A stretch of 64,000 nucleotides of DNA from Betaproteobacteria bacterium (lineage in GTDB: Bacteria > Pseudomonadota > Gammaproteobacteria > Burkholderiales > Rhodocyclaceae), in NCBI GenBank assembly GCA_016234745.1, contig JACRAR010000002.1, positions 1 through 64,000 of the forward strand, in the 5' to 3' direction. The position numbers and the translations under genes are program-made. Below, piece by piece: positions 1 to 64,000 of the stretch. Below the pieces are notes generated by a model that was not told the DNA's origin, made no database searches, and saw only the letters and a list, made by a program, of their open reading frames with translations. How positions within the stretch are numbered: the first letter of the stretch is position 1; every line of letters begins with the position of its first letter.

Positions 1-1449
1 GCCATTGGTGTTCTGAGCACGGCGCAGGTCAATGTACTGAGCACGGCCCAAGTCGCAGCTCTGAGCACGGCCCAGGCTGCGGTGCTGACGACGGCAGCGG
101 TTGGAACACTGAGTACTGCCCAGATACAGGCCTTGGAAACGGCAGACCTTGCGGCTTTGGCAGCTTACACTACCGCAGGTGTTGGAGCCTGGAGTACTGC
201 CCAAGTAGCAGTGCTGAGTACTGGGCAGATCGTGGCCTTGACCACAGCTCAGGCTGCGGTGCTGACGACGGCCCAGGCGGCAGTCTTGACTACAGCCCAG
301 GTTGTGGCGCTGGAAACCCTTGATATTGCAGCAATGACCACGGCGAGTATCGGCGCTTTGACCACTGCGAATGTTGCGGTCCTGACTACGGGCCAGGTCG
401 CGGCCCTGACGACGGCTCAACTCATGGCATTCGGGACAGCGCAGATACAGGCACTGTCGCCAACTCAGGCGCATGCCTTGACCTCCACGGCTACCTACAC
501 CTGGAGCACTGCCAGTGTTAGTGCTTTGACGACTACCGCAGATAGTGGTGTATTGTCAGCTGGCGTGATTGCCGCATTGACTACCGCCGATATCGCCAGC
601 TTCACGTCGATTACGCCGATGGTTCTTGACCTGAACGGTGACGGTATCAAGACCGTGGGCGTGTCCTCGGGCGTCCAGTTCGACCTGGCGGCCAGCGGCC
701 AGAAACTCCAAGCGGGCTGGGTTGCCGGAGGCGATGGCTTGCTGGTCCTGGATCGTAACAAGGACGGCGCAATCAACGACGGCTCCGAGCTCTTCGGTAG
801 TGCCACGGTTCTGCCCAACGGACAAAAGGCTGAGGATGGTTATGCTGCCTTGAGAGCGATGGACAGCAATGGTGACGGCGTGATCACGAGTGATGATGCC
901 GGGTTTGCCGACCTGAAGATCTGGGTCGACGGTAACACGGACGGTTCAAGCAACTCGGGCGAACTGAAGTCCTTGGCCGAACTGGGCATCACCAAGCTCA
1001 ACCTGAATGCCAATGCCTCCACGGCCACCGATAACGGCAACCTGATCGGACTGGTGTCAAGCTACGAGACATCGGATGGAGTCACGCATCAGATGGCGGA
1101 CGTCTGGTTTGCGACCCAACCGGCGGATTTGACAGCCAAGGTGACGGGCCTGACCCAGGCGATTGCCGAGTTCATCGATAATCCGGACACCGGAGCGGTC
1201 GGCACAACGCTGAACCTGGCGGCAGGAGATACGCCGGTAATCCAGAGTCTAGCGATTTCTACCAATGTCGGAGGAATTGTCGATGCTCTGAAGCAATTCG
1301 ATGCGAACGGCAACCTGCTGGCGAGTGCGGCCGGAAGCTCAGGCGATTTGCAGAGCGTGACAGCCGATGCGACGCTGAATCTGGCTGGAACAACTGACCC
1401 GACTAAGACTGGATTGCTTGCTTCGACAACAGCGACAGGCAAAAGCTAG
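1..1449 (+). CDS. C-terminal part of a giant octapeptide-repeat, calcium-binding secreted protein (5' end outside window)
   Basis: The frame is open from base 1, so the gene begins upstream. The first ~160 codons are tandem 8-residue units of the form (A/V)L(S/T)TAQ(V/A)(A/V), a 24-bp period at DNA level, with a few degenerate units (ALETADLA, AFGTAQIQ). A non-repeat module of about 290 residues follows. It contains PMVLDLNGDG, LLVLDRNKDG and DSNGDGVITSDD, which read as EF-hand/dockerin-like Asp-rich calcium loops of the kind found in large RTX-type exoproteins. No cysteine is seen in the visible part. Such proteins usually leave by a type I secretion system, and an HlyB/HlyD pair lies at 31.8-35.3 kb. 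Export by that pair is inference. A strong terminator follows the stop codon. The exact ligand or host role cannot be read from the sequence. Confidence 0.8.
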   Translation, partial: AIGVLSTAQVNVLSTAQVAALSTAQAAVLTTAAVGTLSTAQIQALETADLAALAAYTTAGVGAWSTAQVAVLSTGQIVALTTAQAAVLTTAQAAVLTTAQVVALETLDIAAMTTASIGALTTANVAVLTTGQVAALTTAQLMAFGTAQIQALSPTQAHALTSTATYTWSTASVSALTTTADSGVLSAGVIAALTTADIASFTSITPMVLDLNGDGIKTVGVSSGVQFDLAASGQKLQAGWVAGGDGLLVLDRNKDGAINDGSELFGSATVLPNGQKAEDGYAALRAMDSNGDGVITSDDAGFADLKIWVDGNTDGSSNSGELKSLAELGITKLNLNANASTATDNGNLIGLVSSYETSDGVTHQMADVWFATQPADLTAKVTGLTQAIAEFIDNPDTGAVGTTLNLAAGDTPVIQSLAISTNVGGIVDALKQFDANGNLLASAAGSSGDLQSVTADATLNLAGTTDPTKTGLLASTTATGKS

Positions 1450-1472
1450 CCCACCCAGTTAGTTAATCTCAC

Positions 1473-1508
1473 AAGGCGACAGGACTGATTCGGTCTTGTC
1501 GCCTTTTT
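1473..1508 (+). terminator. Rho-independent terminator after the repeat protein
   Basis: A 13-bp stem (AAGGCGACAGGAC with GTCTTGTCGCCTT, one G-T wobble) with a 7-base loop is followed by a T run. It starts 23 bases after the stop of the repeat-protein gene and separates it from the glycan locus. Confidence 0.9.
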
Positions 1509-1575
1509 CTTGGTGCGCCCGGCAGGGCGCGATCTTGAATTCAATCGTCGCTTGACCATGACCTGAGGTGAATAG

Positions 1576-2070
1576 ATGAGCATCGCAAAAGCACTCAACA
1601 CCCTTGATCTAATCGTGCCCGATCCAAAGTTAGGGTTGCCAGATGAGATGTTTCATTTCATTAGTAGAACTACCCCGCTTGTTAATGTTGATCTGCTGAT
1701 CAAAGACGAACGAAACCGTACCCTGCTCGCGTGGCGCAACGACGCTTATTGCGGGAGAGGATGGCACATCCCCGGCGGTATAATCAGGTTTAAGGAGACG
1801 TTTGAAGAGAGACTGAAAAAAGTTGCAGAGTTGGAAATTGGTACAAGTGTTGATGTTAACCTCTCACCGATTGCAATTAACGAGCTGATCAGTCAACACA
1901 CGGACGTCAGAGGCCACTTTGTTTCAATACTGTTCAAATGTCATTTATCCGGTGAATTTACCCCCGCCAACGCGGAGCTGACAACTGATGACCCCGGATA
2001 TCTCGAGTGGCATGATACGTGCCCAGTCAATTTAATATCGTTTCATAAAATGTATGAAAAATTCCTTTAA
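1576..2070 (+). CDS. Nudix hydrolase, GDP-mannose mannosyl hydrolase-like
   Basis: A 164-residue protein with the Nudix fold pattern. TTPLVNVDLLI leads into LLAWR and then a Nudix-like box starting at GWHIPGGI (about residues 65-90). The box is degenerate: the canonical REUxEExGU segment reads KVAELEIG. That resembles GDP-mannose mannosyl hydrolases (Gmm), which hydrolyse GDP-mannose or GDP-glucose and also lack part of the box. A good Shine-Dalgarno sequence (GAGGTG at 1565-1570) sits 5 bases before the ATG. The gene opens the glycan locus, which fits nucleotide-sugar metabolism. Substrate assignment is by family resemblance only. Confidence 0.75.
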   Translation: MSIAKALNTLDLIVPDPKLGLPDEMFHFISRTTPLVNVDLLIKDERNRTLLAWRNDAYCGRGWHIPGGIIRFKETFEERLKKVAELEIGTSVDVNLSPIAINELISQHTDVRGHFVSILFKCHLSGEFTPANAELTTDDPGYLEWHDTCPVNLISFHKMYEKFL

Positions 2071-2313
2071 GTTCGAGTGTCACTGGCGCTCAGGTTATCG
2101 TTGCGATCAAAATCTTCCTGAGTTAGTCAGCCAACGCAATAGTTACTTTTTGGTAGTGTCTAGCGAAGAGCCTATTCAGTATTTGATAAGAGCCAATAAA
2201 TTCTGGTGCTTAACACCGGTAAGTAGGCGCTACTCAATTGGAACTGCCGTAAGTTGCAAAGGTTTTGACAAATCAGAGTAGCAAGAACATGCGAGTACAA
2301 AGACAGAGGTGAA
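2071..2313 (+). other. Gene-poor AT-rich spacer
   Basis: 243 bases between the Nudix gene and the first radical SAM gene. A 75-codon frame crosses it from inside the Nudix gene, but it has no Shine-Dalgarno sequence and no recognisable protein pattern. I see no convincing promoter or hairpin. Confidence 0.5.
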
Positions 2314-3963
2314 ATGGTGAAAAGAATTTTGTTTATCGTTCCTCCCTACCTTCGCTTCCACGACTATATCAATCCGCCCTTCAATGCCAAGTCGGTGATG
2401 AAGACAAATGGACGCTTCGGCAGCCTGCCGACGGACATGCCGATAGGCATCCTTTCGCTGAGTTCCTATATTAAGAAATTTCTTCCGGTTGAAACGCGAC
2501 TAGCTGATCTGAACGTTGAGTTGAATAAACTCCAAAGCTTCAATTTCAAATCGTTTCTAGACTTCTATCGGTGGTACTTCTCTACAAGGCTTGGTAACGA
2601 CTTTGAACCGGAAGCTATTGGCATCTCAACATTGTTTACTCCTTCGTACGAGAATATGTTGGAGATCGCAAACTGTTGCCGGGAAATGCATCCCCGAGCG
2701 CTTATATTGGGTGGCGGTGGCATACCTACCAATATGTATAAAGAGATATTTTCGGCATGTTCAGAATTCGACGCCTTGTGCTACGGTGAAGGAGAGCTTC
2801 CCTTGCTCGATTTGGCTCGGTCAAAGAACAAGGCTGAGTTGCTTTCCGTGCACTCTTCGTGGATCACACAGGAAAAAGTGCACGCAGGGCATACATTCGA
2901 GCACAAATTTGTTGAGAATCTGGATGAAATCCCCTTCTATGACTATGACATCTGTGAAATAAGCGAATACGGAGCAAATCCAACCATCTCGTCTTTTGCG
3001 ACCCGTGATAAAAAATTGAACAACTTTCACGTCATGACGTCGCGCGGATGCCCGATGAAGTGTACATTTTGCGCATCGCATTCCGTGCACGGCAGAGACA
3101 TGAGGTATTTCAGCATTGAGCGCATCAAGGAAGATTTTCTGCACCTAATTGAAAAGTTTGGTGCGCAAACCCTCGTTTTCCAAGATGATCACTTTATGGC
3201 CAGCAAGAAGCGTGCGCTTGAAATAATTGACCTTGTGAAAGAACTTGGTGTTAAAGCCGTATTCCAAAATGGATTAGCCCTCTATGCACTTGACCGAACA
3301 ATTCTAGAGGCGCTACGCAGTGCCGGTGTTGAGCAACTGATGCTCCCCGTCGAATCCGGCAGTAACCGTGTCCTACGAAAGATCATGCACAAGTCATTGA
3401 CCACATCGATTATCAGTCGAGTGATCAACGACTGTCGCGAACTGGGAATCTATACCAACGCCGCTATCCTGATAGGCATGCCTGGGGAAACGAAGCAAGA
3501 CATTGAAGATACTCGACAGTTTCTAAAGTCAATCGACACCAACTGGTACATTATTGTGGTTGCCTCCCCCCTGCCAGGTAGCGAAATGCTGAAGACCTGT
3601 ATCGATAAAGATTATCTAAAGAGTGACTATATCTACACCGACTTCCGTCACGCTATCGTTGAAACAGAGGACTTCACAACGGAGTACATCAAGGATGTCA
3701 GTTATGAACTTAACCTGGATTTAAACTTTGTTAATAACAGTGACGTAAGGCTAGGAGAATACGCGACAGCGCTTAAGGGCTTCCATAATGCAATTAATGC
3801 CAAACCCGACCACGCCATTGCACACTATTACGCAGCGCTTTGTTATGAATCACTCGGGGATGCTTCAAGGGCTTGTGAAATGCGAAACGAAGCTATGCGC
3901 ATAGTTGAAGCTGATATGGCATGGCGGAGGTACTTTGAGATGTTTAATCTTCCACTGCAGTGA
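2314..3963 (+). CDS. B12-binding-domain radical SAM protein with C-terminal TPR
   Basis: 549 residues. The N-terminal ~200 residues read as a cobalamin-binding-like domain (ILFIVPP, DMPIGILSLSSYI, ALILGGGGIPTN). The central radical SAM core carries the 4Fe-4S motif C246-x3-C250-x2-C253 (RGCPMKCTFC), followed by FQDDHF and a VESGSNRVL segment typical of B12-dependent radical SAM enzymes. The last ~80 residues hold a TPR-like helix pair (GEYATALKGFHNAI). Such enzymes methylate unactivated carbons or rearrange substrates; here the substrate is unknown and a sugar or lipid is inferred from the neighbours. AGGTG lies only ~2 bases before ATG 2314 but 5 bases before the next codon, GTG 2317, which may be the true start. 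Confidence 0.8.
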   Translation: MVKRILFIVPPYLRFHDYINPPFNAKSVMKTNGRFGSLPTDMPIGILSLSSYIKKFLPVETRLADLNVELNKLQSFNFKSFLDFYRWYFSTRLGNDFEPEAIGISTLFTPSYENMLEIANCCREMHPRALILGGGGIPTNMYKEIFSACSEFDALCYGEGELPLLDLARSKNKAELLSVHSSWITQEKVHAGHTFEHKFVENLDEIPFYDYDICEISEYGANPTISSFATRDKKLNNFHVMTSRGCPMKCTFCASHSVHGRDMRYFSIERIKEDFLHLIEKFGAQTLVFQDDHFMASKKRALEIIDLVKELGVKAVFQNGLALYALDRTILEALRSAGVEQLMLPVESGSNRVLRKIMHKSLTTSIISRVINDCRELGIYTNAAILIGMPGETKQDIEDTRQFLKSIDTNWYIIVVASPLPGSEMLKTCIDKDYLKSDYIYTDFRHAIVETEDFTTEYIKDVSYELNLDLNFVNNSDVRLGEYATALKGFHNAINAKPDHAIAHYYAALCYESLGDASRACEMRNEAMRIVEADMAWRRYFEMFNLPLQ

Positions 3964-4209
3964 TGGATTGGCATTTGATTGCTGGATTATTTGTGCGTAG
4001 CAGTCAAACCGATTTCTGAGCGTGTTGCTATGTTTAGCATGGAAGACATGGCCGACATAGGTAGTCAAGAAAGAATAGCAATAATCTGAGCAACTCCAAT
4101 TTCTGTGATATTGAAAGTTTTGGCGCTATTTAATTTCTGGCGATTTCAGTTGCGTGGTCGTCAACGATAGGGCAATTCGAATCTTGCGAAATTACTGAGA
4201 GATGATTAA
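3964..4209 (+). other. Gene-free AT-rich spacer
   Basis: 246 bases, strikingly AT-rich compared with the flanking genes, without a supported gene. It probably carries the promoter of the following gene, but I cannot pick a convincing -35/-10 pair. Confidence 0.4.
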
Positions 4210-5121
4210 ATGCGAGTGCCAATAATTTTTCTTGCAGGCTATGGTAGAGAGAACCGGGTATTTTTAGATGCGCGGAAGCTTTGGAGTCTATATACCGCCA
4301 TTGACTCGACGGTGAATAAGCATTACTTCGTTATTTCCAATCTAGCCCTAGAGCCAGGAGAAATATTTTTTCGAGATGGCGACCTGAATGTCGGAGTGGC
4401 TGCGGAACTCAAAACAAAACTCGCGGAGGATTCAACGCGGTTCGAAGTGACCGGCAGTTGGAGCGTTGTAGAAAATAGGATTATCCTTGAGAGGAATATT
4501 AGAGCTTTTGAATATATTTTGGAGTCGAATCCAGGTCCATTCTGGCTTTTTGCATCATCTGTTACCTCGATGATTGGTTTTGACCGATTGGCAAACTTGA
4601 TCGCAGATTGGCCTTGCAGGAATACCTATGGTGGCAAAATTGAATTCATTCAATTACCGGACGGTAAATATATGACGTTTCCGTCTGGGTCCGGGATACT
4701 GTATTCCCGGGACATGGTGGAACTGATTGTTTCAAGAAGTAGGCAGTATAGCCACGACTTGGCATCAGATGTATGGCTTGGCCTGACGTTGTTGGATCAA
4801 ACCAGAACCCCTTTATTCAGATTCGACGTCACTGATGTACCGGATAAGTCAGACAACTACTTCTCGCAACAACAGGCGAAAATCCACGCTGCTGTGAGAG
4901 CTGGACACTTTCATCTTCGCGTGAAAACTTCCGGGAATAGCGCCTTGGCACCAGATCGCTACAAGACGGATGTCAACCTGTTGGTTGAAGCAATGCAGGC
5001 GTTCTCGACCATTCGCGAGGTCAATCAAAGTACGTGCGGCATGTGGGAAAACGAGTGCGCGCGGTATAGTGTCGCTGGCTCTACTTCCATCCCGGCCATC
5101 GTGGATCTCCCTAGACCCTAG
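4210..5121 (+). CDS. Putative Fringe-like glycosyltransferase
   Basis: 303 residues, no signal peptide and no clear membrane segment. The middle of the protein has the order WLFASSVTSMIGFDRL, then a TYGGKI strand, then FPSGSGILYSRDMVELI and DVWLGLTLL. A G-S-G-x-L-Y/S-R segment followed by an acidic D-x-W-L-G is the pattern of Fringe/galactosyltransferase (GT31-like) folds, where the last Asp acts near the acceptor. A classical DxD is not obvious. The gene stands alone between two spacers, is AT-rich, and lies in a locus full of glycosyltransferases. The family call is moderate; donor and acceptor are unknown. Confidence 0.5.
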   Translation: MRVPIIFLAGYGRENRVFLDARKLWSLYTAIDSTVNKHYFVISNLALEPGEIFFRDGDLNVGVAAELKTKLAEDSTRFEVTGSWSVVENRIILERNIRAFEYILESNPGPFWLFASSVTSMIGFDRLANLIADWPCRNTYGGKIEFIQLPDGKYMTFPSGSGILYSRDMVELIVSRSRQYSHDLASDVWLGLTLLDQTRTPLFRFDVTDVPDKSDNYFSQQQAKIHAAVRAGHFHLRVKTSGNSALAPDRYKTDVNLLVEAMQAFSTIREVNQSTCGMWENECARYSVAGSTSIPAIVDLPRP

Positions 5122-5304
5122 TCACCAGGCCATGAGCTACTGTTCGCGTTCTGAGTGTCAAGAAATGAGCCAAGAAATGACTGCAATTATCTAGTTTCCT
5201 GCTCCCGAAAGCCACTTATATTGCCGTAAGTGATAGCTTAGAAATTATTTTCGGGTCCTGCAGGGTTTTCAGTCCGCTAATGATTCGACCAACGGAGACG
5301 TAAC

Positions 5305-6402
5305 ATGAATGACGTTCCTGGAGCCATCGTAAGACCGCGGATACATTCCGCAGAGAAATCGAGACTGGAAGACCTTATTCCACTGGTCACTCCCTTTTCC
5401 GCCCATATAGATGTTTCCAGCGTCTGCAACTTCAAATGCAGCTTTTGCTTTCAGGCCGATACAGAGGGAATGAAAGAAGCCAACCTCAAACGGGGGTTCA
5501 TGCCGATCGAGATGTTCCGGAAAATTGTGGACGATCTTACCGAGTTCGAGCAACCGCTCAAGAAAGTGAAGATAGGCAATCACGGCGAGCCGACACTCCA
5601 CCCGGAACTTCCGTCCATGATTGGATACGTTAGAACCGCTGGCGTTGCTGAAATCGTCGAAATGTTCACCAATGGCTCCAAACTTGACCAGGAACTCTGT
5701 CGAAACATCGTCGAAGCTGGTTTGCAACGGATCAACATCTCGTTGGAAGGCCTTTCAGGAGACCGTTATCTGGCCGTGGCGGGCGTACGGGTCAATTTTG
5801 AAGAATTCATAGAAAACATCCGATACCTCCATAGCATCAAGAAGGATCTACAGATCTACGTCAAGATCGCCGACCAAACTCACAGACTGAGTAAGGATTC
5901 TCAGGAAATTTTCATACTGAACAAAAGCGAGCGGCAACACTTCTACGATGTTTTTTCTTCGATTTGCGACGAAATCTATATCGAAAAGGTCGTTCCGCAA
6001 TGGGCAGAGACACAATACGACAAGCAGAATACCGTCGCCGAAACCGGAATGTACGGACAGGCAATCAGGGGTTACAAAGAAGTATGCCCATTCATCTTTA
6101 TGTATCTCCATTTTAACTGTGACGGCACAACCAGCCCCTGCACGCTCGACTGGCCGCGGAAAGTTGTCATTGGCAATGTCATGGAGCAAAGCGTCAAGGA
6201 GATCTGGACCGGGCTTTTGCTGAGGCAATTGCAAATTGCTCAACTCAAGGGTCAGCGGAACAAGATCGATTTTTGCCGCTCGTGCTCGGCACCAATGGTT
6301 TGTGTCGAGGAGGATCTCGATCCTCATAAAGAACACGCTTTGCGGGTGATGAAAGTCGATGAAAAAGAACTGACAGCCTCGAACCCATGGGTCAAGGACT
6401 AA
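5305..6402 (+). CDS. Radical SAM/SPASM domain protein
   Basis: 365 residues. The radical SAM motif is C41-x3-C45-x2-C48 (VCNFKCSFC), followed by a GEPTLHPEL strand and SLEGLSG, the normal core layout. The C-terminal third has a SPASM-type cysteine set (VCPFIF, SPCTLDWP, CRSCSAPMVC) that would bind auxiliary Fe-S clusters. The start is supported by GGAG about 7 bases upstream. It begins a tight gene run through at least 13217 with spacings under 20 bases or overlaps. SPASM enzymes act on peptides and also on sugars in antibiotic and surface-glycan loci. The neighbouring SDR genes make a nucleotide-sugar or aglycone substrate more likely here, but this is inference. Confidence 0.85.
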   Translation: MNDVPGAIVRPRIHSAEKSRLEDLIPLVTPFSAHIDVSSVCNFKCSFCFQADTEGMKEANLKRGFMPIEMFRKIVDDLTEFEQPLKKVKIGNHGEPTLHPELPSMIGYVRTAGVAEIVEMFTNGSKLDQELCRNIVEAGLQRINISLEGLSGDRYLAVAGVRVNFEEFIENIRYLHSIKKDLQIYVKIADQTHRLSKDSQEIFILNKSERQHFYDVFSSICDEIYIEKVVPQWAETQYDKQNTVAETGMYGQAIRGYKEVCPFIFMYLHFNCDGTTSPCTLDWPRKVVIGNVMEQSVKEIWTGLLLRQLQIAQLKGQRNKIDFCRSCSAPMVCVEEDLDPHKEHALRVMKVDEKELTASNPWVKD

Positions 6403-6409
6403 GCTCGCG

Positions 6410-7273
6410 ATGAAGACAGTACTCCTGCTCGGTGGTACGGGATTCATAGGAAAGAATATTGCCGAATATCTGGCGGCAGATTCCGGCTATCGATTGCTCT
6501 CTCCGAAGAGGACGGAACTGAATCTTCTGGATACGCAGGCATGTGAGGATTTCGTGAAGGCCGCAGCACCGGATGCGGTTATCCACTCGGCTGTCAATAT
6601 TCACTCGATCGAAGAGAACGTCAGGATGTACTTCAATTTCGAGCGTCTGTCAGCACATTACGGAAAGATGATCGTGATCGGCTCGGCTGCTGAATACGAT
6701 ATGCGCAGCTATAAGCCGATGATGACGGAGGAATACTTCGGCTGCAACACCCCGAGCGACACCTACGGGCTGTCGAAATTCATCGCCGCCAGCGACGCCG
6801 AGCGCAAACGGCGCAACATCATCAATCTCAGGGTATTCGGGATCTACGGGAAATACGAGGACTTTACGCGCCGATTCATCTCCAACAACATCTGCAACGT
6901 ACTCTGCGGAAAAGATATCTCGATCAATCGAAACATGGTGTTCGACTATTTGTTCATTGACGACTTCCTTTCGATTATGGAGCAGTTCCTAAGCCGAGAT
7001 TGCAAACATCGCAGTTACAACGTGTGTACCGGACATCCCGTGACCTTGCTCGATCTTGCCCATACCATTGCTTCGCTCATGCCCGAGTACAAAAATCGAA
7101 AGCTCGTCATCAAGAACGAGGGGATGGGAACAGAGTATTCCGGCAACAATCAGAGACTATTGAGTGAATTCGGCGAGACCCGATTCACGGACCATCGGAT
7201 TGCCATCGAAGGTTTAATACAGTGGTACCGAGAAATTTTCAGTGAAGCAAATATCTGCGCCAGGCTGAAATAG
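6410..7273 (+). CDS. NAD-dependent epimerase/dehydratase (extended SDR)
   Basis: 287 residues. The dinucleotide-binding motif G8-G-T-G11-F-I-G14 is at the very N-terminus. The catalytic pair Y119-x3-K123 (YGLSK) and the serine in IGSAAEY are present, so an active nucleotide-sugar epimerase, dehydratase or 4-ketoreductase is expected. Its closest relative in the window is the gene at 8598. Both share LRVFG(I/V)(Y/F)GKYED, the ISINRN/EINRN strand and a FDYL/YDYL block, so they are paralogues flanking a radical SAM gene. The stop codon shares one base with the GTG start of the next gene. The exact sugar is unknown. Confidence 0.85.
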   Translation: MKTVLLLGGTGFIGKNIAEYLAADSGYRLLSPKRTELNLLDTQACEDFVKAAAPDAVIHSAVNIHSIEENVRMYFNFERLSAHYGKMIVIGSAAEYDMRSYKPMMTEEYFGCNTPSDTYGLSKFIAASDAERKRRNIINLRVFGIYGKYEDFTRRFISNNICNVLCGKDISINRNMVFDYLFIDDFLSIMEQFLSRDCKHRSYNVCTGHPVTLLDLAHTIASLMPEYKNRKLVIKNEGMGTEYSGNNQRLLSEFGETRFTDHRIAIEGLIQWYREIFSEANICARLK

Positions 7274-8601
7274 TGTCCAGCCCTAAAGTTGCGGTGCAAA
7301 CAGATCCTCGTGCCAGATTGATTTCCGATATTGGCGACCGGGAAGTCGTCATTTGGGGCGCGCGCATGACCGGAATAGGTTTCGCACGTTTTGCCAAGGC
7401 TCAGGGGATTCGTACCCGCGCTTTTATAGATTCCGATCCCGCTTTGCGAGGCAAGACGGTCAGTGGCATCCGAATCTACCCACCGGACTACTTGGCTGAG
7501 CTCGTTGCCACCGGAACACGATTCGTCGTGGTCTTGGCGGTCTCGATCAAAGAAGACGAGATTATCAGTAGTCTCACTGGCTATGGGTTGTCCGCCGACG
7601 ATCTAATCGTTTATTCAAAATACTGCAAGGTCTTTTATACGATAGACGTCGTCGGCTCATGCAATCTGAAATGTCCTTCGTGCGTGCATGGGACGCCAGA
7701 CAACAGTATGCCCACTGGTTTGATGAGCCTGGATACCTTCAAGAAGGTGATTGACAAAATCAAAACGGATGCGCCGCTGGTGACTCATGTCGGGCTGTAT
7801 AACTGGGGCGAGCCTTTCCTTCACCCGGAACTGCACCACATCGTGGATCATTTGCACCGCAATGACATTGCCGTGGCAATCTCCAGCAACCTGTCGTTCC
7901 GCTTCGCGGACCGCCTAGATCGCGTCATCAAAGCCAATCCGGAGTACTTGAAAGTCTCCGTGTCCGGGTACTTTTCTAAAGCCTACAACAATACGCATAC
8001 CGGAGGCGACGTTAACCTCGTCAAGTCGAACATGTATCGGCTCAGATATTTGATCGACCGATACAGCGCCGACACATTGGTCGATGTCAATTACCACCTG
8101 TACAAGGACAACAATGGGATCAACCTGACGAAAATGCGGGAACTTTGCACAGAGCTTGGCTTTGTGTTGTCGACAGTCAATGCCCTGGTGATGCCGTTGG
8201 AAAAAGTCCTCAAGCATTGTGAGGGGAGGCCAGATCCAGATACGGTGCGCCTGAGCGAGAACCTGCTGGTCAGCATCGATGAGGGGATCAGTGCCGCATC
8301 CATGTTCAAGTCTTCGAGGTGCTCGTTCATGGACAACCAGGTGAACATCAATTTCGACCTCACGGTGCCAATCTGTTGCACTGTAGCCGAACGTCAGGGC
8401 AATATCGTCGAGGAGAATTTCCTGGCTTCAACACCACGCAGTATCGAAGAGAAAAAGGCGCAGGCCTCAATCTGCATGAAGTGCATGGCTTACGGGCTTC
8501 CCGAATACAACATGGGGTACAACCGAGCTGCCTGGGATGAGATCGCCAGTTCAAAGGGAAGTTGCGACTCAGGTTCGACTGGAGGCAGTCAAACGACATG
8601 A
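7273..8601 (+). CDS. Radical SAM protein with N-terminal Rossmann-like domain
   Basis: 442 residues, GTG start overlapping the previous stop by one base. Residues ~15-115 form a nucleotide-binding-like fold (DREVVIWGARMTGIGFARF, then AFIDSDPALRGKTVSGI), similar to the CoF/Rossmann segments found on sugar-modifying and C-methyltransferase proteins. The radical SAM core begins with C130-x3-C134-x2-C137 (SCNLKCPSC) and has NWGEPFLHPEL. C-terminal cysteines (SRCSF, VPICCT, SICMKCM) suggest a SPASM/twitch auxiliary cluster. The fusion of a Rossmann-like unit to a SPASM radical SAM enzyme is uncommon. It sits between two paralogous SDR genes, which implies a shared substrate. Product unknown. Confidence 0.8.
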   Translation: MSSPKVAVQTDPRARLISDIGDREVVIWGARMTGIGFARFAKAQGIRTRAFIDSDPALRGKTVSGIRIYPPDYLAELVATGTRFVVVLAVSIKEDEIISSLTGYGLSADDLIVYSKYCKVFYTIDVVGSCNLKCPSCVHGTPDNSMPTGLMSLDTFKKVIDKIKTDAPLVTHVGLYNWGEPFLHPELHHIVDHLHRNDIAVAISSNLSFRFADRLDRVIKANPEYLKVSVSGYFSKAYNNTHTGGDVNLVKSNMYRLRYLIDRYSADTLVDVNYHLYKDNNGINLTKMRELCTELGFVLSTVNALVMPLEKVLKHCEGRPDPDTVRLSENLLVSIDEGISAASMFKSSRCSFMDNQVNINFDLTVPICCTVAERQGNIVEENFLASTPRSIEEKKAQASICMKCMAYGLPEYNMGYNRAAWDEIASSKGSCDSGSTGGSQTT

Positions 8602-9524
8602 GAATACTGATCACAGGTGCTGAAGGATTTGTCGGCAGGAATCTTCGGGAGCATTTCTCCAGAAATGCATCGGTAGAAGAAGTATTTGCACCGACGTTCA
8701 ACGAGATGGATCTACGCTCAGCGGATGCTGTCAGGCACTACATGTCGGGAAAAGAAATTGACGTGATCGTGCATTCGGCCACAACCATGCCGAAGGGCAA
8801 GACATACCCACCGACGGTCTGCGAAGACAACCTGCGAATGTTCTTCAACCTCCTCAGAGGCTTGGGGTCATCGATGCGTTTGATCAACCTGGGGAGTGGT
8901 TCCGAATACTCGCGGGAGTACTGGCACTCGAAAATTTCTGAGGAATTCTTCGACAGCCATGTGCCCAACGACCCACATAGCTATTCTAAGTATGTAATAT
9001 CAAAATACATTATCAATAACGACCGCCATGATCTCTTGACCCTGAGAATCTTTGGCGTGTTTGGCAAGTATGAGGATTACCGCTACAAATTCATCTCGAA
9101 CACAATCGCAAAAAATCTGCTCGGCCTTAACATCGAGATTAACCGAAATGCCTGGTACGACTACCTCGATGTGGCGGATTTGTGTCGTATCGTCGAGTTC
9201 TTCGCCTTCAATAATCACCGGCATGCCGATTACAACGTTACACCAACCGATTCGATCGAACTCACTGGTATTCCCAGATTAGTGAATGATATCGCGTTAT
9301 GTCCTTCGGCCATCAATGTGCTGAATGAAGGGTTAGGCATCCCGTGTACAGGTTGTAATGGCAGACTACTGAAAGAACTTGGCGATTTTCGGTTTACTAG
9401 CTACGCAGAGTCTATTTCATCCTTGTTCAAACATTATTCGGGCCGGATACATGAGCTTGATCGGGCAGCTCTGGTCAATGACGATTTTCTCAACTATGCG
9501 AAAAGCTTGCAAAAGCAAGCCTAG
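8598..9524 (+). CDS. SDR epimerase-like protein with altered catalytic tyrosine
   Basis: 308 residues starting at ATG 8598, in ATGA overlap with the upstream radical SAM gene; a longer in-frame start 36 bases upstream is less likely. The motif G7-x2-G10-x2-G13 (TGAEGFVG) binds NAD(P). It aligns along its length with the SDR at 6410. In that alignment, however, the YGLSK catalytic segment becomes HSYSK (residues 127-131), so the catalytic Tyr position is His. A second Y132-x3-K136 is present but out of register with the downstream LRIFG strand. It may act as a non-redox epimerase, use another acid/base, or be inactive. Substrate unknown. Confidence 0.8.
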   Translation: MRILITGAEGFVGRNLREHFSRNASVEEVFAPTFNEMDLRSADAVRHYMSGKEIDVIVHSATTMPKGKTYPPTVCEDNLRMFFNLLRGLGSSMRLINLGSGSEYSREYWHSKISEEFFDSHVPNDPHSYSKYVISKYIINNDRHDLLTLRIFGVFGKYEDYRYKFISNTIAKNLLGLNIEINRNAWYDYLDVADLCRIVEFFAFNNHRHADYNVTPTDSIELTGIPRLVNDIALCPSAINVLNEGLGIPCTGCNGRLLKELGDFRFTSYAESISSLFKHYSGRIHELDRAALVNDDFLNYAKSLQKQA

Positions 9525-9541
9525 ATAATCTGGCACTCGCG

Positions 9542-10600
9542 ATGATGAACAGAATCATTCAAGAAGATCTCGGCTACATCGTCAGCGCACCTTTGCCTTG
9601 GAAAGAGCTCGAGGCCACCACTTTTCTGGTGACCGGCGCAACGGGGTTTCTCGGCGGATATTTTGTGGACGTACTGCTCCAATTGCGCCGCAGCTTCGGC
9701 CTCGATATCAAAATCATATGTCTGGTCAGAAATCCCGATAAGGCCCGTGACCGATTTCCCAATGCCGAGTCAAGGGAACTGATTATTATCAACGCCGATC
9801 TGAATTCGCCGATCATCATCGATCGCAAGGTAGATTTCATCATCCACGCGGCAAGCAATGCGACGCCCAAGCTGTTCAACGGAGACCCAGTTGGAACCGC
9901 ACTACCGAACACATTAGGAACGATCAACCTGCTTACCCTGGCGGCTAAGCAGCGAGTGCGGGGCTTCCTTTTTTTCAGCACCACCGGTGTCAATGGATTC
10001 GTCGATGATGCGTTGCGACCGATCGACGAAACGTGTTTCGGCGGTCTGGATCCCATGAAGGTTGCGCACACCTATCTTGAGAGCAAGCGAATGGGTGAAA
10101 CCCTCTGTGTCGCCTGGATGCATCAATACGGCGTCCCGATCAAAGTGGTCCGGCCGGCAATCACGTATGGGCCCGGGATTGCCTTTGACGACGGCAGATC
10201 TTACGCCGACTTTATCTCATGCCTGGTCCAAAAGAAGGACATTACCTTATTCAGCGATGGCAAGGCGATCAGAAATTTCTGCTATGTTGCCGACGCAATT
10301 CTGGGCATTTATTTTGTGTTGCTCAAAGGCGAAGCGGGACAAGCATACAACGTGGCAACCGACGAGGAAATCAGTATAGGAGACTTGGCGGAGCACTTGG
10401 TCAAGGATGTGTTTCCGGAAAGAAATCTAACGGTCAGATATGTTGTTGACACTGCGAAAGACTTTTTACGGGTCAATTTTGCACGAACGACCGTCCAAAT
10501 AGAAAAACTGAAGGCATTGGGCTGGCACTTGTCATTTCCCCTGGCCACAGGTTTCAGGCGAACAGTCGAGAGCTATGAGACCGGGAGTGAAAGCACTTGA
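9542..10600 (+). CDS. NAD-dependent sugar epimerase/dehydratase (extended SDR)
   Basis: 352 residues. The motif G32-x2-G35-x2-G38 (TGATGFLG) lies after a ~25-residue N-terminal extension. The catalytic Y178-x3-K182 (YLESK) is intact, with FFSTTGVNG supplying the catalytic Ser/Thr. IKVVRPAITYGPG, FCYVADAI and AYNVATDEE are the usual sugar-nucleotide-binding segments of UDP-glucuronate decarboxylase and dTDP-glucose dehydratase relatives. It is more distant from the two SDRs upstream. It ends in a TTGA overlap with the HAD gene. Likely a nucleotide-sugar dehydratase, decarboxylase or ketoreductase; the substrate cannot be fixed from motifs. Confidence 0.85.
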   Translation: MMNRIIQEDLGYIVSAPLPWKELEATTFLVTGATGFLGGYFVDVLLQLRRSFGLDIKIICLVRNPDKARDRFPNAESRELIIINADLNSPIIIDRKVDFIIHAASNATPKLFNGDPVGTALPNTLGTINLLTLAAKQRVRGFLFFSTTGVNGFVDDALRPIDETCFGGLDPMKVAHTYLESKRMGETLCVAWMHQYGVPIKVVRPAITYGPGIAFDDGRSYADFISCLVQKKDITLFSDGKAIRNFCYVADAILGIYFVLLKGEAGQAYNVATDEEISIGDLAEHLVKDVFPERNLTVRYVVDTAKDFLRVNFARTTVQIEKLKALGWHLSFPLATGFRRTVESYETGSEST

Positions 10601-11244
10601 GCCGTCATTTTCCCAATCTCGCTGTCTATGACCTGGACGGAACACTCGTAGACAGCATTTGCCAAGTCCATGAAATCCTTAACGGTCTAAGGGCTGAACT
10701 TGGCAAACGTCCCCTGGAGGTTGGACAACTCGTCCCCTGGATCAGTCTTGGTGGAATCGAACTGATGATAAATGCCCTTGAAGTTCGGCGAGAGGAAGCG
10801 GAGTCCCACCTGAAGACATTCAGAGCACGCTACCTTGCGGAGAAGACACCGAAGCGGCTGGTGTACGATGGCGTTTTCGAGGCACTGGAGCACTTTCAGG
10901 AACGACATTGCAGTCTTGCCATTTGTACCAACAAGCCGCGAAATTTGGTGGAAAAGGTTCTTAGCGAAACGGGCTTGGCGAATTACTTTCCCTGCGTCGT
11001 GGCAGGTGGTGACCTCCCTACCCAAAAACCGAATCCCGCGAATCTTCTGTGTTGCCTCGAGCATTTTGACCTGCAACCCTCACAGGCAATCTTTATCGGA
11101 GATAGTCGAGTGGACCAGATGACGGCGGAGTCGGCTGATGTGCCGTTCATTTTCTTTAGCGCCGGGTATGATGATGGTGTGTTCGGAATTGAAAACGGCT
11201 TCACGATAAGTCGTCATTCTGAAACAAGCAGTCTTTTTCAATAA
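10597..11244 (+). CDS. HAD-superfamily phosphatase, phosphoglycolate-phosphatase-like
   Basis: 215 residues, TTG start whose last two bases form part of the upstream TGA; GGGAG about 9 bases upstream supports it. Motif I is D12-L-D14-G-T with V-D-S following. Motif II is the CTN of ICTNKPR. Motif III is the lysine of QKPNP, and motif IV is GDSRVDQMTA. The cap insertion after motif I (C1 type) matches Gph/PhnX-like members. In this operon it may dephosphorylate a sugar phosphate or the product of the downstream aldolase. Substrate inferred only from context. Confidence 0.85.
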   Translation: MSRHFPNLAVYDLDGTLVDSICQVHEILNGLRAELGKRPLEVGQLVPWISLGGIELMINALEVRREEAESHLKTFRARYLAEKTPKRLVYDGVFEALEHFQERHCSLAICTNKPRNLVEKVLSETGLANYFPCVVAGGDLPTQKPNPANLLCCLEHFDLQPSQAIFIGDSRVDQMTAESADVPFIFFSAGYDDGVFGIENGFTISRHSETSSLFQ

Positions 11245-11262
11245 GACCGGGAGAATAGCAAC

Positions 11263-12069
11263 ATGAATCTACTTGAACACAAAATGCTGACGATACTCAA
11301 ACGCCTCAAGAATGAGTATGGCGCAGTAGCTGTAAAAGCCGAATTTGAAGCCGAAGGTACACGGACTGACGAACTCTTGCGCCTCGTCGAGATTACTCGC
11401 AAGGCCTCCCTGGATATCGTGCTCAAGATCGGCGGCTGTGAAGCGATTCGTGACATCATCGAGAGCAAGCAGATAGGCGTCGAATACGTGATCGCCCCGA
11501 TGGTCGAGAGCCCTTATGCCCTGTCGAAGTTCATCGAAGCAAAGAACAAGGTCTATTCGCTTGAGGAACAGGAAGATACGCAGTTCTTGGCGATGGTGGA
11601 AACCATAACCAGTTTTTCGCATCTGGATGAAATCGTCAAGCTTTGTGCAGCTTCCGACGGACTAGAGGGTATCGTCTTTGGCAGAGTGGACTTTGCCGGC
11701 TCACTGGGACTCGGCAGGGAAGTCAACTCTCCAAAGATATCGGAATACTGCATCAAGACTGGCACAGCTTGTAAGACACATGGTCTTGAACTCGTCGTGG
11801 GAGGTGGAATATCCGTTGATGCCCTCCCTGCCTTGAGGTCAATCGAGGCAAACTATCTCACGCGATTTGAAACCAGAAAAGTGGCGTTTGCAGCGGAGGC
11901 CATGAAAAATGAGCCCGCCGTGACCAAGGCATTACTCGATGCCGTTCACTTCGAACTGCTTTGGCTTCTGAACAAGAAGAAATATTACGCATTCATCTCG
12001 GCGGAGGACGACAAGAGAATCGAGATGCTTGAGAGTCGTTGGAAAGTGCTCGGAAACGAAGGTCTTTGA
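11263..12069 (+). CDS. HpcH/HpaI aldolase/citrate-lyase family protein
   Basis: 268 residues forming a TIM-barrel-like pattern. Metal-ligand candidates are E82 (APMVESP) and D143 ([10 protein letters not shown]). The latter strand resembles the G-x-x-D-L/F-x-x-S-L-G motif of HpaI/citrate-lyase beta relatives. [10 protein letters not shown] near the N-terminus corresponds to the acidic first strand. The family cleaves or forms C-C bonds with pyruvate or acetyl-CoA enolates using a divalent metal. Placed between a HAD phosphatase and a C-methyltransferase in a glycan cluster, it may build a ketoacid-derived or higher-carbon sugar. The C-terminal ~60 residues are extended and basic. The substrate is unknown. 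Confidence 0.75.
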
Positions 12070-12077
12070 TCTCCAAG

Positions 12078-13217
12078 ATGGATTGTCGCATGTCCTTGTG
12101 TCGGCTTTGCAAGCATGATCTGACCAACCATTCGGTGGTGACGCTAGCGCCTTTCCCTTCGGCAGCGCAGTATTTCCCCGGTCCGGGTGAGTTCGATCAA
12201 GACAGCGGGATAACGCTGGAAGTGATGCAATGCCCGATGTGCGCACTCGTTCAACTGGCCAATCCACCCGTGGCATATTTTAAGGAAGTCATTACTGCTG
12301 CCTCGCTATCCCCCATAGCGAGGCAGACACGGCTCGGCGAGTTTAAACGTTTCGTCGAGGAGTTTGAACTAGCGGGATCCAAGGCGATCGAGATCGGCTC
12401 TGGGAAAGGAGACATGATTGGCGTTCTTCGGGATGCCGGACTCAAGGCGGTCGGTCTGGAGTACTCTGAAGACTCTGTGGCGTTCGCACGTGCCAACAGC
12501 CATGAGGCCTTTTGCGGATACGTCGAGGACGTCACGTTGCCTGACCAATATCGTTTTTTCGCATGTCTCAACTACCTCGAGCATCAGCCGGATATTGGTT
12601 CGTTCATTCGAGCGCTCCACCGAATCACCGATGACCAGTCGTTCGGTTATATCACCGTACCCAATCTCGACTACCTGCTGACGAATGCGTACCTGTACGA
12701 ATTCGTTGCCGACCATCTGGTCTACTTTACCCGGCAAACGCTCACACGTGCTTTCGAGCTCCATGGATTTGAAGCGCTTCGCTGCACCCTGATCAATAAC
12801 CAGAACGACATCGCCCTGCTGGTAAAGAAAAGACAACCTTTGGTAATTAAAGAGGAGCGCAGCAAAGTGGACTTGCTGTGCGAACATTTGCGCAAGATCG
12901 TCGCTGATATACACAAACGCGGCAGCAAGGTTGCCGTCTGGGGTGCGGGCCACCGTACGCTCGCATTGCTCGCGATCTCCGGAATCCGGGGCATCGAATT
13001 CGTTGTCGATTCGGCCAGCTTCAAACAGGGCAAATATACGCCATTAACCCATTTCAAGATCGTGTCTCCATCTCAGCTTGAGGTATCCGATGTGGATACC
13101 GTTATCGTTATGGTTCCAGGTATTTATCCTGAAGAGGTGGTCAAGTCGGTGAAAAACATGAACCGCCCGATTCACGTCCTGATGCAAAAAGGAAACACCA
13201 TATTGGAGGCGGATTGA
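12078..13217 (+). CDS. SAM-dependent C-methyltransferase-like protein (zinc-binding N-terminus)
   Basis: 379 residues from ATG 12078; in-frame ATGs at 12039 and 12090 are alternatives. An N-terminal CRLCKHDL and CPMCALVQL pair resembles the zinc-binding domain of sugar C-methyltransferases (TylC3/EvaC/NovU type). The SAM-binding motif is AIEIGSGKGDMIGVL, with VGLEYSE as motif II. The C-terminal third has VAVWGAGHRTLALL and FVVDSASFKQGKY, the typical second Rossmann-like domain of that family. These enzymes add a methyl to a carbon of a nucleotide 4-keto sugar, usually C-3. The catalytic Tyr/His/Glu set could not be checked by eye. It overlaps the TPP-enzyme gene by 4 bases. Confidence 0.8.
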   Translation: MDCRMSLCRLCKHDLTNHSVVTLAPFPSAAQYFPGPGEFDQDSGITLEVMQCPMCALVQLANPPVAYFKEVITAASLSPIARQTRLGEFKRFVEEFELAGSKAIEIGSGKGDMIGVLRDAGLKAVGLEYSEDSVAFARANSHEAFCGYVEDVTLPDQYRFFACLNYLEHQPDIGSFIRALHRITDDQSFGYITVPNLDYLLTNAYLYEFVADHLVYFTRQTLTRAFELHGFEALRCTLINNQNDIALLVKKRQPLVIKEERSKVDLLCEHLRKIVADIHKRGSKVAVWGAGHRTLALLAISGIRGIEFVVDSASFKQGKYTPLTHFKIVSPSQLEVSDVDTVIVMVPGIYPEEVVKSVKNMNRPIHVLMQKGNTILEAD

Positions 13218-15097
13218 AAATTTCCACGGATCTGTCTTCCTCCTCCCCAAGCCGGATGCGAGTTGCCGACTACATCGCCGCGCGATGCGTCGCCGCAGGT
13301 CTGCGCGATGTATTCCTGGTCACTGGCGGTGGCGCAATGCACCTCAACGATGCGTTCTCGAGAAATCGCGAATTGCGCTGCCTCTGTTTCCACCATGAGC
13401 AAGCAGCTGCCATTGCTGCCGAAGGATACTGCCGTACGGTAAATCGGCCGGCGGTACTCAATGTGACTACCGGCCCAGGAGGGATCAATGCCCTGAACGG
13501 TGTTTATGGCGCCTTTGTTGACTCGATCGGCATGCTTGTTGTGTCGGGCCAGGTAAAACGGGAAACCTATGCCCGCAGCTACGCTCTGCCTTTGAGGCAA
13601 CTCGGGGACCAGGAAGTGGACATTGTTTCGATGGCGCGATCCGTGACGAAATACTCGACTACATTGTTTGATCCGTCTCATGTTCGTGAAGTGATGGACA
13701 AAGCGCTTTATTTGGCGACGAGCGGCCGCCCCGGACCTGTCTGGATCGACGTCCCGGTTGACGTTCAAGGCACCGTCATTGATACGTGCGCACTGGCCGG
13801 TTTTGATGGCAACTTGCGTTCGCTTGCAGCAGACAGGGATGTTTCGGACAACACAAGAAGAGAACTACTGGACTTGCCCCCCGTTCCTGACGAAAAAGCC
13901 ATCGAAGAGATCATGCAACGACTGGCTCAGGCTAAACGTCCGGTGATCATGGCAGGCACGGGCGTGAGAGTTTCTGGCATGCACGAGCAATTCCTTGAGC
14001 TTGTTGAGAAGCTCGGGATTCCTGTGGTGACGGGCTGGAATGCGCACGACTTGTTGGCCTCCGATCATCCGTGTTACGCGGGCCGCCCCGGAACAGTGGG
14101 AGATCGACCCGGTAATTTCACCGTCCAGAATGCAGACTTCCTGCTCGTTCTTGGATGCCGTTTGAATATTCGCCAAATCAGCTATAACTGGCAGAGCTTC
14201 GCATCGCACGCCTGGAAAGCGATGGTTGATGTTGACAGCGCCGAGCTTCAAAAACCCACCGTTAACGTGGATCTGAAGGTTCATTCCCGTTTGCAGGATT
14301 TTATTCCGTACTTGTGCAGCCATCTCGTCTCATATCAGGTGCCGCGAGAACATTTGAAGTATCTGGAGTGGTGCCTGGAGCGCGTAAGGAAATACCCTAC
14401 GCTATTACCGGAGTATCGGCAGCGCGATACTCCGATCAATCCCTACGTGTTCATTGATGATCTCTTCTCTATGTTGGACCAGGACGCGGTGATTGTTGCC
14501 GGCAACGGCTCGGCCTGTGTCATCGGTTTCCAGGCGGCCAAGCTGAAGCGCGGGCAGCGTTTTTTCACAAACTCGGGGAATGCGTCGATGGGCTTCGACC
14601 TGCCCGCAGCCATCGGTGCTTGCATTGCGTTGGAAAAGAGAAAAGTAATCTGTCTTGCCGGCGATGGAAGTCTGATGATGAACCTGCAGGAACTCCAGAC
14701 ATTGGTTGGTTGCAAACTGCCGGTCAAGGTGATCATTCTGAACAACGGTGGTTATCACTCGATACTGCAGACTCAGCGCGCCTATTTTGCCGACAACCTG
14801 TTCGGCTGCGGTCCTGAGAACGGCGTTACTTTCCCGGACTTTATCAAGCTTGGCGAGGCGCTGGGCATAGCATCGATAAGAGTTTCATCGCTACCTGAAT
14901 GGTCGTCAGACCCCGTGCGTGCACTGATGTCGAGTTTCGCCCCCGCACTGATAGAAGTCATGCTGGATCCCGAGCAGCAATTTTCCCCAAAGCTTGCCTC
15001 CAGAAAAGATGCAGATGGTCGAATGCTGACGCCCTCTCTTGAAGATATGTCGCCCTTCCTGTCTCGCGAAGAGCTGTCAAACAATATGTTCACTTAG
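13214..15097 (+). CDS. Thiamine-pyrophosphate enzyme, acetolactate synthase-like (possible YerE-type)
   Basis: 627 residues, TTG start overlapping the upstream TGA, with GGAGG 4 bases before. The proposed cofactor-activating E62 lies in HHEQAA. The TPP motif G483-D-G485 is followed by 24 residues and N510-N511. GGINALNGVYGAF and GRPGPVWIDVPVD are AHAS-family signatures. Housekeeping acetolactate synthase is separately encoded at 44959, so this copy is specialised. In Yersinia, YerE is an AHAS-like TPP enzyme that transfers an acetyl unit to CDP-4-keto-3,6-dideoxyglucose to make yersiniose. With rfbF-rfbG-rfbH downstream, a similar branched-sugar role is a reasonable inference. Confidence 0.85.
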   Translation: MKISTDLSSSSPSRMRVADYIAARCVAAGLRDVFLVTGGGAMHLNDAFSRNRELRCLCFHHEQAAAIAAEGYCRTVNRPAVLNVTTGPGGINALNGVYGAFVDSIGMLVVSGQVKRETYARSYALPLRQLGDQEVDIVSMARSVTKYSTTLFDPSHVREVMDKALYLATSGRPGPVWIDVPVDVQGTVIDTCALAGFDGNLRSLAADRDVSDNTRRELLDLPPVPDEKAIEEIMQRLAQAKRPVIMAGTGVRVSGMHEQFLELVEKLGIPVVTGWNAHDLLASDHPCYAGRPGTVGDRPGNFTVQNADFLLVLGCRLNIRQISYNWQSFASHAWKAMVDVDSAELQKPTVNVDLKVHSRLQDFIPYLCSHLVSYQVPREHLKYLEWCLERVRKYPTLLPEYRQRDTPINPYVFIDDLFSMLDQDAVIVAGNGSACVIGFQAAKLKRGQRFFTNSGNASMGFDLPAAIGACIALEKRKVICLAGDGSLMMNLQELQTLVGCKLPVKVIILNNGGYHSILQTQRAYFADNLFGCGPENGVTFPDFIKLGEALGIASIRVSSLPEWSSDPVRALMSSFAPALIEVMLDPEQQFSPKLASRKDADGRMLTPSLEDMSPFLSREELSNNMFT

Positions 15098-15148
15098 GAC
15101 TTTATGTTGTCGCCCTTAACCGTTATTTCAAAGGCAAAGGAATACAAG

Positions 15149-16081
15149 ATGCAATCGATGGCTGAAATCGTTTCCCAGTTTAATTCGGGTACGATTACCC
15201 GCGAGCAATACTGGATCGCGATGAAAGATTTCCATAGCGTTCTTCAGCAGTACCAGGCGCACTTGGTCGGAAGCGAATTGTCGTCGATTGAGATTCTTGC
15301 CGAAGAATTGAACGTAGTGACCAAGAATGGACTGAAATTTGTTTGGCGTCCAGACGATCTGCGTAGTGCTCCCAATATCCTTGTCGCGTATGGCGAACTC
15401 GACCCGGCCGAAAGCAAGTTTCTGCTAGCTGCGGCGAACGGTTGTCGGGTGATATTCGATGTGGGTGCGAATGTTGGCTATTATGCAGCGCAATTTTCGA
15501 AGCGAATGGCCGAGGATGGTATCGTATATGCATTTGAGCCCGTACCAGAAACCTACCAGACACTGATTAAGAATGTAGAGTTGAACTGTCTTAAGCAGAA
15601 GATCAAGACATTTCAGCTTGGATTGGGGCAGGCTCCTGATCAAGCCAAGATTTTTCTGCCAGGATTCTCTGGATCAGCTGCCGCATCGCTGATGAACCTT
15701 CATCCCGAGGAAGATAGCCGCGAGGTCACCGTAAAAATCGAGACACTGGATAACCTGTTTTCTCAAAGTGGCTTGGACCGTCTGGACTTGATCAAGATGG
15801 ACATTGAAGGCGCCGAGTTGATGGCGCTTAAGGGTGGGCTGAAAACGATCGAAAAGCATAAACCGGTCTTGTTTATTGAACTGCTGCGCAAGTGGTCGAA
15901 ACCGTTCGGTTACCATCCGAACGAGGTCATTGCGCTGCTGTCTGGATTGGGATACCAATGCTGGACCTTTGACAATGACCGGATGATGCCCTTCCAGAGC
16001 ATGGATGAGAATACGGCGCAGACCAATTTCATGTTTATTCAACCCCAACGACATCAGGCCCCCAACACTCTGGTCAAATAG
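15149..16081 (+). CDS. FkbM family methyltransferase
   Basis: 310 residues if started at ATG 15149, which has AAAGGA 7 bases upstream; an in-frame ATG at 15104 would add 15 residues. The SAM-binding site reads FDVGANVGYYA followed by VYAFEPVPETY. DLIKMDIEGAELMALKGG is the FkbM-family signature. FkbM proteins O-methylate sugars or other hydroxyls and are frequent in O-antigen and protein-glycosylation loci. It probably methylates a hydroxyl of the glycan built here. It follows the TPP-enzyme gene by about 50 bases and precedes rfbF by ~60 bases. Confidence 0.88.
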   Translation: MQSMAEIVSQFNSGTITREQYWIAMKDFHSVLQQYQAHLVGSELSSIEILAEELNVVTKNGLKFVWRPDDLRSAPNILVAYGELDPAESKFLLAAANGCRVIFDVGANVGYYAAQFSKRMAEDGIVYAFEPVPETYQTLIKNVELNCLKQKIKTFQLGLGQAPDQAKIFLPGFSGSAAASLMNLHPEEDSREVTVKIETLDNLFSQSGLDRLDLIKMDIEGAELMALKGGLKTIEKHKPVLFIELLRKWSKPFGYHPNEVIALLSGLGYQCWTFDNDRMMPFQSMDENTAQTNFMFIQPQRHQAPNTLVK

Positions 16082-16139
16082 GATGATGGTTCGCTCGGTC
16101 AGATAGATCATGATCATTCGCAATATGGAGCCTGCATAA

Positions 16140-16916
16140 ATGAAAGCGGTCCTGCTAGCTGGTGGCCTTGGAACAAGGATTTCCGAGGAAACGGCACTCA
16201 AGCCCAAACCCATGGTCGAGATCGGCGGTAAACCCATCCTGTGGCACATCATGAAGATCTACTCCCATTACGGGATCAACGATTTCATCATATGCTGCGG
16301 CTACAGGGGATACGTGATCAAGGAATACTTTGCCAACTATTTCCTCCACATGTCAGACGTCACCTTTGACATGCAGGAAAACAAAATGGAAGTGCATCAG
16401 CGTTACGTCGAACCCTGGCGCGTGACGCTCGTCGATACCGGCGAAGACACGATGACAGGCGGTCGCCTCAAGCGGGTTGCCGACTACATCAAGGATGAAG
16501 AAGCGTTCTGTTTCACTTATGGTGATGGTCTCGGCAACATCAACATTGCGCGTCTTGTCGAGTTTCATCGCGCGCATGGCCTCCAAGCCACAGTGACCGC
16601 CACTTACCCTCCGGGGCGCTTTGGCGCGCTGAATATCGATCACACTCAGCGGGTCGTGGCGTTTCAGGAAAAACCCCAGGGAGATGGCGGGCTCATCAAT
16701 GGCGGATTTTTTGTGCTTTCTCCGAAGGTGATCAGCCTCATTGCCGGCCCCCATACACCTTGGGAACGCGAGCCTCTGGAAGAACTGGCCCGATCGAGCC
16801 AGATCAAGGCCTTTACGCATGAAGGCTTCTGGCAGCCCATGGACACGCTGCGCGACAAAAATATGTTGGAAGAACTCTGGGCCAGCGGCAAGGCCCCCTG
16901 GAAAGTTTGGTCATGA
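16140..16916 (+). CDS. rfbF: Glucose-1-phosphate cytidylyltransferase
   Basis: 258 residues, the usual family length. The nucleotidyltransferase signature A7-G-G-L-G-T-R13 followed by [12 protein letters not shown] is intact. YGDGLGN supplies the metal-binding Asp. The [13 protein letters not shown] and GRFGAL segments match RfbF/DdhA. It converts glucose-1-phosphate and CTP to CDP-glucose, the first committed step of CDP-3,6-dideoxyhexose synthesis. It overlaps rfbG by 4 bases (ATGA), so the rfbFGH genes form one transcription unit. Confidence 0.95.
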
Positions 16917-17998
16917 ACAAAGATTTCTGGCGTGGCAAGCGGGTCTTTGTCACAGGCCACACCGGCTTCAAAGGAAGCTGGCTGTCCTTGTGGCTTCAGC
17001 AGACGGGCGCCCAGGTTACCGGATATGCGCTTGAACCACCGACAAACCCCAGCTTGTTTGAACTCGCCAGTGTTGGGCAAGGCATGCAGTCCCGGATCGC
17101 AGATATTCGCGATCCGGATGCGCTTTCTGGAGCCATGAACCAAAGCCGTCCGGAAATTGTGTTCCACATGGCGGCCCAGGCACTGGTTCGCCATTCCTAT
17201 GCCAACCCGGTCGAGACTTATGCCACCAACGTGATGGGGACCGTGCATCTGCTCGAAGCCGTCCGCCGCACTTCAAGCGTCAAGGCCGTAATCAACATCA
17301 CCTCCGACAAGTGCTACAAGAACCAAGAATGGGTTTGGAGTTATCGCGAGAATGATTCCCTAGGTGGCCATGATCCCTACAGCAGCAGCAAAGCATGCTC
17401 CGAACTGGTGACAGATGCCTACCGGAATTCCTACTTCAATCCAATTGACCAGGACAAGTACGTCGCAGCCGTCGCCAGCGCCCGCGCCGGCAACGTAATA
17501 GGCGGCGGCGACTGGGCCATGGATCGACTGATCCCCGACATCTTGCGCGCCATCGAAAAAGGCGAACCGGTCTGCATTCGTAGTTCGCAAGCTATCCGTC
17601 CTTGGCAGCATGTGCTTGAACCTCTGAGCGGTTACCTCAGGCTCGCTGAAAAACTCTACAACGAAGGTTCAACCTACGCGGAAGAGTGGAACTTCGGCCC
17701 TTCGGAAGAAGACGCCAAGTCCGTTCAATGGATTGTCGATTACATGGTCCGCTCCTGGGGTGAAGGAACATCATGGTCCATGGACAAAGCGAATCACCCC
17801 CACGAGGCTAACACCCTAAAACTGAACACCTCAAAGGCGCGAGCCAAACTCCAATGGGCTTCGCGCTGGGATGTTCAGACTGCTCTTGAGAGCATCGTGT
17901 CGTGGCACAAGGCCTATCTTTTAGGCGGGAACATGAAAGACATCACGCTCCGACAAATAGCGCAGTACGAATCCTCAGTGAATTGCTCAATGAATTAA
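16913..17998 (+). CDS. rfbG: CDP-glucose 4,6-dehydratase
   Basis: 361 residues from ATG 16913 in the ATGA overlap. [12 protein letters not shown] is the N-terminal NAD-binding motif characteristic of this enzyme. The YSSSK catalytic segment is preceded by [10 protein letters not shown], both diagnostic of CDP-glucose 4,6-dehydratases. [11 protein letters not shown] and [14 protein letters not shown] are further family signatures. It makes CDP-4-keto-6-deoxy-D-glucose, the substrate of RfbH. Length matches RfbG/DdhB. Very secure. Confidence 0.95.
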
Positions 17999-18004
17999 CT
18001 TGTC

Positions 18005-19321
18005 ATGGAAAGAACTGAACAGATCCGCCAAGAAATTGCCGCCCTCGTTGAAGAGTACGCCGAGCTAGCTTTCGCATCCAAACCCTTCATACCCGGCAGC
18101 TCAGTCGTCCCTCCTTCAGGGAAAGTCATCGGTGCCGCTGAGCTCAATAACATGGTTGAAGCCTCGCTCGACGGATGGCTGACCACGGGTCGCTTCAACG
18201 ACGCCTTCGAGGATCGCCTGGCTACATTTCTTGGAGTAAAACACGCTATCACGGTCAACTCAGGGTCTTCGGCCAACTTGATTGCCTTCTCAACGCTTAC
18301 GAGCCACAGGCTCGGTGACCGCGCCATCATCCCTGGTGACGAAGTCATAAGCGTGGCGGCCAGCTTTCCAACCACGGTTAACCCCATCCTGCAGTTTGGC
18401 GCGGTACCTGTATTTGTAGATGTAACCATACCCATCTACAACATAGATGTCAGCAGGATTGAAGCCGCCATTAGCCCAAAAACCAAAGCGATCATGCTTG
18501 CCCATACCCTGGGCAATCCCTACAACCTCTCTGAAGTGACCCGTATCGCAAGGAAACACAATCTCTGGCTCATTGAAGATTGTTGCGACGCTCTGGGTTC
18601 AACCTACGAAGGCCGACATGTCGGCACTTTCGGAGACATTGGCACGCTGAGCTTTTATCCGGCCCACCACATCACCATGGGGGAAGGCGGCGCCGTATTC
18701 ACCAACGATGATGCGCTCAATGACATTGCGCAGTCGTTTCGCGACTGGGGACGGGATTGCTACTGCATGCCAGGCAAGGATAACACTTGCGGCAAGCGCT
18801 TTTGCTGGAAGCTGGGCAGCTTGCCGAAAGGCTATGACCACAAATACACGTACAGCCACCTTGGCTACAATCTAAAGGTCAGCGATATGCAGGCTGCATG
18901 CGCACTGGCGCAGATGGACCGTCTTCCCGGTTTTATTCATGCCCGAAAGAAAAACTTTGCCTATCTGAAAGAACGACTCGACAGCTGTGAGGAATTCTTG
19001 ATCCTTCCCGAGGCAACCAGCAACAGCGATCCGTCCTGGTTCGGCTTCCCAATCACGTTAAGGGACAGCGCACAGGTTTCCCGCCTTGATCTCCTCAAGT
19101 ACTTGGACCAACATAAGATTGGAACCCGTCTCCTGTTTGCGGGCAACGTGACTCGACAGCCATACATGCAGGGCCGCAATTTCAGAATCAGCGGCGAACT
19201 GTCGAATACCGACTTGATCATGAACAATACTTTTTGGATTGGCGTGTATCCTGGCTTAAGCGAGGAAATGCTCGATTACACTGCCGAGAAAATTGAAACT
19301 TTCCTTGGTGTAAATTTCTGA
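18005..19321 (+). CDS. rfbH: CDP-4-keto-6-deoxyglucose 3-dehydrase (E1), 2Fe-2S/PMP enzyme
   Basis: 438 residues. The aspartate-aminotransferase fold has His (H221 of YPAHH) where ordinary PLP enzymes have the Schiff-base Lys, the hallmark of RfbH/E1. The 2Fe-2S ligands C194-x57-C252-x1-C254-x7-C262 match the published E1 spacing. It removes the C3 hydroxyl of CDP-4-keto-6-deoxyglucose. Electrons normally come from the reductase DdhD/RfbI (E3), which I do not find anywhere in the window; it may be elsewhere or replaced by a generic ferredoxin reductase. It starts 6 bases after rfbG. The product feeds a 3,6-dideoxyhexose. Confidence 0.96.
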
Positions 19322-19404
19322 TCATCCCAGTTACTGCGAGTTAGCCCATTCTTTCGGAAACTCTCGATCCAATAAAATTGAGCATGTCAGAATCGTGACA
19401 TCAG

Positions 19405-20325
19405 ATGCAAATGACAAGAATATATCTATATCAGAATCGAATTGGCCAAGCACCATCCTGGCCGCCTCTGCGGCAAACATTTCTCGGTTTAGGTTGCGTA
19501 CTCAAAGATTTTTACTTTGTCACCGAAGAACCGACGGATGCAGATTACTTATTGTCGATTGCTGATGGTACGATTCCCGTATGCAAATATAACGTGCCAC
19601 GCAGTCGCCGAATTGTTGTCTTGATGGAAAACCCCGCGATCTGGACGCCACCACAAAGTTATCTTAACTATTTCGGTATCGTGTTATCTCCTACTATGAT
19701 CCCGGTACCGGAAGAAACGCGTCTCGTCTTGACGCAACCGGCTGTTAGCTGGTTCTATGGTCTAAAGTTCCGGACCGATCGGGGATTGAGTCATGAGCCG
19801 GTGTTAGAGGATTATCTTCAGCTTGAAGACTTGGCAATATTGCCATTACCACAAAAGACACGACTATTGTCATGTGTTGTAAGCAGCAAGAGTGGCACGT
19901 GGGGCCACAATTGGCGGATTGAAATGGCAAATGCCCTAAAGGCCCATTTTGGCGAACAGATCGACATGTTTGGATTCGGATGGAATCCGATTGCAGACAA
20001 GCGTGATGCGATCGATCCGTATTTGCACACTATCGTTATCGAAAACGAGTGTCGTGAGAATTACTGGACAGAAAAGCTCTCCGACGCGATTATCGGTTAC
20101 TCGCAACCGATCTATGCCGGGGCACCCAACGTCAGGAGCTACTTTACCCACGATTTCCCGATACTTGAATATGGAATCAGTAGCGATGAATTTGTTACAT
20201 CGGTCAGTCATATGCTCGAATCTGGACCGGCCGTAGTCGCATTGTATGAGAGGCGCAATCAAATTTTGTATGAACATAATTTGTTCTACCACGTTGCAAG
20301 ACTAATTGAGCATGAGGTCATTTAG
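19405..20325 (+). CDS. GT10 fucosyltransferase-like protein
   Basis: 306 residues, AT-rich. The C-terminal half contains TIVIENECRENYWTEKLSDAI followed by PIYAGAPNVRSYF. This is the GT10 donor-site pattern (F-E-N-S-x-x-x-D-Y-x-T-E-K, then P-V-Y-x-G-A-P-N), with modest substitutions. The family transfers L-fucose, or a related deoxysugar, from GDP-fucose in alpha-1,3/1,4 linkage. No GDP-fucose genes are recognised here, so the donor may be made elsewhere or differ. ATG 19411 is a possible alternative start. A 6-bp inverted repeat (ATGTCA...TGACAT, 19384-19401) lies just upstream. Confidence 0.75.
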   Translation: MQMTRIYLYQNRIGQAPSWPPLRQTFLGLGCVLKDFYFVTEEPTDADYLLSIADGTIPVCKYNVPRSRRIVVLMENPAIWTPPQSYLNYFGIVLSPTMIPVPEETRLVLTQPAVSWFYGLKFRTDRGLSHEPVLEDYLQLEDLAILPLPQKTRLLSCVVSSKSGTWGHNWRIEMANALKAHFGEQIDMFGFGWNPIADKRDAIDPYLHTIVIENECRENYWTEKLSDAIIGYSQPIYAGAPNVRSYFTHDFPILEYGISSDEFVTSVSHMLESGPAVVALYERRNQILYEHNLFYHVARLIEHEVI

Positions 20326-20411
20326 AGATGCGATTGTGGTTTTTGCTGGATGGGAAGTTCTCGCTATAGCAGAGACTGCGAGATCGACCGGAGCGGATGG
20401 AATTAAAACCA

Positions 20412-22172
20412 TCACCTCACGCTAGACGCAATCCGATCCGCCAGAGTCTTCAACGACAGCCTTTCGAAACGAAAGGCTGTGTTTTTGATACAAATGAATT
20501 CCCGCTGCAGGTCCACGTTAAGCATTTCATCCCATGAATTAAGCAGTAGAACTGGAAATTCCGAAAAAGCACTGTTCCAGTCTGCTTTTACTATTACCGG
20601 TATGCAGTCAAGATACAATGCTTCCCAGAACCGATGCGTATCTATGCCATTACCGCGTGGACACAGGCAGAACTTGTGTTGCGCTAAACCTGCGATAAAC
20701 TGTTCGAAAGTTACGCCCGACTCGATGGTTGCAGCCGGAAGTTTTCGGGCCATTTCCAAAGCATGAACTCGGGAAGGATGTGTCGGAGCGACATTGGCGT
20801 AAACCAACTTGTGTTTCTCGATATGGCGCGCTGCTTCGACCAACTGGGCTATTTTCGTCGCACCCCACTGGCGATTCGCCAACCCTATGGGAAGTGGGGA
20901 TAGTTTAGTGTGTGCCACTTCGCAATTCTGCGCCCAGCAGTGGGTTAGCTTAGGTTGATTCAACAAATCCAGATCATCCAGCCCAACACTATGGTCTGAA
21001 TTATGCGCTATTAATACATAGGGTTTGCTCAGGCGAGGTGCTACGTAGCGCTTGAAGTAAAGCATCAGATGTGTGTAGATAAATATAGTTCTTGCGCTTT
21101 CGCATGCATCGATGAATGCCTGGTCCGGAACGAGCAACTGGCCCACCTCATTTTGAGGAATCTCGATCTTCCTCTTGGAGCGGATATTCTCGGCTCCGTG
21201 AAATTGGGTAATGGCGGCAGTGGAGATTGTCAGGTCAGCGATGGCTTGCAAGCGTTCTCCGCTGATGACATCGACTTCATTGCTTGGTACGCCATGATTG
21301 AAGGGTGAGATACCCAGCATGTCTTTCGAATGCGCATGGACCGAAAGCACCGGCGAGCGGACGCCACCTTTGGCAATCACGGGGAATCTGACACCCTGAA
21401 TTACGCTCCAGGAAATATCGAAGTCGCGCAAGTCCAGATCGCTGGATTCATTCACGAAGAAACGGCTATCGTGTGGTGTGTTGAGCCAGTGAACGCCACC
21501 GATGTACTGGCCTATGGCGGCGGCGTCGAACAGCCCACCGAAGAGGTCTATGCCTTGGCAATAGCGGGCAGGGTCCAGACCTTTCTCTATCGCGTAATTG
21601 AGCGGGAGCGTGGGCAGGGGTTTGGCAATGTCCGGATTTCCGACGCAAAAGTTTCCGACGCTTTCCATGTCGTTGATGTTCAGTTGCATCACCAGATGCT
21701 GAGCCAATCGATCGGACGCGCGGGAATTGGCGATCCAGACCAGGCCGGCAATGGCCCGGTTTCTATCCAGAGGTACGGCAAAGTCGGCAAAGGCGCGGAA
21801 TGCGGCGACCTTGTCTGCCGGATCGAAATAGAGCGCCACATCGTTTTCGAGATGGACAACATCCTCGGCGTCACGATGCCGAATGAAGTCGGCAAGAACC
21901 AGGAAGCGTTCAGTGGCGAAATACCAGAATCCATTGCGAAAGTCCCGGTTCAGGGCGGATTGCTCACGGAACTGGTTTGAAACAGAACTGGCGGGAAAAC
22001 TCTCTATGGGAACGAAAGAAAAGAAATTGCCTAGCTGGTGCAAGCGGTCGGATTGGCTTTCATTGGCAAGGACGATGATCTCGGATCTGGGCGCCACCCT
22101 GCTTGTGATCGCGAGCGTATCACCCAAGTGGGAAGGTACAGGGGCATCTCCGCAATGAACAAATACGATCAT
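20412..22172 (-). CDS. Two-domain glycosyltransferase: GT-A-like N-terminus and exostosin-like (GT47) C-terminus
   Basis: 586 residues. The first ~300 residues resemble a nucleotide-diphospho-sugar transferase fold, with VVHLENDVALYFDP giving an acidic metal-site candidate. The C-terminal ~230 residues have exostosin-type features: YVLIAHNSDHSVGLDDLD, then FCLCPRGNGIDTHRFWEALYLD and CIPVIV, the GT47 donor-site region. A fusion of two transferase types would add two sugars in sequence. The gene and its neighbour at 22201 are on the minus strand, convergent with the rfb block. Linkages cannot be assigned. Confidence 0.75.
   Translation of the reverse strand: MIVFVHCGDAPVPSHLGDTLAITSRVAPRSEIIVLANESQSDRLHQLGNFFSFVPIESFPASSVSNQFREQSALNRDFRNGFWYFATERFLVLADFIRHRDAEDVVHLENDVALYFDPADKVAAFRAFADFAVPLDRNRAIAGLVWIANSRASDRLAQHLVMQLNINDMESVGNFCVGNPDIAKPLPTLPLNYAIEKGLDPARYCQGIDLFGGLFDAAAIGQYIGGVHWLNTPHDSRFFVNESSDLDLRDFDISWSVIQGVRFPVIAKGGVRSPVLSVHAHSKDMLGISPFNHGVPSNEVDVISGERLQAIADLTISTAAITQFHGAENIRSKRKIEIPQNEVGQLLVPDQAFIDACESARTIFIYTHLMLYFKRYVAPRLSKPYVLIAHNSDHSVGLDDLDLLNQPKLTHCWAQNCEVAHTKLSPLPIGLANRQWGATKIAQLVEAARHIEKHKLVYANVAPTHPSRVHALEMARKLPAATIESGVTFEQFIAGLAQHKFCLCPRGNGIDTHRFWEALYLDCIPVIVKADWNSAFSEFPVLLLNSWDEMLNVDLQREFICIKNTAFRFERLSLKTLADRIASSVR
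20456..20485 (+). terminator. Terminator-like hairpin inside the 3' end of the convergent gene
   Basis: An 11-bp perfect stem (ACAGCCTTTCG / CGAAAGGCTGT) with a 3-base loop, followed on the plus strand by GTTTTT. It lies within the last codons of the minus-strand gene 20412-22172, so it can only terminate plus-strand transcription coming from the GT10 gene. Confidence 0.7.
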
Positions 22173-22200
22173 TGATGGTGCTGATGTGCTTGAAAATTGA

Positions 22201-23355
22201 CTAAAAGAGTTTAACCAACTGTTTCACGCATGCAGCCCAGGAATAATCCTCGATAAGTTGCTGTCTTCCCTCTTTAAAGGAATCCGTGTTTGCTCGCGGC
22301 GAAGCAATAGCCTCTTCCATGGCCTGGATCAAATTGTCGATGTCCGGCTCCAAGGTGTAGCCTGGGACGTTGAATCCGCGGTCGGTGTTGTTGATGCGTA
22401 TTGCCGAGACGGTCATGGCGGTTCGCGGTTCGCAGAAGTCGTCCGTGGCGCCGCCGGCGGTGACGATCACGGGGATGCCGCAAGCGATGGCCTCGATCAC
22501 GGGCAAATTGAATCCCTCGGCTCGGTACGGCGATGCGTACACATCGGCGATACCGTAGAGATGCCTCATTTCATGCATAGGCAGAGTGACCGAAAGCAGT
22601 TTGATGGAGCCCAGCAGTTCTGCGGAGGACAACCCCGGATGGCTTTGCATTATCCGTTGCAGGACATCGACTCCCTTGATGTGATAGAGCTTCTGTTCAT
22701 CCTTAAGCACCAATCTGGCCTGGGGATGGCGCTGGCGGATGACCGAGAAGGCACGTAACAGGATATCTACGCCCTTGTTGTCCACCATGGCGCCCAAGTT
22801 GAGAAAAACGAAATCATTTGGTGACAGCCCCAGGTTCTGGCGCACAGCGTTTTTTTCCTGGGGCGTCAAGGGGTAGAAGATTTCGGAACTTACTCCGTGT
22901 GGCACGATGCTGATCTTTTGTTCGGGGAATCCAAACTCCATTAACTTCATCTTGGACCAGTGCGAAGGTGTTACAACGGAAGCGTTGCCGCCGATCATGC
23001 GTTGCAGGCTTGGTCCGGCCGGCGGGAAATGTTCTCGGCCCAGACCGTATTCCGCCGTCAGGAAGGTCAGTGTCTTTTTTGCCTTCTCGTCAGACCTTTG
23101 AAATGGCCAGGCGATCCGAAAAACGGTGTCAAATTTTTGTTTCTGCGGTGACGGTACCGCCTGGATTGCCGCCCGCATGCCTTCCGGAAAATTGGGATTG
23201 TTGTCGACCGTATTCCAGTTTTGGGCGCCGAAAGGAATATCGCGATGAAAGAGGGAAAAGTCGTTCAGTTTGGACAATTCAAGCAGTTGGTATTGATTCA
23301 CCATGGCATAGGAGTGGTTGATGCCTCTCCAGCCTTCTATCAAGACATTCTTCAA
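22201..23355 (-). CDS. GT4-family glycosyltransferase (group 1)
   Basis: 384 residues. GT-B fold with VPHGVSSEIFYPL and LNLGAMVDNKGVDILLRAF, then SPYRAEGFNLPVIEAIACGIPVIV, the E-x7-E motif of retaining GT4 enzymes. The N-terminus (IEGWRGINHSYAMVNQ) is of the type seen in surface-glycan transferases. Downstream on the same strand is the two-domain transferase at 20412, 28 bases away, so they are probably cotranscribed. It is divergent from the TPR-GT41 gene, with ~165 bases between the starts that should hold both promoters. Confidence 0.88.
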   Translation of the reverse strand: MKNVLIEGWRGINHSYAMVNQYQLLELSKLNDFSLFHRDIPFGAQNWNTVDNNPNFPEGMRAAIQAVPSPQKQKFDTVFRIAWPFQRSDEKAKKTLTFLTAEYGLGREHFPPAGPSLQRMIGGNASVVTPSHWSKMKLMEFGFPEQKISIVPHGVSSEIFYPLTPQEKNAVRQNLGLSPNDFVFLNLGAMVDNKGVDILLRAFSVIRQRHPQARLVLKDEQKLYHIKGVDVLQRIMQSHPGLSSAELLGSIKLLSVTLPMHEMRHLYGIADVYASPYRAEGFNLPVIEAIACGIPVIVTAGGATDDFCEPRTAMTVSAIRINNTDRGFNVPGYTLEPDIDNLIQAMEEAIASPRANTDSFKEGRQQLIEDYSWAACVKQLVKLF

Positions 23356-23520
23356 TGTTTCCCTCCGGTAAATGGCAACAGACGATCAGTGGCATGGCGG
23401 TTACATCGGCTGCCAGTATAACGCGGCGGGATGGGGGTTTGCGGTAATATAAGGATGCTTTGGAAGCCTTTGCTGCATGAGGCTCTTCTTTGAACGGGCA
23501 AGTTGGTAACAGGTGAAAGT

Positions 23521-25422
23521 ATGGCTTCAGTTAATGACAAATTATTGAAGGCGATCAGTTTGCAAGGCGAGGGCAAGCTGGAAGAGGCCACCAAGTTGTT
23601 TTTCCAAGTTCTTAAAAGCGATCCGAACAACGGTGCCGCCCTTTATTCGCTGAGTGTCATATCGCTCAATAGCGGAAACCCTGCCGAAGCCTTACGATTG
23701 AGTACGCATGGCGTGAAAGCAGCGCCAAAATTTGCCCCGATGAGATTTGTCCATGGCGCCGCGCTCCAGGCTGCGGGACGCAAGGAGGAGGCGCTCAAGA
23801 GCTATGATGAATCCTTGGAGATCGATCCCAAGGCCATCGACGTCTTGCTCAATAGCGGGGTCCTGCTGCGCGACATGCTGCGGCACGGCGAGGCGCTGGA
23901 AAGATTCAATCGTATTCTGGAGATCGATCCGAATCACGCCTCCGGGCTGGGCAATTGCGCAATCATTCTGACGGAATACAAGCAAAGCGAGCAAGCCATC
24001 GCGATGTTTGAACGGCTGTTGGAAATCAATCCCGATTACGACTATGGCTTGGGTCTGTTGGAATATGAGCGGATGCATATCTGCGACTGGCGTGGATTTG
24101 AGGAAATGTCTCGACGGATTATCGAGGGTATCCATGCCGGCCATCGTGCCTGTAAGTCGCTTGCCTTTATGGCCATATCCGATTCGGCGAAAGACCACCT
24201 TCAGGTTGCCAAAATCTTTGCCGACCATTTTTGCCCGAGAAGGCCCGTTTCCTTCTGGCAAGGTGAGCGTTATCGTCATGACAAGATTCGTCTGGCCTAT
24301 GTCTCACCTGACCTGCGCGAACATCCGGTGGGTCACCTGATCGCAGGTGTTTTCGAACGCCATGACAAGTCGCGCTTTGAAACCATCGCCATTTCTCTGG
24401 GAATAGACGACCAGAGCCGGATACGCGCGCGCATGCTCAAGGTGTTCGACAAATTCATCGATGTTCGGGACATGGGAACCGCCCAGATTGCCCAACTGAT
24501 GCGCGAGTTGGAGGTGGATATCGCCGTGGATCTGGGCGGGTATACATCGGATACGCGCACCGACATCTTTGCCTACCGCCCGGCGCCGATACAGGTGAAT
24601 TATCTCGGCTATCCCGGCACGATGGGCTCGGATTATTACGATTACATCCTGGCCGATCGCTATATCATTCCGGAAGAGCATCAACAGTACTATACGGAGA
24701 AGGTCGTCTACCTGCCGGACAGTTACTTGCCGACCGATGGCAGCGTGAAAATTTCCGAGAGAACGCCGACGCGCAGCGAATGCGGCCTGCCGGATACAGG
24801 TGTCGTTTTCTGCTCGTTCAGTCACGATTACAAGATTTCACCGCCGCTGTTCGATGTCTGGATGCGGTTGCTTATGCGTGTGCCCGGAAGTACCCTGTGG
24901 CTCATGTCGCGTGGCGATTTATGCCAGCAGAATTTGCGCAAGGAAGCCGAAGCGCGAGGAATCAATCCTGCAAGACTGGTGTTCGCCAGCCGAGTGCCAC
25001 TGGTTGAGGATCACCTGGCACGTTACCGGCAGGCCGATGTGTTTCTCGATACCCATCCCTACAATGCCCATACCACAGCAGCGGATGCACTGATGGCGGG
25101 TTTGCCTGTGGTCACCTACATGGGCAATGCTTTCCCGGCGCGGGTGGCAGGCAGCTTGCTGAATGCGATTGGCTTGCCTGAATTGATCACGCATTCCTTG
25201 GATGAATACGAAGCGCTGGCGTTCAAGTTGGCGACGAATCCGCAGCTCCTGAAAGACCTGAAGGAGCGCCTGAAAGACAACAAATCCACCTACCCGTTAT
25301 TTGATACTGCCGGCTTCAGCAGGAATATGGAAACGGCGTATATCGCCATGTGGCGTCAATATCAGCTTGGCGATGCACGTGATGAGCTGAGTGGGTCTTC
25401 GGCGGCAAAGGAGACGTCATGA
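23521..25422 (+). CDS. TPR-containing GT41 glycosyltransferase (O-GlcNAc-transferase/SPINDLY-like)
   Basis: 633 residues from ATG 23521 (AGGTG upstream); an in-frame GTG at 23503 is less likely. The N-terminal ~200 residues are TPR repeats (for example LKSYDESLEIDPKAI and LERFNRILEIDPNHA). The C-terminal catalytic part has LAYVSPDLREHPVGHL, DIAVDLGGYTSDTR, PIQVNYLGYPGTMGSDYYDY and FSHDYKISP, all diagnostic of OGT/SPINDLY GT41 enzymes. These glycosylate Ser/Thr/Asn of proteins, with the TPR superhelix selecting the protein. Its location near type I-secreted proteins and their exporter suggests it modifies one of them in the cytoplasm before export. That link is inference. Confidence 0.9.
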   Translation: MASVNDKLLKAISLQGEGKLEEATKLFFQVLKSDPNNGAALYSLSVISLNSGNPAEALRLSTHGVKAAPKFAPMRFVHGAALQAAGRKEEALKSYDESLEIDPKAIDVLLNSGVLLRDMLRHGEALERFNRILEIDPNHASGLGNCAIILTEYKQSEQAIAMFERLLEINPDYDYGLGLLEYERMHICDWRGFEEMSRRIIEGIHAGHRACKSLAFMAISDSAKDHLQVAKIFADHFCPRRPVSFWQGERYRHDKIRLAYVSPDLREHPVGHLIAGVFERHDKSRFETIAISLGIDDQSRIRARMLKVFDKFIDVRDMGTAQIAQLMRELEVDIAVDLGGYTSDTRTDIFAYRPAPIQVNYLGYPGTMGSDYYDYILADRYIIPEEHQQYYTEKVVYLPDSYLPTDGSVKISERTPTRSECGLPDTGVVFCSFSHDYKISPPLFDVWMRLLMRVPGSTLWLMSRGDLCQQNLRKEAEARGINPARLVFASRVPLVEDHLARYRQADVFLDTHPYNAHTTAADALMAGLPVVTYMGNAFPARVAGSLLNAIGLPELITHSLDEYEALAFKLATNPQLLKDLKERLKDNKSTYPLFDTAGFSRNMETAYIAMWRQYQLGDARDELSGSSAAKETS

Positions 25423-25916
25423 CACGCAGCCTGGATCTTGGTTGCGGTTCGAGTCCCAAGAATCCGTTCAATGCGGATGAGCTATTTGGCGTCGATGTCA
25501 GGGAAGACCTGGAAGCGAACATCAAGCGTGCCGACCTTGTAATCGAGCCGATTCCTTTTGAAGACGATGCATTTGAATATGTTACGGCCCATGACTTCCT
25601 GGAGCACATTCCGAGGCTGATCTATGTGCCGTTACGGCGGAATGCCTTCGTGGAGCTGATGAACGAAGTCTACCGAGTCTTGAAAACCGGAGGGCTGTTT
25701 CTTTCTTTCACTCCTGCCTATCCAAATCCGGAAGCGTTTCGTGATCCGACCCACGTGAATATCATCACCGACCAGACCTTCTCCGCCTATTTCGACAATG
25801 TCAATCGGTGGGCATCGGGTTACGGTTTTACCGGCGCATTCGTGATCACGCTGCAGGAATGGAGAGGGCCGCATTTGCTTACGGTGATGCAAAAAGTGCC
25901 TGTGCCGGCGCAATAA
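25419..25916 (+). CDS. Small class I SAM-dependent methyltransferase
   Basis: 165 residues, short for the family. Motif I is LDLGCGSSPKNPF, motif II GVDVRED. An acidic DDAFEYVTAHDFLEHIPR and EVYRVLKTGGLFLSFTPA complete the methyltransferase 11 type core. It starts in ATGA overlap with the GT41 gene and so is translationally coupled to it. It may methylate the sugar or protein acted on by the GT41 enzyme. Acceptor unknown. Confidence 0.82.
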   Translation: MTRSLDLGCGSSPKNPFNADELFGVDVREDLEANIKRADLVIEPIPFEDDAFEYVTAHDFLEHIPRLIYVPLRRNAFVELMNEVYRVLKTGGLFLSFTPAYPNPEAFRDPTHVNIITDQTFSAYFDNVNRWASGYGFTGAFVITLQEWRGPHLLTVMQKVPVPAQ

Positions 25917-25953
25917 ACAGATTTGGGCAAACGGGTTCGGGCAGGAGAATCGC

Positions 25954-26814
25954 ATGTCAATGGTTGAGATGCATGAAAAACACTGGACCGAGTTCATGGA
26001 GGATCAACATCAGAGATCGTTGTATGACTCCTGGTGGACTCAGGGCACGGTCAATTATTGGCGACATACCCGATTGCTTGCGCCGGTTCTGGATGTATTG
26101 CCGGGTCTTAGGAATCACTCCTGGCTGACTATAGGTGATGGCGCAGGGACAGATGCGTGGCGTTTGCACCAGGCTGGATTTGACCAAGTATGGGCAACCG
26201 ATCTGGATGACACGGTGTTGCGACAGACCAAGGAGAGCGGCCTCATTGCCAATTACAGCATTGAAAATGCCGAAGATTTGAGCTACGCAGATAATTCTTT
26301 CGACTTTGTACTATGCAAAGAAGCGCTGCATCATATGAGCCGCCCCTATGCTGCGATCTACGAGTTCTTTCGCGTTGCGCGTTATGGTGTTGTGGTGATT
26401 GAACCTCAGGATGCTTGGATTGATTGGCCATGCCGAACCGATGCCACTTTGCCTCACTACGAGGCTGTGGGTAATTATGTCTATGAGTTTTCAGTTCGCG
26501 AACTGGAAAAAATAGCCTATGGGTTGAACATCATTGGTGTTGCGACCCGTCACATGGTTGATGTTTATGTTTCTGGCTGTGAGTTTGCTTATTGCGTCGA
26601 AGGCGACCCGATTTGGGAGGAAACGCGTGAAAAGGTTGAGCAGACTACACGGGGAATGCAGGAGGGAACAATCAAACCGAATTATGTACAGGGGATCTTT
26701 TTCAAGAACTCAGTCGCCCCTGAGGTGTTTGATATGCTCGCAAAGCAAAATCCGGAATGGCGTTTTCTTCGCACGGATACTAACCCGTCTTTAAGTGGTA
26801 ACTCGGCTGCCTGA
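25954..26814 (+). CDS. Class I SAM-dependent methyltransferase
   Basis: 286 residues. Motif I is degenerate (LTIGDGAGTDAWRL), followed by WATDLDDTVL (motif II), SYADNSFDFVLCKEALHHM and a VVVIEPQD strand. This is the methyltransferase 11 layout. The C-terminal ~100 residues (WIDWPCRTD, VDVYVSGCEFAYCVEGD) are specific and unassigned. It lies 37 bases after the small methyltransferase, in the same orientation. Likely a sugar O- or N-methyltransferase. Confidence 0.75.
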   Translation: MSMVEMHEKHWTEFMEDQHQRSLYDSWWTQGTVNYWRHTRLLAPVLDVLPGLRNHSWLTIGDGAGTDAWRLHQAGFDQVWATDLDDTVLRQTKESGLIANYSIENAEDLSYADNSFDFVLCKEALHHMSRPYAAIYEFFRVARYGVVVIEPQDAWIDWPCRTDATLPHYEAVGNYVYEFSVRELEKIAYGLNIIGVATRHMVDVYVSGCEFAYCVEGDPIWEETREKVEQTTRGMQEGTIKPNYVQGIFFKNSVAPEVFDMLAKQNPEWRFLRTDTNPSLSGNSAA

Positions 26815-26853
26815 GACTGGGCAGTTGTCAATGATTAAAGAATTGAGGGTGTA

Positions 26854-27813
26854 ATGAATAGAATTCTGGTGACTGGCGGTGCAGGTTTCTTGGGGTCGCA
26901 TTTGTGCGACCGGCTGATTGCGCGTGGCGACGATGTCTTGTGCGTGGATAATTTCTTTACCGGCAGCAAGCGCAATGTCGCACATCTGCTGAGCCATCCG
27001 CACTTTGAACTGATGCGCCATGACGTGACTTTCCCGCTCTATGTCGAATTGGACCGGATCTTCAACTTGGCGTGTCCGGCGAGCCCGGTTCATTATCAGT
27101 TCGATCCCGTGCAGACCACCAAGACCAGCGTGCATGGTGCGATCAATATGTTGGGGCTGGCGAAGCGAGTCCGGGCGAGGATACTGCAGGCATCGACCAG
27201 CGAGGTTTATGGCGATCCAGAAGTGCATCCTCAGCCTGAGGAATACTGGGGCAAGGTAAACCCGATTGGCATTCGCAGCTGTTATGACGAGGGCAAGCGT
27301 TGCGCCGAGACGCTGTTTTTTGATTATCACCGCCAGCATCGCTTGGAAATCAAGGTGGTGCGGATTTTCAACACTTATGGCCCGCGGATGCATCCCAACG
27401 ACGGCCGGGTGGTCAGCAATTTCATCGTGCAGGCGCTGAAAGGCGAAGACATCACGATCTATGGCGATGGCCAGCAATCTCGCAGCTTCTGCTATGTCGA
27501 TGATTTGATCGAAGCGATGTTGCGCATGATGGATACTCCTGCAGAATTTACCGGTCCGGTCAATATCGGCAATCCGGGCGAGTTCACCATGCTGGAATTG
27601 GCGGAAACGGTATTGCGTCTGACCCAATCGCGCTCGAAGCTGGTCTATCAACCATTGCCCCAGGATGATCCGCGGCAGCGCAAGCCGGATATTGCCTTGG
27701 CAAAAGAGAAATTGGGGTGGGAACCGCGGGTGGCGCTGGAGGATGGACTGAAAGAAACGATTGCTTACTTCAAGAAAACGATCGGGGACGCCGGGTTCAC
27801 GGCTCGTTCATAG
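26854..27813 (+). CDS. UDP-glucuronate decarboxylase (UDP-xylose synthase), extended SDR
   Basis: 319 residues, with GAGGGTG upstream of the [15 protein letters not shown] is the N-terminal NAD motif. [19 protein letters not shown] and [13 protein letters not shown], containing the catalytic Y-x3-K, are the UXS signatures; [21 protein letters not shown] also matches. It would convert UDP-glucuronate to UDP-xylose (or the 4-keto intermediate), supplying a pentose for the glycan. Family length is normal for the bacterial short form. Confidence 0.9.
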
Positions 27814-27833
27814 TTTTCCAGAGAGTATCCCGG

Positions 27834-28934
27834 ATGAATCTAATTGCTCAGTTATATGCCGGCCTGCCTGATCATGATTTTCCCGCACGGCAGGCCAGGG
27901 AATATATGGCATTTGGGCAGAATGAAGGCTTTTTCCACTTGGCCGTTGCCAAGGACATGCGCATTCAGACGCTACGGGAGCACTTTGCAAGGACGGGGCT
28001 GCGCAAGGTTTATCTCAGTGCAAATCTGGCAGGTTTCGAATGTGCAATCGAGGGCATAGACGTAGAGGTTCTGGAAAAGAATTTCTTCCAGGAGGCTGAT
28101 CCGGCTCGTCGTTTGGCCAAGAAGGTTCAACTGGGAGGCTCAATCGTCATCATCAATAACAACGATGCAGGCTCAGCCGAGTCGCGTGAAGCCTACGCCA
28201 GCTTTTTCATGGAATGCGAAGCCACATTTTTTGTCGCATGGGACTGGGACAATCATCATTGGCTGGAATTGAGTCCGTTTTTAGCGGCGTATTCGGATTG
28301 CTATGCGCCCGCACATCACGAGAATCTGTATCTGCTGAGCCGTTATAACTGGCGGATCGCTGGACCGATTTATTGTTCTTCCGTGCAATGGCCGCGAAAA
28401 TTTCTGGAAGCACATTTGCCGGAGATGCTGAATGCCGAACGAATCGATGCTCCGCTCGGCATGCACATTCCATACTCCACGTTCAGTTTTCGCATGCAGA
28501 TGATTACGACGCTGAATCAGTATTACCCGTCCATAGGTTTCAGCAGCCACGCTTTTCATGGGCGCACCCCGGCAGACCGCATGCGGGAATGGTGTTCGCA
28601 CAAGACGCACTGGATTGCGCCGGTATTGAATGATGTGCCGATCCGGATTTTCGATGCCTTGGTGACGGGAGGCATACCGATTGTTCCCGAATCGCTGCGA
28701 TTCCTGCCGCCAGTGAATCGGATTCCACGTGAGTTCATCGCATTCTATTCCGCCACCGACATAGTCCAGCCACAGGATTGCGTCGCACGGGCGAATGGTT
28801 TGTTCGATGCTGGCGGACGTGAAGGCATGGTGGCGCGGCATAAGCTTGCGCTGCAGCACTATCATGGCGATACCAGCGTTCGGCGGATGCTGGGTTATGC
28901 TGCCGAAGTGCTGGATATTCAGGTTCCGCAATGA
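27834..28934 (+). CDS. Putative glycosyltransferase (CgeB-like C-terminus)
   Basis: 366 residues from ATG 27834; an upstream in-frame extension overlaps the UXS gene and lacks a ribosome site. The C-terminal part PIRIFDALVTGGIPIVPESLRFLP is typical of GT-B glycosyltransferases that end in the glycosyl-transferase 1/CgeB region. The N-terminal ~200 residues are not recognised. The stop overlaps the next start (ATGATGA), so the two genes are coupled. Donor and acceptor unknown. Confidence 0.65.
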   Translation: MNLIAQLYAGLPDHDFPARQAREYMAFGQNEGFFHLAVAKDMRIQTLREHFARTGLRKVYLSANLAGFECAIEGIDVEVLEKNFFQEADPARRLAKKVQLGGSIVIINNNDAGSAESREAYASFFMECEATFFVAWDWDNHHWLELSPFLAAYSDCYAPAHHENLYLLSRYNWRIAGPIYCSSVQWPRKFLEAHLPEMLNAERIDAPLGMHIPYSTFSFRMQMITTLNQYYPSIGFSSHAFHGRTPADRMREWCSHKTHWIAPVLNDVPIRIFDALVTGGIPIVPESLRFLPPVNRIPREFIAFYSATDIVQPQDCVARANGLFDAGGREGMVARHKLALQHYHGDTSVRRMLGYAAEVLDIQVPQ

Positions 28935-29668
28935 TGAAGAATGTTGTCGTTCTCGTTCCAATCTACAAGGCCGAACTGAACCTGCTGGAAATGTATTCCC
29001 TCAATTATTCCTTGGATATATTGAAGGGAAGGACGGTGGTTTTCATTGGCCCGGAGAGCCTGGACCGCAGCTTTTATTCCGAACGCTACAAGGTAATCCC
29101 TTTTGACTCGTTCGATGCGCCCTGTTTCGAGTCAGTGGAAGAATACAACCGTCTGCTGTTGACCCCTTCGTTTTACGAACGTTACTCGGATTACGAGTTC
29201 GTCCTGATCCTCCAGACCGACGCCATCATCTTGCGCGATGAGTTGGATTACTGGTGCGCCCAACCCTTCGATTACATTGGCGCGCCCTGGCCGGATGGAT
29301 TTGAACTGTTCGTAAATCTCGGGCTGTTTGAAGGTGAATACGGGAAGCATGTCAAAGTGGCGGTCGGCAATGGCGGACTCAGTCTGCGTCGGGTCCGCAA
29401 ATGCATTTCCTTGCTCAAGGAATTCGAGGTCGCAATCAACGTATTTGACAGCACCGGGTCGAGTGAGGACATTTTCTTTTCGGTGATGGCCTCGCTTTCC
29501 AACGATTTCATCGTTCCCAACGAGATTACCGCATCGCGCTTTTCTCTCGAACTCAGGCCTTCGTATTATTTTCACGTCAACGGCGGTCAGATGCCGATGG
29601 GCGGGCATGCGTGGTGGCGCCATGAGCCTGAATTCTGGCAAGCCTATTTGCGCGAGACCTTGCTTTGA
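28931..29668 (+). CDS. DUF5672-type glycosyltransferase-like protein
   Basis: 245 residues with a GT-A-like pattern: VVVLVPIYKAELN at the N-terminus, YEFVLILQTDAIIL (the strand that normally carries the metal site), PFDYIGAPWPDG, then GNGGLSLRRVRKCISLL and SEDIFFSV. These segments are the DUF5672 signature, whose members lie in glycan loci. It is translationally coupled to the preceding gene and ends the glycan block just before the type I secretion region. Activity not proven for the family as far as I know. Confidence 0.75.
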   Translation: MMKNVVVLVPIYKAELNLLEMYSLNYSLDILKGRTVVFIGPESLDRSFYSERYKVIPFDSFDAPCFESVEEYNRLLLTPSFYERYSDYEFVLILQTDAIILRDELDYWCAQPFDYIGAPWPDGFELFVNLGLFEGEYGKHVKVAVGNGGLSLRRVRKCISLLKEFEVAINVFDSTGSSEDIFFSVMASLSNDFIVPNEITASRFSLELRPSYYFHVNGGQMPMGGHAWWRHEPEFWQAYLRETLL

Positions 29669-29748
29669 TCCGCTTCAGCTTTTCTTGTTTGGCACAAACA
29701 TTGCTTAATTTTCAAGGAATATCCATCATATAAGCTAGTGATTATGCT

Positions 29749-29782
29749 TGCCAGTCAGGGCGTCACGACACCCTGACTGGCA
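29749..29782. repeat. Perfect 12-bp inverted repeat upstream of the secreted-protein gene
   Basis: TGCCAGTCAGGG and its exact complement CCCTGACTGGCA surround a 10-base loop. There is no T run after it. It lies 57 bases before the start codon and immediately upstream of a TATAAT, so an operator or a 3'-end/processing hairpin of the glycan operon are both possible. Confidence 0.8.
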
Positions 29783-29789
29783 TCTAACT

Positions 29790-29795
29790 TATAAT
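29790..29795 (+). promoter_or_regulatory. Candidate -10 box for the type I-secreted protein gene
   Basis: A perfect TATAAT lies 44 bases before the start codon at 29840. No good -35 at 16-18 bases is seen, because that space is occupied by the inverted repeat. The promoter may therefore need an activator. Confidence 0.5.
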
Positions 29796-29839
29796 GCTTC
29801 GGGTACGTTTCGCAATAAATTTTGCTCTTGGAGGTTCAG

Positions 29840-31741
29840 ATGGCCACGGATGTTTATACTGCAACTACTTCGACGACTGGACGGGTTACGTCAGGCGGGG
29901 CAGTTACCAGCACGCTCGATACGGTAGGCGACCTTGACTGGTTCGCCATCAGCCTGTTAGCGGGCAAGTCTTACACCTTCACGCTGGAACCTGGATTGAC
30001 CGGCGGCCTGGATGATCCCTATCTGAAGCTCTACAGCAGTGATGGGCAGACGCTGGTTGCCGAAAGCGACGATTTCGACGGTCTGAATTCTCAAATAGAT
30101 GTCGGAATAACAGCTTCAGGCACATACTATCTGGAAGCTGGTAGCGGCACCAATGGCGCCGGTACCGGCGCTTACGTGCTCTCTGCCTCGACGCCGATCA
30201 CTGATGATTATGCGGACAGCAGCGCGACGACCGGGACCGTTACCCCCGGCGGTTCTAAAACCGGGGAAATTGAAATTGTCGGCGACGGCGACTGGTTTGC
30301 GATTAATTTGGTCGCTGGAAAAAGATACACTTTTTCCCTCGACACGGGCACGCTGAACGGCCTGCCCGACACGACCAATGGCTTGCCCGATCCATTGCTT
30401 AGCCTGTACAACAGTAGCGGCGCTTTGATCACGTCCAACGACGATGCCAATGAGCTGAATTCGGAGTTGACCTATACGGCAACTTTGACCGGCACTTATT
30501 ACCTTGCCGCAAGCAGTGGTCCGAATGACAGCGGCACGGGAACCTATGTCATTTCCTCTTCCGCAGCCATTGCTGACGATTATCCGGCCACGGTGGATAC
30601 GAATGGGCAGGTCAGTGCGGGAGGTTCGGCGACCGGACAGATCGAAGCCGTGGGGGACAATGACTGGTATGCGATCAGTCTGGTTGCCGGACAGCAATAT
30701 ACCTTCAGCCTGGATTCCGGAACAACAAATGCCCTGGAAGATCCTTTCCTCAGTCTCTACAACAGCACTGGAACCCTTGTGACATCGAATGATGACAACA
30801 ACGGGACAAACTCGGAATTCGTCTACACGGCGACTGCCACAGGCACGTATTACCTCGGTGCCAGCGCCAGCCCAAATGCTGCCGGGACCGGAAAAGGAAG
30901 CTATACGATCGCAGCTTCGAATCCTTCCGCCAATGGTTCGACGATTGTGACCGGAACCACGAGCAACGATACCCTGACGGCAGGCTCCGGAAATGAACTG
31001 ATCGATGGCGGCTCCGGTACCGATGCCGTGTCTTATACGGGTAACCGCAGTTCTGTCTCGATCAGACATAACAGCGACGGAACCTACACTGTGACGGACA
31101 GTGCGGGGACCGATACGCTGACCAATATCGAGCAAATCAAGTTCTCGGATGTCACTGTCAATCTGACGGTGCAGGCTAATGCGGCTTCGATTGCCTCAGC
31201 CAATCTGAATTCCCTGACGGAGCTTTATATCGCATTTTTTAACCGAGTCCCGGATGCGGATGGCCTGAGTTACTGGATTGACCAGTTCAAGGGCGGTCAG
31301 ACGATTAATCAGATTTCGGAATCGTTCTACAACGTAGGCGCCTCAAGTGATTTCTCGTCCAAAACGGGATTTTCCTCAACGATGACAGACGCGGATTTCA
31401 TCCATGTCTTTTACAAGAATGTGCTGGGGCGAGCAGATGGTGCGGATGCCGGAGGTCTTGCCTACTGGAATGGAAAGCTGGCGGATGGCAGTTCGACTCG
31501 TTGGTCGCTGGCGCAGGATATTCTGAATTCGGCGCACACTTTCAAAGGTGATGCGACTTGGGGCCATGTGGCTGATTTGCTCGACAACAAAGTGACGGTA
31601 GGCAAGACATTCGCCGTGGATGATGGACTGACTTACATCAATGACACCTATACCCTTTGCCAGAATATTGCTACAGCAGTGACATCTACCGGAACTACTG
31701 ACGCCATCAATCTTATTGGTGTCACCGATGTTCCCTTATAA
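29840..31741 (+). CDS. PPC-repeat, RTX/DUF4214 secreted protein (type I secretion substrate candidate)
   Basis: 633 residues from ATG 29840, with GGAGG 5 bases upstream. Three consecutive pre-peptidase C-terminal (PPC)-type beta domains each carry a D-W-(F/Y)-A-I core (residues ~15-120, ~130-250, ~255-370). A glycine/aspartate-rich segment near residue 380 (TTSNDTLTAGSGNELIDGG) is RTX-like. The C-terminal ~190 residues contain DUF4214 features (LTELYIAFFNRVPDADGL, FYKNVLGRADG). There is no N-terminal signal peptide, cysteine is rare, and the sequence is Ser/Thr/Asn-rich, fitting C-terminal-signal type I export. It is adjacent to the HlyB/HlyD genes. It could be a surface-layer-like or adhesive protein and a target of the glycosylation locus; both are inference. 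Confidence 0.8.
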   Translation: MATDVYTATTSTTGRVTSGGAVTSTLDTVGDLDWFAISLLAGKSYTFTLEPGLTGGLDDPYLKLYSSDGQTLVAESDDFDGLNSQIDVGITASGTYYLEAGSGTNGAGTGAYVLSASTPITDDYADSSATTGTVTPGGSKTGEIEIVGDGDWFAINLVAGKRYTFSLDTGTLNGLPDTTNGLPDPLLSLYNSSGALITSNDDANELNSELTYTATLTGTYYLAASSGPNDSGTGTYVISSSAAIADDYPATVDTNGQVSAGGSATGQIEAVGDNDWYAISLVAGQQYTFSLDSGTTNALEDPFLSLYNSTGTLVTSNDDNNGTNSEFVYTATATGTYYLGASASPNAAGTGKGSYTIAASNPSANGSTIVTGTTSNDTLTAGSGNELIDGGSGTDAVSYTGNRSSVSIRHNSDGTYTVTDSAGTDTLTNIEQIKFSDVTVNLTVQANAASIASANLNSLTELYIAFFNRVPDADGLSYWIDQFKGGQTINQISESFYNVGASSDFSSKTGFSSTMTDADFIHVFYKNVLGRADGADAGGLAYWNGKLADGSSTRWSLAQDILNSAHTFKGDATWGHVADLLDNKVTVGKTFAVDDGLTYINDTYTLCQNIATAVTSTGTTDAINLIGVTDVPL

Positions 31742-31770
31742 CAATAGCTGCCTCAGATAATCCAAACGAA

Positions 31771-31803
31771 GCCATTCCCGCTTGTGCGGGAATGGCCGTT
31801 TTC
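31771..31803 (+). terminator. Hairpin between secreted-protein gene and exporter genes
   Basis: An 11-bp perfect stem (GCCATTCCCGC / GCGGGAATGGC) with a 4-base loop, followed by CGTTTTC. It starts 30 bases after the stop codon. The downstream exporter start is only ~20 bases further, so this is probably a partial terminator that lowers exporter expression relative to its substrate. Confidence 0.75.
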
Positions 31804-31823
31804 AAGGCATCTGTAGCCGATTA

Positions 31824-33965
31824 ATGACCGCTAAATTTCCCCACACCGTAATTCAGTGCCTTACTGCAATCGCCCAGCACCATGGCTTGCAGGTCAATCC
31901 CGAAAGACTGATCGACGATTACGCGCTGGCGGCTGAAGAGCCGCCGGCAGCCATGCTGCTGCGCATTGCCACCGACATCGGCATGAAGGCCAAAGTCGAG
32001 AAGCTGAGTTGGGAAACATTGCTGGGCCAGGGTGGCGTGTTCCCCCTGATGGCTCGATTGAACGACGGCAGCGGGGTCATCATCGTCGGTGCAAGGGCGG
32101 AAGGCGATGGCAAGATCGCCATGCTCGACCCCTTGGCGGATCGGGCGAGCGTGGTGCTGCTTGATCGTGCTCAGTTTTGCGCGCGCTGGGAGGGCGAGGT
32201 GGTGTTCCTCAAGCGCCATCATTCGTTGACCGATCCCAACCAGCCTTTTGGCTTGCGCTGGTTCATCCCGGAAATCCTCAAGCAGAAGGTCGCTTTCAGG
32301 GACATCGCCATTACTGCCATCGCCATGCATTTCCTGGCGCTGGCATCGCCGATCTTTTTCCAGTTGGTGATCGACAAAGTGCTGGTACACCAAAGTGCCT
32401 CGACGTTATGGGTCTTGGCCGTCGGCATTGTGATCGCGACGGTTTTTGACTCGGTCTTCGGTTACTTGCGCCAACTCTTGACCCTGGCAGCGACCAACAA
32501 GATCGACATGCGGCTCACCCGACGTACATTCGGCCACCTCCTGTCCTTGCCCATTGATTATTTTGAGACCACCACAGCCGGGGTTGTAGTCCAGCATATG
32601 CATCAGGTGGAAGGCATACGCAACTTCCTGACCGGCCGGCTTTTCTTCAGCGCCCTGGATTTGGCCTCGCTGCTGATCTTCCTGCCCATCCTGTTTACCT
32701 ATTCAGTCAAGCTGGCGATGATCGTGCTGGCATTTGCGCTCATGATCGCCGCCGTTCTGGTCGGCATGCTGCCGACCTACAAGCGTCGTCTCGATTCGCT
32801 GTATAGCGCCGCGGGTAAGAGGCAATCCATCCTGGTCGAGACCATCTATGGCATGCGCACCGTCAAGGCCCTGGCCATTGAACCGGCGCAAAGGCGCAGC
32901 TGGGATCAGATTTCGGCAGAAACCATCAACATGCTTTTCCGTCTCGGGAAGTTCTCGCTGGCGGGGAATTCGGTGACGGATCTCCTGGGAAAGCTTCTGC
33001 CCATCACCATTATCGTAATCGGCGCCCAGGACGTGTTTGACCAGACCCTGACCGTCGGTGCGCTGATTGCTTTCCAGATGATCTCGGGGCGGGTTTCCGG
33101 TCCGTTGATCTCGATCGTGGGTCTGGTCAACGAATATCAGCAGACGGCATTGTCGGTGCGCATGGTCAGCAAGATCATGAACCATCCACCGGAAGGACGC
33201 GTCGGAGCGGGCGGCTTGCGGCCGCAACTTACTGGCGAGATCAAGTTTGAGGAAGTGACCTTCCGCTATCCAGGCGCAAGTGTTGCGGCTCTCGATCGAG
33301 CGACGTTCACCATTCCGGCGGGGAAAGTGGTTGGCATCGTCGGGCGCAGCGGTTCCGGCAAGACCACCTTGACCAAGCTGATTCAGGGACTGTATCCGGT
33401 TCAGGAAGGCATCATCCGTTTCGACGGGATAGACGCGCGCGAACTGGAGCTTCCGCATCTGCGTCGCCAGACCGGGGTGGTGCTGCAGGAGAACTTTCTG
33501 TTCCGTGGCTCGGTGCGTGAAAACATCGCCATGGCCAAGACCGATGCATCATTTGAGGAAATTGTTGCTGCGGCCCAGGCATCCGGCGCCGATGAATTCA
33601 TCGAACGCCTGCCGCAAGGCTACGACACGCTGCTGGAAGAAAACGCAGCCAACCTCAGCGGCGGCCAAAAGCAAAGATTGTCCATTGCACGGGCTTTGCT
33701 CACCAAGCCCAAGATTCTGATTCTCGATGAGGCAGCGAGCGCTCTGGATCCAGAGAGCGAATCGATCTTCATCCGCAATCTGTCGCGCATCGCCGTGGGC
33801 AAGACGGTGGTGATGATTTCACACCGTCTGTCTACCCTGGTGAATGCGCATTCGATCCTGGTCATGCAGCAGGGGCGTGTCGTCGATAACGGCCGGCATA
33901 CTGAATTGCTGTCCCGTTGCGCCACTTATCAAGAGCTATGGAACCAGCAAACAAGCCACCTGTAG
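31824..33965 (+). CDS. Type I secretion ABC transporter, HlyB/LapB-type
   Basis: 713 residues from ATG 31824; a longer frame crosses the terminator hairpin. The N-terminal ~130 residues are a C39-peptidase-like domain (CLTAIAQHHGLQVNP) that looks non-catalytic, as in HlyB. About six membrane helices follow (ITAIAMHFLALASPIFFQL; WVLAVGIVIATVFDSVFGYL). The nucleotide-binding domain has Walker A GRSGSGKTT, signature LSGGQKQR, Walker B ILILDEAAS and the ISHRLST His-switch. This is a complete one-polypeptide exporter that would pump RTX-type proteins in one step. The HlyD gene overlaps by 28 bases; no TolC is seen nearby. Confidence 0.92.
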   Translation: MTAKFPHTVIQCLTAIAQHHGLQVNPERLIDDYALAAEEPPAAMLLRIATDIGMKAKVEKLSWETLLGQGGVFPLMARLNDGSGVIIVGARAEGDGKIAMLDPLADRASVVLLDRAQFCARWEGEVVFLKRHHSLTDPNQPFGLRWFIPEILKQKVAFRDIAITAIAMHFLALASPIFFQLVIDKVLVHQSASTLWVLAVGIVIATVFDSVFGYLRQLLTLAATNKIDMRLTRRTFGHLLSLPIDYFETTTAGVVVQHMHQVEGIRNFLTGRLFFSALDLASLLIFLPILFTYSVKLAMIVLAFALMIAAVLVGMLPTYKRRLDSLYSAAGKRQSILVETIYGMRTVKALAIEPAQRRSWDQISAETINMLFRLGKFSLAGNSVTDLLGKLLPITIIVIGAQDVFDQTLTVGALIAFQMISGRVSGPLISIVGLVNEYQQTALSVRMVSKIMNHPPEGRVGAGGLRPQLTGEIKFEEVTFRYPGASVAALDRATFTIPAGKVVGIVGRSGSGKTTLTKLIQGLYPVQEGIIRFDGIDARELELPHLRRQTGVVLQENFLFRGSVRENIAMAKTDASFEEIVAAAQASGADEFIERLPQGYDTLLEENAANLSGGQKQRLSIARALLTKPKILILDEAASALDPESESIFIRNLSRIAVGKTVVMISHRLSTLVNAHSILVMQQGRVVDNGRHTELLSRCATYQELWNQQTSHL

Positions 33966-35302
33966 ACCAGGCTCGGCAAGCGGGCAAGGGCGCCACGGTC
34001 GTCGAATTCCTCCCGGATGCCGACGAAATCGAGCGCAGTCCCTTGCCACGCCTGGCGCAGATCACCTTGCATGTACTGCTGGTGACGCTGGTTAGTTTCT
34101 TGATCTGGGCGACATTTTCTGAAGTCGATCTCATCGTGACTGCACGTGGCCGCCTGGTCACGCCTTTGCCGAATATCCTCGTGCAGCCTCTGGAGACGGC
34201 GATCATTACCAGCCTGGATGTGCGCGTCGGCCAGGTCGTGAAAAAAGGCGAACGTCTGGCAACGCTTGACCCCACCTTTGCCGAAGCCGATCAGTCCCAG
34301 TTGCGCACGCGCTTGAGCAGTCTCGAGACGCAATCGCAAAGACTCGAGGCGGAAATTTCCGGAAAAAAAGGACTGAACAAACCTGACGCCAATGCTGATA
34401 CCAAACTGCAGGCGCAATTGGCGGCTGAGCGGCAAGCCAACTATCGGGCCCAGATGACCAAGCTCGAGCAGAACATCGCCCGGCTGCGCGCGACGATTGA
34501 CACCAATCAGCGCGACCAGCAGATGCTGGCCGAACGGGTCAGATCGCTCAAGGAAATCGAGGCCATGCAGGAGAAGCTTACGTCCATGCAATATGGATCG
34601 CGCGCCAAGCTTCTTGAATCCCAGGACAAGCGCCTGGAGGTCGAGCGCGAGATGTTGCTGGCCAGGAGCCGCGAACAAGAGTTGCGCCGTGATCTGGCGG
34701 CAAATGAAGCCGAGAAATCGGCCTTCGAAAAGAGCTGGCGGCAGAAGACCATGGAGGACATGCTGTCCACTTCGCGCGATCGCGAAGACCTCAAGGAGCA
34801 GCTGCTGAAGGCCGACAAGCGCCAGATGCTGGTGACCCTGGTGTCGCCGGCGGATGCCGTGGTTCTGGAAATGGCCAAACTCTCACAGGGATCGGTGGCC
34901 AGGGGTGGCGAGCCGATGTTCACACTGGTCCCCATCGCTTCCGATCTCGAAGCAGAGGTGCAGGTCGATGCGCTGGATGTCGGTTACGTCAAACTGGGCG
35001 ACGTCGCCCAACTGAAGTTTGATGCGTTCCCCTATCAGCGTCACGGCGGTATTACGGCCAAGGTGCGCACCATCAGCGAAGACGCGTTCCGTCGCGATGC
35101 CACCCAGGCGCATAGTCCGGACGCTTTTTATCTGAGCCGCATCGCCATGAACGACATGCAGCTGAAGAAAATGCCGGAGAAAGCCAGGCTCTTGCCGGGC
35201 ATGACGCTGTCGGCGGAAATCGTCGTCGGCAAACGTTCCGTGATTTCCTATCTGCTGTGGCCGTTGACCAAGGCACTGGACGAATCCATCCGCGAGCCTT
35301 GA
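33938..35302 (+). CDS. Type I secretion membrane fusion protein, HlyD family
   Basis: 454 residues from ATG 33938, overlapping the end of the ABC gene. A cytoplasmic N-terminus is followed by one membrane helix (ITLHVLLVTLVSFLIWATF). Then come a lipoyl-like half (VDLIVTARGRLV, ILVQPLETAII), a long coiled coil (about residues 120-280, rich in Q/L/R/E), the second lipoyl half with LVSPADAVVLEM, and a beta-barrel region ending in LLPGMTLSAEIVVGKRSVISYLLWPL, the HlyD C-terminal signature. It bridges the ABC exporter to an outer-membrane TolC. The stop is 6 bases from the convergent valS stop. Confidence 0.92.
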   Translation: MEPANKPPVDQARQAGKGATVVEFLPDADEIERSPLPRLAQITLHVLLVTLVSFLIWATFSEVDLIVTARGRLVTPLPNILVQPLETAIITSLDVRVGQVVKKGERLATLDPTFAEADQSQLRTRLSSLETQSQRLEAEISGKKGLNKPDANADTKLQAQLAAERQANYRAQMTKLEQNIARLRATIDTNQRDQQMLAERVRSLKEIEAMQEKLTSMQYGSRAKLLESQDKRLEVEREMLLARSREQELRRDLAANEAEKSAFEKSWRQKTMEDMLSTSRDREDLKEQLLKADKRQMLVTLVSPADAVVLEMAKLSQGSVARGGEPMFTLVPIASDLEAEVQVDALDVGYVKLGDVAQLKFDAFPYQRHGGITAKVRTISEDAFRRDATQAHSPDAFYLSRIAMNDMQLKKMPEKARLLPGMTLSAEIVVGKRSVISYLLWPLTKALDESIREP

Positions 35303-35307
35303 TAGAG

Positions 35308-38115
35308 TTACTTCAAACGGCTGATCTGATTTCCCAGCTTTTCCAGCAAAGCCTTGAAACCCGCCAGGCGCTCCTGCTCCTGTGCAACGACCTGGGCCGG
35401 GGCGCGCTCAACGAAACTCGGTGTGGCAAGTTTCTTTTCTGATTTTCCGATCTCACCGGTAACCCGGGTAATTTCCTTGACAAGACGCTCGCGCTCCTGA
35501 GCGACATCGATTTCGATCTTCAGCATCAGGCGGAAATCGCCGACGTTCTGCACCGGTGCATCGCTTTCAGGCAGACCGGCAGCGCAGGCAACCACGCTTT
35601 CCAGCCTGGCCAGCGGTTTCAGGTAAGGTGCGAAGGCTAAGATTGCCGTATTGTCACCTGCGGCAATCAGCGGAACCTTTTGTGCCGGCGCCAGATTCAT
35701 TTCGCCGCGCAGGCTGCGGCAGGCGTTGATCATGTCCTTGAGGAGCTTGACACGCGCTTCGGCGTCAACATCCAGTTTCTTTGAGTCAGATTCGGGGTAA
35801 GGTTGAAGCATGATCGAGTTCATGCCACCTTCCCTAGGTGGAGTGAGCGGCTTGACTGCCTGCCACAATTCTTCGGTGATGAACGGAATGAGCGGATGCG
35901 CAAGTCTCAGGATGGTCTCGAGCACGCGCACCAGGGTGCGGCGGGTGGCGCGCTGCTGCGCCGGATTGCCGGACTGTAACTGAACTTTTGTGAGTTCCAG
36001 ATACCAGTCGCAGTATTCGTCCCAGACCAGTTCATACACGCTACGGGCGACCAAATCAAAGCGGTATGTTTCGAAATGCTCGGCGATGTCGGCCTCGGCG
36101 CGTTGCAGCCGGCTGATGATCCAGCGATCGACAAAGGAGAATTCGAGTGGTGAATTGTCATCGAGGCCGACATCCTGCCCGGCGCAGTTCATTAAGACGA
36201 AGCGTGAGGCATTCCAGAGCTTGTTGCAGAAATTGCGATAGCCTTCGCAGCGGTTGAGGTCGAACTTGATGTCGCGACCAGGCGAGGCGAGGCTGGCGAA
36301 GGTGAAGCGCAAGGCATCGGTGCCGAATGCCGCGATGCCGTTGGGAAACTCCTTGCGGGTGCGCTTCTCGATCTGTGCCGCTTGCTTCGGATTCATCAGT
36401 CCAGTGGTGCGCTTTTGCACCAGGGCTTCAACGTCGATGCCATCGATCAGGTCGATCGGATCGAGCACATTGCCCTTCGACTTCGACATCTTCTGGCCTT
36501 CCGCGTCGCGGATCAGGCCGTGCACATACACATGCCGGAATGGAATCCTGCCGGTCAGGTGGGTCGTCATCATCACCATCCGCGCGACCCAGAAGAAAAT
36601 GATGTCAAAGCCCGTCACCAGGACGGAGGAGGGCAGGTAGAGATCGAGTGCGTCGTTGGACTTGGCTGGGTACTCCGGAGTCCAGTCGAGCGTCGAGAAA
36701 GGCCACAGGGCTGAAGAAAACCAGGTGTCGAGCACATCGGAATCGCGTTGCAGAGGTCCGTTGTAGCCGAGTGCTGCCGCCTTGGCCTGCGCTTCCGCCG
36801 CATCATGGGCGACATAGATCCGGCCCTGGTCGTCATACCATGCCGGAATCTGGTGCCCCCACCAGAGCTGGCGCGAAATGCACCAGTCCTGGATATTGTT
36901 GAGCCACTGGTTGTAGGTATTGACCCAGTTTTCCGGAACGAAGCGGATCTCGCCCGAAGCGACGCAGGCCAGGGCCTTGGCCGTGATGCTCTGGCCATCA
37001 GCAGCGGGTTTTGACATGGCGACAAACCACTGGTCGGTGAGCATCGGCTCGATTGCCGCATGGCTGCGGTCGCCGCGCGGCACCTTGAGCTTGTGCGGCT
37101 CGGTCTTTTCGAGGAGACCCAGTGCTTCGAGGTCCGCGACAATCTGCTTGCGTGCTTCGAAGCGGTCGAGCCCGCGGTATTTCTCGGCGCCGTTATCGTT
37201 GATTCTTGCGTCCAGTGTCAGCACATTGATCATCGGCAACTTGTGCTTCAGGCCGATGGCATAATCGTTGAAGTCGTGGGCGGGCGTGACCTTGACGCAT
37301 CCAGAACCGAATTCGCGATCGACATAGGCGTCGGCGATGATCGGTATTTCACGCCCGGAGAGCGGGAGTTGCGCATTCTGCCCGATCAGGTGGGCATAGC
37401 GCGGGTCTTCGGGATGCACCATCACCGCGGTATCGCCCAGCATGGTTTCCGGCCGGGTGGTGGCGACGGTAAGATGGCCCTGGCCGGAGGCGAGGGGATA
37501 ACGGATGTGCCACAGGTGACCGTTCTCTTCCTCCTGCACCACTTCCAGATCCGAGACGGCTGTCAGCAGTTGCGGATCCCAGTTCACCAGGCGCTTGCCG
37601 CGGTAGATCAAGCCTTCGTCATAAAGCCTGACAAAGCTTTCCGTCACCGCTCTGGACAAGCCGGCATCCATCGTGAAGCGCTCGCGCGACCAGTCCGGCG
37701 AAGTGCCGAGGCGGCGCATCTGCCGCGTGATGGTCGAGCCCGAATATTCTTTCCATTCCCAGACCTTCTCGATGAATTTGTCGCGACCCAGGTCGTGACG
37801 GGAAATGCCCTGCGCATCGAGTTGGCGTTCCACCACGATCTGGGTGGCGATGCCGGCATGATCGGTACCCGGCTGCCATAGGGTGTTCCAGCCGCGCATG
37901 CGGTGGTAGCGGGTCAGCGCATCCATCAGAGTCTGGTTGAAGCCATGACCCATGTGCAAAGTGCCGGTGACATTGGGCGGCGGCAGCAGGATGCAATAGG
38001 CATGATCGCGAGGCTTGCTGCAATCCAGTCCGGCCTTGAAATAGCCGCTGCCTTCCCAGTGTTGATACCAGCGCTGCTCGATTGCAGCAGGTTCAAAGCT
38101 CTTGGTGAGTTCCAT
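35308..38115 (-). CDS. valS: Valine--tRNA ligase
   Basis: 935 residues, normal length. The HIGH-type motif is HMGHGF in [13 protein letters not shown]. The KMSKS motif is intact ([13 protein letters not shown]). WISRQ-type segments ([17 protein letters not shown]) and editing-domain features are present. The C-terminal coiled-coil arm (residues ~870-935; [16 protein letters not shown]) is complete. It charges tRNA-Val. The gene is downstream of the small hypothetical gene and holC, and converges tail-to-tail with hlyD, with 5 bases between stops. Confidence 0.97.
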
Positions 38116-38159
38116 CGGAGGAGAGAAAATTAAAGACGAATTATAGCGGAGCGTCCCGT

Positions 38160-38630
38160 CTATTCACTGTCGTCGGCTTCCGCCTGTTCACCGTCAGCCA
38201 GGTGCATGACATTTTCCAGACGCGGCAGCAGATCGTCGCGGGCGCGGTTTGCCAGCAACGCGACCAGGTGGTCGGTGATGCCGTCCATGGCGCGAATGAC
38301 CAGTTGCGGCATTTGTTCGTCGAGCCAGGTTTCAATCTCAACGGCCAGTTCTGACTGACGCGCCAGCAGCAGTTGTTCAAGCCTTGCACGCACAGCTGAC
38401 TCGATTTGTTGATTCTGCATTGCTTGCGGGCTGGTCTCCGGGATTTCCGGCTCATGCGCCTGGACGCCTGCCTGATCCACAACCTCGGTGAGTACGGGAA
38501 CTTCTTCGAGTGGCACAGCATCAGCACTTTGTCCTGCTTCGCCGCGTTCGGCAGGTTCGCTGTTCGCACCTGCGACGAATGAGCGGCGGCGCATCAGCGA
38601 GTCGGCACGCTCGATCAGCTTGTCGTTCAC
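38160..38630 (-). CDS. Conserved hypothetical protein between holC and valS
   Basis: 156 residues, acidic. [18 protein letters not shown] opens the protein; a Pro/Glu-rich linker of about 50 residues follows; the C-terminal ~85 residues are predicted helices ([19 protein letters not shown]). It overlaps holC by 4 bases and is read in the same direction, so it is cotranscribed. An alternative frame in 38141-38569 lacks such coupling. I do not recognise a domain. The position holC-(this)-valS suggests a conserved betaproteobacterial gene of unknown role. Confidence 0.75.
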
Positions 38631-39064
38631 AGCGGTTCCTTCTGCAGGTCGCGGAAGCGAATGTCGTAGCCACGGTCACGATAAAATTTGACCCGGTCGC
38701 GCGCCGGCAAACGCACCGCATCATCCACGCTTATGATCTCGACCAAATCGTCGAAGCGGCTGAAAGCGGGCGGCAGTTCATTGCTGAGATTGAGCAGGCA
38801 CTGGTGCTGGGGTGCGGTATCGAGACTCGCCGCAATCAATATCGGTGTTTCGTCGGCGAGCTTTGAATCGACACGGCAGTGCGGCAGGAAGCCGGTGGCG
38901 GGATGTGTCCATAGCAGCCGGTCGAGACGATCGGCAATTTCCCGGTCCGGCGCATAAACGACAGTTGCGGACTGGGTTCGCCCTGGCGCCGCATTCAGTG
39001 CCAACCAGGCAGCAGCACCCTGCAGGCGATCCGGTGCGCCATGACAGAACAATACTTTGGTCAC
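38627..39064 (-). CDS. holC: DNA polymerase III subunit chi
   Basis: 145 residues. The N-terminus (VLFCHGAPDRLQGAAAWL), the Asp-Arg-Leu-Asp-Arg-Leu-Leu-Trp block (residues ~45-55) and PHCRVDSKLADETPILI are chi features. It links the clamp loader (via psi) to SSB. Gene order pepA-holC-(hyp)-valS is the classical one. It starts 18 bases after pepA. Confidence 0.9.
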   Translation of the reverse strand: MTKVLFCHGAPDRLQGAAAWLALNAAPGRTQSATVVYAPDREIADRLDRLLWTHPATGFLPHCRVDSKLADETPILIAASLDTAPQHQCLLNLSNELPPAFSRFDDLVEIISVDDAVRLPARDRVKFYRDRGYDIRFRDLQKEPL

Positions 39065-39082
39065 GCCGGTATCGCTTGCGGC

Positions 39083-40582
39083 TTATTCGACATTTGCGCC
39101 CGTGCGCGCCAGCAGAAAATGTGTCAGCAATGGCACCGGCCGACCAGTCGAGCCTTTTTTCTCCCCTGATTTCCAGGCAGTGCCCGCAACGTCCAGGTGC
39201 GCCCAGTGGAATTTCTTGGCAAAGCGCGACAGGAAGCATGCCGCAGTGACTGTTCCGGCCGGACGACCGCCGATATTGGCCATGTCGGCAAAGGGACTCT
39301 TCAATTGTTCCTGATAGTCGTCCCAAAGGGGCAGTTGCCAGGCACGATCATAGGCATTCTGGCCGGCATGCAGAATTTCGCGTGCCAGGGCGTCATCATT
39401 GGCGAACAGGCCGCTGGCGACATGACCCAGGGCGATGACGCAGGCGCCGGTGAGGGTGGCGATGTCGATGACGCAGGCGGGTTCGTAGCGCTCCGCATAA
39501 GTCAGCGCATCGCAGAGGATCAGACGGCCTTCTGCATCGGTGTTGAGGATCTCGATGGTTTGGCCGGACATTGAGGTGACGATGTCGCCCGGTCTGCTGG
39601 CATTGCCTCCCGGCATGTTCTCGACGGTCGGAATCAGGCCGACGACATTTGCCGGCAGAGCCATCAAGGCGATTGCTTTCATGGTGCCGAGCACGCTGGC
39701 GGCACCGGACATGTCGTACTTCATCTCATCCATCTCCGGCCCGGGCTTCAGGGAAATGCCGCCGGAGTCGAAAGTGATGCCTTTGCCGACCAGTACCACG
39801 GGCTTCCCGCCTTTTTTTCCGCCGTCATGGCGCAGCACGATGAATTTGGGTGGTTGATGCGAGCCGCGCGTGACCGACAGCAAGGATCCCATGCCGAGCT
39901 TTTCCATGTCGGCTCGCTCCAGCACCTCCACTTTGAGGCTGTGCGCCTTGCGCAACTCCAGGGCTTGTTCGGCAAGATAGGTCGGTGTGCAGATGTTGCC
40001 AGGCAGATTGCCGAGATCCTTTGCCAGATTCATTCCCGCCACGATGGCTTGTCCCTGGCTCCGAGCTGCTTCGGCAGCAGTCAGGTCGGAACGGCTTTCC
40101 ACTGTGAGCGTTATTTTCCGCAGCGGACGGCGGACCTCGTCTTTTTTCGATTTGAAGCGGTCGAATCGATACAGCGCTTCACCAACCATCAGGACGGTTT
40201 GTCTGATGCGCCAGGAAAGGTCGCGTTTTTTCACCGGTAGCTCGGTAAGTGTCAGGCAGGCGTCAAAAGCGCCAATTTCGTTCAGGGTGCGTGTTGCAGT
40301 CGCGACCGCATCGCGAAACTCCTTGTCGCGAAAATCCTTTTCCTTGCCCAGACCGACCAGAAGGACGCGGTCACAAAGAGTGCCTGGGACATTGTGCAGC
40401 AGCAGAGTCGAGCCCGGCTTGCCTTCCATGTCGCCACGGCGCAGCAGATTGGTCACATAATTATCCGCGGCCTGGTTGATCACATCGCCCGGCAGCGAAA
40501 GTTTGCGCGGTTCAAAAACGCCGATCACCACGCAAGCGCTGCGCTGCTTTTCCGGACTACCGCTTTTTATGCTAAATTCCAC
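39083..40582 (-). CDS. pepA: Leucyl aminopeptidase (M17)
   Basis: 499 residues. The metal-binding/catalytic core has KGITFDSGGISLKPG, MKYDMSGAASVLG and the signature NTDAEGRLILCDALTYAE. These provide the two-zinc site and catalytic Lys/Arg. A cytoplasmic hexameric enzyme, also a DNA-binding factor in E. coli. It is divergent from lptF with ~100 bases between starts, the standard pepA/lptF arrangement, which holds both promoters. Confidence 0.96.
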   Translation of the reverse strand: MEFSIKSGSPEKQRSACVVIGVFEPRKLSLPGDVINQAADNYVTNLLRRGDMEGKPGSTLLLHNVPGTLCDRVLLVGLGKEKDFRDKEFRDAVATATRTLNEIGAFDACLTLTELPVKKRDLSWRIRQTVLMVGEALYRFDRFKSKKDEVRRPLRKITLTVESRSDLTAAEAARSQGQAIVAGMNLAKDLGNLPGNICTPTYLAEQALELRKAHSLKVEVLERADMEKLGMGSLLSVTRGSHQPPKFIVLRHDGGKKGGKPVVLVGKGITFDSGGISLKPGPEMDEMKYDMSGAASVLGTMKAIALMALPANVVGLIPTVENMPGGNASRPGDIVTSMSGQTIEILNTDAEGRLILCDALTYAERYEPACVIDIATLTGACVIALGHVASGLFANDDALAREILHAGQNAYDRAWQLPLWDDYQEQLKSPFADMANIGGRPAGTVTAACFLSRFAKKFHWAHLDVAGTAWKSGEKKGSTGRPVPLLTHFLLARTGANVE

Positions 40583-40682
40583 GCATTACTCCTTGCAAGG
40601 ATTTGGGAAAGCCGTTCTCTGTAGTGAAAATCGGCAACTTTTTCGATTATCCCCAAATTTACCCTCAAAAGTCAAAGACAAC

Positions 40683-41762
40683 ATGATTTTCCAACGTGCG
40701 GCGCTGCGCGAATTCGCCAACACTGCCCTGGCTGTCTTCGTTGCATTATTCGCCATCATGCTGACGACGCAGTTGATCCGTTTGCTCAGTCAGGCGGCCG
40801 GGGGCACGTTGGCCTCCGAGGCGGTGGTGGCCCTTCTCGGTTTCAGCGCCCTCAATTACTTGCCGGTCCTGTTGTCCTTGACCTTGTTCATCGCGGTGTT
40901 GTTGTCCTTGTCCCGCTCATACCGGGACTCAGAGATGCTGGTCTGGTTTTCCTGCGGTCGTCCGCTGACGGCGTGGATACGCCCGGTGCTGACCTTCGCC
41001 GCGCCGATGGTGCTGACCATCAGTGTGCTGGCCTTGTTCCTGTCGCCCTGGGCCTTGTCGAAGAGTGCCGAATACCGGCAAAAGATGGAAAACCGCGATG
41101 ATGTTGCGCGCGTTGCGCCTGGCGCCTTCAAGGAATCGGCAGCGTCCGATCGGGTATTTTTTGTCGAGGCGGTGGCCAGCAACGAAGCGCAGGTCAGAAA
41201 TGTTTTCATCAGTTCCGTGCAGAATGGCCGCCTCGGCGTCATGGCGGCGGCGCACGGGCATCAGGAAAGCATGCCCAACGGCGACCGCTTCCTGGTGCTG
41301 GAAAACGGCCGGCGCTATGAAGGCACGCCGGGCCAGGCGGATTATCGCGTCATGCAGTTCGAGCGCTATGCCGTTCGGATCGAGACGCCCGAGACGCAAG
41401 GCATCGTCATGACGCCGAAAAGCTTGCCCCTGTTGCAATTGATTGCCGATCCGACGCCGCCCAACCTGGGCGAATTGCTGTGGCGCCTGGGCATTCCGCT
41501 GGCAGCCATGAATCTTGCCTTGCTGGCAATTCCTCTCTCATTCGTGAACCCGCGTGCCGGACGCACCAATAACCTGATTTTCGCTGTGTTGACCTACATG
41601 ATCTACAGCAACCTGATCAGTATCAGCCAGGCTTGGGTTGCGCAAAGCCGGCTCAGTTTCGAGGTTGGCGTATGGCTGGTGCATGTGGTGATGTTCGTCA
41701 TGCTGCTGCTCTTGTTCTCGCGGCGCCTGATGGTTTTTTCCTGGGCCCGTCTATGGCGCTGA
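40683..41762 (+). CDS. lptF: LPS export system permease LptF
   Basis: 359 residues from ATG 40683; the upstream open frame of ~70 codons lies in the pepA promoter and start region. IFQRAALREFANTALAVF is the LptF N-terminus. Three membrane helices, a periplasmic beta-jellyroll-like domain (residues ~130-270) and three more helices (ending VVMFVMLLLLFSRRLMV) give the YjgP/YjgQ topology. With LptG and LptB it drives LPS from the inner membrane to the LptC-A bridge. It overlaps lptG by 10 bases. Confidence 0.95.
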   Translation: MIFQRAALREFANTALAVFVALFAIMLTTQLIRLLSQAAGGTLASEAVVALLGFSALNYLPVLLSLTLFIAVLLSLSRSYRDSEMLVWFSCGRPLTAWIRPVLTFAAPMVLTISVLALFLSPWALSKSAEYRQKMENRDDVARVAPGAFKESAASDRVFFVEAVASNEAQVRNVFISSVQNGRLGVMAAAHGHQESMPNGDRFLVLENGRRYEGTPGQADYRVMQFERYAVRIETPETQGIVMTPKSLPLLQLIADPTPPNLGELLWRLGIPLAAMNLALLAIPLSFVNPRAGRTNNLIFAVLTYMIYSNLISISQAWVAQSRLSFEVGVWLVHVVMFVMLLLLFSRRLMVFSWARLWR

Positions 41763-42832
41763 AAGTCTATGAACGCTATCTGGCGCGGGAAATCTATGCC
41801 GCCACGGCGCTGGTGCTGGTGGCGTTCCTGATGCTGTTCGCATTCTTCGACCTGATCCACGAGTTTGAGGATATCGGCAAAGGCAATTATCAGCTGCAGC
41901 ATGCGGCGGCCTTTGTGTTATTGAGCGTGGCGGGACGAATCTATGAACTGTTTCCGATTGCCGTGTTGATCGGCAGTTTGTACGCATTGACGCTGCTGGC
42001 ACGCCATTCCGAAATTACGGTATTGCGTATTTCGGGACTGTCGACGGGAACGCTCCTGAAAACCTTGGCCAAGCTGGGAATGGTTTTTGTGCTGCTGACT
42101 TTCGTGGTCGGCGAATTTGTTGCGCCGCCAGCCGAGCGTGCCGCCCAGCAGTTGCGCCTCAAGGCCTTGAGTTCGATGGTGGCGCAGGAATTTCGTTCCG
42201 GCCTGTGGGTCAAGGACGAACTGAGTTTCATCAATGTGAGGGATGTACTGCCCGACACCCGCTTGCGTGGCGTGCGCATCTACGAATTCGACAGGGATCA
42301 CCAGTTGCGGTCCATCAGCGATGCCGAGGAGGGGGAGTTTCAGTCTCACGATCGCTGGCGGCTCGTCAATGTCATGCAGACCATCTTCGAAGGCGATACG
42401 GCGCGCATCAACCGAGTGCCCGACATGGTCTGGCGTTCTGCCCTGACGCCGGACATCCTTTCGGTGCTGATGGTTGTGCCGGAGCGCATGTCCATCATCA
42501 CGCTATTTCAATACGTGCGGCACCTGGAGGAAAACCAGCAGATGGCGCAGCGTTACGCGATCGCGTTATGGAAAAAGCTGATTTACCCCTTGGCAGCGCT
42601 GGTCATGATGGCCCTGGCGGTGCCCTTTGCCTACATGCAAGACCGGCTTGGCGCGGTCAGTCTCAAGGTATTTGCCGGCGTCATGCTGGGAATTACTTTC
42701 CATATGCTGAACGGATTGTTTTCCAGCCTTGGCGCGATCAACCAATGGACGCCATTCTTTTCCGCCATTACGCCGAGCGGAATGTTCCTGCTGGCCGCAG
42801 CTGCCATGATCTGGTGGGTGGAACGGCGCTAG
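41753..42832 (+). CDS. lptG: LPS export system permease LptG
   Basis: 359 residues from ATG 41753. KVYERYLAREIYAATALVL and HEFEDIGKGNY are LptG N-terminal features. LFPIAVLIGSLYALTLLARHSEITVLRISG is the conserved coupling-helix region that contacts LptB. Six helices and a periplasmic domain are present, ending AAAAMIWWVERR. It completes the LptFG pair. A large perfect hairpin follows 1-2 bases after its stop. Confidence 0.95.
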   Translation: MALKVYERYLAREIYAATALVLVAFLMLFAFFDLIHEFEDIGKGNYQLQHAAAFVLLSVAGRIYELFPIAVLIGSLYALTLLARHSEITVLRISGLSTGTLLKTLAKLGMVFVLLTFVVGEFVAPPAERAAQQLRLKALSSMVAQEFRSGLWVKDELSFINVRDVLPDTRLRGVRIYEFDRDHQLRSISDAEEGEFQSHDRWRLVNVMQTIFEGDTARINRVPDMVWRSALTPDILSVLMVVPERMSIITLFQYVRHLEENQQMAQRYAIALWKKLIYPLAALVMMALAVPFAYMQDRLGAVSLKVFAGVMLGITFHMLNGLFSSLGAINQWTPFFSAITPSGMFLLAAAAMIWWVERR

Positions 42833-42833
42833 C

Positions 42834-42881
42834 ACCCCAGAATCAAAGGCGGGCACCAGTGCCCGAATTTGATTCTGGGGT
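42834..42881. terminator. Large bidirectional hairpin between lptG and the RDD gene
   Basis: A 14-bp perfect outer stem (ACCCCAGAATCAAA with TTTGATTCTGGGGT) plus an inner CGGGCAC/GTGCCCG stem, total 48 bases. Both flanking genes converge on it. It lacks a T run in either direction, so a processing, Rho-assisted or repeat-element role is also possible. Confidence 0.75.
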
Positions 42882-42884
42882 ACC

Positions 42885-43316
42885 TTAGGTCAAGGTGATC
42901 AGGCGTGTTCCGGCAAGCCGATCGTGCAGGAACTGCCTTTCCCGATCGAATATGGCCCAGACCAGGCCGGCGCCAAAGAACAGGACCGAAGGTCCGCACA
43001 AGGCAAAACGCAGCAAAGCCTGCGGCAACACAACCGTTTTGCCGGTTATGGTGCTCTCTAGGCGGATTCTCCAGGTTTTCATCGCCAGGGTTTGGCCGCC
43101 GTGGAGCCAGAACCAGACAAAATAAATCAACAACACTGAAAGCAAGTGCAGTTGCAGCAGCCACCCTGGCATTGTCATGTTGCCTGCCAGCCCTAATAAA
43201 ATGTTCGGTAGCATAAAAGTCACCGATAGCACGCCCAGCAGCAGCAGACTCTCATAGAGCATGCTGGCGAGACGGCGGCGAATGCTGGGAACGGGAAGGA
43301 CCGGTGCGGCTGCCAA
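42885..43316 (-). CDS. RDD family membrane protein
   Basis: 143 residues if the TTG at 43316 is used; the open frame extends to 43412 inside the preceding gene, and ATG 43262 is another option. SIRRRLASMLYESLL is the RDD-type N-terminus. Membrane helices lie at LLLLGVLSVTFMLPNILLGLAG, LLQLHLLSVLLIYFVWFW and FALCGPSVLFFGAGLVWAIF. LAMKTWRIRL and FLHDRLAGTRLI supply the conserved Asp/Arg. The function is unknown; RDD proteins have been linked to transport. Last gene of the sigma-factor operon. Confidence 0.8.
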   Translation of the reverse strand: MAAAPVLPVPSIRRRLASMLYESLLLLGVLSVTFMLPNILLGLAGNMTMPGWLLQLHLLSVLLIYFVWFWLHGGQTLAMKTWRIRLESTITGKTVVLPQALLRFALCGPSVLFFGAGLVWAIFDRERQFLHDRLAGTRLITLT

Positions 43317-43326
43317 AGAATTGGAA

Positions 43327-43896
43327 TTACTGCGGGCTTGGCGCGACGGCCGGAGCAGGAGCGGTAGCCGGCTCGGCAGACGCTGCAGCAGCCGGCGGGG
43401 TTGCCGGTGCAACTGGAGGCGGAGTAGGCGCTACCCTGCTTGCACCGCTTTTAGGTTGTGTTTTGCGGGTGGTGGCAACTTGTTTCAGACGCTCTTTTTC
43501 GGCATCCGGCAGATTCTTGTACTCTTGCCATTTTTGATTCACGGTCTGCCGTTGCTCCAGTGGAACCTTTCGCAGTGCCTTGTACTGCTCACGCGCCTGT
43601 TTGCGTTCTTCCGGGGAAAGGCTGACCCAGGTTTTCATGCGCAATTGCAGGCGTTGCTGTTCTTCAGCCGACATGGCCGGATAGCGCTGCGCTATACCGA
43701 CCCATTTCTTGCGCCGAAAGGATTCGAGTTTGTCCCACTCGCTGGACAGGGGCGCCAGAATCTCCCGTTGCTGCGGGCTGAGTTCAGCCCAGGTGGGTTG
43801 CTTGAGGGGAGGTACGACGGCGCTGGCAGGTGTGACGAAGGCCAGCGCTAGAGCCAGTATTATTCCGGAGAAGACTGAGAAGAATGTTCGAGCCAT
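43327..43896 (-). CDS. DUF3106 family exported protein
   Basis: 189 residues. A signal peptide is clear (FFSVFSGIILALALAFVTPASA, cleavage near residue 26). The mature part carries repeated helical W-x-x-L/M-(S/T)-P-(E/Q) units (TWAELSPQQREIL, TWVSLSPEERKQA), the DUF3106 pattern, and ends in a Pro/Ala-rich tail. It resembles a periplasmic stress or adaptor protein. It overlaps the DUF3619 gene by 37 bases in another frame. Function unknown. Confidence 0.75.
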   Translation of the reverse strand: MARTFFSVFSGIILALALAFVTPASAVVPPLKQPTWAELSPQQREILAPLSSEWDKLESFRRKKWVGIAQRYPAMSAEEQQRLQLRMKTWVSLSPEERKQAREQYKALRKVPLEQRQTVNQKWQEYKNLPDAEKERLKQVATTRKTQPKSGASRVAPTPPPVAPATPPAAAASAEPATAPAPAVAPSPQ

Positions 43897-44252
43897 GCGC
43901 TGAAGCCATGATCCAGATAAGCGTTGATCGGTAGCTCGTCGGAAAGCAGAGCGCTGTCGATTTCTTCGTTTTCAGCGGCTTGCTGGAAGCTATTCCAGTA
44001 ATAAGTTCCCACCACACCGACGGCAAGTGCAAGCAATGCCACCAATTTGCGGACTTGCGGCAGAATCACGTCGCTGGTGAAGTGACCGACACCCGCCAGG
44101 CTCAAGCCAGTCAGTTGAGTTTTCTGATGAACCAGCGCTTCCTGGCGCGCAGCCTGCAGTCTGGTCCGAATGCCCGGACTGAGATTGTCGGTGCTCTGGT
44201 TGAGAACCTGGCTGATTTTATTGGCGAATTGCTGCTCGTCCTGGTTATTCAT
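43860..44252 (-). CDS. DUF3619-type membrane protein, possible anti-sigma
   Basis: 130 residues. A soluble N-terminal part (QFANKISQVLNQSTDNLSP) is followed by one membrane helix (LVALLALAVGVVGTYYW) and a short acidic tail. It starts in 4-base overlap with the sigma factor stop. A small cytoplasmic domain plus single helix encoded right after an ECF-like sigma factor is the layout of an anti-sigma factor. That role is inference; the family call rests on operon position and N-terminus. Confidence 0.7.
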   Translation of the reverse strand: MNNQDEQQFANKISQVLNQSTDNLSPGIRTRLQAARQEALVHQKTQLTGLSLAGVGHFTSDVILPQVRKLVALLALAVGVVGTYYWNSFQQAAENEEIDSALLSDELPINAYLDHGFSAWLEHSSQSSPE

Positions 44253-44809
44253 AGTTCTATGCCTTTAGTCTTCAGCGCTGTCGCCAAGGTGTGGGTGGCC
44301 CTTGAACAATGCGTCTTCACGCTTCCCTCGGTGCAACCCATAGCGGCAGCCGTCTCGGCGATATCCATGTCCTCCCAGTAACGCATGAGGAAGGCTTCGC
44401 GTTGACGTGGAGGTAACTTTTTGATTTCTTTTTCAATTGCAGCAAGCACTTGGGTTTGTTCAAGACTCGCATGTGGTGTTGCGATGTTTGACCCCTCATG
44501 GGCCTGCAAAGTTTCAAGAGGATCGCCATCGTCGTCATCGGCAGGGGTGAAGGAGGAGAGCATGGTGGTCCATAGCGAACGTACTTTCTGGCGACGGTAG
44601 AAATCACGGATGGTGTTTTGCAATATGCGCTGAAACAACATCGGCAGTTCTTCAAGCGGCTTGTCGCCATATTTTTCAGCGAGTTTCAGCATGGCATCCT
44701 GCACGATATCGAGCGCGTGGTCCTCATTTTGCATGGCGTACATCGCCTGCTTGAAGGCGCGCCGTTCAATACCGGCAAGGAATTCCGAAAGTTCGATGCG
44801 AGTGGCCAG
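44249..44809 (-). CDS. ECF-like RNA polymerase sigma factor, probable CTG start
   Basis: 186 residues if started at CTG 44809; the first ATG (44743) would give only 164 and cut sigma region 2. Upstream in-frame residues read MATRIELSEFLAGIERRAFKQA when the CTG is read as Met, matching the usual N-terminus of this family. GAGG lies 7 bases upstream of the CTG. Region 2 has ALDIVQDAMLKLAEKYG and FQRILQNTIRDFYRR; region 4 has LPPRQREAFLMRYWEDMDIAETA and GCTEGSVKTH (helix-turn-helix). It heads the sigma-DUF3619-DUF3106-RDD operon, divergent from ilvI. Confidence 0.85.
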   Translation of the reverse strand: MATRIELSEFLAGIERRAFKQAMYAMQNEDHALDIVQDAMLKLAEKYGDKPLEELPMLFQRILQNTIRDFYRRQKVRSLWTTMLSSFTPADDDDGDPLETLQAHEGSNIATPHASLEQTQVLAAIEKEIKKLPPRQREAFLMRYWEDMDIAETAAAMGCTEGSVKTHCSRATHTLATALKTKGIEL

Positions 44810-44891
44810 AGAATTTCCTCAATCGCCGTTACGGCGAGCCAATGAATGAAAAAATAGCATAACTTATCAGTCGTTCCCAACCCGTAATGTC

Positions 44892-44920
44892 TTGACCAAA
44901 TCAGGGCTTGCCGGTAAGGT
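44892..44920 (+). promoter_or_regulatory. Candidate promoter of the ilvIHC operon
   Basis: TTGACC at 44892 and TAAGGT at 44915 are spaced by 17 bases, ~40 bases before the chosen ilvI start. The -35 is good, the -10 weak. No leader peptide rich in Ile/Val/Leu was seen. Confidence 0.4.
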
Positions 44921-44958
44921 TACGCGTTTTGGGCAATTACTGCTGTGTGGATAATACA

Positions 44959-46668
44959 ATGGTCTTGACTGGTGGGGAAATTGTAATCAGGTGCTTGCAG
45001 GAAGAGAAGGTCGAGTACGTCTTCGGCTACCCTGGCGGCTCTGTGCTGTTCATCTATGACGCGATGTTCAAACAGGACAAGTTCAAGCATATCCTGGTGC
45101 GTCATGAGCAAGCCGCGGTGCATGCCGCGGATGCGTATTCCCGCTCATCGCAGAAAGTCGGCGTCTGCATGGTGACTTCGGGTCCCGGCGTGACCAATGC
45201 CGTGACCGGGATCGCCACGGCCTACATGGACTCGATCCCGCTGGTGATCATCTCCGGTCAGGTGCCGACGGCCTATATCGGTCAGGACGCCTTCCAGGAA
45301 TGCGACACGGTGGGCATCACGCGTCCTTGCGTGAAGCACAATTTCCTCGTGAAAGACGTCAAAGACCTTGCGGCAACCATCAAGAAAGCTTTTTATCTGG
45401 CCAAAACCGGCCGTCCCGGCCCAGTGCTGGTGGATATCCCCAAGGACATCAGCAACCAAAAGTGCGAATTTGATTACCCCAAGTCGGTGGTGATGCGCTC
45501 CTACAACCCCGTCACCAAGGGGCACTCAGGCCAGATCAAGAAGGCGCTGCAACTCCTGCTCGATGCCAAGCGGCCGATGGTCTATACGGGTGGTGGCGTG
45601 ATCCTGTCGGATGCCTCAAGCAAACTGATCAAGTTGGTCAAGCGGCTGGGATTCCCGATTACCAACACGTTGATGGGACTGGGCGGCTATCCGGCCACCG
45701 ACAAGCAGTTTGTCGGCATGCTGGGAATGCATGGCACCTACGAAGCCAACATGGCCATGCAGAACTGCGATGTGCTGCTGGCAATCGGCGCCCGTTTCGA
45801 CGACCGGGTGATTGGCAACACAGCGCATTTCAACGAAATCCAGCGCAAGATCATCCACATCGATATCGATCCCTCTTCGATTTCCAAACGGGTCAGGGTC
45901 GATGTGCCGATCGTCGGGAACGTTCCCGACGTGCTTGACGACATGCTCAAGCAACTCGATGCGATCGAAGCCAAATCCGACCCGAAGCAGATTGCCGCAT
46001 GGTGGCAGCAGATCGCGACCTGGCGCGCCAAGAATTGTCTCAAGTACAAGCACAGCGACAAGCTCATCATGCCGCAACTGGTGATCGAGAAGCTCTACGA
46101 AGTCACCGGCGGGGATGCCATCATCACTTCCGATGTTGGCCAGCACCAGATGTGGGCGGCGCAGTATTACAAGTTCGACAAGCCGCGCCGCTGGATCAAT
46201 TCCGGCGGCCTCGGCACGATGGGCTATGGCTTGCCGGCGGCGATGGGCGCGCATTTTGCCAACCCCAAGGCGACCGTCGCCCTGGTGACCGGAGAGGCTT
46301 CGATCCAGATGTGCATCCAGGAATTGTCGACCTGCAAGCAATTCCGGCTGCCGATCAAGATCATCAACCTCAACAACCGCTACCTGGGCATGGTGCGGCA
46401 ATGGCAGGAGATGTTCCACGGCAACCGCTATGCCGAATCCTATGTCGATGCGCTGCCGGATTTCGTCAAGCTCGCAGAGGCCTACGGCCATGTCGGCATG
46501 CAGATCACCAAGCCCGGAGATGTCGAAGCGGCACTGCGCACGGCTTTCACCACGCACAAGAACGACCTCGTCTTCATGGACTTCATCACCGACCAGACCG
46601 CCAATGTCTTTCCCATGATCGCGGCAGGCAAAGGCCTGTCGGAGATGATCCTGGCCGAAGACCTGTGA
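44959..46668 (+). CDS. ilvI: Acetolactate synthase large subunit
   Basis: 569 residues from ATG 44959; GTG 44947 and TTG 44908 are in-frame alternatives. YVFGYPGGSVLFIYD, the activating Glu in RHEQAAVHAADAY, GPGVTNAVTGIATAYMDS and GRPGPVLVDIPKD are AHAS signatures. The TPP motif reads TGEASIQMC, a variant of GDG that I recall from betaproteobacterial AHAS. FAD/TPP enzyme, makes acetolactate or acetohydroxybutyrate for Val/Leu/Ile. It is followed by ilvH and ilvC, a complete early branched-chain block. Confidence 0.95.
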   Translation: MVLTGGEIVIRCLQEEKVEYVFGYPGGSVLFIYDAMFKQDKFKHILVRHEQAAVHAADAYSRSSQKVGVCMVTSGPGVTNAVTGIATAYMDSIPLVIISGQVPTAYIGQDAFQECDTVGITRPCVKHNFLVKDVKDLAATIKKAFYLAKTGRPGPVLVDIPKDISNQKCEFDYPKSVVMRSYNPVTKGHSGQIKKALQLLLDAKRPMVYTGGGVILSDASSKLIKLVKRLGFPITNTLMGLGGYPATDKQFVGMLGMHGTYEANMAMQNCDVLLAIGARFDDRVIGNTAHFNEIQRKIIHIDIDPSSISKRVRVDVPIVGNVPDVLDDMLKQLDAIEAKSDPKQIAAWWQQIATWRAKNCLKYKHSDKLIMPQLVIEKLYEVTGGDAIITSDVGQHQMWAAQYYKFDKPRRWINSGGLGTMGYGLPAAMGAHFANPKATVALVTGEASIQMCIQELSTCKQFRLPIKIINLNNRYLGMVRQWQEMFHGNRYAESYVDALPDFVKLAEAYGHVGMQITKPGDVEAALRTAFTTHKNDLVFMDFITDQTANVFPMIAAGKGLSEMILAEDL

Positions 46669-46686
46669 AGTCTAGGGGAAAATAAA

Positions 46687-47178
46687 ATGCGACACATCAT
46701 ATCCATCCTCCTGGAAAACGAAGCCGGTGCACTGTCGCGTGTGTCCGGGCTGTTCTCGGCACGCGCTTACAACATCGAATCCCTCACCGTAGCACCCACC
46801 GAGGATGCCTCGTTGTCGCGCATGACCATCGTCAGCGTCGGTTCGGATGACGTCATCGAGCAGATCACCAAGCAGTTGAACAAGCTGATTGAGGTCGTCA
46901 AGGTCGTCGACCTGTCCGAGGCACCCCATGTCGAGCGCGAGCTGATGCTGGTCAAGGTGCGCGCCACCGGCAAGGATCGTGAAGAAATGAAGCGTGTCGC
47001 CGACATTTTCCGCGGCCGCATCATCGACGTGACCGAGTCGGCCTACGTGATCGAACTGACCGGCAACAACGCCAAGCTCGATGCCTTCCTCGAGGCGATC
47101 GGATCGGCGCTGATTCTGGAGACGGTGCGCACCGGCGTTTGCGGTATCGGTCGCGGCGACCGGATACTCAAGGTTTAG
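46687..47178 (+). CDS. ilvH: Acetolactate synthase small (regulatory) subunit
   Basis: 163 residues. The N-terminal ACT domain (MRHIISILLENEAGALSRV) and SLTVAPTED, then KLIEVVKVVDLSE and a C-terminal regulatory half are complete. It binds valine and stimulates the large subunit. AGGGGA 8 bases upstream; 18 bases after ilvI. Confidence 0.95.
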   Translation: MRHIISILLENEAGALSRVSGLFSARAYNIESLTVAPTEDASLSRMTIVSVGSDDVIEQITKQLNKLIEVVKVVDLSEAPHVERELMLVKVRATGKDREEMKRVADIFRGRIIDVTESAYVIELTGNNAKLDAFLEAIGSALILETVRTGVCGIGRGDRILKV

Positions 47179-47197
47179 TTTGGCAAGGCACGGCTGA

Positions 47198-48280
<1,083 letters not shown>

Positions 48281-48311
48281 TGCGGGATGGGACGGGGCTG
48301 CGGAGCGGGGC

Positions 48312-48956
48312 ATGAGTAATTATCCCCATCCGCTCATTGCCCGCGAAGGCTGGCCGTTCATCGGCATCACCTTCGGCTTTGCCATGATGGTGAATGGCGC
48401 CGCCGACTGGACCTGGGCGGCGCCGCTCTGGTTGGCGTGCCTGTTCTGCGTGCAGTTCTTTCGTGACCCGCCACGGCCCATTCCGGGCGATGCCAAGTCG
48501 GTGCTGTCCCCGGCGGATGGGCGCATCGTGGCGATCCAGCCGATGCGCGATCCCTGGCTGCAGCGCGACGCGCTCAAGGTCAGCGTGTTCATGAACGTTT
48601 TCAATGTCCATTCCAACCGCAGCCCGGTGGATGGAGAGGTCAAGCAGCGCTGGTATCACCCTGGCAAGTTCGTCAATGCTGATCTCGACAAGGCATCCAC
48701 CGAAAATGAGCGTAATGCATTGTGGCTGCAGACAGCCAGCGGCCAGGACGTGACCTGTGTGCAGGTGGCCGGATTGATCGCGCGCCGCATACTCTGCTAT
48801 GTCGACGCCGGCAGCACGCTGGCGCGCGGCCAGCGCTATGGCTTCATCCGTTTTGGTTCGCGCGTCGATCTCTACCTGCCACCCGACAGCCGGGTCAAGG
48901 TCACGATCGGCGACAAGGTACGCGCTTCCTCCACCATACTTGCCGAATTGCAATAG
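48312..48956 (+). CDS. psd: Phosphatidylserine decarboxylase, short form
   Basis: 214 residues, the short (archaeal-type/PSD-A) family. [13 protein letters not shown] carries the proenzyme His; [11 protein letters not shown] has the Gly-Ser cleavage site with S183 becoming the pyruvoyl group, so the alpha chain is ~32 residues. A hydrophobic N-terminal segment anchors the protein. It makes phosphatidylethanolamine from PssA product. Start codon ATG 48312 follows GCGGGG; 31 bases after ilvC. Confidence 0.93.
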
Positions 48957-49010
48957 CGTCCGGACAACGCCTACAATACAGGTGTTTTCCTTACAGCGAG
49001 TGGTCTTGGC

Positions 49011-49769
49011 ATGCCCGTGATTCGTCCCCGCAAGGCGCTCATGAATCCCGAACTGCGGCGACGCGGCATTTTCATTCTGCCCAACCTGTTTACCACCGCC
49101 GCACTTTTCTCCGGTTTCTATGCAATCGTTCAGGCCATGAATGGGCGCTACGAATATTCCGCCGTGGCCATCTTCATTGCCATGGTGCTGGATGGCTTGG
49201 ATGGTCGGGTCGCGCGCCTGACGCATACCCAGAGTGCATTCGGCGCCGAGTACGATTCGCTTTCCGACATGGTGTCCTTCGGCGCGGCGCCTTCCCTGGT
49301 GGTGTACGAGTGGGCGCTCAAGGGCATGGGCAAACTGGGCTGGATCGCGGCCTTCATCTACTGTGCCTGCGCTGCACTGCGGTTGGCGCGTTTCAATACC
49401 AATCTGGATGTCGTGGACAAGCGCTATTTTCAGGGTCTGCCAAGCCCGGCTGCGGCGGCGCTGGTGGCCGGACTGGTCTGGGTGGTGCTGGACCTCGGCT
49501 ATACCGGAGAGGAGGCGCGCTGGTATGCCTGCACTCTGACTATCTTTGCCGGCGTAACCATGGTCAGCAATATTCGCTACTGGAGCGGCAAGGACATCAA
49601 CCTGAGACGCAGCGTGCCTTTCATTGTGGTACCCGCGATTGCCCTTGCTTATATCCTGTTGTCCAGCTATCCACCCGGCATATTGTTCGCGCTGTTCCTG
49701 GGCTATGCGCTGTCCGGCTATGTGCTGGCGGTGTGGCAATGGGCTCAAGCCCGCAAAACTATTGCTTGA
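49011..49769 (+). CDS. pssA: CDP-diacylglycerol--serine O-phosphatidyltransferase
   Basis: 252 residues, integral membrane. The CDP-alcohol phosphotransferase motif DG-x2-AR-x8-G-x3-D-x3-D is intact around residues 60-85 (DGLDGRVARL, AEYDSLSD). About seven or eight hydrophobic segments follow (LFTTAALFSGFYAIV; SYPPGILFALFLGY). It makes phosphatidylserine; with psd it forms the PE pathway. ATG 49011 has no strong Shine-Dalgarno sequence. Confidence 0.95.
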   Translation: MPVIRPRKALMNPELRRRGIFILPNLFTTAALFSGFYAIVQAMNGRYEYSAVAIFIAMVLDGLDGRVARLTHTQSAFGAEYDSLSDMVSFGAAPSLVVYEWALKGMGKLGWIAAFIYCACAALRLARFNTNLDVVDKRYFQGLPSPAAAALVAGLVWVVLDLGYTGEEARWYACTLTIFAGVTMVSNIRYWSGKDINLRRSVPFIVVPAIALAYILLSSYPPGILFALFLGYALSGYVLAVWQWAQARKTIA

Positions 49770-49801
49770 CGCTGCTGCAAGGATAAGTTTATAGTCCGGC
49801 C

Positions 49802-49912
49802 ATGGCCTCGATGATTTCCTTCTCCGCATTGTTTCTGCTTCTCACCGGCGTGCTGCTGGCGAGAAAGCCTTTGCGTTCGGCCCTGCGTCCGCTGCTGCGC
49901 CGCGCGCGCTAA
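49802..49912 (+). CDS. Possible 36-residue membrane miniprotein
   Basis: An open frame between pssA and leuA starting ATG 49802. The N-terminal ~20 residues (SMISFSALFLLLTGVLLA) are hydrophobic and the C-terminus is Arg/Leu-rich (RKPLRSALRPLLRRAR), a single-helix positive-inside pattern. There is no clear Shine-Dalgarno sequence, and the coding potential is untested. It could equally be leuA leader DNA. Confidence 0.3.
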   Translation: MASMISFSALFLLLTGVLLARKPLRSALRPLLRRAR

Positions 49913-50004
49913 ACTTCCTTCCCCACAATTCGGTTTGACTCAGGCTCGGCAGCAGCCCGCCGGGTAGTGCTCGTTTTTAATTCCAATCTTGTTTGGAGAT
50001 GACC

Positions 50005-51543
50005 ATGGCAACAGATCACTTGATAATTTTCGATACCACCTTGCGCGATGGCGAACAGAGCCCCGGCGCATCGATGACGCGCGAGGAGAAGCTGCGGATT
50101 GCACGCCAGCTGGAGAAAATGCGGGTCGATGTCATCGAGGCGGGCTTTCCCTCGGCATCGAACGGCGACTTCGAGGCGGTCAAGGCGATTGCGCAGGCAA
50201 TCAAGGAATCCACGATCTGCGGCCTGGCGCGAACCAGCGAGACCGATGTGAGACGGGCGGGAGAAGCCATCAAGCCGGCCAGGTCGGGGCGCATCCACAC
50301 CTTCATCGCCACCAGTCCGATCCACATGGAAAAGAAATTGCGCATGACGCCGGACCAGGTCACCGAGGCGGCCATCGCAGCAGTCAAGCTCGCCCGCGAA
50401 TATACCGATGACGTTGAGTTTTCCGCCGAGGATGCTGTCCGTTCCGACTTCGACTTTCTCTGCCGGATTTTCGAGGAGGTGATCAAGGCTGGTGCAACCA
50501 CGATCAATGTGCCGGACACGGTCGGCTACAGCATCCCGGAGCTCTGGGGCGAGCGCATGCGCCGCTTGATCGAGCGCGTGCCGGGGGCAGACAAGGTCGT
50601 CTGGTCCACCCACTGCCACAACGATCTCGGTCTGGCAGTTGCCAATTCGCTTTCCGCCGTCATCGCCGGGGCGCGCCAGGTCGAATGCACCATGAACGGA
50701 CTGGGAGAGCGCGCCGGCAATGCCTCGCTCGAAGAAGTCGTGATGGCCATCCGCACTCGTCGCGATTTCTTTTCCTGCGACACGCGGATCGACGCGACCC
50801 AGATCGTGCCGGTGTCGAAGCTGGTTTCCCAGATCACCGGCTACCCGGTGCAGCCCAACAAGGCGGTGGTTGGTGCCAACGCCTTCGCCCATGAATCCGG
50901 CATCCACCAGGACGGGGTGCTCAAGCACCGCGAAACCTACGAGATCATGCGCGCCGAAGATGTCGGCTGGACCACCAACCGTTTGACCTTGGGCAAGCTT
51001 TCCGGCCGCAGTGCGTTCAAGTCGCGCTTGACGGAACTCGGCATCGAAATGCCAACCGAGGAGGCGCTCAATGCCGCCTTCGGCCGCTTCAAGGATCTCG
51101 CCGATCGCAAGCGGGAGATTTTCGACGAGGACATCTTTGCGCTGATCGGCGACGAAGAGCTGATGCCGGATCACGAGCATTACCGGCTGGTTTCATCGCT
51201 CTATCATTCGGAGACTGGCGAATTGCCGCTGGCGCGGCTGACGCTCGCGGTGGGCGGTACCGAGCAACACGTTGAAGCGGTGGGCGGCGGCCCGGTAGAC
51301 GCGACCTTCAAGGCGATCGAGAGCGTTGCGAAAAGCGGCGCCAACTTGCTGCTGTATTCAGTGAACAGCATCACGACGGGCACGGATGCGCAAGGCGAAG
51401 TTACGGTCAGGCTGGCCAAGGATGGCCGCATCGTGAATGGCCAAGGCGCCGATACCGACATCATCGTCGCCTCGGCAAAGGCTTACTTGAACGCGCTCAA
51501 CAAGCTGCAATCGACGCTGGAGCGGGTCAACCCGCAGGTTTGA
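50005..51543 (+). CDS. leuA: 2-isopropylmalate synthase
   Basis: 512 residues from ATG 50005, with GGAG 6 bases before; TTG 49993 and ATG 49999 are upstream in-frame. [14 protein letters not shown] is the N-terminal signature; [16 protein letters not shown] and [15 protein letters not shown] supply metal and catalytic residues. The C-terminal leucine-regulatory domain (residues ~390-510) is present. It condenses acetyl-CoA with 2-oxoisovalerate, the first leucine-specific step, consistent with the ilv genes upstream. Confidence 0.97.
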
Positions 51544-51556
51544 TCTGGCGGAGCGG

Positions 51557-51646
51557 TGGCGGAAGCGGTGAGATTCGAACTCACGGACGCCTTGCGACGT
51601 CGCCGGTTTTCAAGACCGGTGCCTTAAACCGCTCGGCCACGCTTCC
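51557..51646 (-). tRNA. tRNA-Ser (anticodon TGA)
   Basis: Read on the minus strand: 7-bp acceptor stem (GGAAGCG / CGCTTCC), D arm, anticodon loop CTTGAAA giving anticodon TGA, long variable arm typical of class II serine tRNA, TTCGAAT T-loop, and an encoded CCA (51557-51559). It decodes UCA. Confidence 0.95.
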
Positions 51647-51709
51647 ACGCGCGTCGAATTATACCGTCCGGCGCAAACTGAGCGGTGATGACGAAATCAG
51701 CGGGAGGTG

Positions 51710-52534
51710 TCAGTCGCGGTACAACGGCGCACGACTGGCTCGCGCCGCGGTGATGGACTCGTCGAGATCAGCGGACAACAGCATGGCCGAGTTCCAGGTG
51801 GCGACGTAGTTGAGGCCGTCGGCGACTGTGTGATCTCGGGCGTAGCTGATCATTTCCTTGCTGCCACGCACTGCCAGTGGCGATTTGGTCGCGATGCTGC
51901 GCGCAAGTGCCATGACCTCGTCATGCAATCGGTCCGGATTGGTGTAGCAGTGATTGACCAGCCCCATCTCGCGTGCTTCGGAACCATTGAAGTTCCTGGC
52001 AGTGTATGCGAGTTCGCGTGTCATGCCTTCACCGATGAGACGCGGCAGACGCTGCAGGGTGCCGACATCGGCGGTCAGGCCAAGATCGACTTCCTTGACG
52101 GAGAAATTTGCATCGCTGCTGCAATAGCGCATGTCGCAAGGGCAGATCAGGTCCATGCCGCCGCCGATACAGGCGCCGTGGATGGCTGCCAGTACCGGTT
52201 TGCGGCAACGCTCGATGCTGGTCAGCGTATCTTGCAGGTCGAGGATCAACCGACGCAGCTTTTCATTTTGACGACCGGCACACTTGTCCGAAATTTCCGC
52301 ACTGATGCCGGACAGCATGTCGAGATCGATGCCAGAGCAGAAATGCTTGCCGGCGCCGCGCAGGACAGCCACGCGGACAGAAGCTGTCTGATCGACCCAG
52401 GTGAAGGCTTCACGGATTTCGAGCCACATCGGCAAATTGATGGCGTTGGCACGATCAGGCCGGTTCAGTTCGACACAGACGATGGCATCGACAGCAGACA
52501 GGCGGAGCGTTTTGAAGTGCGTGGGGAGGTCCAT
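51710..52534 (-). CDS. Delta3,5-delta2,4-dienoyl-CoA isomerase-like crotonase
   Basis: 274 residues from ATG 52534 (AGGAAG upstream); an open frame reaches 52579. Crotonase oxyanion loops HFCSGIDLDML and HGACIGGGMD are present. KEVDLGLTADVGTLQRLP closely matches mammalian ECH1, and the three catalytic acids (Asp of GGGMD, Glu of KEVD, Asp of TADVG) are conserved. It would isomerise dienoyl-CoA from unsaturated fatty acids. Gene order with MaoC and a second crotonase fits acyl-CoA breakdown. Confidence 0.85.
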   Translation of the reverse strand: MDLPTHFKTLRLSAVDAIVCVELNRPDRANAINLPMWLEIREAFTWVDQTASVRVAVLRGAGKHFCSGIDLDMLSGISAEISDKCAGRQNEKLRRLILDLQDTLTSIERCRKPVLAAIHGACIGGGMDLICPCDMRYCSSDANFSVKEVDLGLTADVGTLQRLPRLIGEGMTRELAYTARNFNGSEAREMGLVNHCYTNPDRLHDEVMALARSIATKSPLAVRGSKEMISYARDHTVADGLNYVATWNSAMLLSADLDESITAARASRAPLYRD

Positions 52535-52547
52535 GACGGCTTCCTGT

Positions 52548-53009
52548 TCAAGTGGCCGGCCGGCGGCGGAACATGCCATAGCCTTCCATCGTCATGACAG
52601 ATTCATTGTTCTGATTGAACATTCGCCAGCGACTGCGCACCAGGCCGAGTGTCGGCTTGCTTTCCAGGACGCGCGTTTCCAGAACTTCCATCGTCAAGTG
52701 CAAGGTGTCGCCAGGTCGTACCGGTTTCAGCCACTTGATATTTTCCACACCGGGCGAGCCTTGGCTGGCTGTATCAAGCAGGTAACTGTCGCACATCATG
52801 CGCATCGCCAGCGAACAGGTGTGCCAGCCGCTGGCGATGATGCCGCCGAATACCGAGTCCGCAGCGGCCGCCTCATCCACGTGGAAAGGCTGCGGATCGA
52901 ACTGGCGGGCGAATCTAACGATCTCCTCCTGTGTCAGTGTCACGTCGCCGCTTTCGTGGATGGTGCCGACGGGGAAGTCTTCCCAGTAATACTTGAAGGT
53001 TTTATTCAT
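52548..53009 (-). CDS. MaoC-like enoyl-CoA hydratase
   Basis: 153 residues. A hot-dog fold pattern: YYWEDFPVGT at the N-terminus, then FARQFDPQPFHVDE with the D-x4-H catalytic dyad, followed by GGIIASGWHTCSLAMRMM. The C-terminus LVRSRWRMFNQNNESVMTMEGYGMFRRR is typical. It may hydrate (R)-enoyl-CoA. It sits between two crotonase genes on the minus strand. Confidence 0.88.
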   Translation of the reverse strand: MNKTFKYYWEDFPVGTIHESGDVTLTQEEIVRFARQFDPQPFHVDEAAAADSVFGGIIASGWHTCSLAMRMMCDSYLLDTASQGSPGVENIKWLKPVRPGDTLHLTMEVLETRVLESKPTLGLVRSRWRMFNQNNESVMTMEGYGMFRRRPAT

Positions 53010-53020
53010 CTATACGCCGC

Positions 53021-53800
53021 TCAGGCGAATTTCGAGAAATCCGGTTTGCGTTTTTCGAGAAAGGCGCCGAACGCTTCCTTGGCCTCGGGCGAGAGCAGGC
53101 GCTTCCTGAAGTGCAGACCTTCCTCGTGCATGGTTTGCTCGATCAGGGCGAACTGGCTGCGCTTCATCAACTGCTTGGTCAGCCGTACCGAGGCGGAAGG
53201 CAGGGCAGCCAGCTTGCGCGCCTGCGCCAGGGCATGGTCGAACACCTCGGCGGCCGGCAGGACAGCGTTGACCAGGCCGATTTCAAGCGCTTTTGCGGCG
53301 GTGAAGGCTTCGCCGAACAACAGGATTTCCGCTGCCCGGGTATGGCCGATCAGGCTCGGCAGCAGCAGGCTGGACGAGGCTTCCGGGCACAGGCCGAGGT
53401 TGACGAAAGGCAACTGGAACTTGGCGTTATCGCCGGCGTAAACGAGGTCGCAATGCAACAGCATCGTTGTGCCAACACCGACGGCGGCACCGCACACGGC
53501 GGCGATGAAGGGTTTTGAAAGTACCCGGAAGGCAGTCAGGAAACGGAATACCGGCGCATCTTCGCTGAGCGGCGGATTGTCGAGAAAATCGCCCAGATCA
53601 TTGCCCGCGGTGAACGCGCCGGGTTGTCCGTGAATCAAAAGCACGCGCACGGCGTTGTCGCGCTCGGCGGCTTCTAAGGCTTCGGCCAGCAGGGTATACA
53701 TGGGACCGGTCAGGGAGTTCTTCTTGTCCGGGCGACAAATCTCCACGCGCATGACGCCCTGTTCGATTTCGCTGGTGATGAGAGAGCTGGGTTGGTTCAT
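53021..53800 (-). CDS. Crotonase-family enoyl-CoA isomerase/hydratase
   Basis: 259 residues. Oxyanion elements AFTAGNDLGDFL and CGAAVGVGTTMLLHCDLVYA are in place. PFVNLGLCPEASSSLLLPSLIG resembles ECI2-type delta3,delta2-enoyl-CoA isomerases (LG-x-x-PE-x-x-SS), so isomerase rather than hydratase is favoured. It overlaps the GST gene by 4 bases, so they are cotranscribed. Substrate unknown; the neighbours point to unsaturated acyl-CoA. Confidence 0.85.
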   Translation of the reverse strand: MNQPSSLITSEIEQGVMRVEICRPDKKNSLTGPMYTLLAEALEAAERDNAVRVLLIHGQPGAFTAGNDLGDFLDNPPLSEDAPVFRFLTAFRVLSKPFIAAVCGAAVGVGTTMLLHCDLVYAGDNAKFQLPFVNLGLCPEASSSLLLPSLIGHTRAAEILLFGEAFTAAKALEIGLVNAVLPAAEVFDHALAQARKLAALPSASVRLTKQLMKRSQFALIEQTMHEEGLHFRKRLLSPEAKEAFGAFLEKRKPDFSKFA

Positions 53801-54456
53801 TTTTTCATCCTTGCCATGAGGGCTTCCGTTGCGGCTTTGCGGTCAGCGCTGACTTTTTGCGCCTGGGGCCGTTCGGAAACCAGTTTGAGATAGGGCTTGG
53901 CTGCGGGCAGCAATTCCTCAAGAAAATCGCGGCCGTAGATTTTCTTGGTGGCCTGCGAAATCAGCGGCAGATGCACCCAGGCCGCGCAATCGGCGTGAGT
54001 GAATTCCTTGCCGGCGATGAAGGGTTCAAAATGGGCCAGGCAGGCCAGGCTCTTGAGTCCCCTGACGATCTGCTTCTCGGCTTCTTTTTTGACCTCGTCG
54101 GCGACAGTGCCGCCGAAGAATACTTCGGGATAGAGCCGCCGTGCGGGGAGTTCCAGGTTGAGCTCGATATGCTCGATCAATTCACGGCACTTGGCTTTGG
54201 CAAAGGCATCGGCCGGATAGAGCGGTGGTTGCGGATAGGTGTCCTCAAGATACTCCGCCAGGACCTGGGATTCGGTCAATATGCCGTGATCGGTGCGCAT
54301 GAAGGGCACCTTGCCCATCGGCGAATCCTTCTTCAGGGTTTCGTCCTGAGAAGGGTAGACCACTTCTTCCTCAAAAGGGATGCCTTTTTCCATGAGGGCC
54401 AGCTTGATCTTGTTGTAGTAATTACTGACGGAAAAGCCGCAGAGTTTGAGCATCAA
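53797..54456 (-). CDS. Glutathione S-transferase
   Basis: 219 residues. The thioredoxin-like N-terminal half has LCGFSVSNYYNKIKLAL, VPFMRTDHGILTESQVLAEYLEDTYP with the cis-Pro of KVPF, then a helical C-terminal half (DCAAWVHLPLI). The second Met codon (54453) is an alternative start. The active-site Ser/Tyr is not certain (CGFSVSNYY). Linked to acyl-CoA genes; the role in that cluster is unknown. Confidence 0.85.
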   Translation of the reverse strand: MMLKLCGFSVSNYYNKIKLALMEKGIPFEEEVVYPSQDETLKKDSPMGKVPFMRTDHGILTESQVLAEYLEDTYPQPPLYPADAFAKAKCRELIEHIELNLELPARRLYPEVFFGGTVADEVKKEAEKQIVRGLKSLACLAHFEPFIAGKEFTHADCAAWVHLPLISQATKKIYGRDFLEELLPAAKPYLKLVSERPQAQKVSADRKAATEALMARMKK

Positions 54457-54485
54457 TTTCTCCTGGATGGGTAAGGCGTCTGATT

Positions 54486-56114
54486 TCAGGCCGTAGGCAG
54501 CTTGTAATTCTGGAAGTCCTCGCGCAGCTTGGTCTTGAGCAGCTTGCCGGTCGCCGTGTGCGGCAGGCTATCGACAAACACGACATCGTCGGGCATCCAC
54601 CATTTGGCGATTTTTCCGCTCATGAATTCGAGCATTTCCTCGCGCGTCACATTCATGTCCTTTTTCTTGATGATCAACAGCAGCGGCCGTTCATCCCACT
54701 TGGGATGCACCACGCCGATGACCGCGGCTTCCATGACGGCCGGATGCGCAACGGCGAGATTCTCAATGTCGATCGAAGAAATCCATTCGCCACCGGACTT
54801 GATGACGTCCTTGGAACGGTCGGTGATCTGCATGTAGCCATCCTCGTCGATGGTGGCCACATCGCCGGTGGGGAACCAGCTATCGACCAGCGGGCTGCCG
54901 TCGGTGCTCTTGAAATAGCTCCGGGTGATCCACGGTCCGCGCACCAGCAGGTCGCCGAAAGCCTTGCCGTCATGCGGCAGCGACTTGCCTTCGCCATCGA
55001 CGATTTTCATTTGCACGCCATACAGGGGCCGGCCCTGCTTGACGCGGATCTTGTCCCTGTCTGCGGCCGAGAGGCCGAGATGCTTCAGCTTGAAGGTGTT
55101 GGCGGTGCCCAGCGGGCTCATCTCGGTCATGCCCCAGGCATGCAATACCGTGATGCCGTATTGTTCGTCAAAGGTGCGGATCATTGCCGGCGGCGCCGCC
55201 GAACCGCCGATCACCAGCGTTCTGACAGTCGACAGTCTGAGCTTGTTCGCTTGCAGGTGCTGCAGCAGTCCCAGCCAGATGGTCGGTACCCCGGCGGAGA
55301 GGGTTACCTTTTCTTGCTCGAACAGTTCATACAGGCTGGCGCCGTCGAGTCCCGCTCCGGGCATCACGAACTTGGCGCCGGTCAATGCGACGCTGTAGGG
55401 CAGACCCCAGGCATTGACATGGAACATCGGTACCACGGGCAGGACCGAATCCCTGGCTGACAAATTCAATCCGTCCGGCAGTGCCGCGGCGTAGGCATGC
55501 AGCAGCGTGGAGCGGTGCGAATACAGCACACCCTTGGGGTTGCCGGTGGTACCCGAGGTGTAGCACAGCGACGAAGCGGTGTTTTCGTCGAACTCAGGCC
55601 ATTCGTAGATGTCGGAATGGGAATTGACCAGGTCGTCGTAGGCCATGAGGTTGGGAATCTTGTCGCTCTTGGGCAGGTGGCCGTGGCCGCACAGAGCCAC
55701 CCAACCCTTGATGTGAGGGCAGTGGGGAACGAGCGCCTCGATCAGGGCCGTGAACGTGATATCAAAGAAGATGTAGTCGTCTTCGGCGTGATTGATGATG
55801 TAGGCGATCTGCTCCGGGAACAGGCGGGGATTGATGGTGTGGCAAACCGCGCCGATGCCCGAGACGCCGAAATAAATCTCGAAGTGGCGATGCGTATTCC
55901 AGGCCAGGGTGCCGATGCGGTCTCCCATCTTGACGCCGAGTCCGTTCAGGGCGTTGGCGAGCTGCCGGGAACGGCGGTGCGCGTCATGATAGGTGTAACG
56001 ATGAATTCCTCCCTCGGGCAGCCGCGAGACGATTTCCGCATCGCCGTGATAGGCATCGGCATGCTTGATCAGGTTCGAAATCATGAGGGGCATGTTCATC
56101 ATCAGGCCAAGCAT
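54486..56114 (-). CDS. Fatty acid--CoA ligase, AMP-binding (DmdB/AlkK-like)
   Basis: 542 residues. The AMP-binding P-loop is [30 protein letters not shown] supplies the YGxTE equivalent and [17 protein letters not shown] the TGD. The C-terminal [14 protein letters not shown] and [12 protein letters not shown] with the catalytic Lys complete the enzyme. The family activates medium- or long-chain acids. It heads the same-strand acyl-CoA gene block (54486-51710). Confidence 0.92.
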
Positions 56115-56213
56115 GGGAGTTCCTCCTGTGTTTGTTTTGGAAAATGTGCGTGCGTCAAAACCAATACCCTATCACCAACTCTGGCCAATACAAATTGCCG
56201 CCTGCGGCAAAGA

Positions 56214-56672
56214 TCAATTCGTCACAAAATCGCAGCGGTGCGCATCGGCCCAGCAGTTGGGTGTTTCATAAAGACGCACTTGCTCCAGGCGCAAATGGTT
56301 GCCGTACTTATCCACGTAGACTGGATTGAGCGTGGCGAAAGCAATCGCCGCCAGGTTCTCGACAGTGGGCACGGCCTCGAGCAGTACGGTTTTGTGATCG
56401 GGTAGACTGGCCAGAAAATCCACGACAGGTGCGTCGCCGCGGTAGACCAGGAAAGCGTGATCCCAGGCATCCACCAGGTGTTGCTTGGCCAGGGACTTGA
56501 TCTCGGAAAAGTCCATGAGCATGCCATTGACCGGCTGGCCGGCGGCATGAATGATGTCCCCCGTCAGGGTGATCTCGATGGCATAGCGGTGCCCATGCAG
56601 GTGGCGGCACTGGCTTTGGTGGTCGGGGATGCGATGGCCCGCGTCGAATTCGAGCCGCCGGGTGATCTGCAT
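56214..56672 (-). CDS. queD: 6-carboxy-5,6,7,8-tetrahydropterin synthase
   Basis: 152 residues. RRLEFDAGHRIPDHQSQCRHLHGH carries C22 (catalytic) and zinc ligands H13, H26 and H28. GMLMDFSEIKSLAK and a VPTVENLAAIAF, containing the family's later His/Glu region, are present. It makes carboxytetrahydropterin in queuosine synthesis. Start ATG 56672; divergent from the radical SAM gene with ~70 bases between. Confidence 0.92.
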   Translation of the reverse strand: MQITRRLEFDAGHRIPDHQSQCRHLHGHRYAIEITLTGDIIHAAGQPVNGMLMDFSEIKSLAKQHLVDAWDHAFLVYRGDAPVVDFLASLPDHKTVLLEAVPTVENLAAIAFATLNPVYVDKYGNHLRLEQVRLYETPNCWADAHRCDFVTN

Positions 56673-56741
56673 GGAATATTTTTGGGAAGGGGTTGCGGCG
56701 AGAACTGTTGAGGGCGATTATAGCATCCACCCTTTGCTGCA

Positions 56742-57608
56742 ATGACCATGAACCACAACCTTCCTCCTGCCACGCGACTCAATGTCAGCGACCACAGTCG
56801 CGCCAGCGTCGGGATGCGCTATGTCTATCCGGTGATTTCGCGTCGTGCCGGGGGTGTTTCATTGGGCATCAACCTCAACCCCAACAACGCCTGCAACTGG
56901 CGCTGCATTTACTGCCAGGTGCCCGACTTGAAAAGAGGTGCAGCACCGGCTACCGATCTGGCATTGCTGGAAATCGAGTTGCGCGAGATGCTGCACGACG
57001 TGCTGCATGGCGAGTTTATGGCCAAACGCGTGCCTGTGGATGCAAGGCACTTTGAGGACATCGCCTTTTCCGGGAATGGCGAGCCGACCAGTTCGCCTGA
57101 CTTTCTGGAGGCGGTGAAGTTGGTATTGCGACTCGTCGATGAGTTCGAGTTGCGCAACAAGATTGTCTTGCGCTTGATCACCAACGGCAGCCTGATCGAC
57201 AAGCCGCAGGTACAGCATGGGCTTGATCTGATCAACCAGGCTGCCGGTGAAGTCTGGTTCAAGCTCGATGCGGGGAGCAGGGAAGGAATTACGCGCATCA
57301 ATGGTGTCGGCCTTGACCCGGCCGGTATCGTCAGGCGCATGCGCGAATGCGGCCGGCGTTGCACGACTTGGGTGCAAACTTGCTGTTTCGCCTGCGACGG
57401 CTTCGCGCCGAATGAAGAGGAAATTAGCTCCTGGCTTGGTTTGCTGGACCAGGCCAAGGAAAACCTGGCCGGTGTGCATCTGTATGGTTTGGCGCGTCCC
57501 TCCCTGCAAGCGGAAGCTCCTCGGCTCGCGCGGCTGCCGCCGGACTGGCTGGAATTACTGGCGGAACGGGTCGATCAAATCGGACTGAAAGTTCGCATCA
57601 GCCCATAG
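56742..57608 (+). CDS. Radical SAM protein, unassigned
   Basis: 288 residues. ISRRAGGVSLGINLNPNN is followed by ACNWRCIYCQ, giving the C-x3-C-x2-C cluster. SGNGEPTSSPDF is the GGE-type strand, and WFKLDAGSREGITRINGV a SAM-binding helix region. It is not QueE-like, since QueE is shorter and has a different N-terminus. It is divergent from queD and may be a tRNA/cofactor radical SAM enzyme, but product is unknown. Confidence 0.8.
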   Translation: MTMNHNLPPATRLNVSDHSRASVGMRYVYPVISRRAGGVSLGINLNPNNACNWRCIYCQVPDLKRGAAPATDLALLEIELREMLHDVLHGEFMAKRVPVDARHFEDIAFSGNGEPTSSPDFLEAVKLVLRLVDEFELRNKIVLRLITNGSLIDKPQVQHGLDLINQAAGEVWFKLDAGSREGITRINGVGLDPAGIVRRMRECGRRCTTWVQTCCFACDGFAPNEEEISSWLGLLDQAKENLAGVHLYGLARPSLQAEAPRLARLPPDWLELLAERVDQIGLKVRISP

Positions 57609-57694
57609 GCTATCAGGCTTTTTCTTGGGTTTGGCGCGAGCCGGCAGGCTCGAAAATCGGCTACAATTCGCACTTTTCGTAAGCACATAGAAAC

Positions 57695-58936
57695 ATGGCA
57701 CTGATAGTTCAGAAATACGGCGGCACTTCGGTCGCCAACCCCGAGCGGATTATGAATGTCGCCCAGCGCGTGGCCAAGTGGAAACGTGCCGGAAACCAGG
57801 TGGTTGTCGTGGTGTCGGCGATGAGCGGCGAGACGAACCGCCTGATTGCCCTGGCCAAGGCAATTCAGGCTTCGCCTGATCCACGTGAGCTCGATGTGAC
57901 GGTATCCACCGGAGAACAGGTGACGATCGGCTTGCTGGCCATGGCGCTGAAAGAGATCGGCATCAAGGCGCGCAGCTATACCGGCGGACAGGTCAGGATA
58001 CTGACCGACGATGCTTACACCAAGGCGAGAATTCTGAGCATTGATGACCAGGCGATGCGCGCCGATCTCGACAACGATACCGTGGTGATCGTCGCCGGTT
58101 TTCAGGGCGTCGATGCTGCCGGCAACATCACGACGCTCGGCCGGGGTGGCTCGGATACGACAGGTGTGGCCCTGGCTGCCGCGCTCAAGGCTGATGAATG
58201 CCAGATCTACACCGACGTGGACGGCGTTTATACCACCGACCCGCGCATCGTTCCGGAAGCGCGTCGCCTCAACACGATAACGTTCGAGGAAATGCTCGAA
58301 ATGGCGAGCCTCGGATCCAAGGTATTGCAGATTCGCTCGGTGGAATTTGCCGGCAAGTACAAGGTCAAGCTGCGCGTGCTCTCGAGTCTCGAGGAACTGG
58401 GCAAGGAAGGTCCGGGCACGCTGATTACACTAGAGGAAGATAAAGACATGGAACAACCGATCATTTCCGGCATCGCCTTCAGCCGTGATGAGGCCAAGCT
58501 GACAGTTCTCGGCGTCCCCGATCGCCCGGGTATCGCCTACCAGATCCTCGGGGCAGTTGCCGATGCCAACATCGATGTCGATATGATCATCCAGAACATC
58601 GGCCACGATGGCTCGACGGACATTTCGTTCACAGTGAATCGCGGAGACTATGCCAAGGCCTTGGCCCTTCTTCAGGACAAGGTCAAGGCCCAGATCGGTG
58701 CTCGCGACATCATCGGCGACAACAAGATTTGCAAGGTTTCTGCGGTTGGTGTCGGCATGCGCTCCCACCCAGGCATTGCCAGCCAGATGTTCCGCGCGTT
58801 GTCAGAAGACGGCATCAACATCAAGATGATCTCGACCTCCGAAATCAAGATTTCGGTGGTCGTCGACGAGAAATATCTCGAGCTTGCCGTACGCAGCCTG
58901 CACAAGGCCTTCGGCCTGGACCAGGCGGCAGCCTGA
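57695..58936 (+). CDS. lysC: Aspartate kinase
   Basis: 413 residues. The kinase domain starts with IVQKYGGTSV; VSAMSGETNRL and RGGSDTTGVALAAALKA follow, and FEEMLEMASLGSKVLQ is the catalytic-site helix. Two ACT domains at the C-terminus (residues ~265-410) give feedback regulation by lysine/threonine. A TACAAT lies ~30 bases before the start. It catalyses the first step of the aspartate family. Confidence 0.96.
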   Translation: MALIVQKYGGTSVANPERIMNVAQRVAKWKRAGNQVVVVVSAMSGETNRLIALAKAIQASPDPRELDVTVSTGEQVTIGLLAMALKEIGIKARSYTGGQVRILTDDAYTKARILSIDDQAMRADLDNDTVVIVAGFQGVDAAGNITTLGRGGSDTTGVALAAALKADECQIYTDVDGVYTTDPRIVPEARRLNTITFEEMLEMASLGSKVLQIRSVEFAGKYKVKLRVLSSLEELGKEGPGTLITLEEDKDMEQPIISGIAFSRDEAKLTVLGVPDRPGIAYQILGAVADANIDVDMIIQNIGHDGSTDISFTVNRGDYAKALALLQDKVKAQIGARDIIGDNKICKVSAVGVGMRSHPGIASQMFRALSEDGINIKMISTSEIKISVVVDEKYLELAVRSLHKAFGLDQAAA

Positions 58937-58960
58937 TCCAGGTAACAGCGCGAGGCTGGC

Positions 58961-60820
58961 TCACTTCTGGCGTTTCGCCAGAATCGCCTCGATCTGGTCC
59001 ATGATGTTGTTCATCCGCTTCACCAGCGCCAAATAGGGCGCCGGTGAAGCCAGATCGACCCCGGCTTCCTTGACCAGTTCGTAAGGGTAACGCGAGCCGC
59101 CTGCGCGCAACACGTTCAGGTAGCGTTCGCGTGCGCCAGGCGTGCCTTTGAGAATTTCGTCGGCGAACATCGAACCGGCCGAGATGGAAGTGGCATACTG
59201 GAAGACATAGAAACGCCGATAGAAATGGGGAATGTAAGCCCATTCGACCGTGTATAGATCGTCGATCTTGACCACGCCTTCCTTGTCGCCGTGATAGCGC
59301 TTCAGGATGTCGCCGTAAATTTTCGTCAGGGCTTCACCCGTGAGCGATTCACCTTTGTCGACCTGGGCATGCACCTGGCGTTCGAAGTCGGCAAACATGA
59401 CTTGGCGGAAGAACGTGCCGCGCAAATTTTCCAGTGCCGAACCGAGATAAAGCAGTCTTTCCTCATCCGTCTTGGCGATCTTCAGCATGTGGTCGAGCAG
59501 CAAGACCTCGTTGGTGGTCGAGGCGATTTCTGCAGTAAAGGTCGGGTAATCTGCCGTAATGAAGGGTTGGGCCTTGTTGGCGAGATAGGAATGCATGGCG
59601 TGTCCCCACTCGTGGGCAAGGGTTGACACCGATTCATAGTCATCATTGTGATTGAGCAGCAGATAGGGATGCACGTCATAGACCGCGCCGTTCATATAAG
59701 CGCCAGAGCGCTTGCGCGGGCGGGGATAGACATCCATCCAGCGCTCCTTGACTCCCTGGGCCATCGCCTTGACGTAATCCTCGCCCAGTGGTTTCACTGA
59801 AGCAAGCATGAGCTCGGTGGCATCCTGGATGGTATAGGTGAAATTGCTGGTGACCAGCGGCGGATAGATATCGTAGTAACGCATCTCCTCGACGCCCAGC
59901 ATCTTCGCGCGTAATTTGAAGTAGCGGTGCAGGGTCGGCAGATTGGCATTGGCCTGCGTCACCAGCGTTTCATAGACCGCAACGGGCAGATTGTTGGCGT
60001 CCAGTGCCTGGGTCAGGGAATCGGGATAATTCCGGACTTTCGCATATACCGTATCCTTCTTGAGCTGCTCATAGAAAGACACGCCGTAGGTGCGTTCAAA
60101 TTCTTTCCACTTGCCCCAGAAGGCATCGAAAACCAGCTTGCGATCTTCGCGATTATTCAGCGCACGATACTTGGTGTAGGCCGACTGGCTGATCACGATT
60201 TCCTTGCCGTCAGACAACTTGACCTTGGGCCAGGGCATGTCGGAATCCGACAGCGTTGAATACACGGCTTCGGCCGCGCCGGTGGCCAGACCGAAGTTGG
60301 CGATCAATTCCTCACCACGCTTGTCCAGCGTGTGCGGCGCTGCGCGAAGAATATCCTCAAGAGGATGTCGGTAGATCGCCAGAGATTTCTCCTGACTCAG
60401 AAAGTTCCTGACCTTGACTGAACCAATCTTCAGGATCTCGGGATTCATGAATGAGGTGGCTTCCTGCAAGCGATTGCCCAGTACTTCCGAGCGCTGGTTT
60501 AAATCGATCCCAGGTGCGGCACCGGTATCCTCATCGCGAAACTGCGCGGCATAGCTCGCCAGGCGGGCGTAGCGCTTGAGCATGTCGGCATTCAAGTCCA
60601 TGCAGTTCTTGAAACGTGCTACCGAAGTTCCAAGTTTTCCGCTGCAACCGGAAAACTGCTTGAGCTGGATTTCAAGTTGTTTTGCGTCTTTGTCCCAGTC
60701 GTCTTGACTGGCGTAAATGTCCTTCAGATTCCAGCGATTCGTTTCGCTGTCCGGCGAACTCGTTGCGGCTCCGCTAAGGAGGGGCAATACTGTGAGGGCT
60801 ATCGCGAAGTTAAGTCTCAT
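58961..60820 (-). CDS. pepF: M3 oligopeptidase (PepF-like) with signal peptide
   Basis: 619 residues. The zinc motif HEWGHAMHS is in the C-terminal half with DEERLLY, and the helical M3 layout runs throughout. An N-terminal signal (MRLNFAIALTVLPLLSGAATS) suggests export, whereas most PepF/M3 enzymes are cytoplasmic. Convergent with lysC (24 bases between the stops). Confidence 0.85.
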   Translation of the reverse strand: MRLNFAIALTVLPLLSGAATSSPDSETNRWNLKDIYASQDDWDKDAKQLEIQLKQFSGCSGKLGTSVARFKNCMDLNADMLKRYARLASYAAQFRDEDTGAAPGIDLNQRSEVLGNRLQEATSFMNPEILKIGSVKVRNFLSQEKSLAIYRHPLEDILRAAPHTLDKRGEELIANFGLATGAAEAVYSTLSDSDMPWPKVKLSDGKEIVISQSAYTKYRALNNREDRKLVFDAFWGKWKEFERTYGVSFYEQLKKDTVYAKVRNYPDSLTQALDANNLPVAVYETLVTQANANLPTLHRYFKLRAKMLGVEEMRYYDIYPPLVTSNFTYTIQDATELMLASVKPLGEDYVKAMAQGVKERWMDVYPRPRKRSGAYMNGAVYDVHPYLLLNHNDDYESVSTLAHEWGHAMHSYLANKAQPFITADYPTFTAEIASTTNEVLLLDHMLKIAKTDEERLLYLGSALENLRGTFFRQVMFADFERQVHAQVDKGESLTGEALTKIYGDILKRYHGDKEGVVKIDDLYTVEWAYIPHFYRRFYVFQYATSISAGSMFADEILKGTPGARERYLNVLRAGGSRYPYELVKEAGVDLASPAPYLALVKRMNNIMDQIEAILAKRQK

Positions 60821-60834
60821 ATTGTTTCTACCGG

Positions 60835-61080
60835 TTAATTGTTGCTGGAATCAACTTTGGACAACATCCAAATCCACAATAAAGGGATGACTGGAATCGT
60901 CAGAGCAAAAACCACCCAGAATGCAACAGATCTCCCCTTCCGCTTGGCCAGTATCCCGGTTGGAATCGCCGTCACTACAGTGAGGACTGTCAAGAACAAC
61001 AGGCTGGACAACGCCGCCTCCGCAGTTTCGGCGCTGATCCCGAATTGTGCCAGTGCTGCCACGGCGTTAGGGTCGAGCAT
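60835..61080 (-). CDS. Small membrane protein, hypothetical
   Basis: 81 residues. Two hydrophobic segments: LLFLTVLTVVTAIPTGILA and VAFWVVFALTIPVIPLLWIWML, with a short charged linker (KRKGRS). GGAAG upstream supports ATG 61080. No family recognised. It is 14 bases upstream of pepF in the same direction, so cotranscribed. Confidence 0.7.
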   Translation of the reverse strand: MLDPNAVAALAQFGISAETAEAALSSLLFLTVLTVVTAIPTGILAKRKGRSVAFWVVFALTIPVIPLLWIWMLSKVDSSNN

Positions 61081-61350
61081 GGATCTTCCTTCCGAGATTA
61101 ATTTCAGTGAGTTGGTTGAGGTAAATCAATCTGGTTCATGGGTGTTTGAATCAGGTGGGGCATTGGCAGAGATTTTTTCTGTGCAGATTTGAGGATACCA
61201 AAAAATATCAATAAATACCGTACCTAACACGAAGCAGCCGTTTATCGTTATGATTACGGGCTAGCGGCCGTGTCGCCTCTGTTGGCCATCAAGGGGCCAA
61301 GAGACGTGATAGTGGCGCGCGGCATGGTTTAAGTTGTTGATTCAAAATGC

Positions 61351-61443
61351 GGAGAAGTGGCCGAGTGGTCGAAGGCACGCCCCTGCTAAGGGCGCATCTG
61401 GGCATAACCTGGATCGAGGGTTCGAATCCCTCCTTCTCCGCCA
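61351..61443 (+). tRNA. tRNA-Ser (anticodon GCT)
   Basis: Acceptor stem GGAGAAG/CTTCTCC, anticodon loop CTGCTAA (GCT), long variable arm, TTCGAATCC T-loop, discriminator G and encoded CCA (61441-61443). Decodes AGC/AGU. tRNA 3' ends are common integration sites; the following 2.5 kb looks foreign. Confidence 0.96.
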
Positions 61444-61719
61444 AATACCAAGAGATACACCAACGCGAACTCTCTAAAGTTGGCGTATCAATTAGCCAGA
61501 GCCCTTTGCAACAAGGGGTTCCAGGCAAAACCTCCTGACCAACCAAGTTTCTAACGCGACTAAATCTGTACCGTTCAGAACAGGGTTTTTTCGTCTTTTG
61601 GTCCCCCCAATTCTGTACTTCAAACTGTCTTTGGTACAGGTTTTTGGCCATTGCTTGGAAATGGTTGAAGTTTGTTGGAAGGGCTTGTAACGGCTTGCAT
61701 CTAAGCAGTAAAAACAGGC
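61444..61719 (+). other. Gene-free spacer after tRNA-Ser
   Basis: 276 bases with no supported gene. Only short repeats are visible (for example a 6-bp CTGTAC...GTACAG pair near 61613-61641). Probably degenerate mobile DNA. Confidence 0.4.
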
Positions 61720-61854
61720 TTACTTCTCCGCCCCGGGGATGACCAGGCAGGACTGCTCGTAGGCTCCGATGTCGCTCACCCGATACAGGATGCGGCCCAT
61801 CATCTTGATGTAGGGTGGTCCGATTTTCTGCGAGCGCCAGCGTGGTGGTTTCAT
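61720..61854 (-). pseudogene. Truncated excisionase/HTH (AlpA-like) remnant
   Basis: A 44-residue frame (MKPPRWRSQKIGPPYIKM then GRILYRVSDIGAYEQSC) matches the second half of MerR/AlpA-like HTH_17 proteins, where GPPYIKL and R-Y-x-x-x-D-I precede the end. The first helices are missing, and a stop codon lies 7 codons upstream in frame, so it is a remnant. It supports a former integrated element next to the tRNA. Confidence 0.6.
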
Positions 61855-62026
61855 GATCGAAAATACAGAAGCCTACCAGCTATTTGTCATAAGGCTGGCA
61901 ACGACGACACCGGCAAATTCTATGTATGTTGCTGTCACAGTCACTTGCCGCGCGCCACCCTTTCCGGCACAATTCGCGTCGTTGTGTCACGGGTAGCGGT
62001 TCCCGAAATCCATCCAGGAGTATGAC

Positions 62027-62230
62027 GTGCAACACACGCGTGCCTACACCGACAGATTACACAAGCTGCAGCCCGTAGCGGTGATGTCCCCGCGTGCGTT
62101 GCCATGCGCGCTTGGTATGTCACCCGTTTGCCCGATTAGTGCATCCGCCCAGTTATACGAGCACACTCGCGAGCGGCGCAACGGCTGGAACGGATACGCA
62201 ACAAAAAGCATCCGGGAGAGAAATGGATAG
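62027..62230 (+). CDS. Possible 67-residue leader ORF
   Basis: GTG start with AGGAG (62016-62020) 6 bases upstream, the best ribosome site in this stretch. The protein (starting MQHTRAYTDRLHKLQ) is not recognised. Its end lies inside the structured leader, covering the 62208-62216 antiterminator strand, so its translation could control the terminator. May be noncoding. Confidence 0.4.
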   Translation: MQHTRAYTDRLHKLQPVAVMSPRALPCALGMSPVCPISASAQLYEHTRERRNGWNGYATKSIRERNG

Positions 62231-62305
62231 CCTAGCCCGACAGACCGAAAGGTCTCAGGCCACGAGGCCCGGATGCTCCGAAAGGACTCCGGGCCTCGTG
62301 CTTTT
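62208..62305 (+). promoter_or_regulatory. Terminator/antiterminator leader upstream of the hypothetical gene
   Basis: A 13-bp perfect stem CACGAGGCCCGGA (62261-62273)/TCCGGGCCTCGTG (62288-62300) with an inner TCC-GAAA-GGA tip is followed by CTTTT, a strong intrinsic terminator 36 bases before the start at 62341. GCATCCGGG (62208-62216) is exactly complementary to CCCGGATGC (62268-62276), which overlaps the terminator stem, so the two pairings are mutually exclusive. A GNRA hairpin (AGACC-GAAA-GGTCT, 62242-62255) lies between. This is attenuator or riboswitch-like architecture; the signal is unknown. Confidence 0.7.
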
Positions 62306-62340
62306 CAAGGTCCCGGCCGCTTATAGAAAAGGATGACATC

Positions 62341-62979
62341 ATGGGAATGTTCGATTACCTGAAGTGCAAATATCCATTGCCTGATGCCGGCGATAACGAT
62401 CTGGAATACCAGACCAAGGACACGCCGGCACAGTTTCTGGACAACTACGAAATCCGCGCGGACGGCTCTTTGTGGCACCTGGACTACGATATCGAGGACA
62501 GGAGCGACCCGAATGCCGAGGGACTCGCTCGCCTGGTCGGCAGGCTAAGCCGCGTCAACAAGCGCTGGGAGCCGGTGCCGATTACTGGTGAGATCCGCTT
62601 CTACTGCTACGTCGGCGAAAACCAGGGCACCGAGTTCTCGGCTTACTTCGTGAACGGCATGCTGAATTTCCTGACGCCGATCGGAAAGGAGACCATCTCC
62701 GTGAAGACGCGAGTGAAGCTGCGTTCCGGCCGCGAAGCGGAAGTGGAACCGGCCAAGGGCATCCACGGCATACTGCTGTTTTCCGGAGCAGGCGACGGGT
62801 ACGTCCTGCGCGTGCGTCACGGAGCTGAGTTTCGGGACTACCGACTGGCCCAATCTGACATGGAAGTCCGCATAGTCAATAACGAGGCTTTCTTCTATCG
62901 TGCAGGGGATGACTTCTGGCTTGATCATGCGCCGGAGACGCTGGGATTGGAGACCGTGAACGTGGTGGAAGGCGCATGA
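62341..62979 (+). CDS. Hypothetical protein of a mobile-element type
   Basis: 212 residues starting MGMFDYLKCKYPLPDAG. The first ~110 residues (YQTKDT, LWHLDYDIEDRSDPNAEGL, TGEIRFYCY, FSAYFVNGML) form a compact domain I associate with plasmid and integrative-element proteins of unknown function. The C-terminal ~90 residues are beta-rich and unassigned. It lies directly downstream of the attenuator-like leader and before the toxin-antitoxin genes. No enzyme motif seen. Confidence 0.7.
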   Translation: MGMFDYLKCKYPLPDAGDNDLEYQTKDTPAQFLDNYEIRADGSLWHLDYDIEDRSDPNAEGLARLVGRLSRVNKRWEPVPITGEIRFYCYVGENQGTEFSAYFVNGMLNFLTPIGKETISVKTRVKLRSGREAEVEPAKGIHGILLFSGAGDGYVLRVRHGAEFRDYRLAQSDMEVRIVNNEAFFYRAGDDFWLDHAPETLGLETVNVVEGA

Positions 62980-63005
62980 AACAGCGAATACGAAGAATTT
63001 GCTAC

Positions 63006-63031
63006 GATAAGTTATCATCAGCTGATACAAT
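63006..63031 (+). promoter_or_regulatory. Palindromic operator/promoter of the toxin-antitoxin genes
   Basis: Two adjacent palindromes, GATAAGTTATC (63006-63016) and ATCAGCTGAT (63017-63026), end in TACAAT (63026-63031), a -10 candidate only 6 bases before ATG 63037. This fits autorepression by the HTH antitoxin and possibly a leaderless mRNA. Confidence 0.6.
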
Positions 63032-63036
63032 GAGTC

Positions 63037-63402
63037 ATGCGTGAAGATCACGGATTAGCCAATCTGCTAGACCTACACGATCAGATCATTGATCAGGACG
63101 GTGGCTATTGGGTGAAGATCGAGGCTTGGCGTGTCGAGGTAACTGAAGACGTTCCGCACGGAGTCCGTTATTCCCTGACGCTCCACGAGCCTTACGGAAA
63201 GCGGATTCTGGGATACGACAACGCTCATGCGGTAAAACCGCCGAAGAAGTTCAAGTATGCCGGGCAGCGACTGACCTACGATCACAAGCACCGGCATGTG
63301 AGCGACAAAGGCTTGCCCTATGAGTTTCAGGATGCACAGCAACTCCTGATCGACTTTTTCAACGAAGTCGACCGGGTTCTGAAGGAGGCAAGACAGAAAT
63401 GA
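63037..63402 (+). CDS. DUF6516/TumE-like toxin
   Basis: 121 residues, no Shine-Dalgarno sequence. The order WVKIEAWRVEVTEDVPHGVRYSLTLHEPYGKRILGYDNAH, then HKHRHV and FNEVDRVLKEARQK resembles DUF6516 toxins (TumE family), which are paired with an HTH antitoxin. It overlaps the next gene by 4 bases (ATGA). The toxic mechanism is not known to me. Confidence 0.65.
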   Translation: MREDHGLANLLDLHDQIIDQDGGYWVKIEAWRVEVTEDVPHGVRYSLTLHEPYGKRILGYDNAHAVKPPKKFKYAGQRLTYDHKHRHVSDKGLPYEFQDAQQLLIDFFNEVDRVLKEARQK

Positions 63403-63746
63403 AAGCCATCGTGATCGGCATCATGCCGCAGGACAAGATTCGGGAGCGGGTCTTGTCGATTGCTCGCGGCGAACACAAACCAAAGTCAGGCGAACCGAAA
63501 ATCTGGTTTACCTCAATGCGCTCTCTTGCCGAGGTGTTGAGCGATGAGAATCGCGCGTTGCTTCAGGTGATCAAGGAGACGAATCCGCAGTCCATCACGT
63601 CCTTGGCAGCGACGACTGGACGCAAGCCCGGCAATTTATCGCGCACCCTCAAGACCATGTCGAATTACGGTATCGTCGAAATGAAACGCGAGCGCAACCA
63701 TGTGCGTCCTGTTGCCAAAGCGACCGAATTCAGGATTGTTGCTTGA
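63399..63746 (+). CDS. TumA-like HTH antitoxin/transcriptional regulator
   Basis: 115 residues. A winged helix-turn-helix region runs about residues 50-95 (RALLQVIKETNPQSITSLAATTGRKPGNLSRTLKTM), followed by a basic wing (EMKRERNHVRPVAK). It matches the HTH protein that follows DUF6516 toxins. It would bind the palindromes upstream of 63037. ATGA overlap with the toxin; terminator follows. Confidence 0.7.
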   Translation: MKAIVIGIMPQDKIRERVLSIARGEHKPKSGEPKIWFTSMRSLAEVLSDENRALLQVIKETNPQSITSLAATTGRKPGNLSRTLKTMSNYGIVEMKRERNHVRPVAKATEFRIVA

Positions 63747-63830
63747 GTGACGCCCTCGTTAAATCAATAGGTTGCTGCGTGGACGGTTTGTGTTGGCATA
63801 CCTTCTGGCCCGCCAATAATCTTTCGAATC

Positions 63831-63871
63831 CCACCTCACACCTTTGTAAATCAAGGTGTGAGGTGGCTTTC
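63831..63871 (+). terminator. Terminator after the toxin-antitoxin genes
   Basis: A 14-bp perfect stem (CCACCTCACACCTT / AAGGTGTGAGGTGG) with an 8-base loop, followed by CTTTC. It ends the + strand transcription unit and faces the minus-strand gene at 63903. Confidence 0.85.
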
Positions 63872-63902
63872 AGGGGATTTGATATTGGCGCTCTTAGTTC
63901 GA

Positions 63903-64000
63903 CTAGCGCGCGAAGCTCTCTTTCATTTTGGCAGCGCGCCGCAAACCTTCCTCGACGCTCTGTCCCAAAGAGGCGACCTGCACCTTGCCGTGCTGATAGG
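63903..64000 (-). CDS. C-terminal fragment of an unidentified protein (5' end outside window)
   Basis: The frame is open to the window end on the minus strand; 32 codons read YQHGKVQVASLGQSVEE, then GLRRAAKMKESFAR and a TAG. A helical tail; no family recognised. Confidence 0.5.
   Translation of the reverse strand, partial: YQHGKVQVASLGQSVEEGLRRAAKMKESFAR

Follow-up and report, generated by a model that had tools for sequence, protein, structure and literature searches.

In this study, four adjacent genes in the 64,000-nucleotide stretch of DNA that was analysed (the window) were found to belong to a recurring gene set common to very different bacteria. The probable product of this set is an unusual branched sugar of the cell surface, and the set brings radical (one-electron) enzymes into such a sugar pathway. 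The four genes and the neighbouring SDR3 are as follows:

rSAM1, 5305..6402, + strand, radical SAM enzyme with a predicted BtrN-like twitch/half-SPASM C-terminal domain (Pfam Radical_SAM and SPASM)
SDR1, 6410..7273, + strand, extended SDR with intact YxxxK, directly 3' of rSAM1 (Pfam Epimerase)
rSAM2, 7273..8601, + strand, N-terminal Rossmann-like domain, radical SAM core and twitch-like Cys set
SDR2, 8598..9524, + strand, SDR paralogue in which His or Gln replaces the catalytic Tyr, next to SDR3
SDR3, 9542..10600, + strand, SDR with YLESK motif, adjoining SDR2

Gene order, paralogy and recurrence

The ORF coordinates and domain searches agreed with the gene order and domains described in the sequence-only reading. 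That reading also gave overlaps of 1-4 bases between the genes, which holds for two of the three junctions. By direct reading, SDR1 and rSAM2 have one base, 7273, common to TAG and GTG, and rSAM2 and SDR2 overlap by 4 bases (ATG at 8598, TGA at 8599-8601), but rSAM1 and SDR1 are separated by a 7-base gap (TAA at 6400-6402, ATG at 6410). A scan of positions 3900-20000 gave no signal for promoters or terminators, with 7 promoter-like and 20 terminator-like sites against means of 13.8 and 15.4 in shuffles, respectively.

SDR1 and SDR2 are paralogues, as proposed, with 32% identity over 282 columns (E 1e-49). The further idea of a duplicated radical SAM/SDR unit failed. rSAM1 and rSAM2 share 26% identity over 121 residues, in the core domain only, and their architectures differ. 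The stable units across loci are rSAM1-SDR1-rSAM2 and, apart from it, SDR2-SDR3. In the tree, SDR1 and SDR2 fall into two separate groups (support 96/98), which indicates that the SDR duplication is old and was not accompanied by a radical SAM duplication.

The rSAM1 scan found 22 loci in alpha-, beta- and gammaproteobacteria, Magnetococcales and deltaproteobacteria; these are the loci sharing one of two rSAM1 peptide patterns, a selection biased to close relatives. At 90% identity, the rSAM1 proteins of the window and of 21 loci (22 rows, each 300 aa or longer) form 17 clusters; their median pairwise identity is 60%. Among 30 relatives of the window's genome (3 of the same genus, 15 of the same family and 12 of the same order), no rSAM1 was found outside that genome itself. 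The loci were mapped with a simple ORF caller, in which open frames of at least 80 aa were ranked by similarity to the window proteins, and we chose the identity thresholds by which families were counted. SDR1 lies directly 3' of rSAM1 at 22/22 loci, 20 of them by ORF calling and two (L044 and L045), where the caller had missed SDR1, by tblastn; at L049, the contig ends within SDR1. An arrangement so constant is beyond chance. GxxGxxG and YxxxK are present in all 20 aligned SDR1 proteins and in those of L044 and L045, which were read separately. rSAM2 is present at 18/22 loci and was not found in the stretch examined at the other four, one of which is cut by a contig end.

The two radical SAM enzymes

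The CX3CX2C motif of rSAM1 (C41, C45 and C48) is present in 21 of 22 rows, and the remaining row is truncated there. The auxiliary residues C261, C279, C324 and C327 are kept in 22/22 rows. C333, a fifth auxiliary Cys that is Val in the BtrN alignment, is also conserved, and C221 is a further invariant Cys. BtrN is the radical alcohol dehydrogenase of butirosin biosynthesis; C279, C324 and C327 align with its Cys residues, and we take C261 to correspond to its fourth cluster ligand. SPASM domains carry a seven-Cys motif with two auxiliary clusters. The Pfam SPASM profile matches rSAM1 (E 1.2e-12), and only C261, C279, C324, C327 and C333 of the seven-Cys motif are conserved.

The AlphaFold model of rSAM1 has a pLDDT of 81.7, with parts within 42-51 and 231-244 below 50. 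Its best structural match is BtrN (4m7t; Z 20.1, 238 residues, rmsd 3.1, 19% identity), followed by DesII (Z 18.0), and the peptide-modifying enzymes SkfB, SuiB and ChlB score close behind BtrN. The predicted fold thus does not fix the substrate. Judged by its CX3CX2C motif, auxiliary Cys placement and predicted overall fold, rSAM1 falls into the BtrN-like twitch class.

In rSAM2, C130/C134/C137 and C350, C368, C369, C401 and C404 are conserved in 19/19 proteins. Residues about 14-101 match 3nkl (E 5.9e-8), and the model (pLDDT 88.5) superposes on 3nkl with Z 12.8 over 105 residues and 28% identity. The fold search did not assign rSAM2 to either group, as sugar enzymes and peptide enzymes score alike (near Z 18-19), and none of the matches listed covers both domains well. 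The scores against DesII, BlsE and AbmM were 18.4, 18.1 and 12.6, respectively, at 14-15% identity.

The sequence-only reading was to be weighed against membership of both enzymes in a known family with an unrelated substrate, for example peptide maturation. Among the NCBIfam models listed, peptide maturases included, neither enzyme reached a curated cut-off (the best 25 of 48 by E-value for rSAM1; all 23 matches for rSAM2). The best match of both is a distant one, to the maturase model TIGR04317, at 84 and 61 bits, respectively, against a cut-off of 380. The AprD4 model NF033070 is not among the best 25 of 48 families for rSAM1 and is absent from the full list of 23 for rSAM2. With no curated cut-off reached among the models listed and with nucleotide-sugar genes as neighbours, the proposal that the genes act together, most likely on a sugar, held up.

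The wider cassette and a candidate pathway

The following genes of the window recur with the radical SAM genes:

NUDIX hydrolase, 1576..2070, + strand, Pfam NUDIX, 8/22 loci
B12-binding radical SAM protein with C-terminal TPR, 2314..3963, + strand, 9/22 loci
HAD phosphatase (phosphoglycolate-phosphatase-like), 10597..11244, + strand, HAD of this or NagD type at 16/22 loci
HpcH/HpaI-type aldolase-like protein, candidate maker of a 2-oxo-acid donor, 11263..12069, + strand, Pfam HpcH_HpaI, 19/22 loci
C-methyltransferase of Methyltransf_13/23/14 architecture, 12084..13217, + strand, 21/22 loci
putative YerE/JanthE-type ThDP-dependent carboligase, 13256..15097, + strand, 18/22 loci
RfbF-like glucose-1-phosphate cytidylyltransferase, 16140..16916, + strand, 15/22 loci
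RfbG-like CDP-glucose 4,6-dehydratase, 16907..17998, + strand, 15/22 loci
RfbH-like CDP-4-keto-6-deoxyglucose 3-dehydrase, 18005..19321, + strand, 16/22 loci

The names RfbF, RfbG and RfbH for the genes at 16140-19321 are putative family assignments (compare the annotated rfbF and rfbG); at least one gene of these types is present at 19/22 loci. The ThDP enzyme matches PDB 8rph end to end (E 9e-108 over 610 residues), and E48, presumably the catalytic Glu, and G469-D470-G471 (the GDG motif) are invariant in 13 sequences. The CDG motif of 8rph fits the description of JanthE in PMC12247030. On homology, GDG motif, Glu and Rfb neighbours, the enzyme can be assigned to the YerE-like carboligase class. 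Besides the 18 loci listed, one more (L074) has the ThDP gene farther out on the same contig. In the HpcH-type protein, E113 and D143 are invariant in 15 sequences; its match to solved aldolase structures is weak (best E 0.0037), so its role as an aldolase is uncertain.

The association was also examined starting from the ThDP enzyme, which has a strong match in 19 of 398 genomes. In the five above 890 bits, HpcH was nearby in 5/5 and rSAM1 in 4/5. Mapping covered 11 of the 14 genomes with weaker matches (all except G041, G101 and G173, with short stretches at L064 and L065), and none of the 11 had HpcH, rSAM1 or rSAM2. HpcH and rSAM1 thus go with the same ThDP subgroup. G163 (L062) has the ThDP enzyme, HpcH and RfbF/G with no rSAM1 match in the genome, so the radical module is optional.

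We consider it reasonably probable that the product of the cassette is a C4-branched 3,6-dideoxy sugar, activated with CDP and destined for a surface glycan, with tailoring by rSAM1-SDR1-rSAM2; homology to characterised enzymes points to this sugar class. From the observed gene content, conservation, adjacency, Cys/Tyr motifs and predicted folds, we infer which reactions rSAM1, SDR1, rSAM2, SDR2 and HpcH carry out, in what order, and what the end product is. RfbF, RfbG and RfbH would produce CDP-3,6-dideoxy-4-keto-glucose. The HpcH-type aldolase would supply the 2-oxo-acid donor, 4-hydroxy-2-oxo acids being the product type of HpcH aldolases. The YerE/JanthE-type enzyme would decarboxylate this donor and add it to the C4 ketone, giving a branched tertiary alcohol. 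According to PMC12247030, YerE adds to CDP-3,6-dideoxy-4-keto-glucose and ErwE prefers 4-hydroxy-2-oxo acids. On the branched sugar, rSAM1 may abstract a carbinol hydrogen and oxidise a hydroxyl to a ketone, which SDR1 would then reduce from the opposite face using NAD(P)H, a net epimerisation. rSAM2 may introduce another radical change and bind a nucleotide through its Rossmann domain, and SDR2-SDR3 would be a separate reductase module.

More tentatively, we speculate that rSAM1-SDR1-rSAM2 could be a radical-oxidation/hydride-reduction editing module for nucleotide sugars, in which rSAM1 oxidises an unactivated hydroxyl, SDR1 inverts it and rSAM2 makes a second edit, and that this module may plug into ThDP/aldolase pathways and move between bacterial classes. 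If true, radical SAM chemistry would be newly assigned to surface-polysaccharide sugars of the branched CDP-sugar class.

A net deoxygenation is in our opinion rather unlikely; here rSAM1 would remove water from a 1,2-diol, on the sugar itself or on its branch, and the ketone so formed would be reduced by SDR1. In PMC5461906, AprD4-AprD3 is a characterised radical SAM enzyme and NADPH reductase pair acting on sugars, and the constant rSAM1-SDR1 pair follows the same logic. However, rSAM2 has no match to the AprD4 model, which is also not among the best 25 of 48 families for rSAM1, the fold of rSAM1 is nearest BtrN, a dehydrogenase, and 3-deoxygenation is already provided for by RfbH.

It is distinctly improbable that the radical enzymes act in the HpcH/ThDP arm, on the donor keto acid or a precursor, before it joins the CDP sugar. 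HpcH lies directly 5' of rSAM1 at 8/22 loci, and the common ThDP subgroup is in keeping with such a role, but G163 keeps HpcH and ThDP without rSAM1. In addition, other CDP-glucose clusters that include a C-methyltransferase, and that have no ThDP or HpcH match, encode distant rSAM1-like and rSAM2-like proteins (about 33%) directly 3' of an SDR, so a sugar is favoured over a keto acid as the substrate.

We give very little weight to rSAM2-SDR2 as a second functional pair, added to rSAM1-SDR1 in this lineage. The two genes overlap in the window and are adjacent again at L058, but besides the window this is the only one of 22 loci with rSAM2 directly 5' of SDR2, whereas SDR3 is directly 3' of SDR2 at 13/13 loci having SDR2, often with FkbM next. 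Moreover, the catalytic YxxxK Tyr of SDR2 is absent in 14/14 proteins (His in 10, Gln in 4), with the Lys and the Rossmann glycines kept (13 rows). SDR2 was accordingly rejected as the partner of rSAM2; it may have a structural role for SDR3 or employ a different acid. Finally, a role of the radical SAM proteins in peptide or protein modification (RiPP or enzyme maturation), with their place in a sugar cluster accidental, is hardly credible and was rejected: peptide-modifying enzymes share the fold and TIGR04317 is the best, distant match, but no curated maturase cut-off was reached among the models listed, and sugar genes occur at 19/22 loci on ORF maps covering frames of at least 80 aa.

Comparison with known systems

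According to PMC12247030, more than 200 YerE-like enzymes have been predicted, very few of which have been matched to their branched sugar. The cassette on which our proposed CDP-sugar pathway is based defines a set of genes that recurs for one such sugar. Its carriers include the isolates Azonexus fungiphilus DSM 23841, Pseudoalteromonas neustonica PAMC 28425 and Magnetovibrio blakemorei MV-1, and it ties branched-sugar synthesis to radical SAM chemistry. It makes testable what a BtrN-like radical SAM enzyme that is always paired with an SDR does to a CDP-sugar, and what purpose is served by an SDR whose catalytic Tyr is missing from all members. The sequence-only reading knew of no characterised pathway with this order, and we found none in the literature searched, nor a radical SAM enzyme in this branched-sugar class; some key papers of the field lay outside the search. 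The term "radical SAM" occurs 0 times in the available text of the review PMC12247030.

The YerE/ErwE/JanthE pathways (yersiniose A and erwiniose) likewise combine CDP-glucose genes with a YerE-like ThDP carboligase, according to PMC12247030, whereas the present cassette adds an HpcH-type aldolase, a C-methyltransferase, 2-3 radical SAM proteins, SDR1 and SDR2-SDR3. AprD4-AprD3 of apramycin similarly joins a radical SAM enzyme to an NADPH-dependent reductase partner on a sugar (PMC5461906). In contrast, rSAM2 has no AprD4-model match, and the B12-binding radical SAM protein of the window reaches 78.7 bits against the NF033070 cut-off of 500. BtrN has a radical SAM core and a twitch domain with C-terminal Cys aligned to those of rSAM1, but rSAM1 is about 100 residues longer and has the extra invariant C333 and C221 and a constant SDR neighbour. 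DesII, BlsE and AbmM, which act on sugars or nucleosides, have the core fold in common with rSAM2, but the alignments span its radical part and not the N-terminal Rossmann-like domain. This domain resembles 3nkl, a UDP-D-quinovosamine 4-dehydrogenase fragment. In the 3nkl family it is followed by an SDR-type catalytic domain, whereas in rSAM2 a radical SAM core comes next.

The four-gene core and its conserved units

The core genes lie in the window in the following order.

5305-6402: rSAM1, radical SAM protein (Pfam Radical_SAM and SPASM)
6410-7273: SDR1, SDR protein (Pfam Epimerase)
7273-8601: rSAM2, radical SAM protein (Pfam Radical_SAM; N-terminal Rossmann-like domain)
8598-9524: SDR2, SDR protein (Pfam Epimerase)

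The junctions read from the sequence were a 7-base gap (rSAM1/SDR1), a 1-base overlap (SDR1/rSAM2) and a 4-base overlap (rSAM2/SDR2); the overlaps of 1-4 bases described in the sequence-only reading thus hold for two of the three junctions and not for rSAM1/SDR1. SDR1 and SDR2 are paralogues, as that reading stated (32% identity, E 1e-49), and the Rossmann-like N-terminus of rSAM2 was borne out, with its first ~100 residues matching the Rossmann-like domain of 3nkl by sequence (E 5.9e-8) and by structure comparison of the model (Z 12.8 over 105 residues).

The 398-genome survey for rSAM2 orthologues gave two full-length ones (47-48%; G189 and G061) and more distant ones, and the neighbourhoods of these relatives held genes for HpcH (an HpcH/HpaI-type aldolase-like protein), rSAM1, SDR1, rSAM2, HAD, NUDIX, C-methyltransferase or the ThDP-dependent carboligase. 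Four rSAM1 orthologues were used to scan genome contigs, and 22 loci were recovered; three of the survey's genomes recur among these and are not extra cases. The hosts include Rhodospirillales, Hydrogenophilales, Methylocystaceae, Rhodocyclaceae, Azonexus fungiphilus, Pseudoalteromonas neustonica, Magnetovibrio blakemorei, Magnetococcales, Rickettsiales, Geobacteraceae and others. The rSAM1 proteins of the window and 21 loci (22 rows) formed 17 clusters at 90% identity, with pairwise identities of 49-99% (median 60%).

SDR1 was found immediately 3' of rSAM1 in 20 of the 22 loci by ORF calling and in the remaining two by tblastn. By ORF calling, rSAM2 was present in 18 and immediately 3' of SDR1 in 14. 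SDR2 and SDR3 (9542-10600 in the window) each occurred in 13/22; SDR3 directly followed SDR2 at all 13 loci with SDR2, and rSAM2 stood directly 5' of SDR2 at one. In a tree of 20 SDR1 and 14 SDR2 sequences, one branch split the two groups (support 96/98). The conserved units are therefore rSAM1-SDR1-rSAM2 and a separate SDR2-SDR3; two radical SAM/SDR pairs as a conserved unit were rejected. The proposed duplication of a radical SAM/SDR unit likewise found no support, since rSAM1 and rSAM2 share the radical SAM core only (26% over 121 residues) and SDR2 pairs with SDR3.

Conserved residues and predicted folds

The core and auxiliary cysteines were kept in rSAM1 (22 rows, one incomplete in the core) and rSAM2 (19 rows), and YxxxK was kept in SDR1 (20/20). 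SDR2 (8598-9524 and loci L039-L058) lacked the catalytic Tyr in 14/14 sequences (His in 10, Gln in 4), with the Lys kept; judged from these sequences, the loss is common to all members and no local defect. An intact SDR3 (YLESK in 14/14 sequences) comes next at 13/13 loci, and SDR2-SDR3 may be a pseudoenzyme-enzyme pair.

The rSAM1 model (20 sequences) had a pLDDT of 81.7, with a low-confidence loop near the core cluster. Its top structural match was BtrN (Z 20.1, 238 aligned, rmsd 3.1), ~2 Z units above DesII (18.0), followed by SkfB (17.3) and BlsE (17.0); Foldseek likewise placed BtrN first. On this likeness, rSAM1 is predicted to oxidise an alcohol, and SDR1 would then carry out a reduction. 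In the rSAM2 model (18 sequences, pLDDT 88.5), SuiB, anSME, DesII, BlsE and MoaA all matched the radical part within ~1.5 Z units, so the substrate cannot be read from this fold.

Neighbouring genes and the probable substrate

Upstream of the core stand genes for a NUDIX hydrolase and for a B12-binding radical SAM protein that also has TPRs; after the core come those for SDR3, a HAD phosphatase, HpcH, a C-methyltransferase, the ThDP enzyme, an FkbM methyltransferase and RfbF/RfbG/RfbH-type proteins, which we take to be such from their families and from an rfbF-rfbG annotation. Among the 22 loci (mapped stretches of at most ~21 kb, several ending at contig ends, which makes absences uncertain), the counts were C-methyltransferase 21, HpcH 19, ThDP 18, RfbH 16, HAD 16 (nine of one type, seven of the other), RfbF 15, RfbG 15, FkbM 10, B12-binding radical SAM protein 9 and NUDIX 8. 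The gene set is real, recurring and coherent. The earlier guess of a sugar is well supported. At least one Rfb gene occurs in 19/22.

In three genomes of one family (G044, G009, G040), remote rSAM1-like or rSAM2-like proteins (~33%) have an SDR immediately 5', and their clusters also carry RfbF, RfbG and a C-methyltransferase, with a 3,5-epimerase-type gene shown in two of the three (L034, L025). ThDP and HpcH had no match within the stretches mapped there. These clusters favour the nucleotide sugar as the substrate of the radical enzymes.

Three tandem rSAM2-like genes (L025, 5577-9357) lie immediately 3' of RfbF, RfbG, 3,5-epimerase, C-methyltransferase and SDR genes. A plasmid of the cockroach-gut isolate Deltaproteobacteria bacterium Smac51 (CP026658.1) encodes five rSAM2-like proteins (27-34%, ~400 residues aligned), a sixth weak one and one B12-radical SAM protein, most of them annotated as hypothetical.

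A 303-aa protein (4210-5121) between the B12-radical SAM gene and rSAM1 had no match in Pfam or NCBIfam. Adjoining the sugar cluster, the protein at 23503-25422 combines TPRs and a Glyco_transf_41 (OGT/SPINDLY-like) domain and is likely a cytoplasmic protein O-glycosyltransferase. The sugar genes are flanked (82-1449; 29822-35302) by a protein with ALTTAQ repeats, close to the start of the window, a DUF4214/PPC protein and a type I secretion pair made up of an ABC transporter and HlyD; with the GT41 protein, these suggest a glycosylated secreted protein.

The G+C content was 47.8% in 1576-9524 and 57.7% in 35300-64000, and rSAM1 was found in none of the 30 relatives searched. Together with the scattered taxonomy, this indicates that 1576-9524 was probably acquired horizontally.

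The ThDP enzyme and known pathways

The ThDP enzyme aligned with 8rph over 610 residues. 8rph, named only "thiamine pyrophosphate-binding protein" in the PDB, is taken as JanthE because it has the CDG motif given as JanthE's peculiarity in PMC12247030; in the enzyme of the window this motif is GDG, the canonical form. According to the same review, the acceptor of YerE is CDP-3,6-dideoxy-4-keto-glucose, to which it transfers a unit derived from pyruvate, and ErwE prefers 4-hydroxy-2-oxo acids (PMC12247030). An HpcH-type aldolase could supply such acids.

In the reverse test, 19 of the 398 genomes had a ThDP match at E <= 1e-150. The five matches above 890 bits had HpcH nearby in 5/5 and rSAM1 in 4/5; for the 14 below 750 bits, neither was found at the 11 that were mapped. 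HpcH goes with one ThDP subgroup. G163, one of the five, had no rSAM1 match anywhere in its genome, so the radical module is an optional add-on to the aldolase/ThDP core.

The literature search gave no radical SAM pathway of this sugar kind among the matches listed; papers of the YerE field may list such clusters, and prior in-silico notice is possible. What is new here is a variant of a known branched-sugar pathway type, whose chemistry is predicted only. A radical SAM enzyme and a reductase acting on a sugar are established biochemistry in AprD4-AprD3; according to PMC5461906, the radical step there is a dehydration, whereas an alcohol oxidation is predicted for rSAM1.

Follow-up and report, generated by a model that had tools for sequence, protein, structure and literature searches.

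The plasmid operon of Anabaena which carries 26 tRNA genes is off in normal growth and is induced by translation-targeting antibiotics, and the rtcB gene of Anabaena is under the same TrcR repressor (PMC10272220). The rtcBA and rsr-yrlBA-rtcBA operons are controlled by RtcR and sigma-54 and are induced by damaged tRNA (PMC7790460). Units of tRNA arrays were also described on plasmids, mobile elements and phages, where an antidefence role has been suggested (PMC5966550, PMC12803027). The leader family analyzed here resembles the first system in the silent plasmid tRNA array along with rtcB, shares RtcB, Rsr and Y RNA genes with the second, and resembles the third in the extra tRNA gene clusters on plasmids and mobile elements. 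The control is different, as the Anabaena trn operon is governed by a DNA-binding ribbon-helix-helix repressor and the RtcR operons are controlled at initiation by RtcR, while here an RNA leader is found and sigma-70-like promoters, recognized as sigma-70-like hexamers upstream of the leaders, precede the attenuator. In architecture, the leaders are like the leader-peptide attenuators of the trp/his/ilv type, with a short translated ORF, an antiterminator that competes with the terminator and a stop codon placed so that the terminating ribosome would mask the antiterminator strand. They differ from the trp/his/ilv type in having a longer ORF (29-108 codons across the family), in using nearly all amino acids with no regulatory codon run, and in having tRNA arrays and RNA repair genes downstream rather than amino-acid biosynthesis. 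Judged from sequence, the family appears to work like a leader-peptide attenuator but lacks specificity for one amino acid. No leader attenuator for tRNA arrays or rtcB operons was described in the literature searched; most subscription papers were outside this search, so the absence of such an account is not a proof of novelty.

The window, the whole analyzed stretch of 64,000 nucleotides from a Rhodocyclaceae genome, possesses one such leader on the forward strand. The Shine-Dalgarno sequence AGGAG (62016-62020) is followed by a leader ORF of 67 codons (62027-62230) with GTG start and TAG stop (62228-62230), and the stop lies just past the antiterminator strand AGCATCCGGG (62207-62216). Within this strand, GCATCCGGG (62208-62216) pairs with CCCGGATGC (62268-62276), forming 10 bp when A62207-T62277 is counted. 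A GNRA hairpin, AGACC-GAAA-GGTCT, is predicted at 62242-62255. The terminator is composed of a 5' arm (62261-62273), an inner tetraloop mini-hairpin TCC-GAAA-GGA at the tip (62277-62286) and a 3' arm (62288-62300) followed by the short U-tract CTTTTC (to 62306), and the region 62268-62277 is common to the terminator and the antiterminator pairing. The ORF with a good ribosome site, the nine-base segment able to pair with the terminator 5' arm and the GNRA hairpin, all pointed out in the earlier note, were found as described. The 13-bp terminator stem (62261-62273/62288-62300) was likewise present, though its distance to the gene start (ATG, 62341) is 40 nt and not 36 as that note had given. 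This terminator was not called in a standard consensus terminator scan because its T-tract is short, a weak point of the attenuator reading. A candidate sigma-70-type promoter, TTGCCG-17-CACAAT (61945-61973), matches the consensus at 8 of 12 positions, which is below the scan threshold. It is situated 82 nt 5' of the leader start, a position matching the better promoters of related leaders such as that of a Pandoraea plasmid (TTGACA-16-TATAAT, 79 nt upstream). Two features by which an attenuator is judged are thus seen in the window leader, a translatable ORF with a ribosome site before a terminator and mutually exclusive antiterminator and terminator.

The leader is likely to be a translation-dependent transcription attenuator which senses general failure of translation and switches on tRNA replacement and RNA repair. 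RNA polymerase would transcribe the leader containing the 67-codon ORF. During untroubled translation, the ribosome at the stop codon would cover the antiterminator strand, the terminator would form and the downstream gene at 62341, here called gene X, would stay off. A shortage of charged or intact tRNAs, or a block of translation, would make the ribosome stall earlier and leave the strand free to pair with the terminator 5' arm, allowing the polymerase to read through. Any failing tRNA, or a general inhibition, could stall the leader ribosome and free the strand in this way. That translation blocks the antiterminator and leads to termination had been proposed before and is the best-supported reading, the comparative evidence for it being covariation and the conserved stop position.

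The window leader region is more stably folded than shuffled sequences (z -4.6). When the 5' strand is left free in fold computations, the antiterminator has a probability of 0.92 and dominates until about 62290, before the 3' arm has emerged; completion of the 3' arm turns the fold to the terminator (0.98). Even a free antiterminator strand loses to the terminator at equilibrium, and therefore antitermination would need a kinetic decision, as in classical attenuators.

The whole leader along with gene X is kept in five Rhodocyclaceae MAG loci (L008-L012, with identical AGGAG) and in the family genomes L182 and L183. Another copy, in G025, carries an IS630-type element (L007:7467-8657) inserted at CTAG, corresponding to window positions 62232-62235 between antiterminator strand and terminator. 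The leader ORF of this copy has a 2-bp frameshift and its gene X is truncated, so it represents a decayed copy. A DNA search of the order Burkholderiales, which here includes Rhodocyclaceae, found terminator and antiterminator before different genes. Absence of covariation in homologues had been named in the earlier note as one part of what would refute the attenuator, and the antiterminator was found to covary with the terminator arm, leaving the attenuator reading unrefuted. The pairs GCATCCGGG/CCCGGATGC, GTATCCGGG/CCCGGATAC, GTCTCCGGG/CCCGGAGAC and CAATTCGGG/CCCGGGTTG illustrate this, with exchanges of A-U to C-G and of U-A to C-G in the antiterminator columns. The three bases 5' of the TCCGGG motif form 1.79 pairs with their own terminator vs 0.93 with those of others (p 5e-5, 24 leaders), and the observed percentage paired and covariation score are reached by 2-4 of 500 shuffles, the leaders being counted with no control for phylogeny. 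The terminator stem likewise covaries across leaders, counted in the same way. The antiterminator covariation seen in these alignments is strong but not final. The GNRA hairpin stem also changes, from GACC/GGTC to GATC/GATC in G141.

Covariance model R1 matched 41 genomes among 399 of Burkholderiales. Three matches in the order with similar scores (L048, L055 and L057) were rejected as plain terminators, and one at a contig edge (L050) was excluded. Matches outside the order were plain terminators and served as negative control (n=28). At least two tRNAs or RtcB were present within 1.5 kb in 17 of 22 in-order loci, none of them used in training R1 and all chosen as R1 matches also showing the antiterminator segment, compared to 0 of 28 matches outside the order. 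The probability of this association is about 3e-9 by the analyst's hypergeometric count, in which the loci are not independent. The largest arrays were found behind the leaders of G285 (26 tRNAs, for nearly every amino acid) and G076 (20 tRNAs with RtcB among them), followed by G334 (9), G320 (8), G397a, G306a and G245 (6 each), G209 and G215b (5), G443 and G314 (4) and G250 (3). RtcB without an array follows the leader in G393a, G215c, G306b, G081b, G082 and G397b, while in G310b an HNH gene precedes RtcB. In G141 the order is tRNA-Pro, Ro60/TROVE, tRNA-His, tRNA-Glu, RtcB and HNH. Several genomes (G215, G397 and G306) have two leaders, one before an array and the other before RtcB. The same layout of promoter, ORF (108 codons, annotated as hypothetical), leader and then 12 tRNA genes occurs on the Pandoraea conjugative plasmid, and three further independent Rhodocyclaceae leaders precede HNH and RtcB (L187), tRNAs and RtcB (L188) and nine tRNAs (L190). 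As the outputs of the family are tRNA arrays, the RNA ligase RtcB, Ro60/Rsr and HNH proteins, the response would be tRNA replacement or repair. Counting against this, neither tRNA nor RtcB was found within 1.5 kb behind three leaders (G081a, G210a and G364; L032, L066 and L071). Short unrelated-looking ORFs lie there, with an ABC-F ATPase, on the analyst's reading of the sequence, about 450 nt downstream of the G364 leader. No match to the leader was found in phage and viral collections.

Some other observations were made around these loci. In G334 (L029:11019-11153), a YrlA Y RNA and a TROVE gene are located near the leader and tRNA array, beside a tmRNA gene. The leader was not found upstream of long RtcB genes (about 480 aa). 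A different, shorter attenuator-like leader, with an ORF of 8-17 codons, a Shine-Dalgarno sequence and a hairpin, directly precedes about 7 of 40 rtcB genes examined (L143, L146, L147, L150, L154, L157 and L166); these rtcB genes are chromosomal and most of the leaders have a GC-rich terminator. An attenuator-like leader also precedes an unknown ORF starting MVYAEQQRERYVSVFD in G285 (L166:1577-1679).

The position of the stop codon is the second comparative feature. In all 22 class-1 leaders, an ORF with 29 or more codons has its stop 16-25 nt after TCCGGG, a range chosen after the data were seen, while 3.3 such leaders were expected from dinucleotide shuffles (P about 3e-19, with no control for phylogeny). 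The window stop lies 17 nt after the motif, and the offsets 17, 18, 19, 21 and others represent all three frames, with TAG, TAA and TGA all used. Hence the position of termination is kept and not a peptide or nucleotide motif. A ribosome at such a stop would cover TCCGGG, given the ribosome footprint. The fixed distance is not shared by five longer-spaced leaders (G209, G245, G334, G392 and Pandoraea), where the stop is 40-48 nt from the start of the antiterminator strand and an extra hairpin lies in between. In these the terminating ribosome would not cover the antiterminator strand, which speaks against the attenuator reading.

The same region can be read with the opposite polarity. Expression would then need leader translation: an upstream hairpin would hold the antiterminator strand until a passing ribosome opens it, and healthy translation would keep the operon on. 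Hairpins of the GGGAG...CTCC type are visible around the stop codon in many leaders, and the antiterminator strand of the full-length window leader is predicted to pair elsewhere in the absence of translation. Against this, the stop is placed such that a ribosome terminating there would cover the strand. The antiterminator is also predicted to form in an untranslated leader which ends at 62281, before the 3' arm, with the strand free, and the downstream genes suit induction by translation failure. We consider this polarity improbable. A still smaller chance is given to a ligand- or protein-binding RNA, that is a riboswitch or the site of an antiterminator protein, with the ORF incidental. The stable fold and the GNRA hairpin agree with it, as does a weak similarity in shape to sX12, an sRNA of Xanthomonas, although that similarity (E 0.13) is far under the gathering score and was rejected. 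An aptamer would be expected to be constant, but the interval between antiterminator and terminator varies in sequence and length across leaders, and the stop position is conserved in every frame. In Rfam scans, only tRNA, tmRNA, permuted tmRNA and YrlA reached the gathering score, all elsewhere than at the leader, and a permissive scan gave no acceptable match there, in agreement with the earlier note, which did not recognize a named RNA motif in it. A glycine riboswitch, suspected from GGGAGA/CCGAAAGG/TCTCAGGC, had no support from Rfam and was rejected.

Returning to the attenuator, the leader peptide itself is not conserved, with a pooled pN/pS of 0.97 among the Rhodocyclaceae copies, and protein conservation was therefore rejected as a sign of coding. 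None of the six intact Rhodocyclaceae copies compared has a stop interrupting the leader frame, and the two alternative frames carry stops; by itself the open frame is weakly significant (P 0.055 vs random nonsense). An open frame with an unconstrained peptide is what a leader ORF would be expected to show rather than a functional small protein. Nearly every leader ORF contains 17-20 different amino acids, a diversity higher than in segments of real genes (combined Z 5.0) and in codon-position shuffles (Z 4.6), where the start codons of several leaders were picked by the analyst among candidates. An excess of distinct codons was also tried and rejected, as it vanishes against shuffles (Z 0.87). 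No run of one regulatory codon was found in any leader ORF examined. Sampling nearly all amino acids with no single-residue run, the ORF would sense a general failure of tRNA supply or translation. A stand-alone small gene or sRNA with an ordinary terminator, followed by a gene X with its own promoter, would look similar, and GC-rich terminators are common in a control scan, but this is very unlikely given the unconserved peptide, an antiterminator strand and covariation that would have no role, the recurrence of tRNA arrays and RtcB behind the leaders, and the promoter scan, which found no sigma-70-like promoter between terminator and gene X.

Gene X (62341-62979, forward strand) is the putatively regulated gene of the window and encodes 212 aa, of which the N-terminal part is similar to phrog_1615, a family of unknown function. 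Neither gene X nor the leader peptide matched a family in Pfam and NCBIfam, and the predicted structure of gene X is poor (mean pLDDT 45). A homologue in an Acidobacteria MAG (L013:3001-5916) lies within a 19-tRNA array, immediately ahead of a Ro60/TROVE gene, which ties gene X to the same class of loci by an independent route. Against a role in tRNA repair, neither a tRNA array nor RtcB is present downstream of the leader at the window locus itself. Behind gene X, a TumE-like toxin and an HVO_A0114/HTH partner are found at 63037-63746. A second gene with no assigned function, gene Y (286 aa), follows gene X in Rhodocyclaceae relatives and is missing in the window; in L008-L010 it sits between gene X and the TumE-like/HTH pair.

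Taken to the family as a whole, the chance is about even that this is a widespread, undescribed RNA switch of Burkholderiales, with a non-conserved leader ORF serving as a general gauge of tRNA supply. Depletion or cleavage of tRNAs, such as that caused by anticodon nucleases in conflicts between phage and host, would then switch on the arrays together with RtcB and Ro60, and genes X and Y would be new members of the response. The elements, their conservation and covariation, the stop position and the association with the downstream genes are seen in the sequences, while we infer the signal and the polarity, as well as any part played by gene X in tRNA replacement or repair. Through its setting of tRNA arrays and RNA repair, the window leader gains interest well beyond that of one isolated attenuator. 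The switch probably lets bacteria or mobile elements replace damaged tRNAs. If so, the silent tRNA arrays of mobile elements would be made when host tRNAs fail, which would explain both their control and their purpose. The leader would serve as a marker for finding more RNA-repair genes, including uncharacterized ones like gene X, and leader-peptide attenuation would be extended from single amino acids to translation as a whole.
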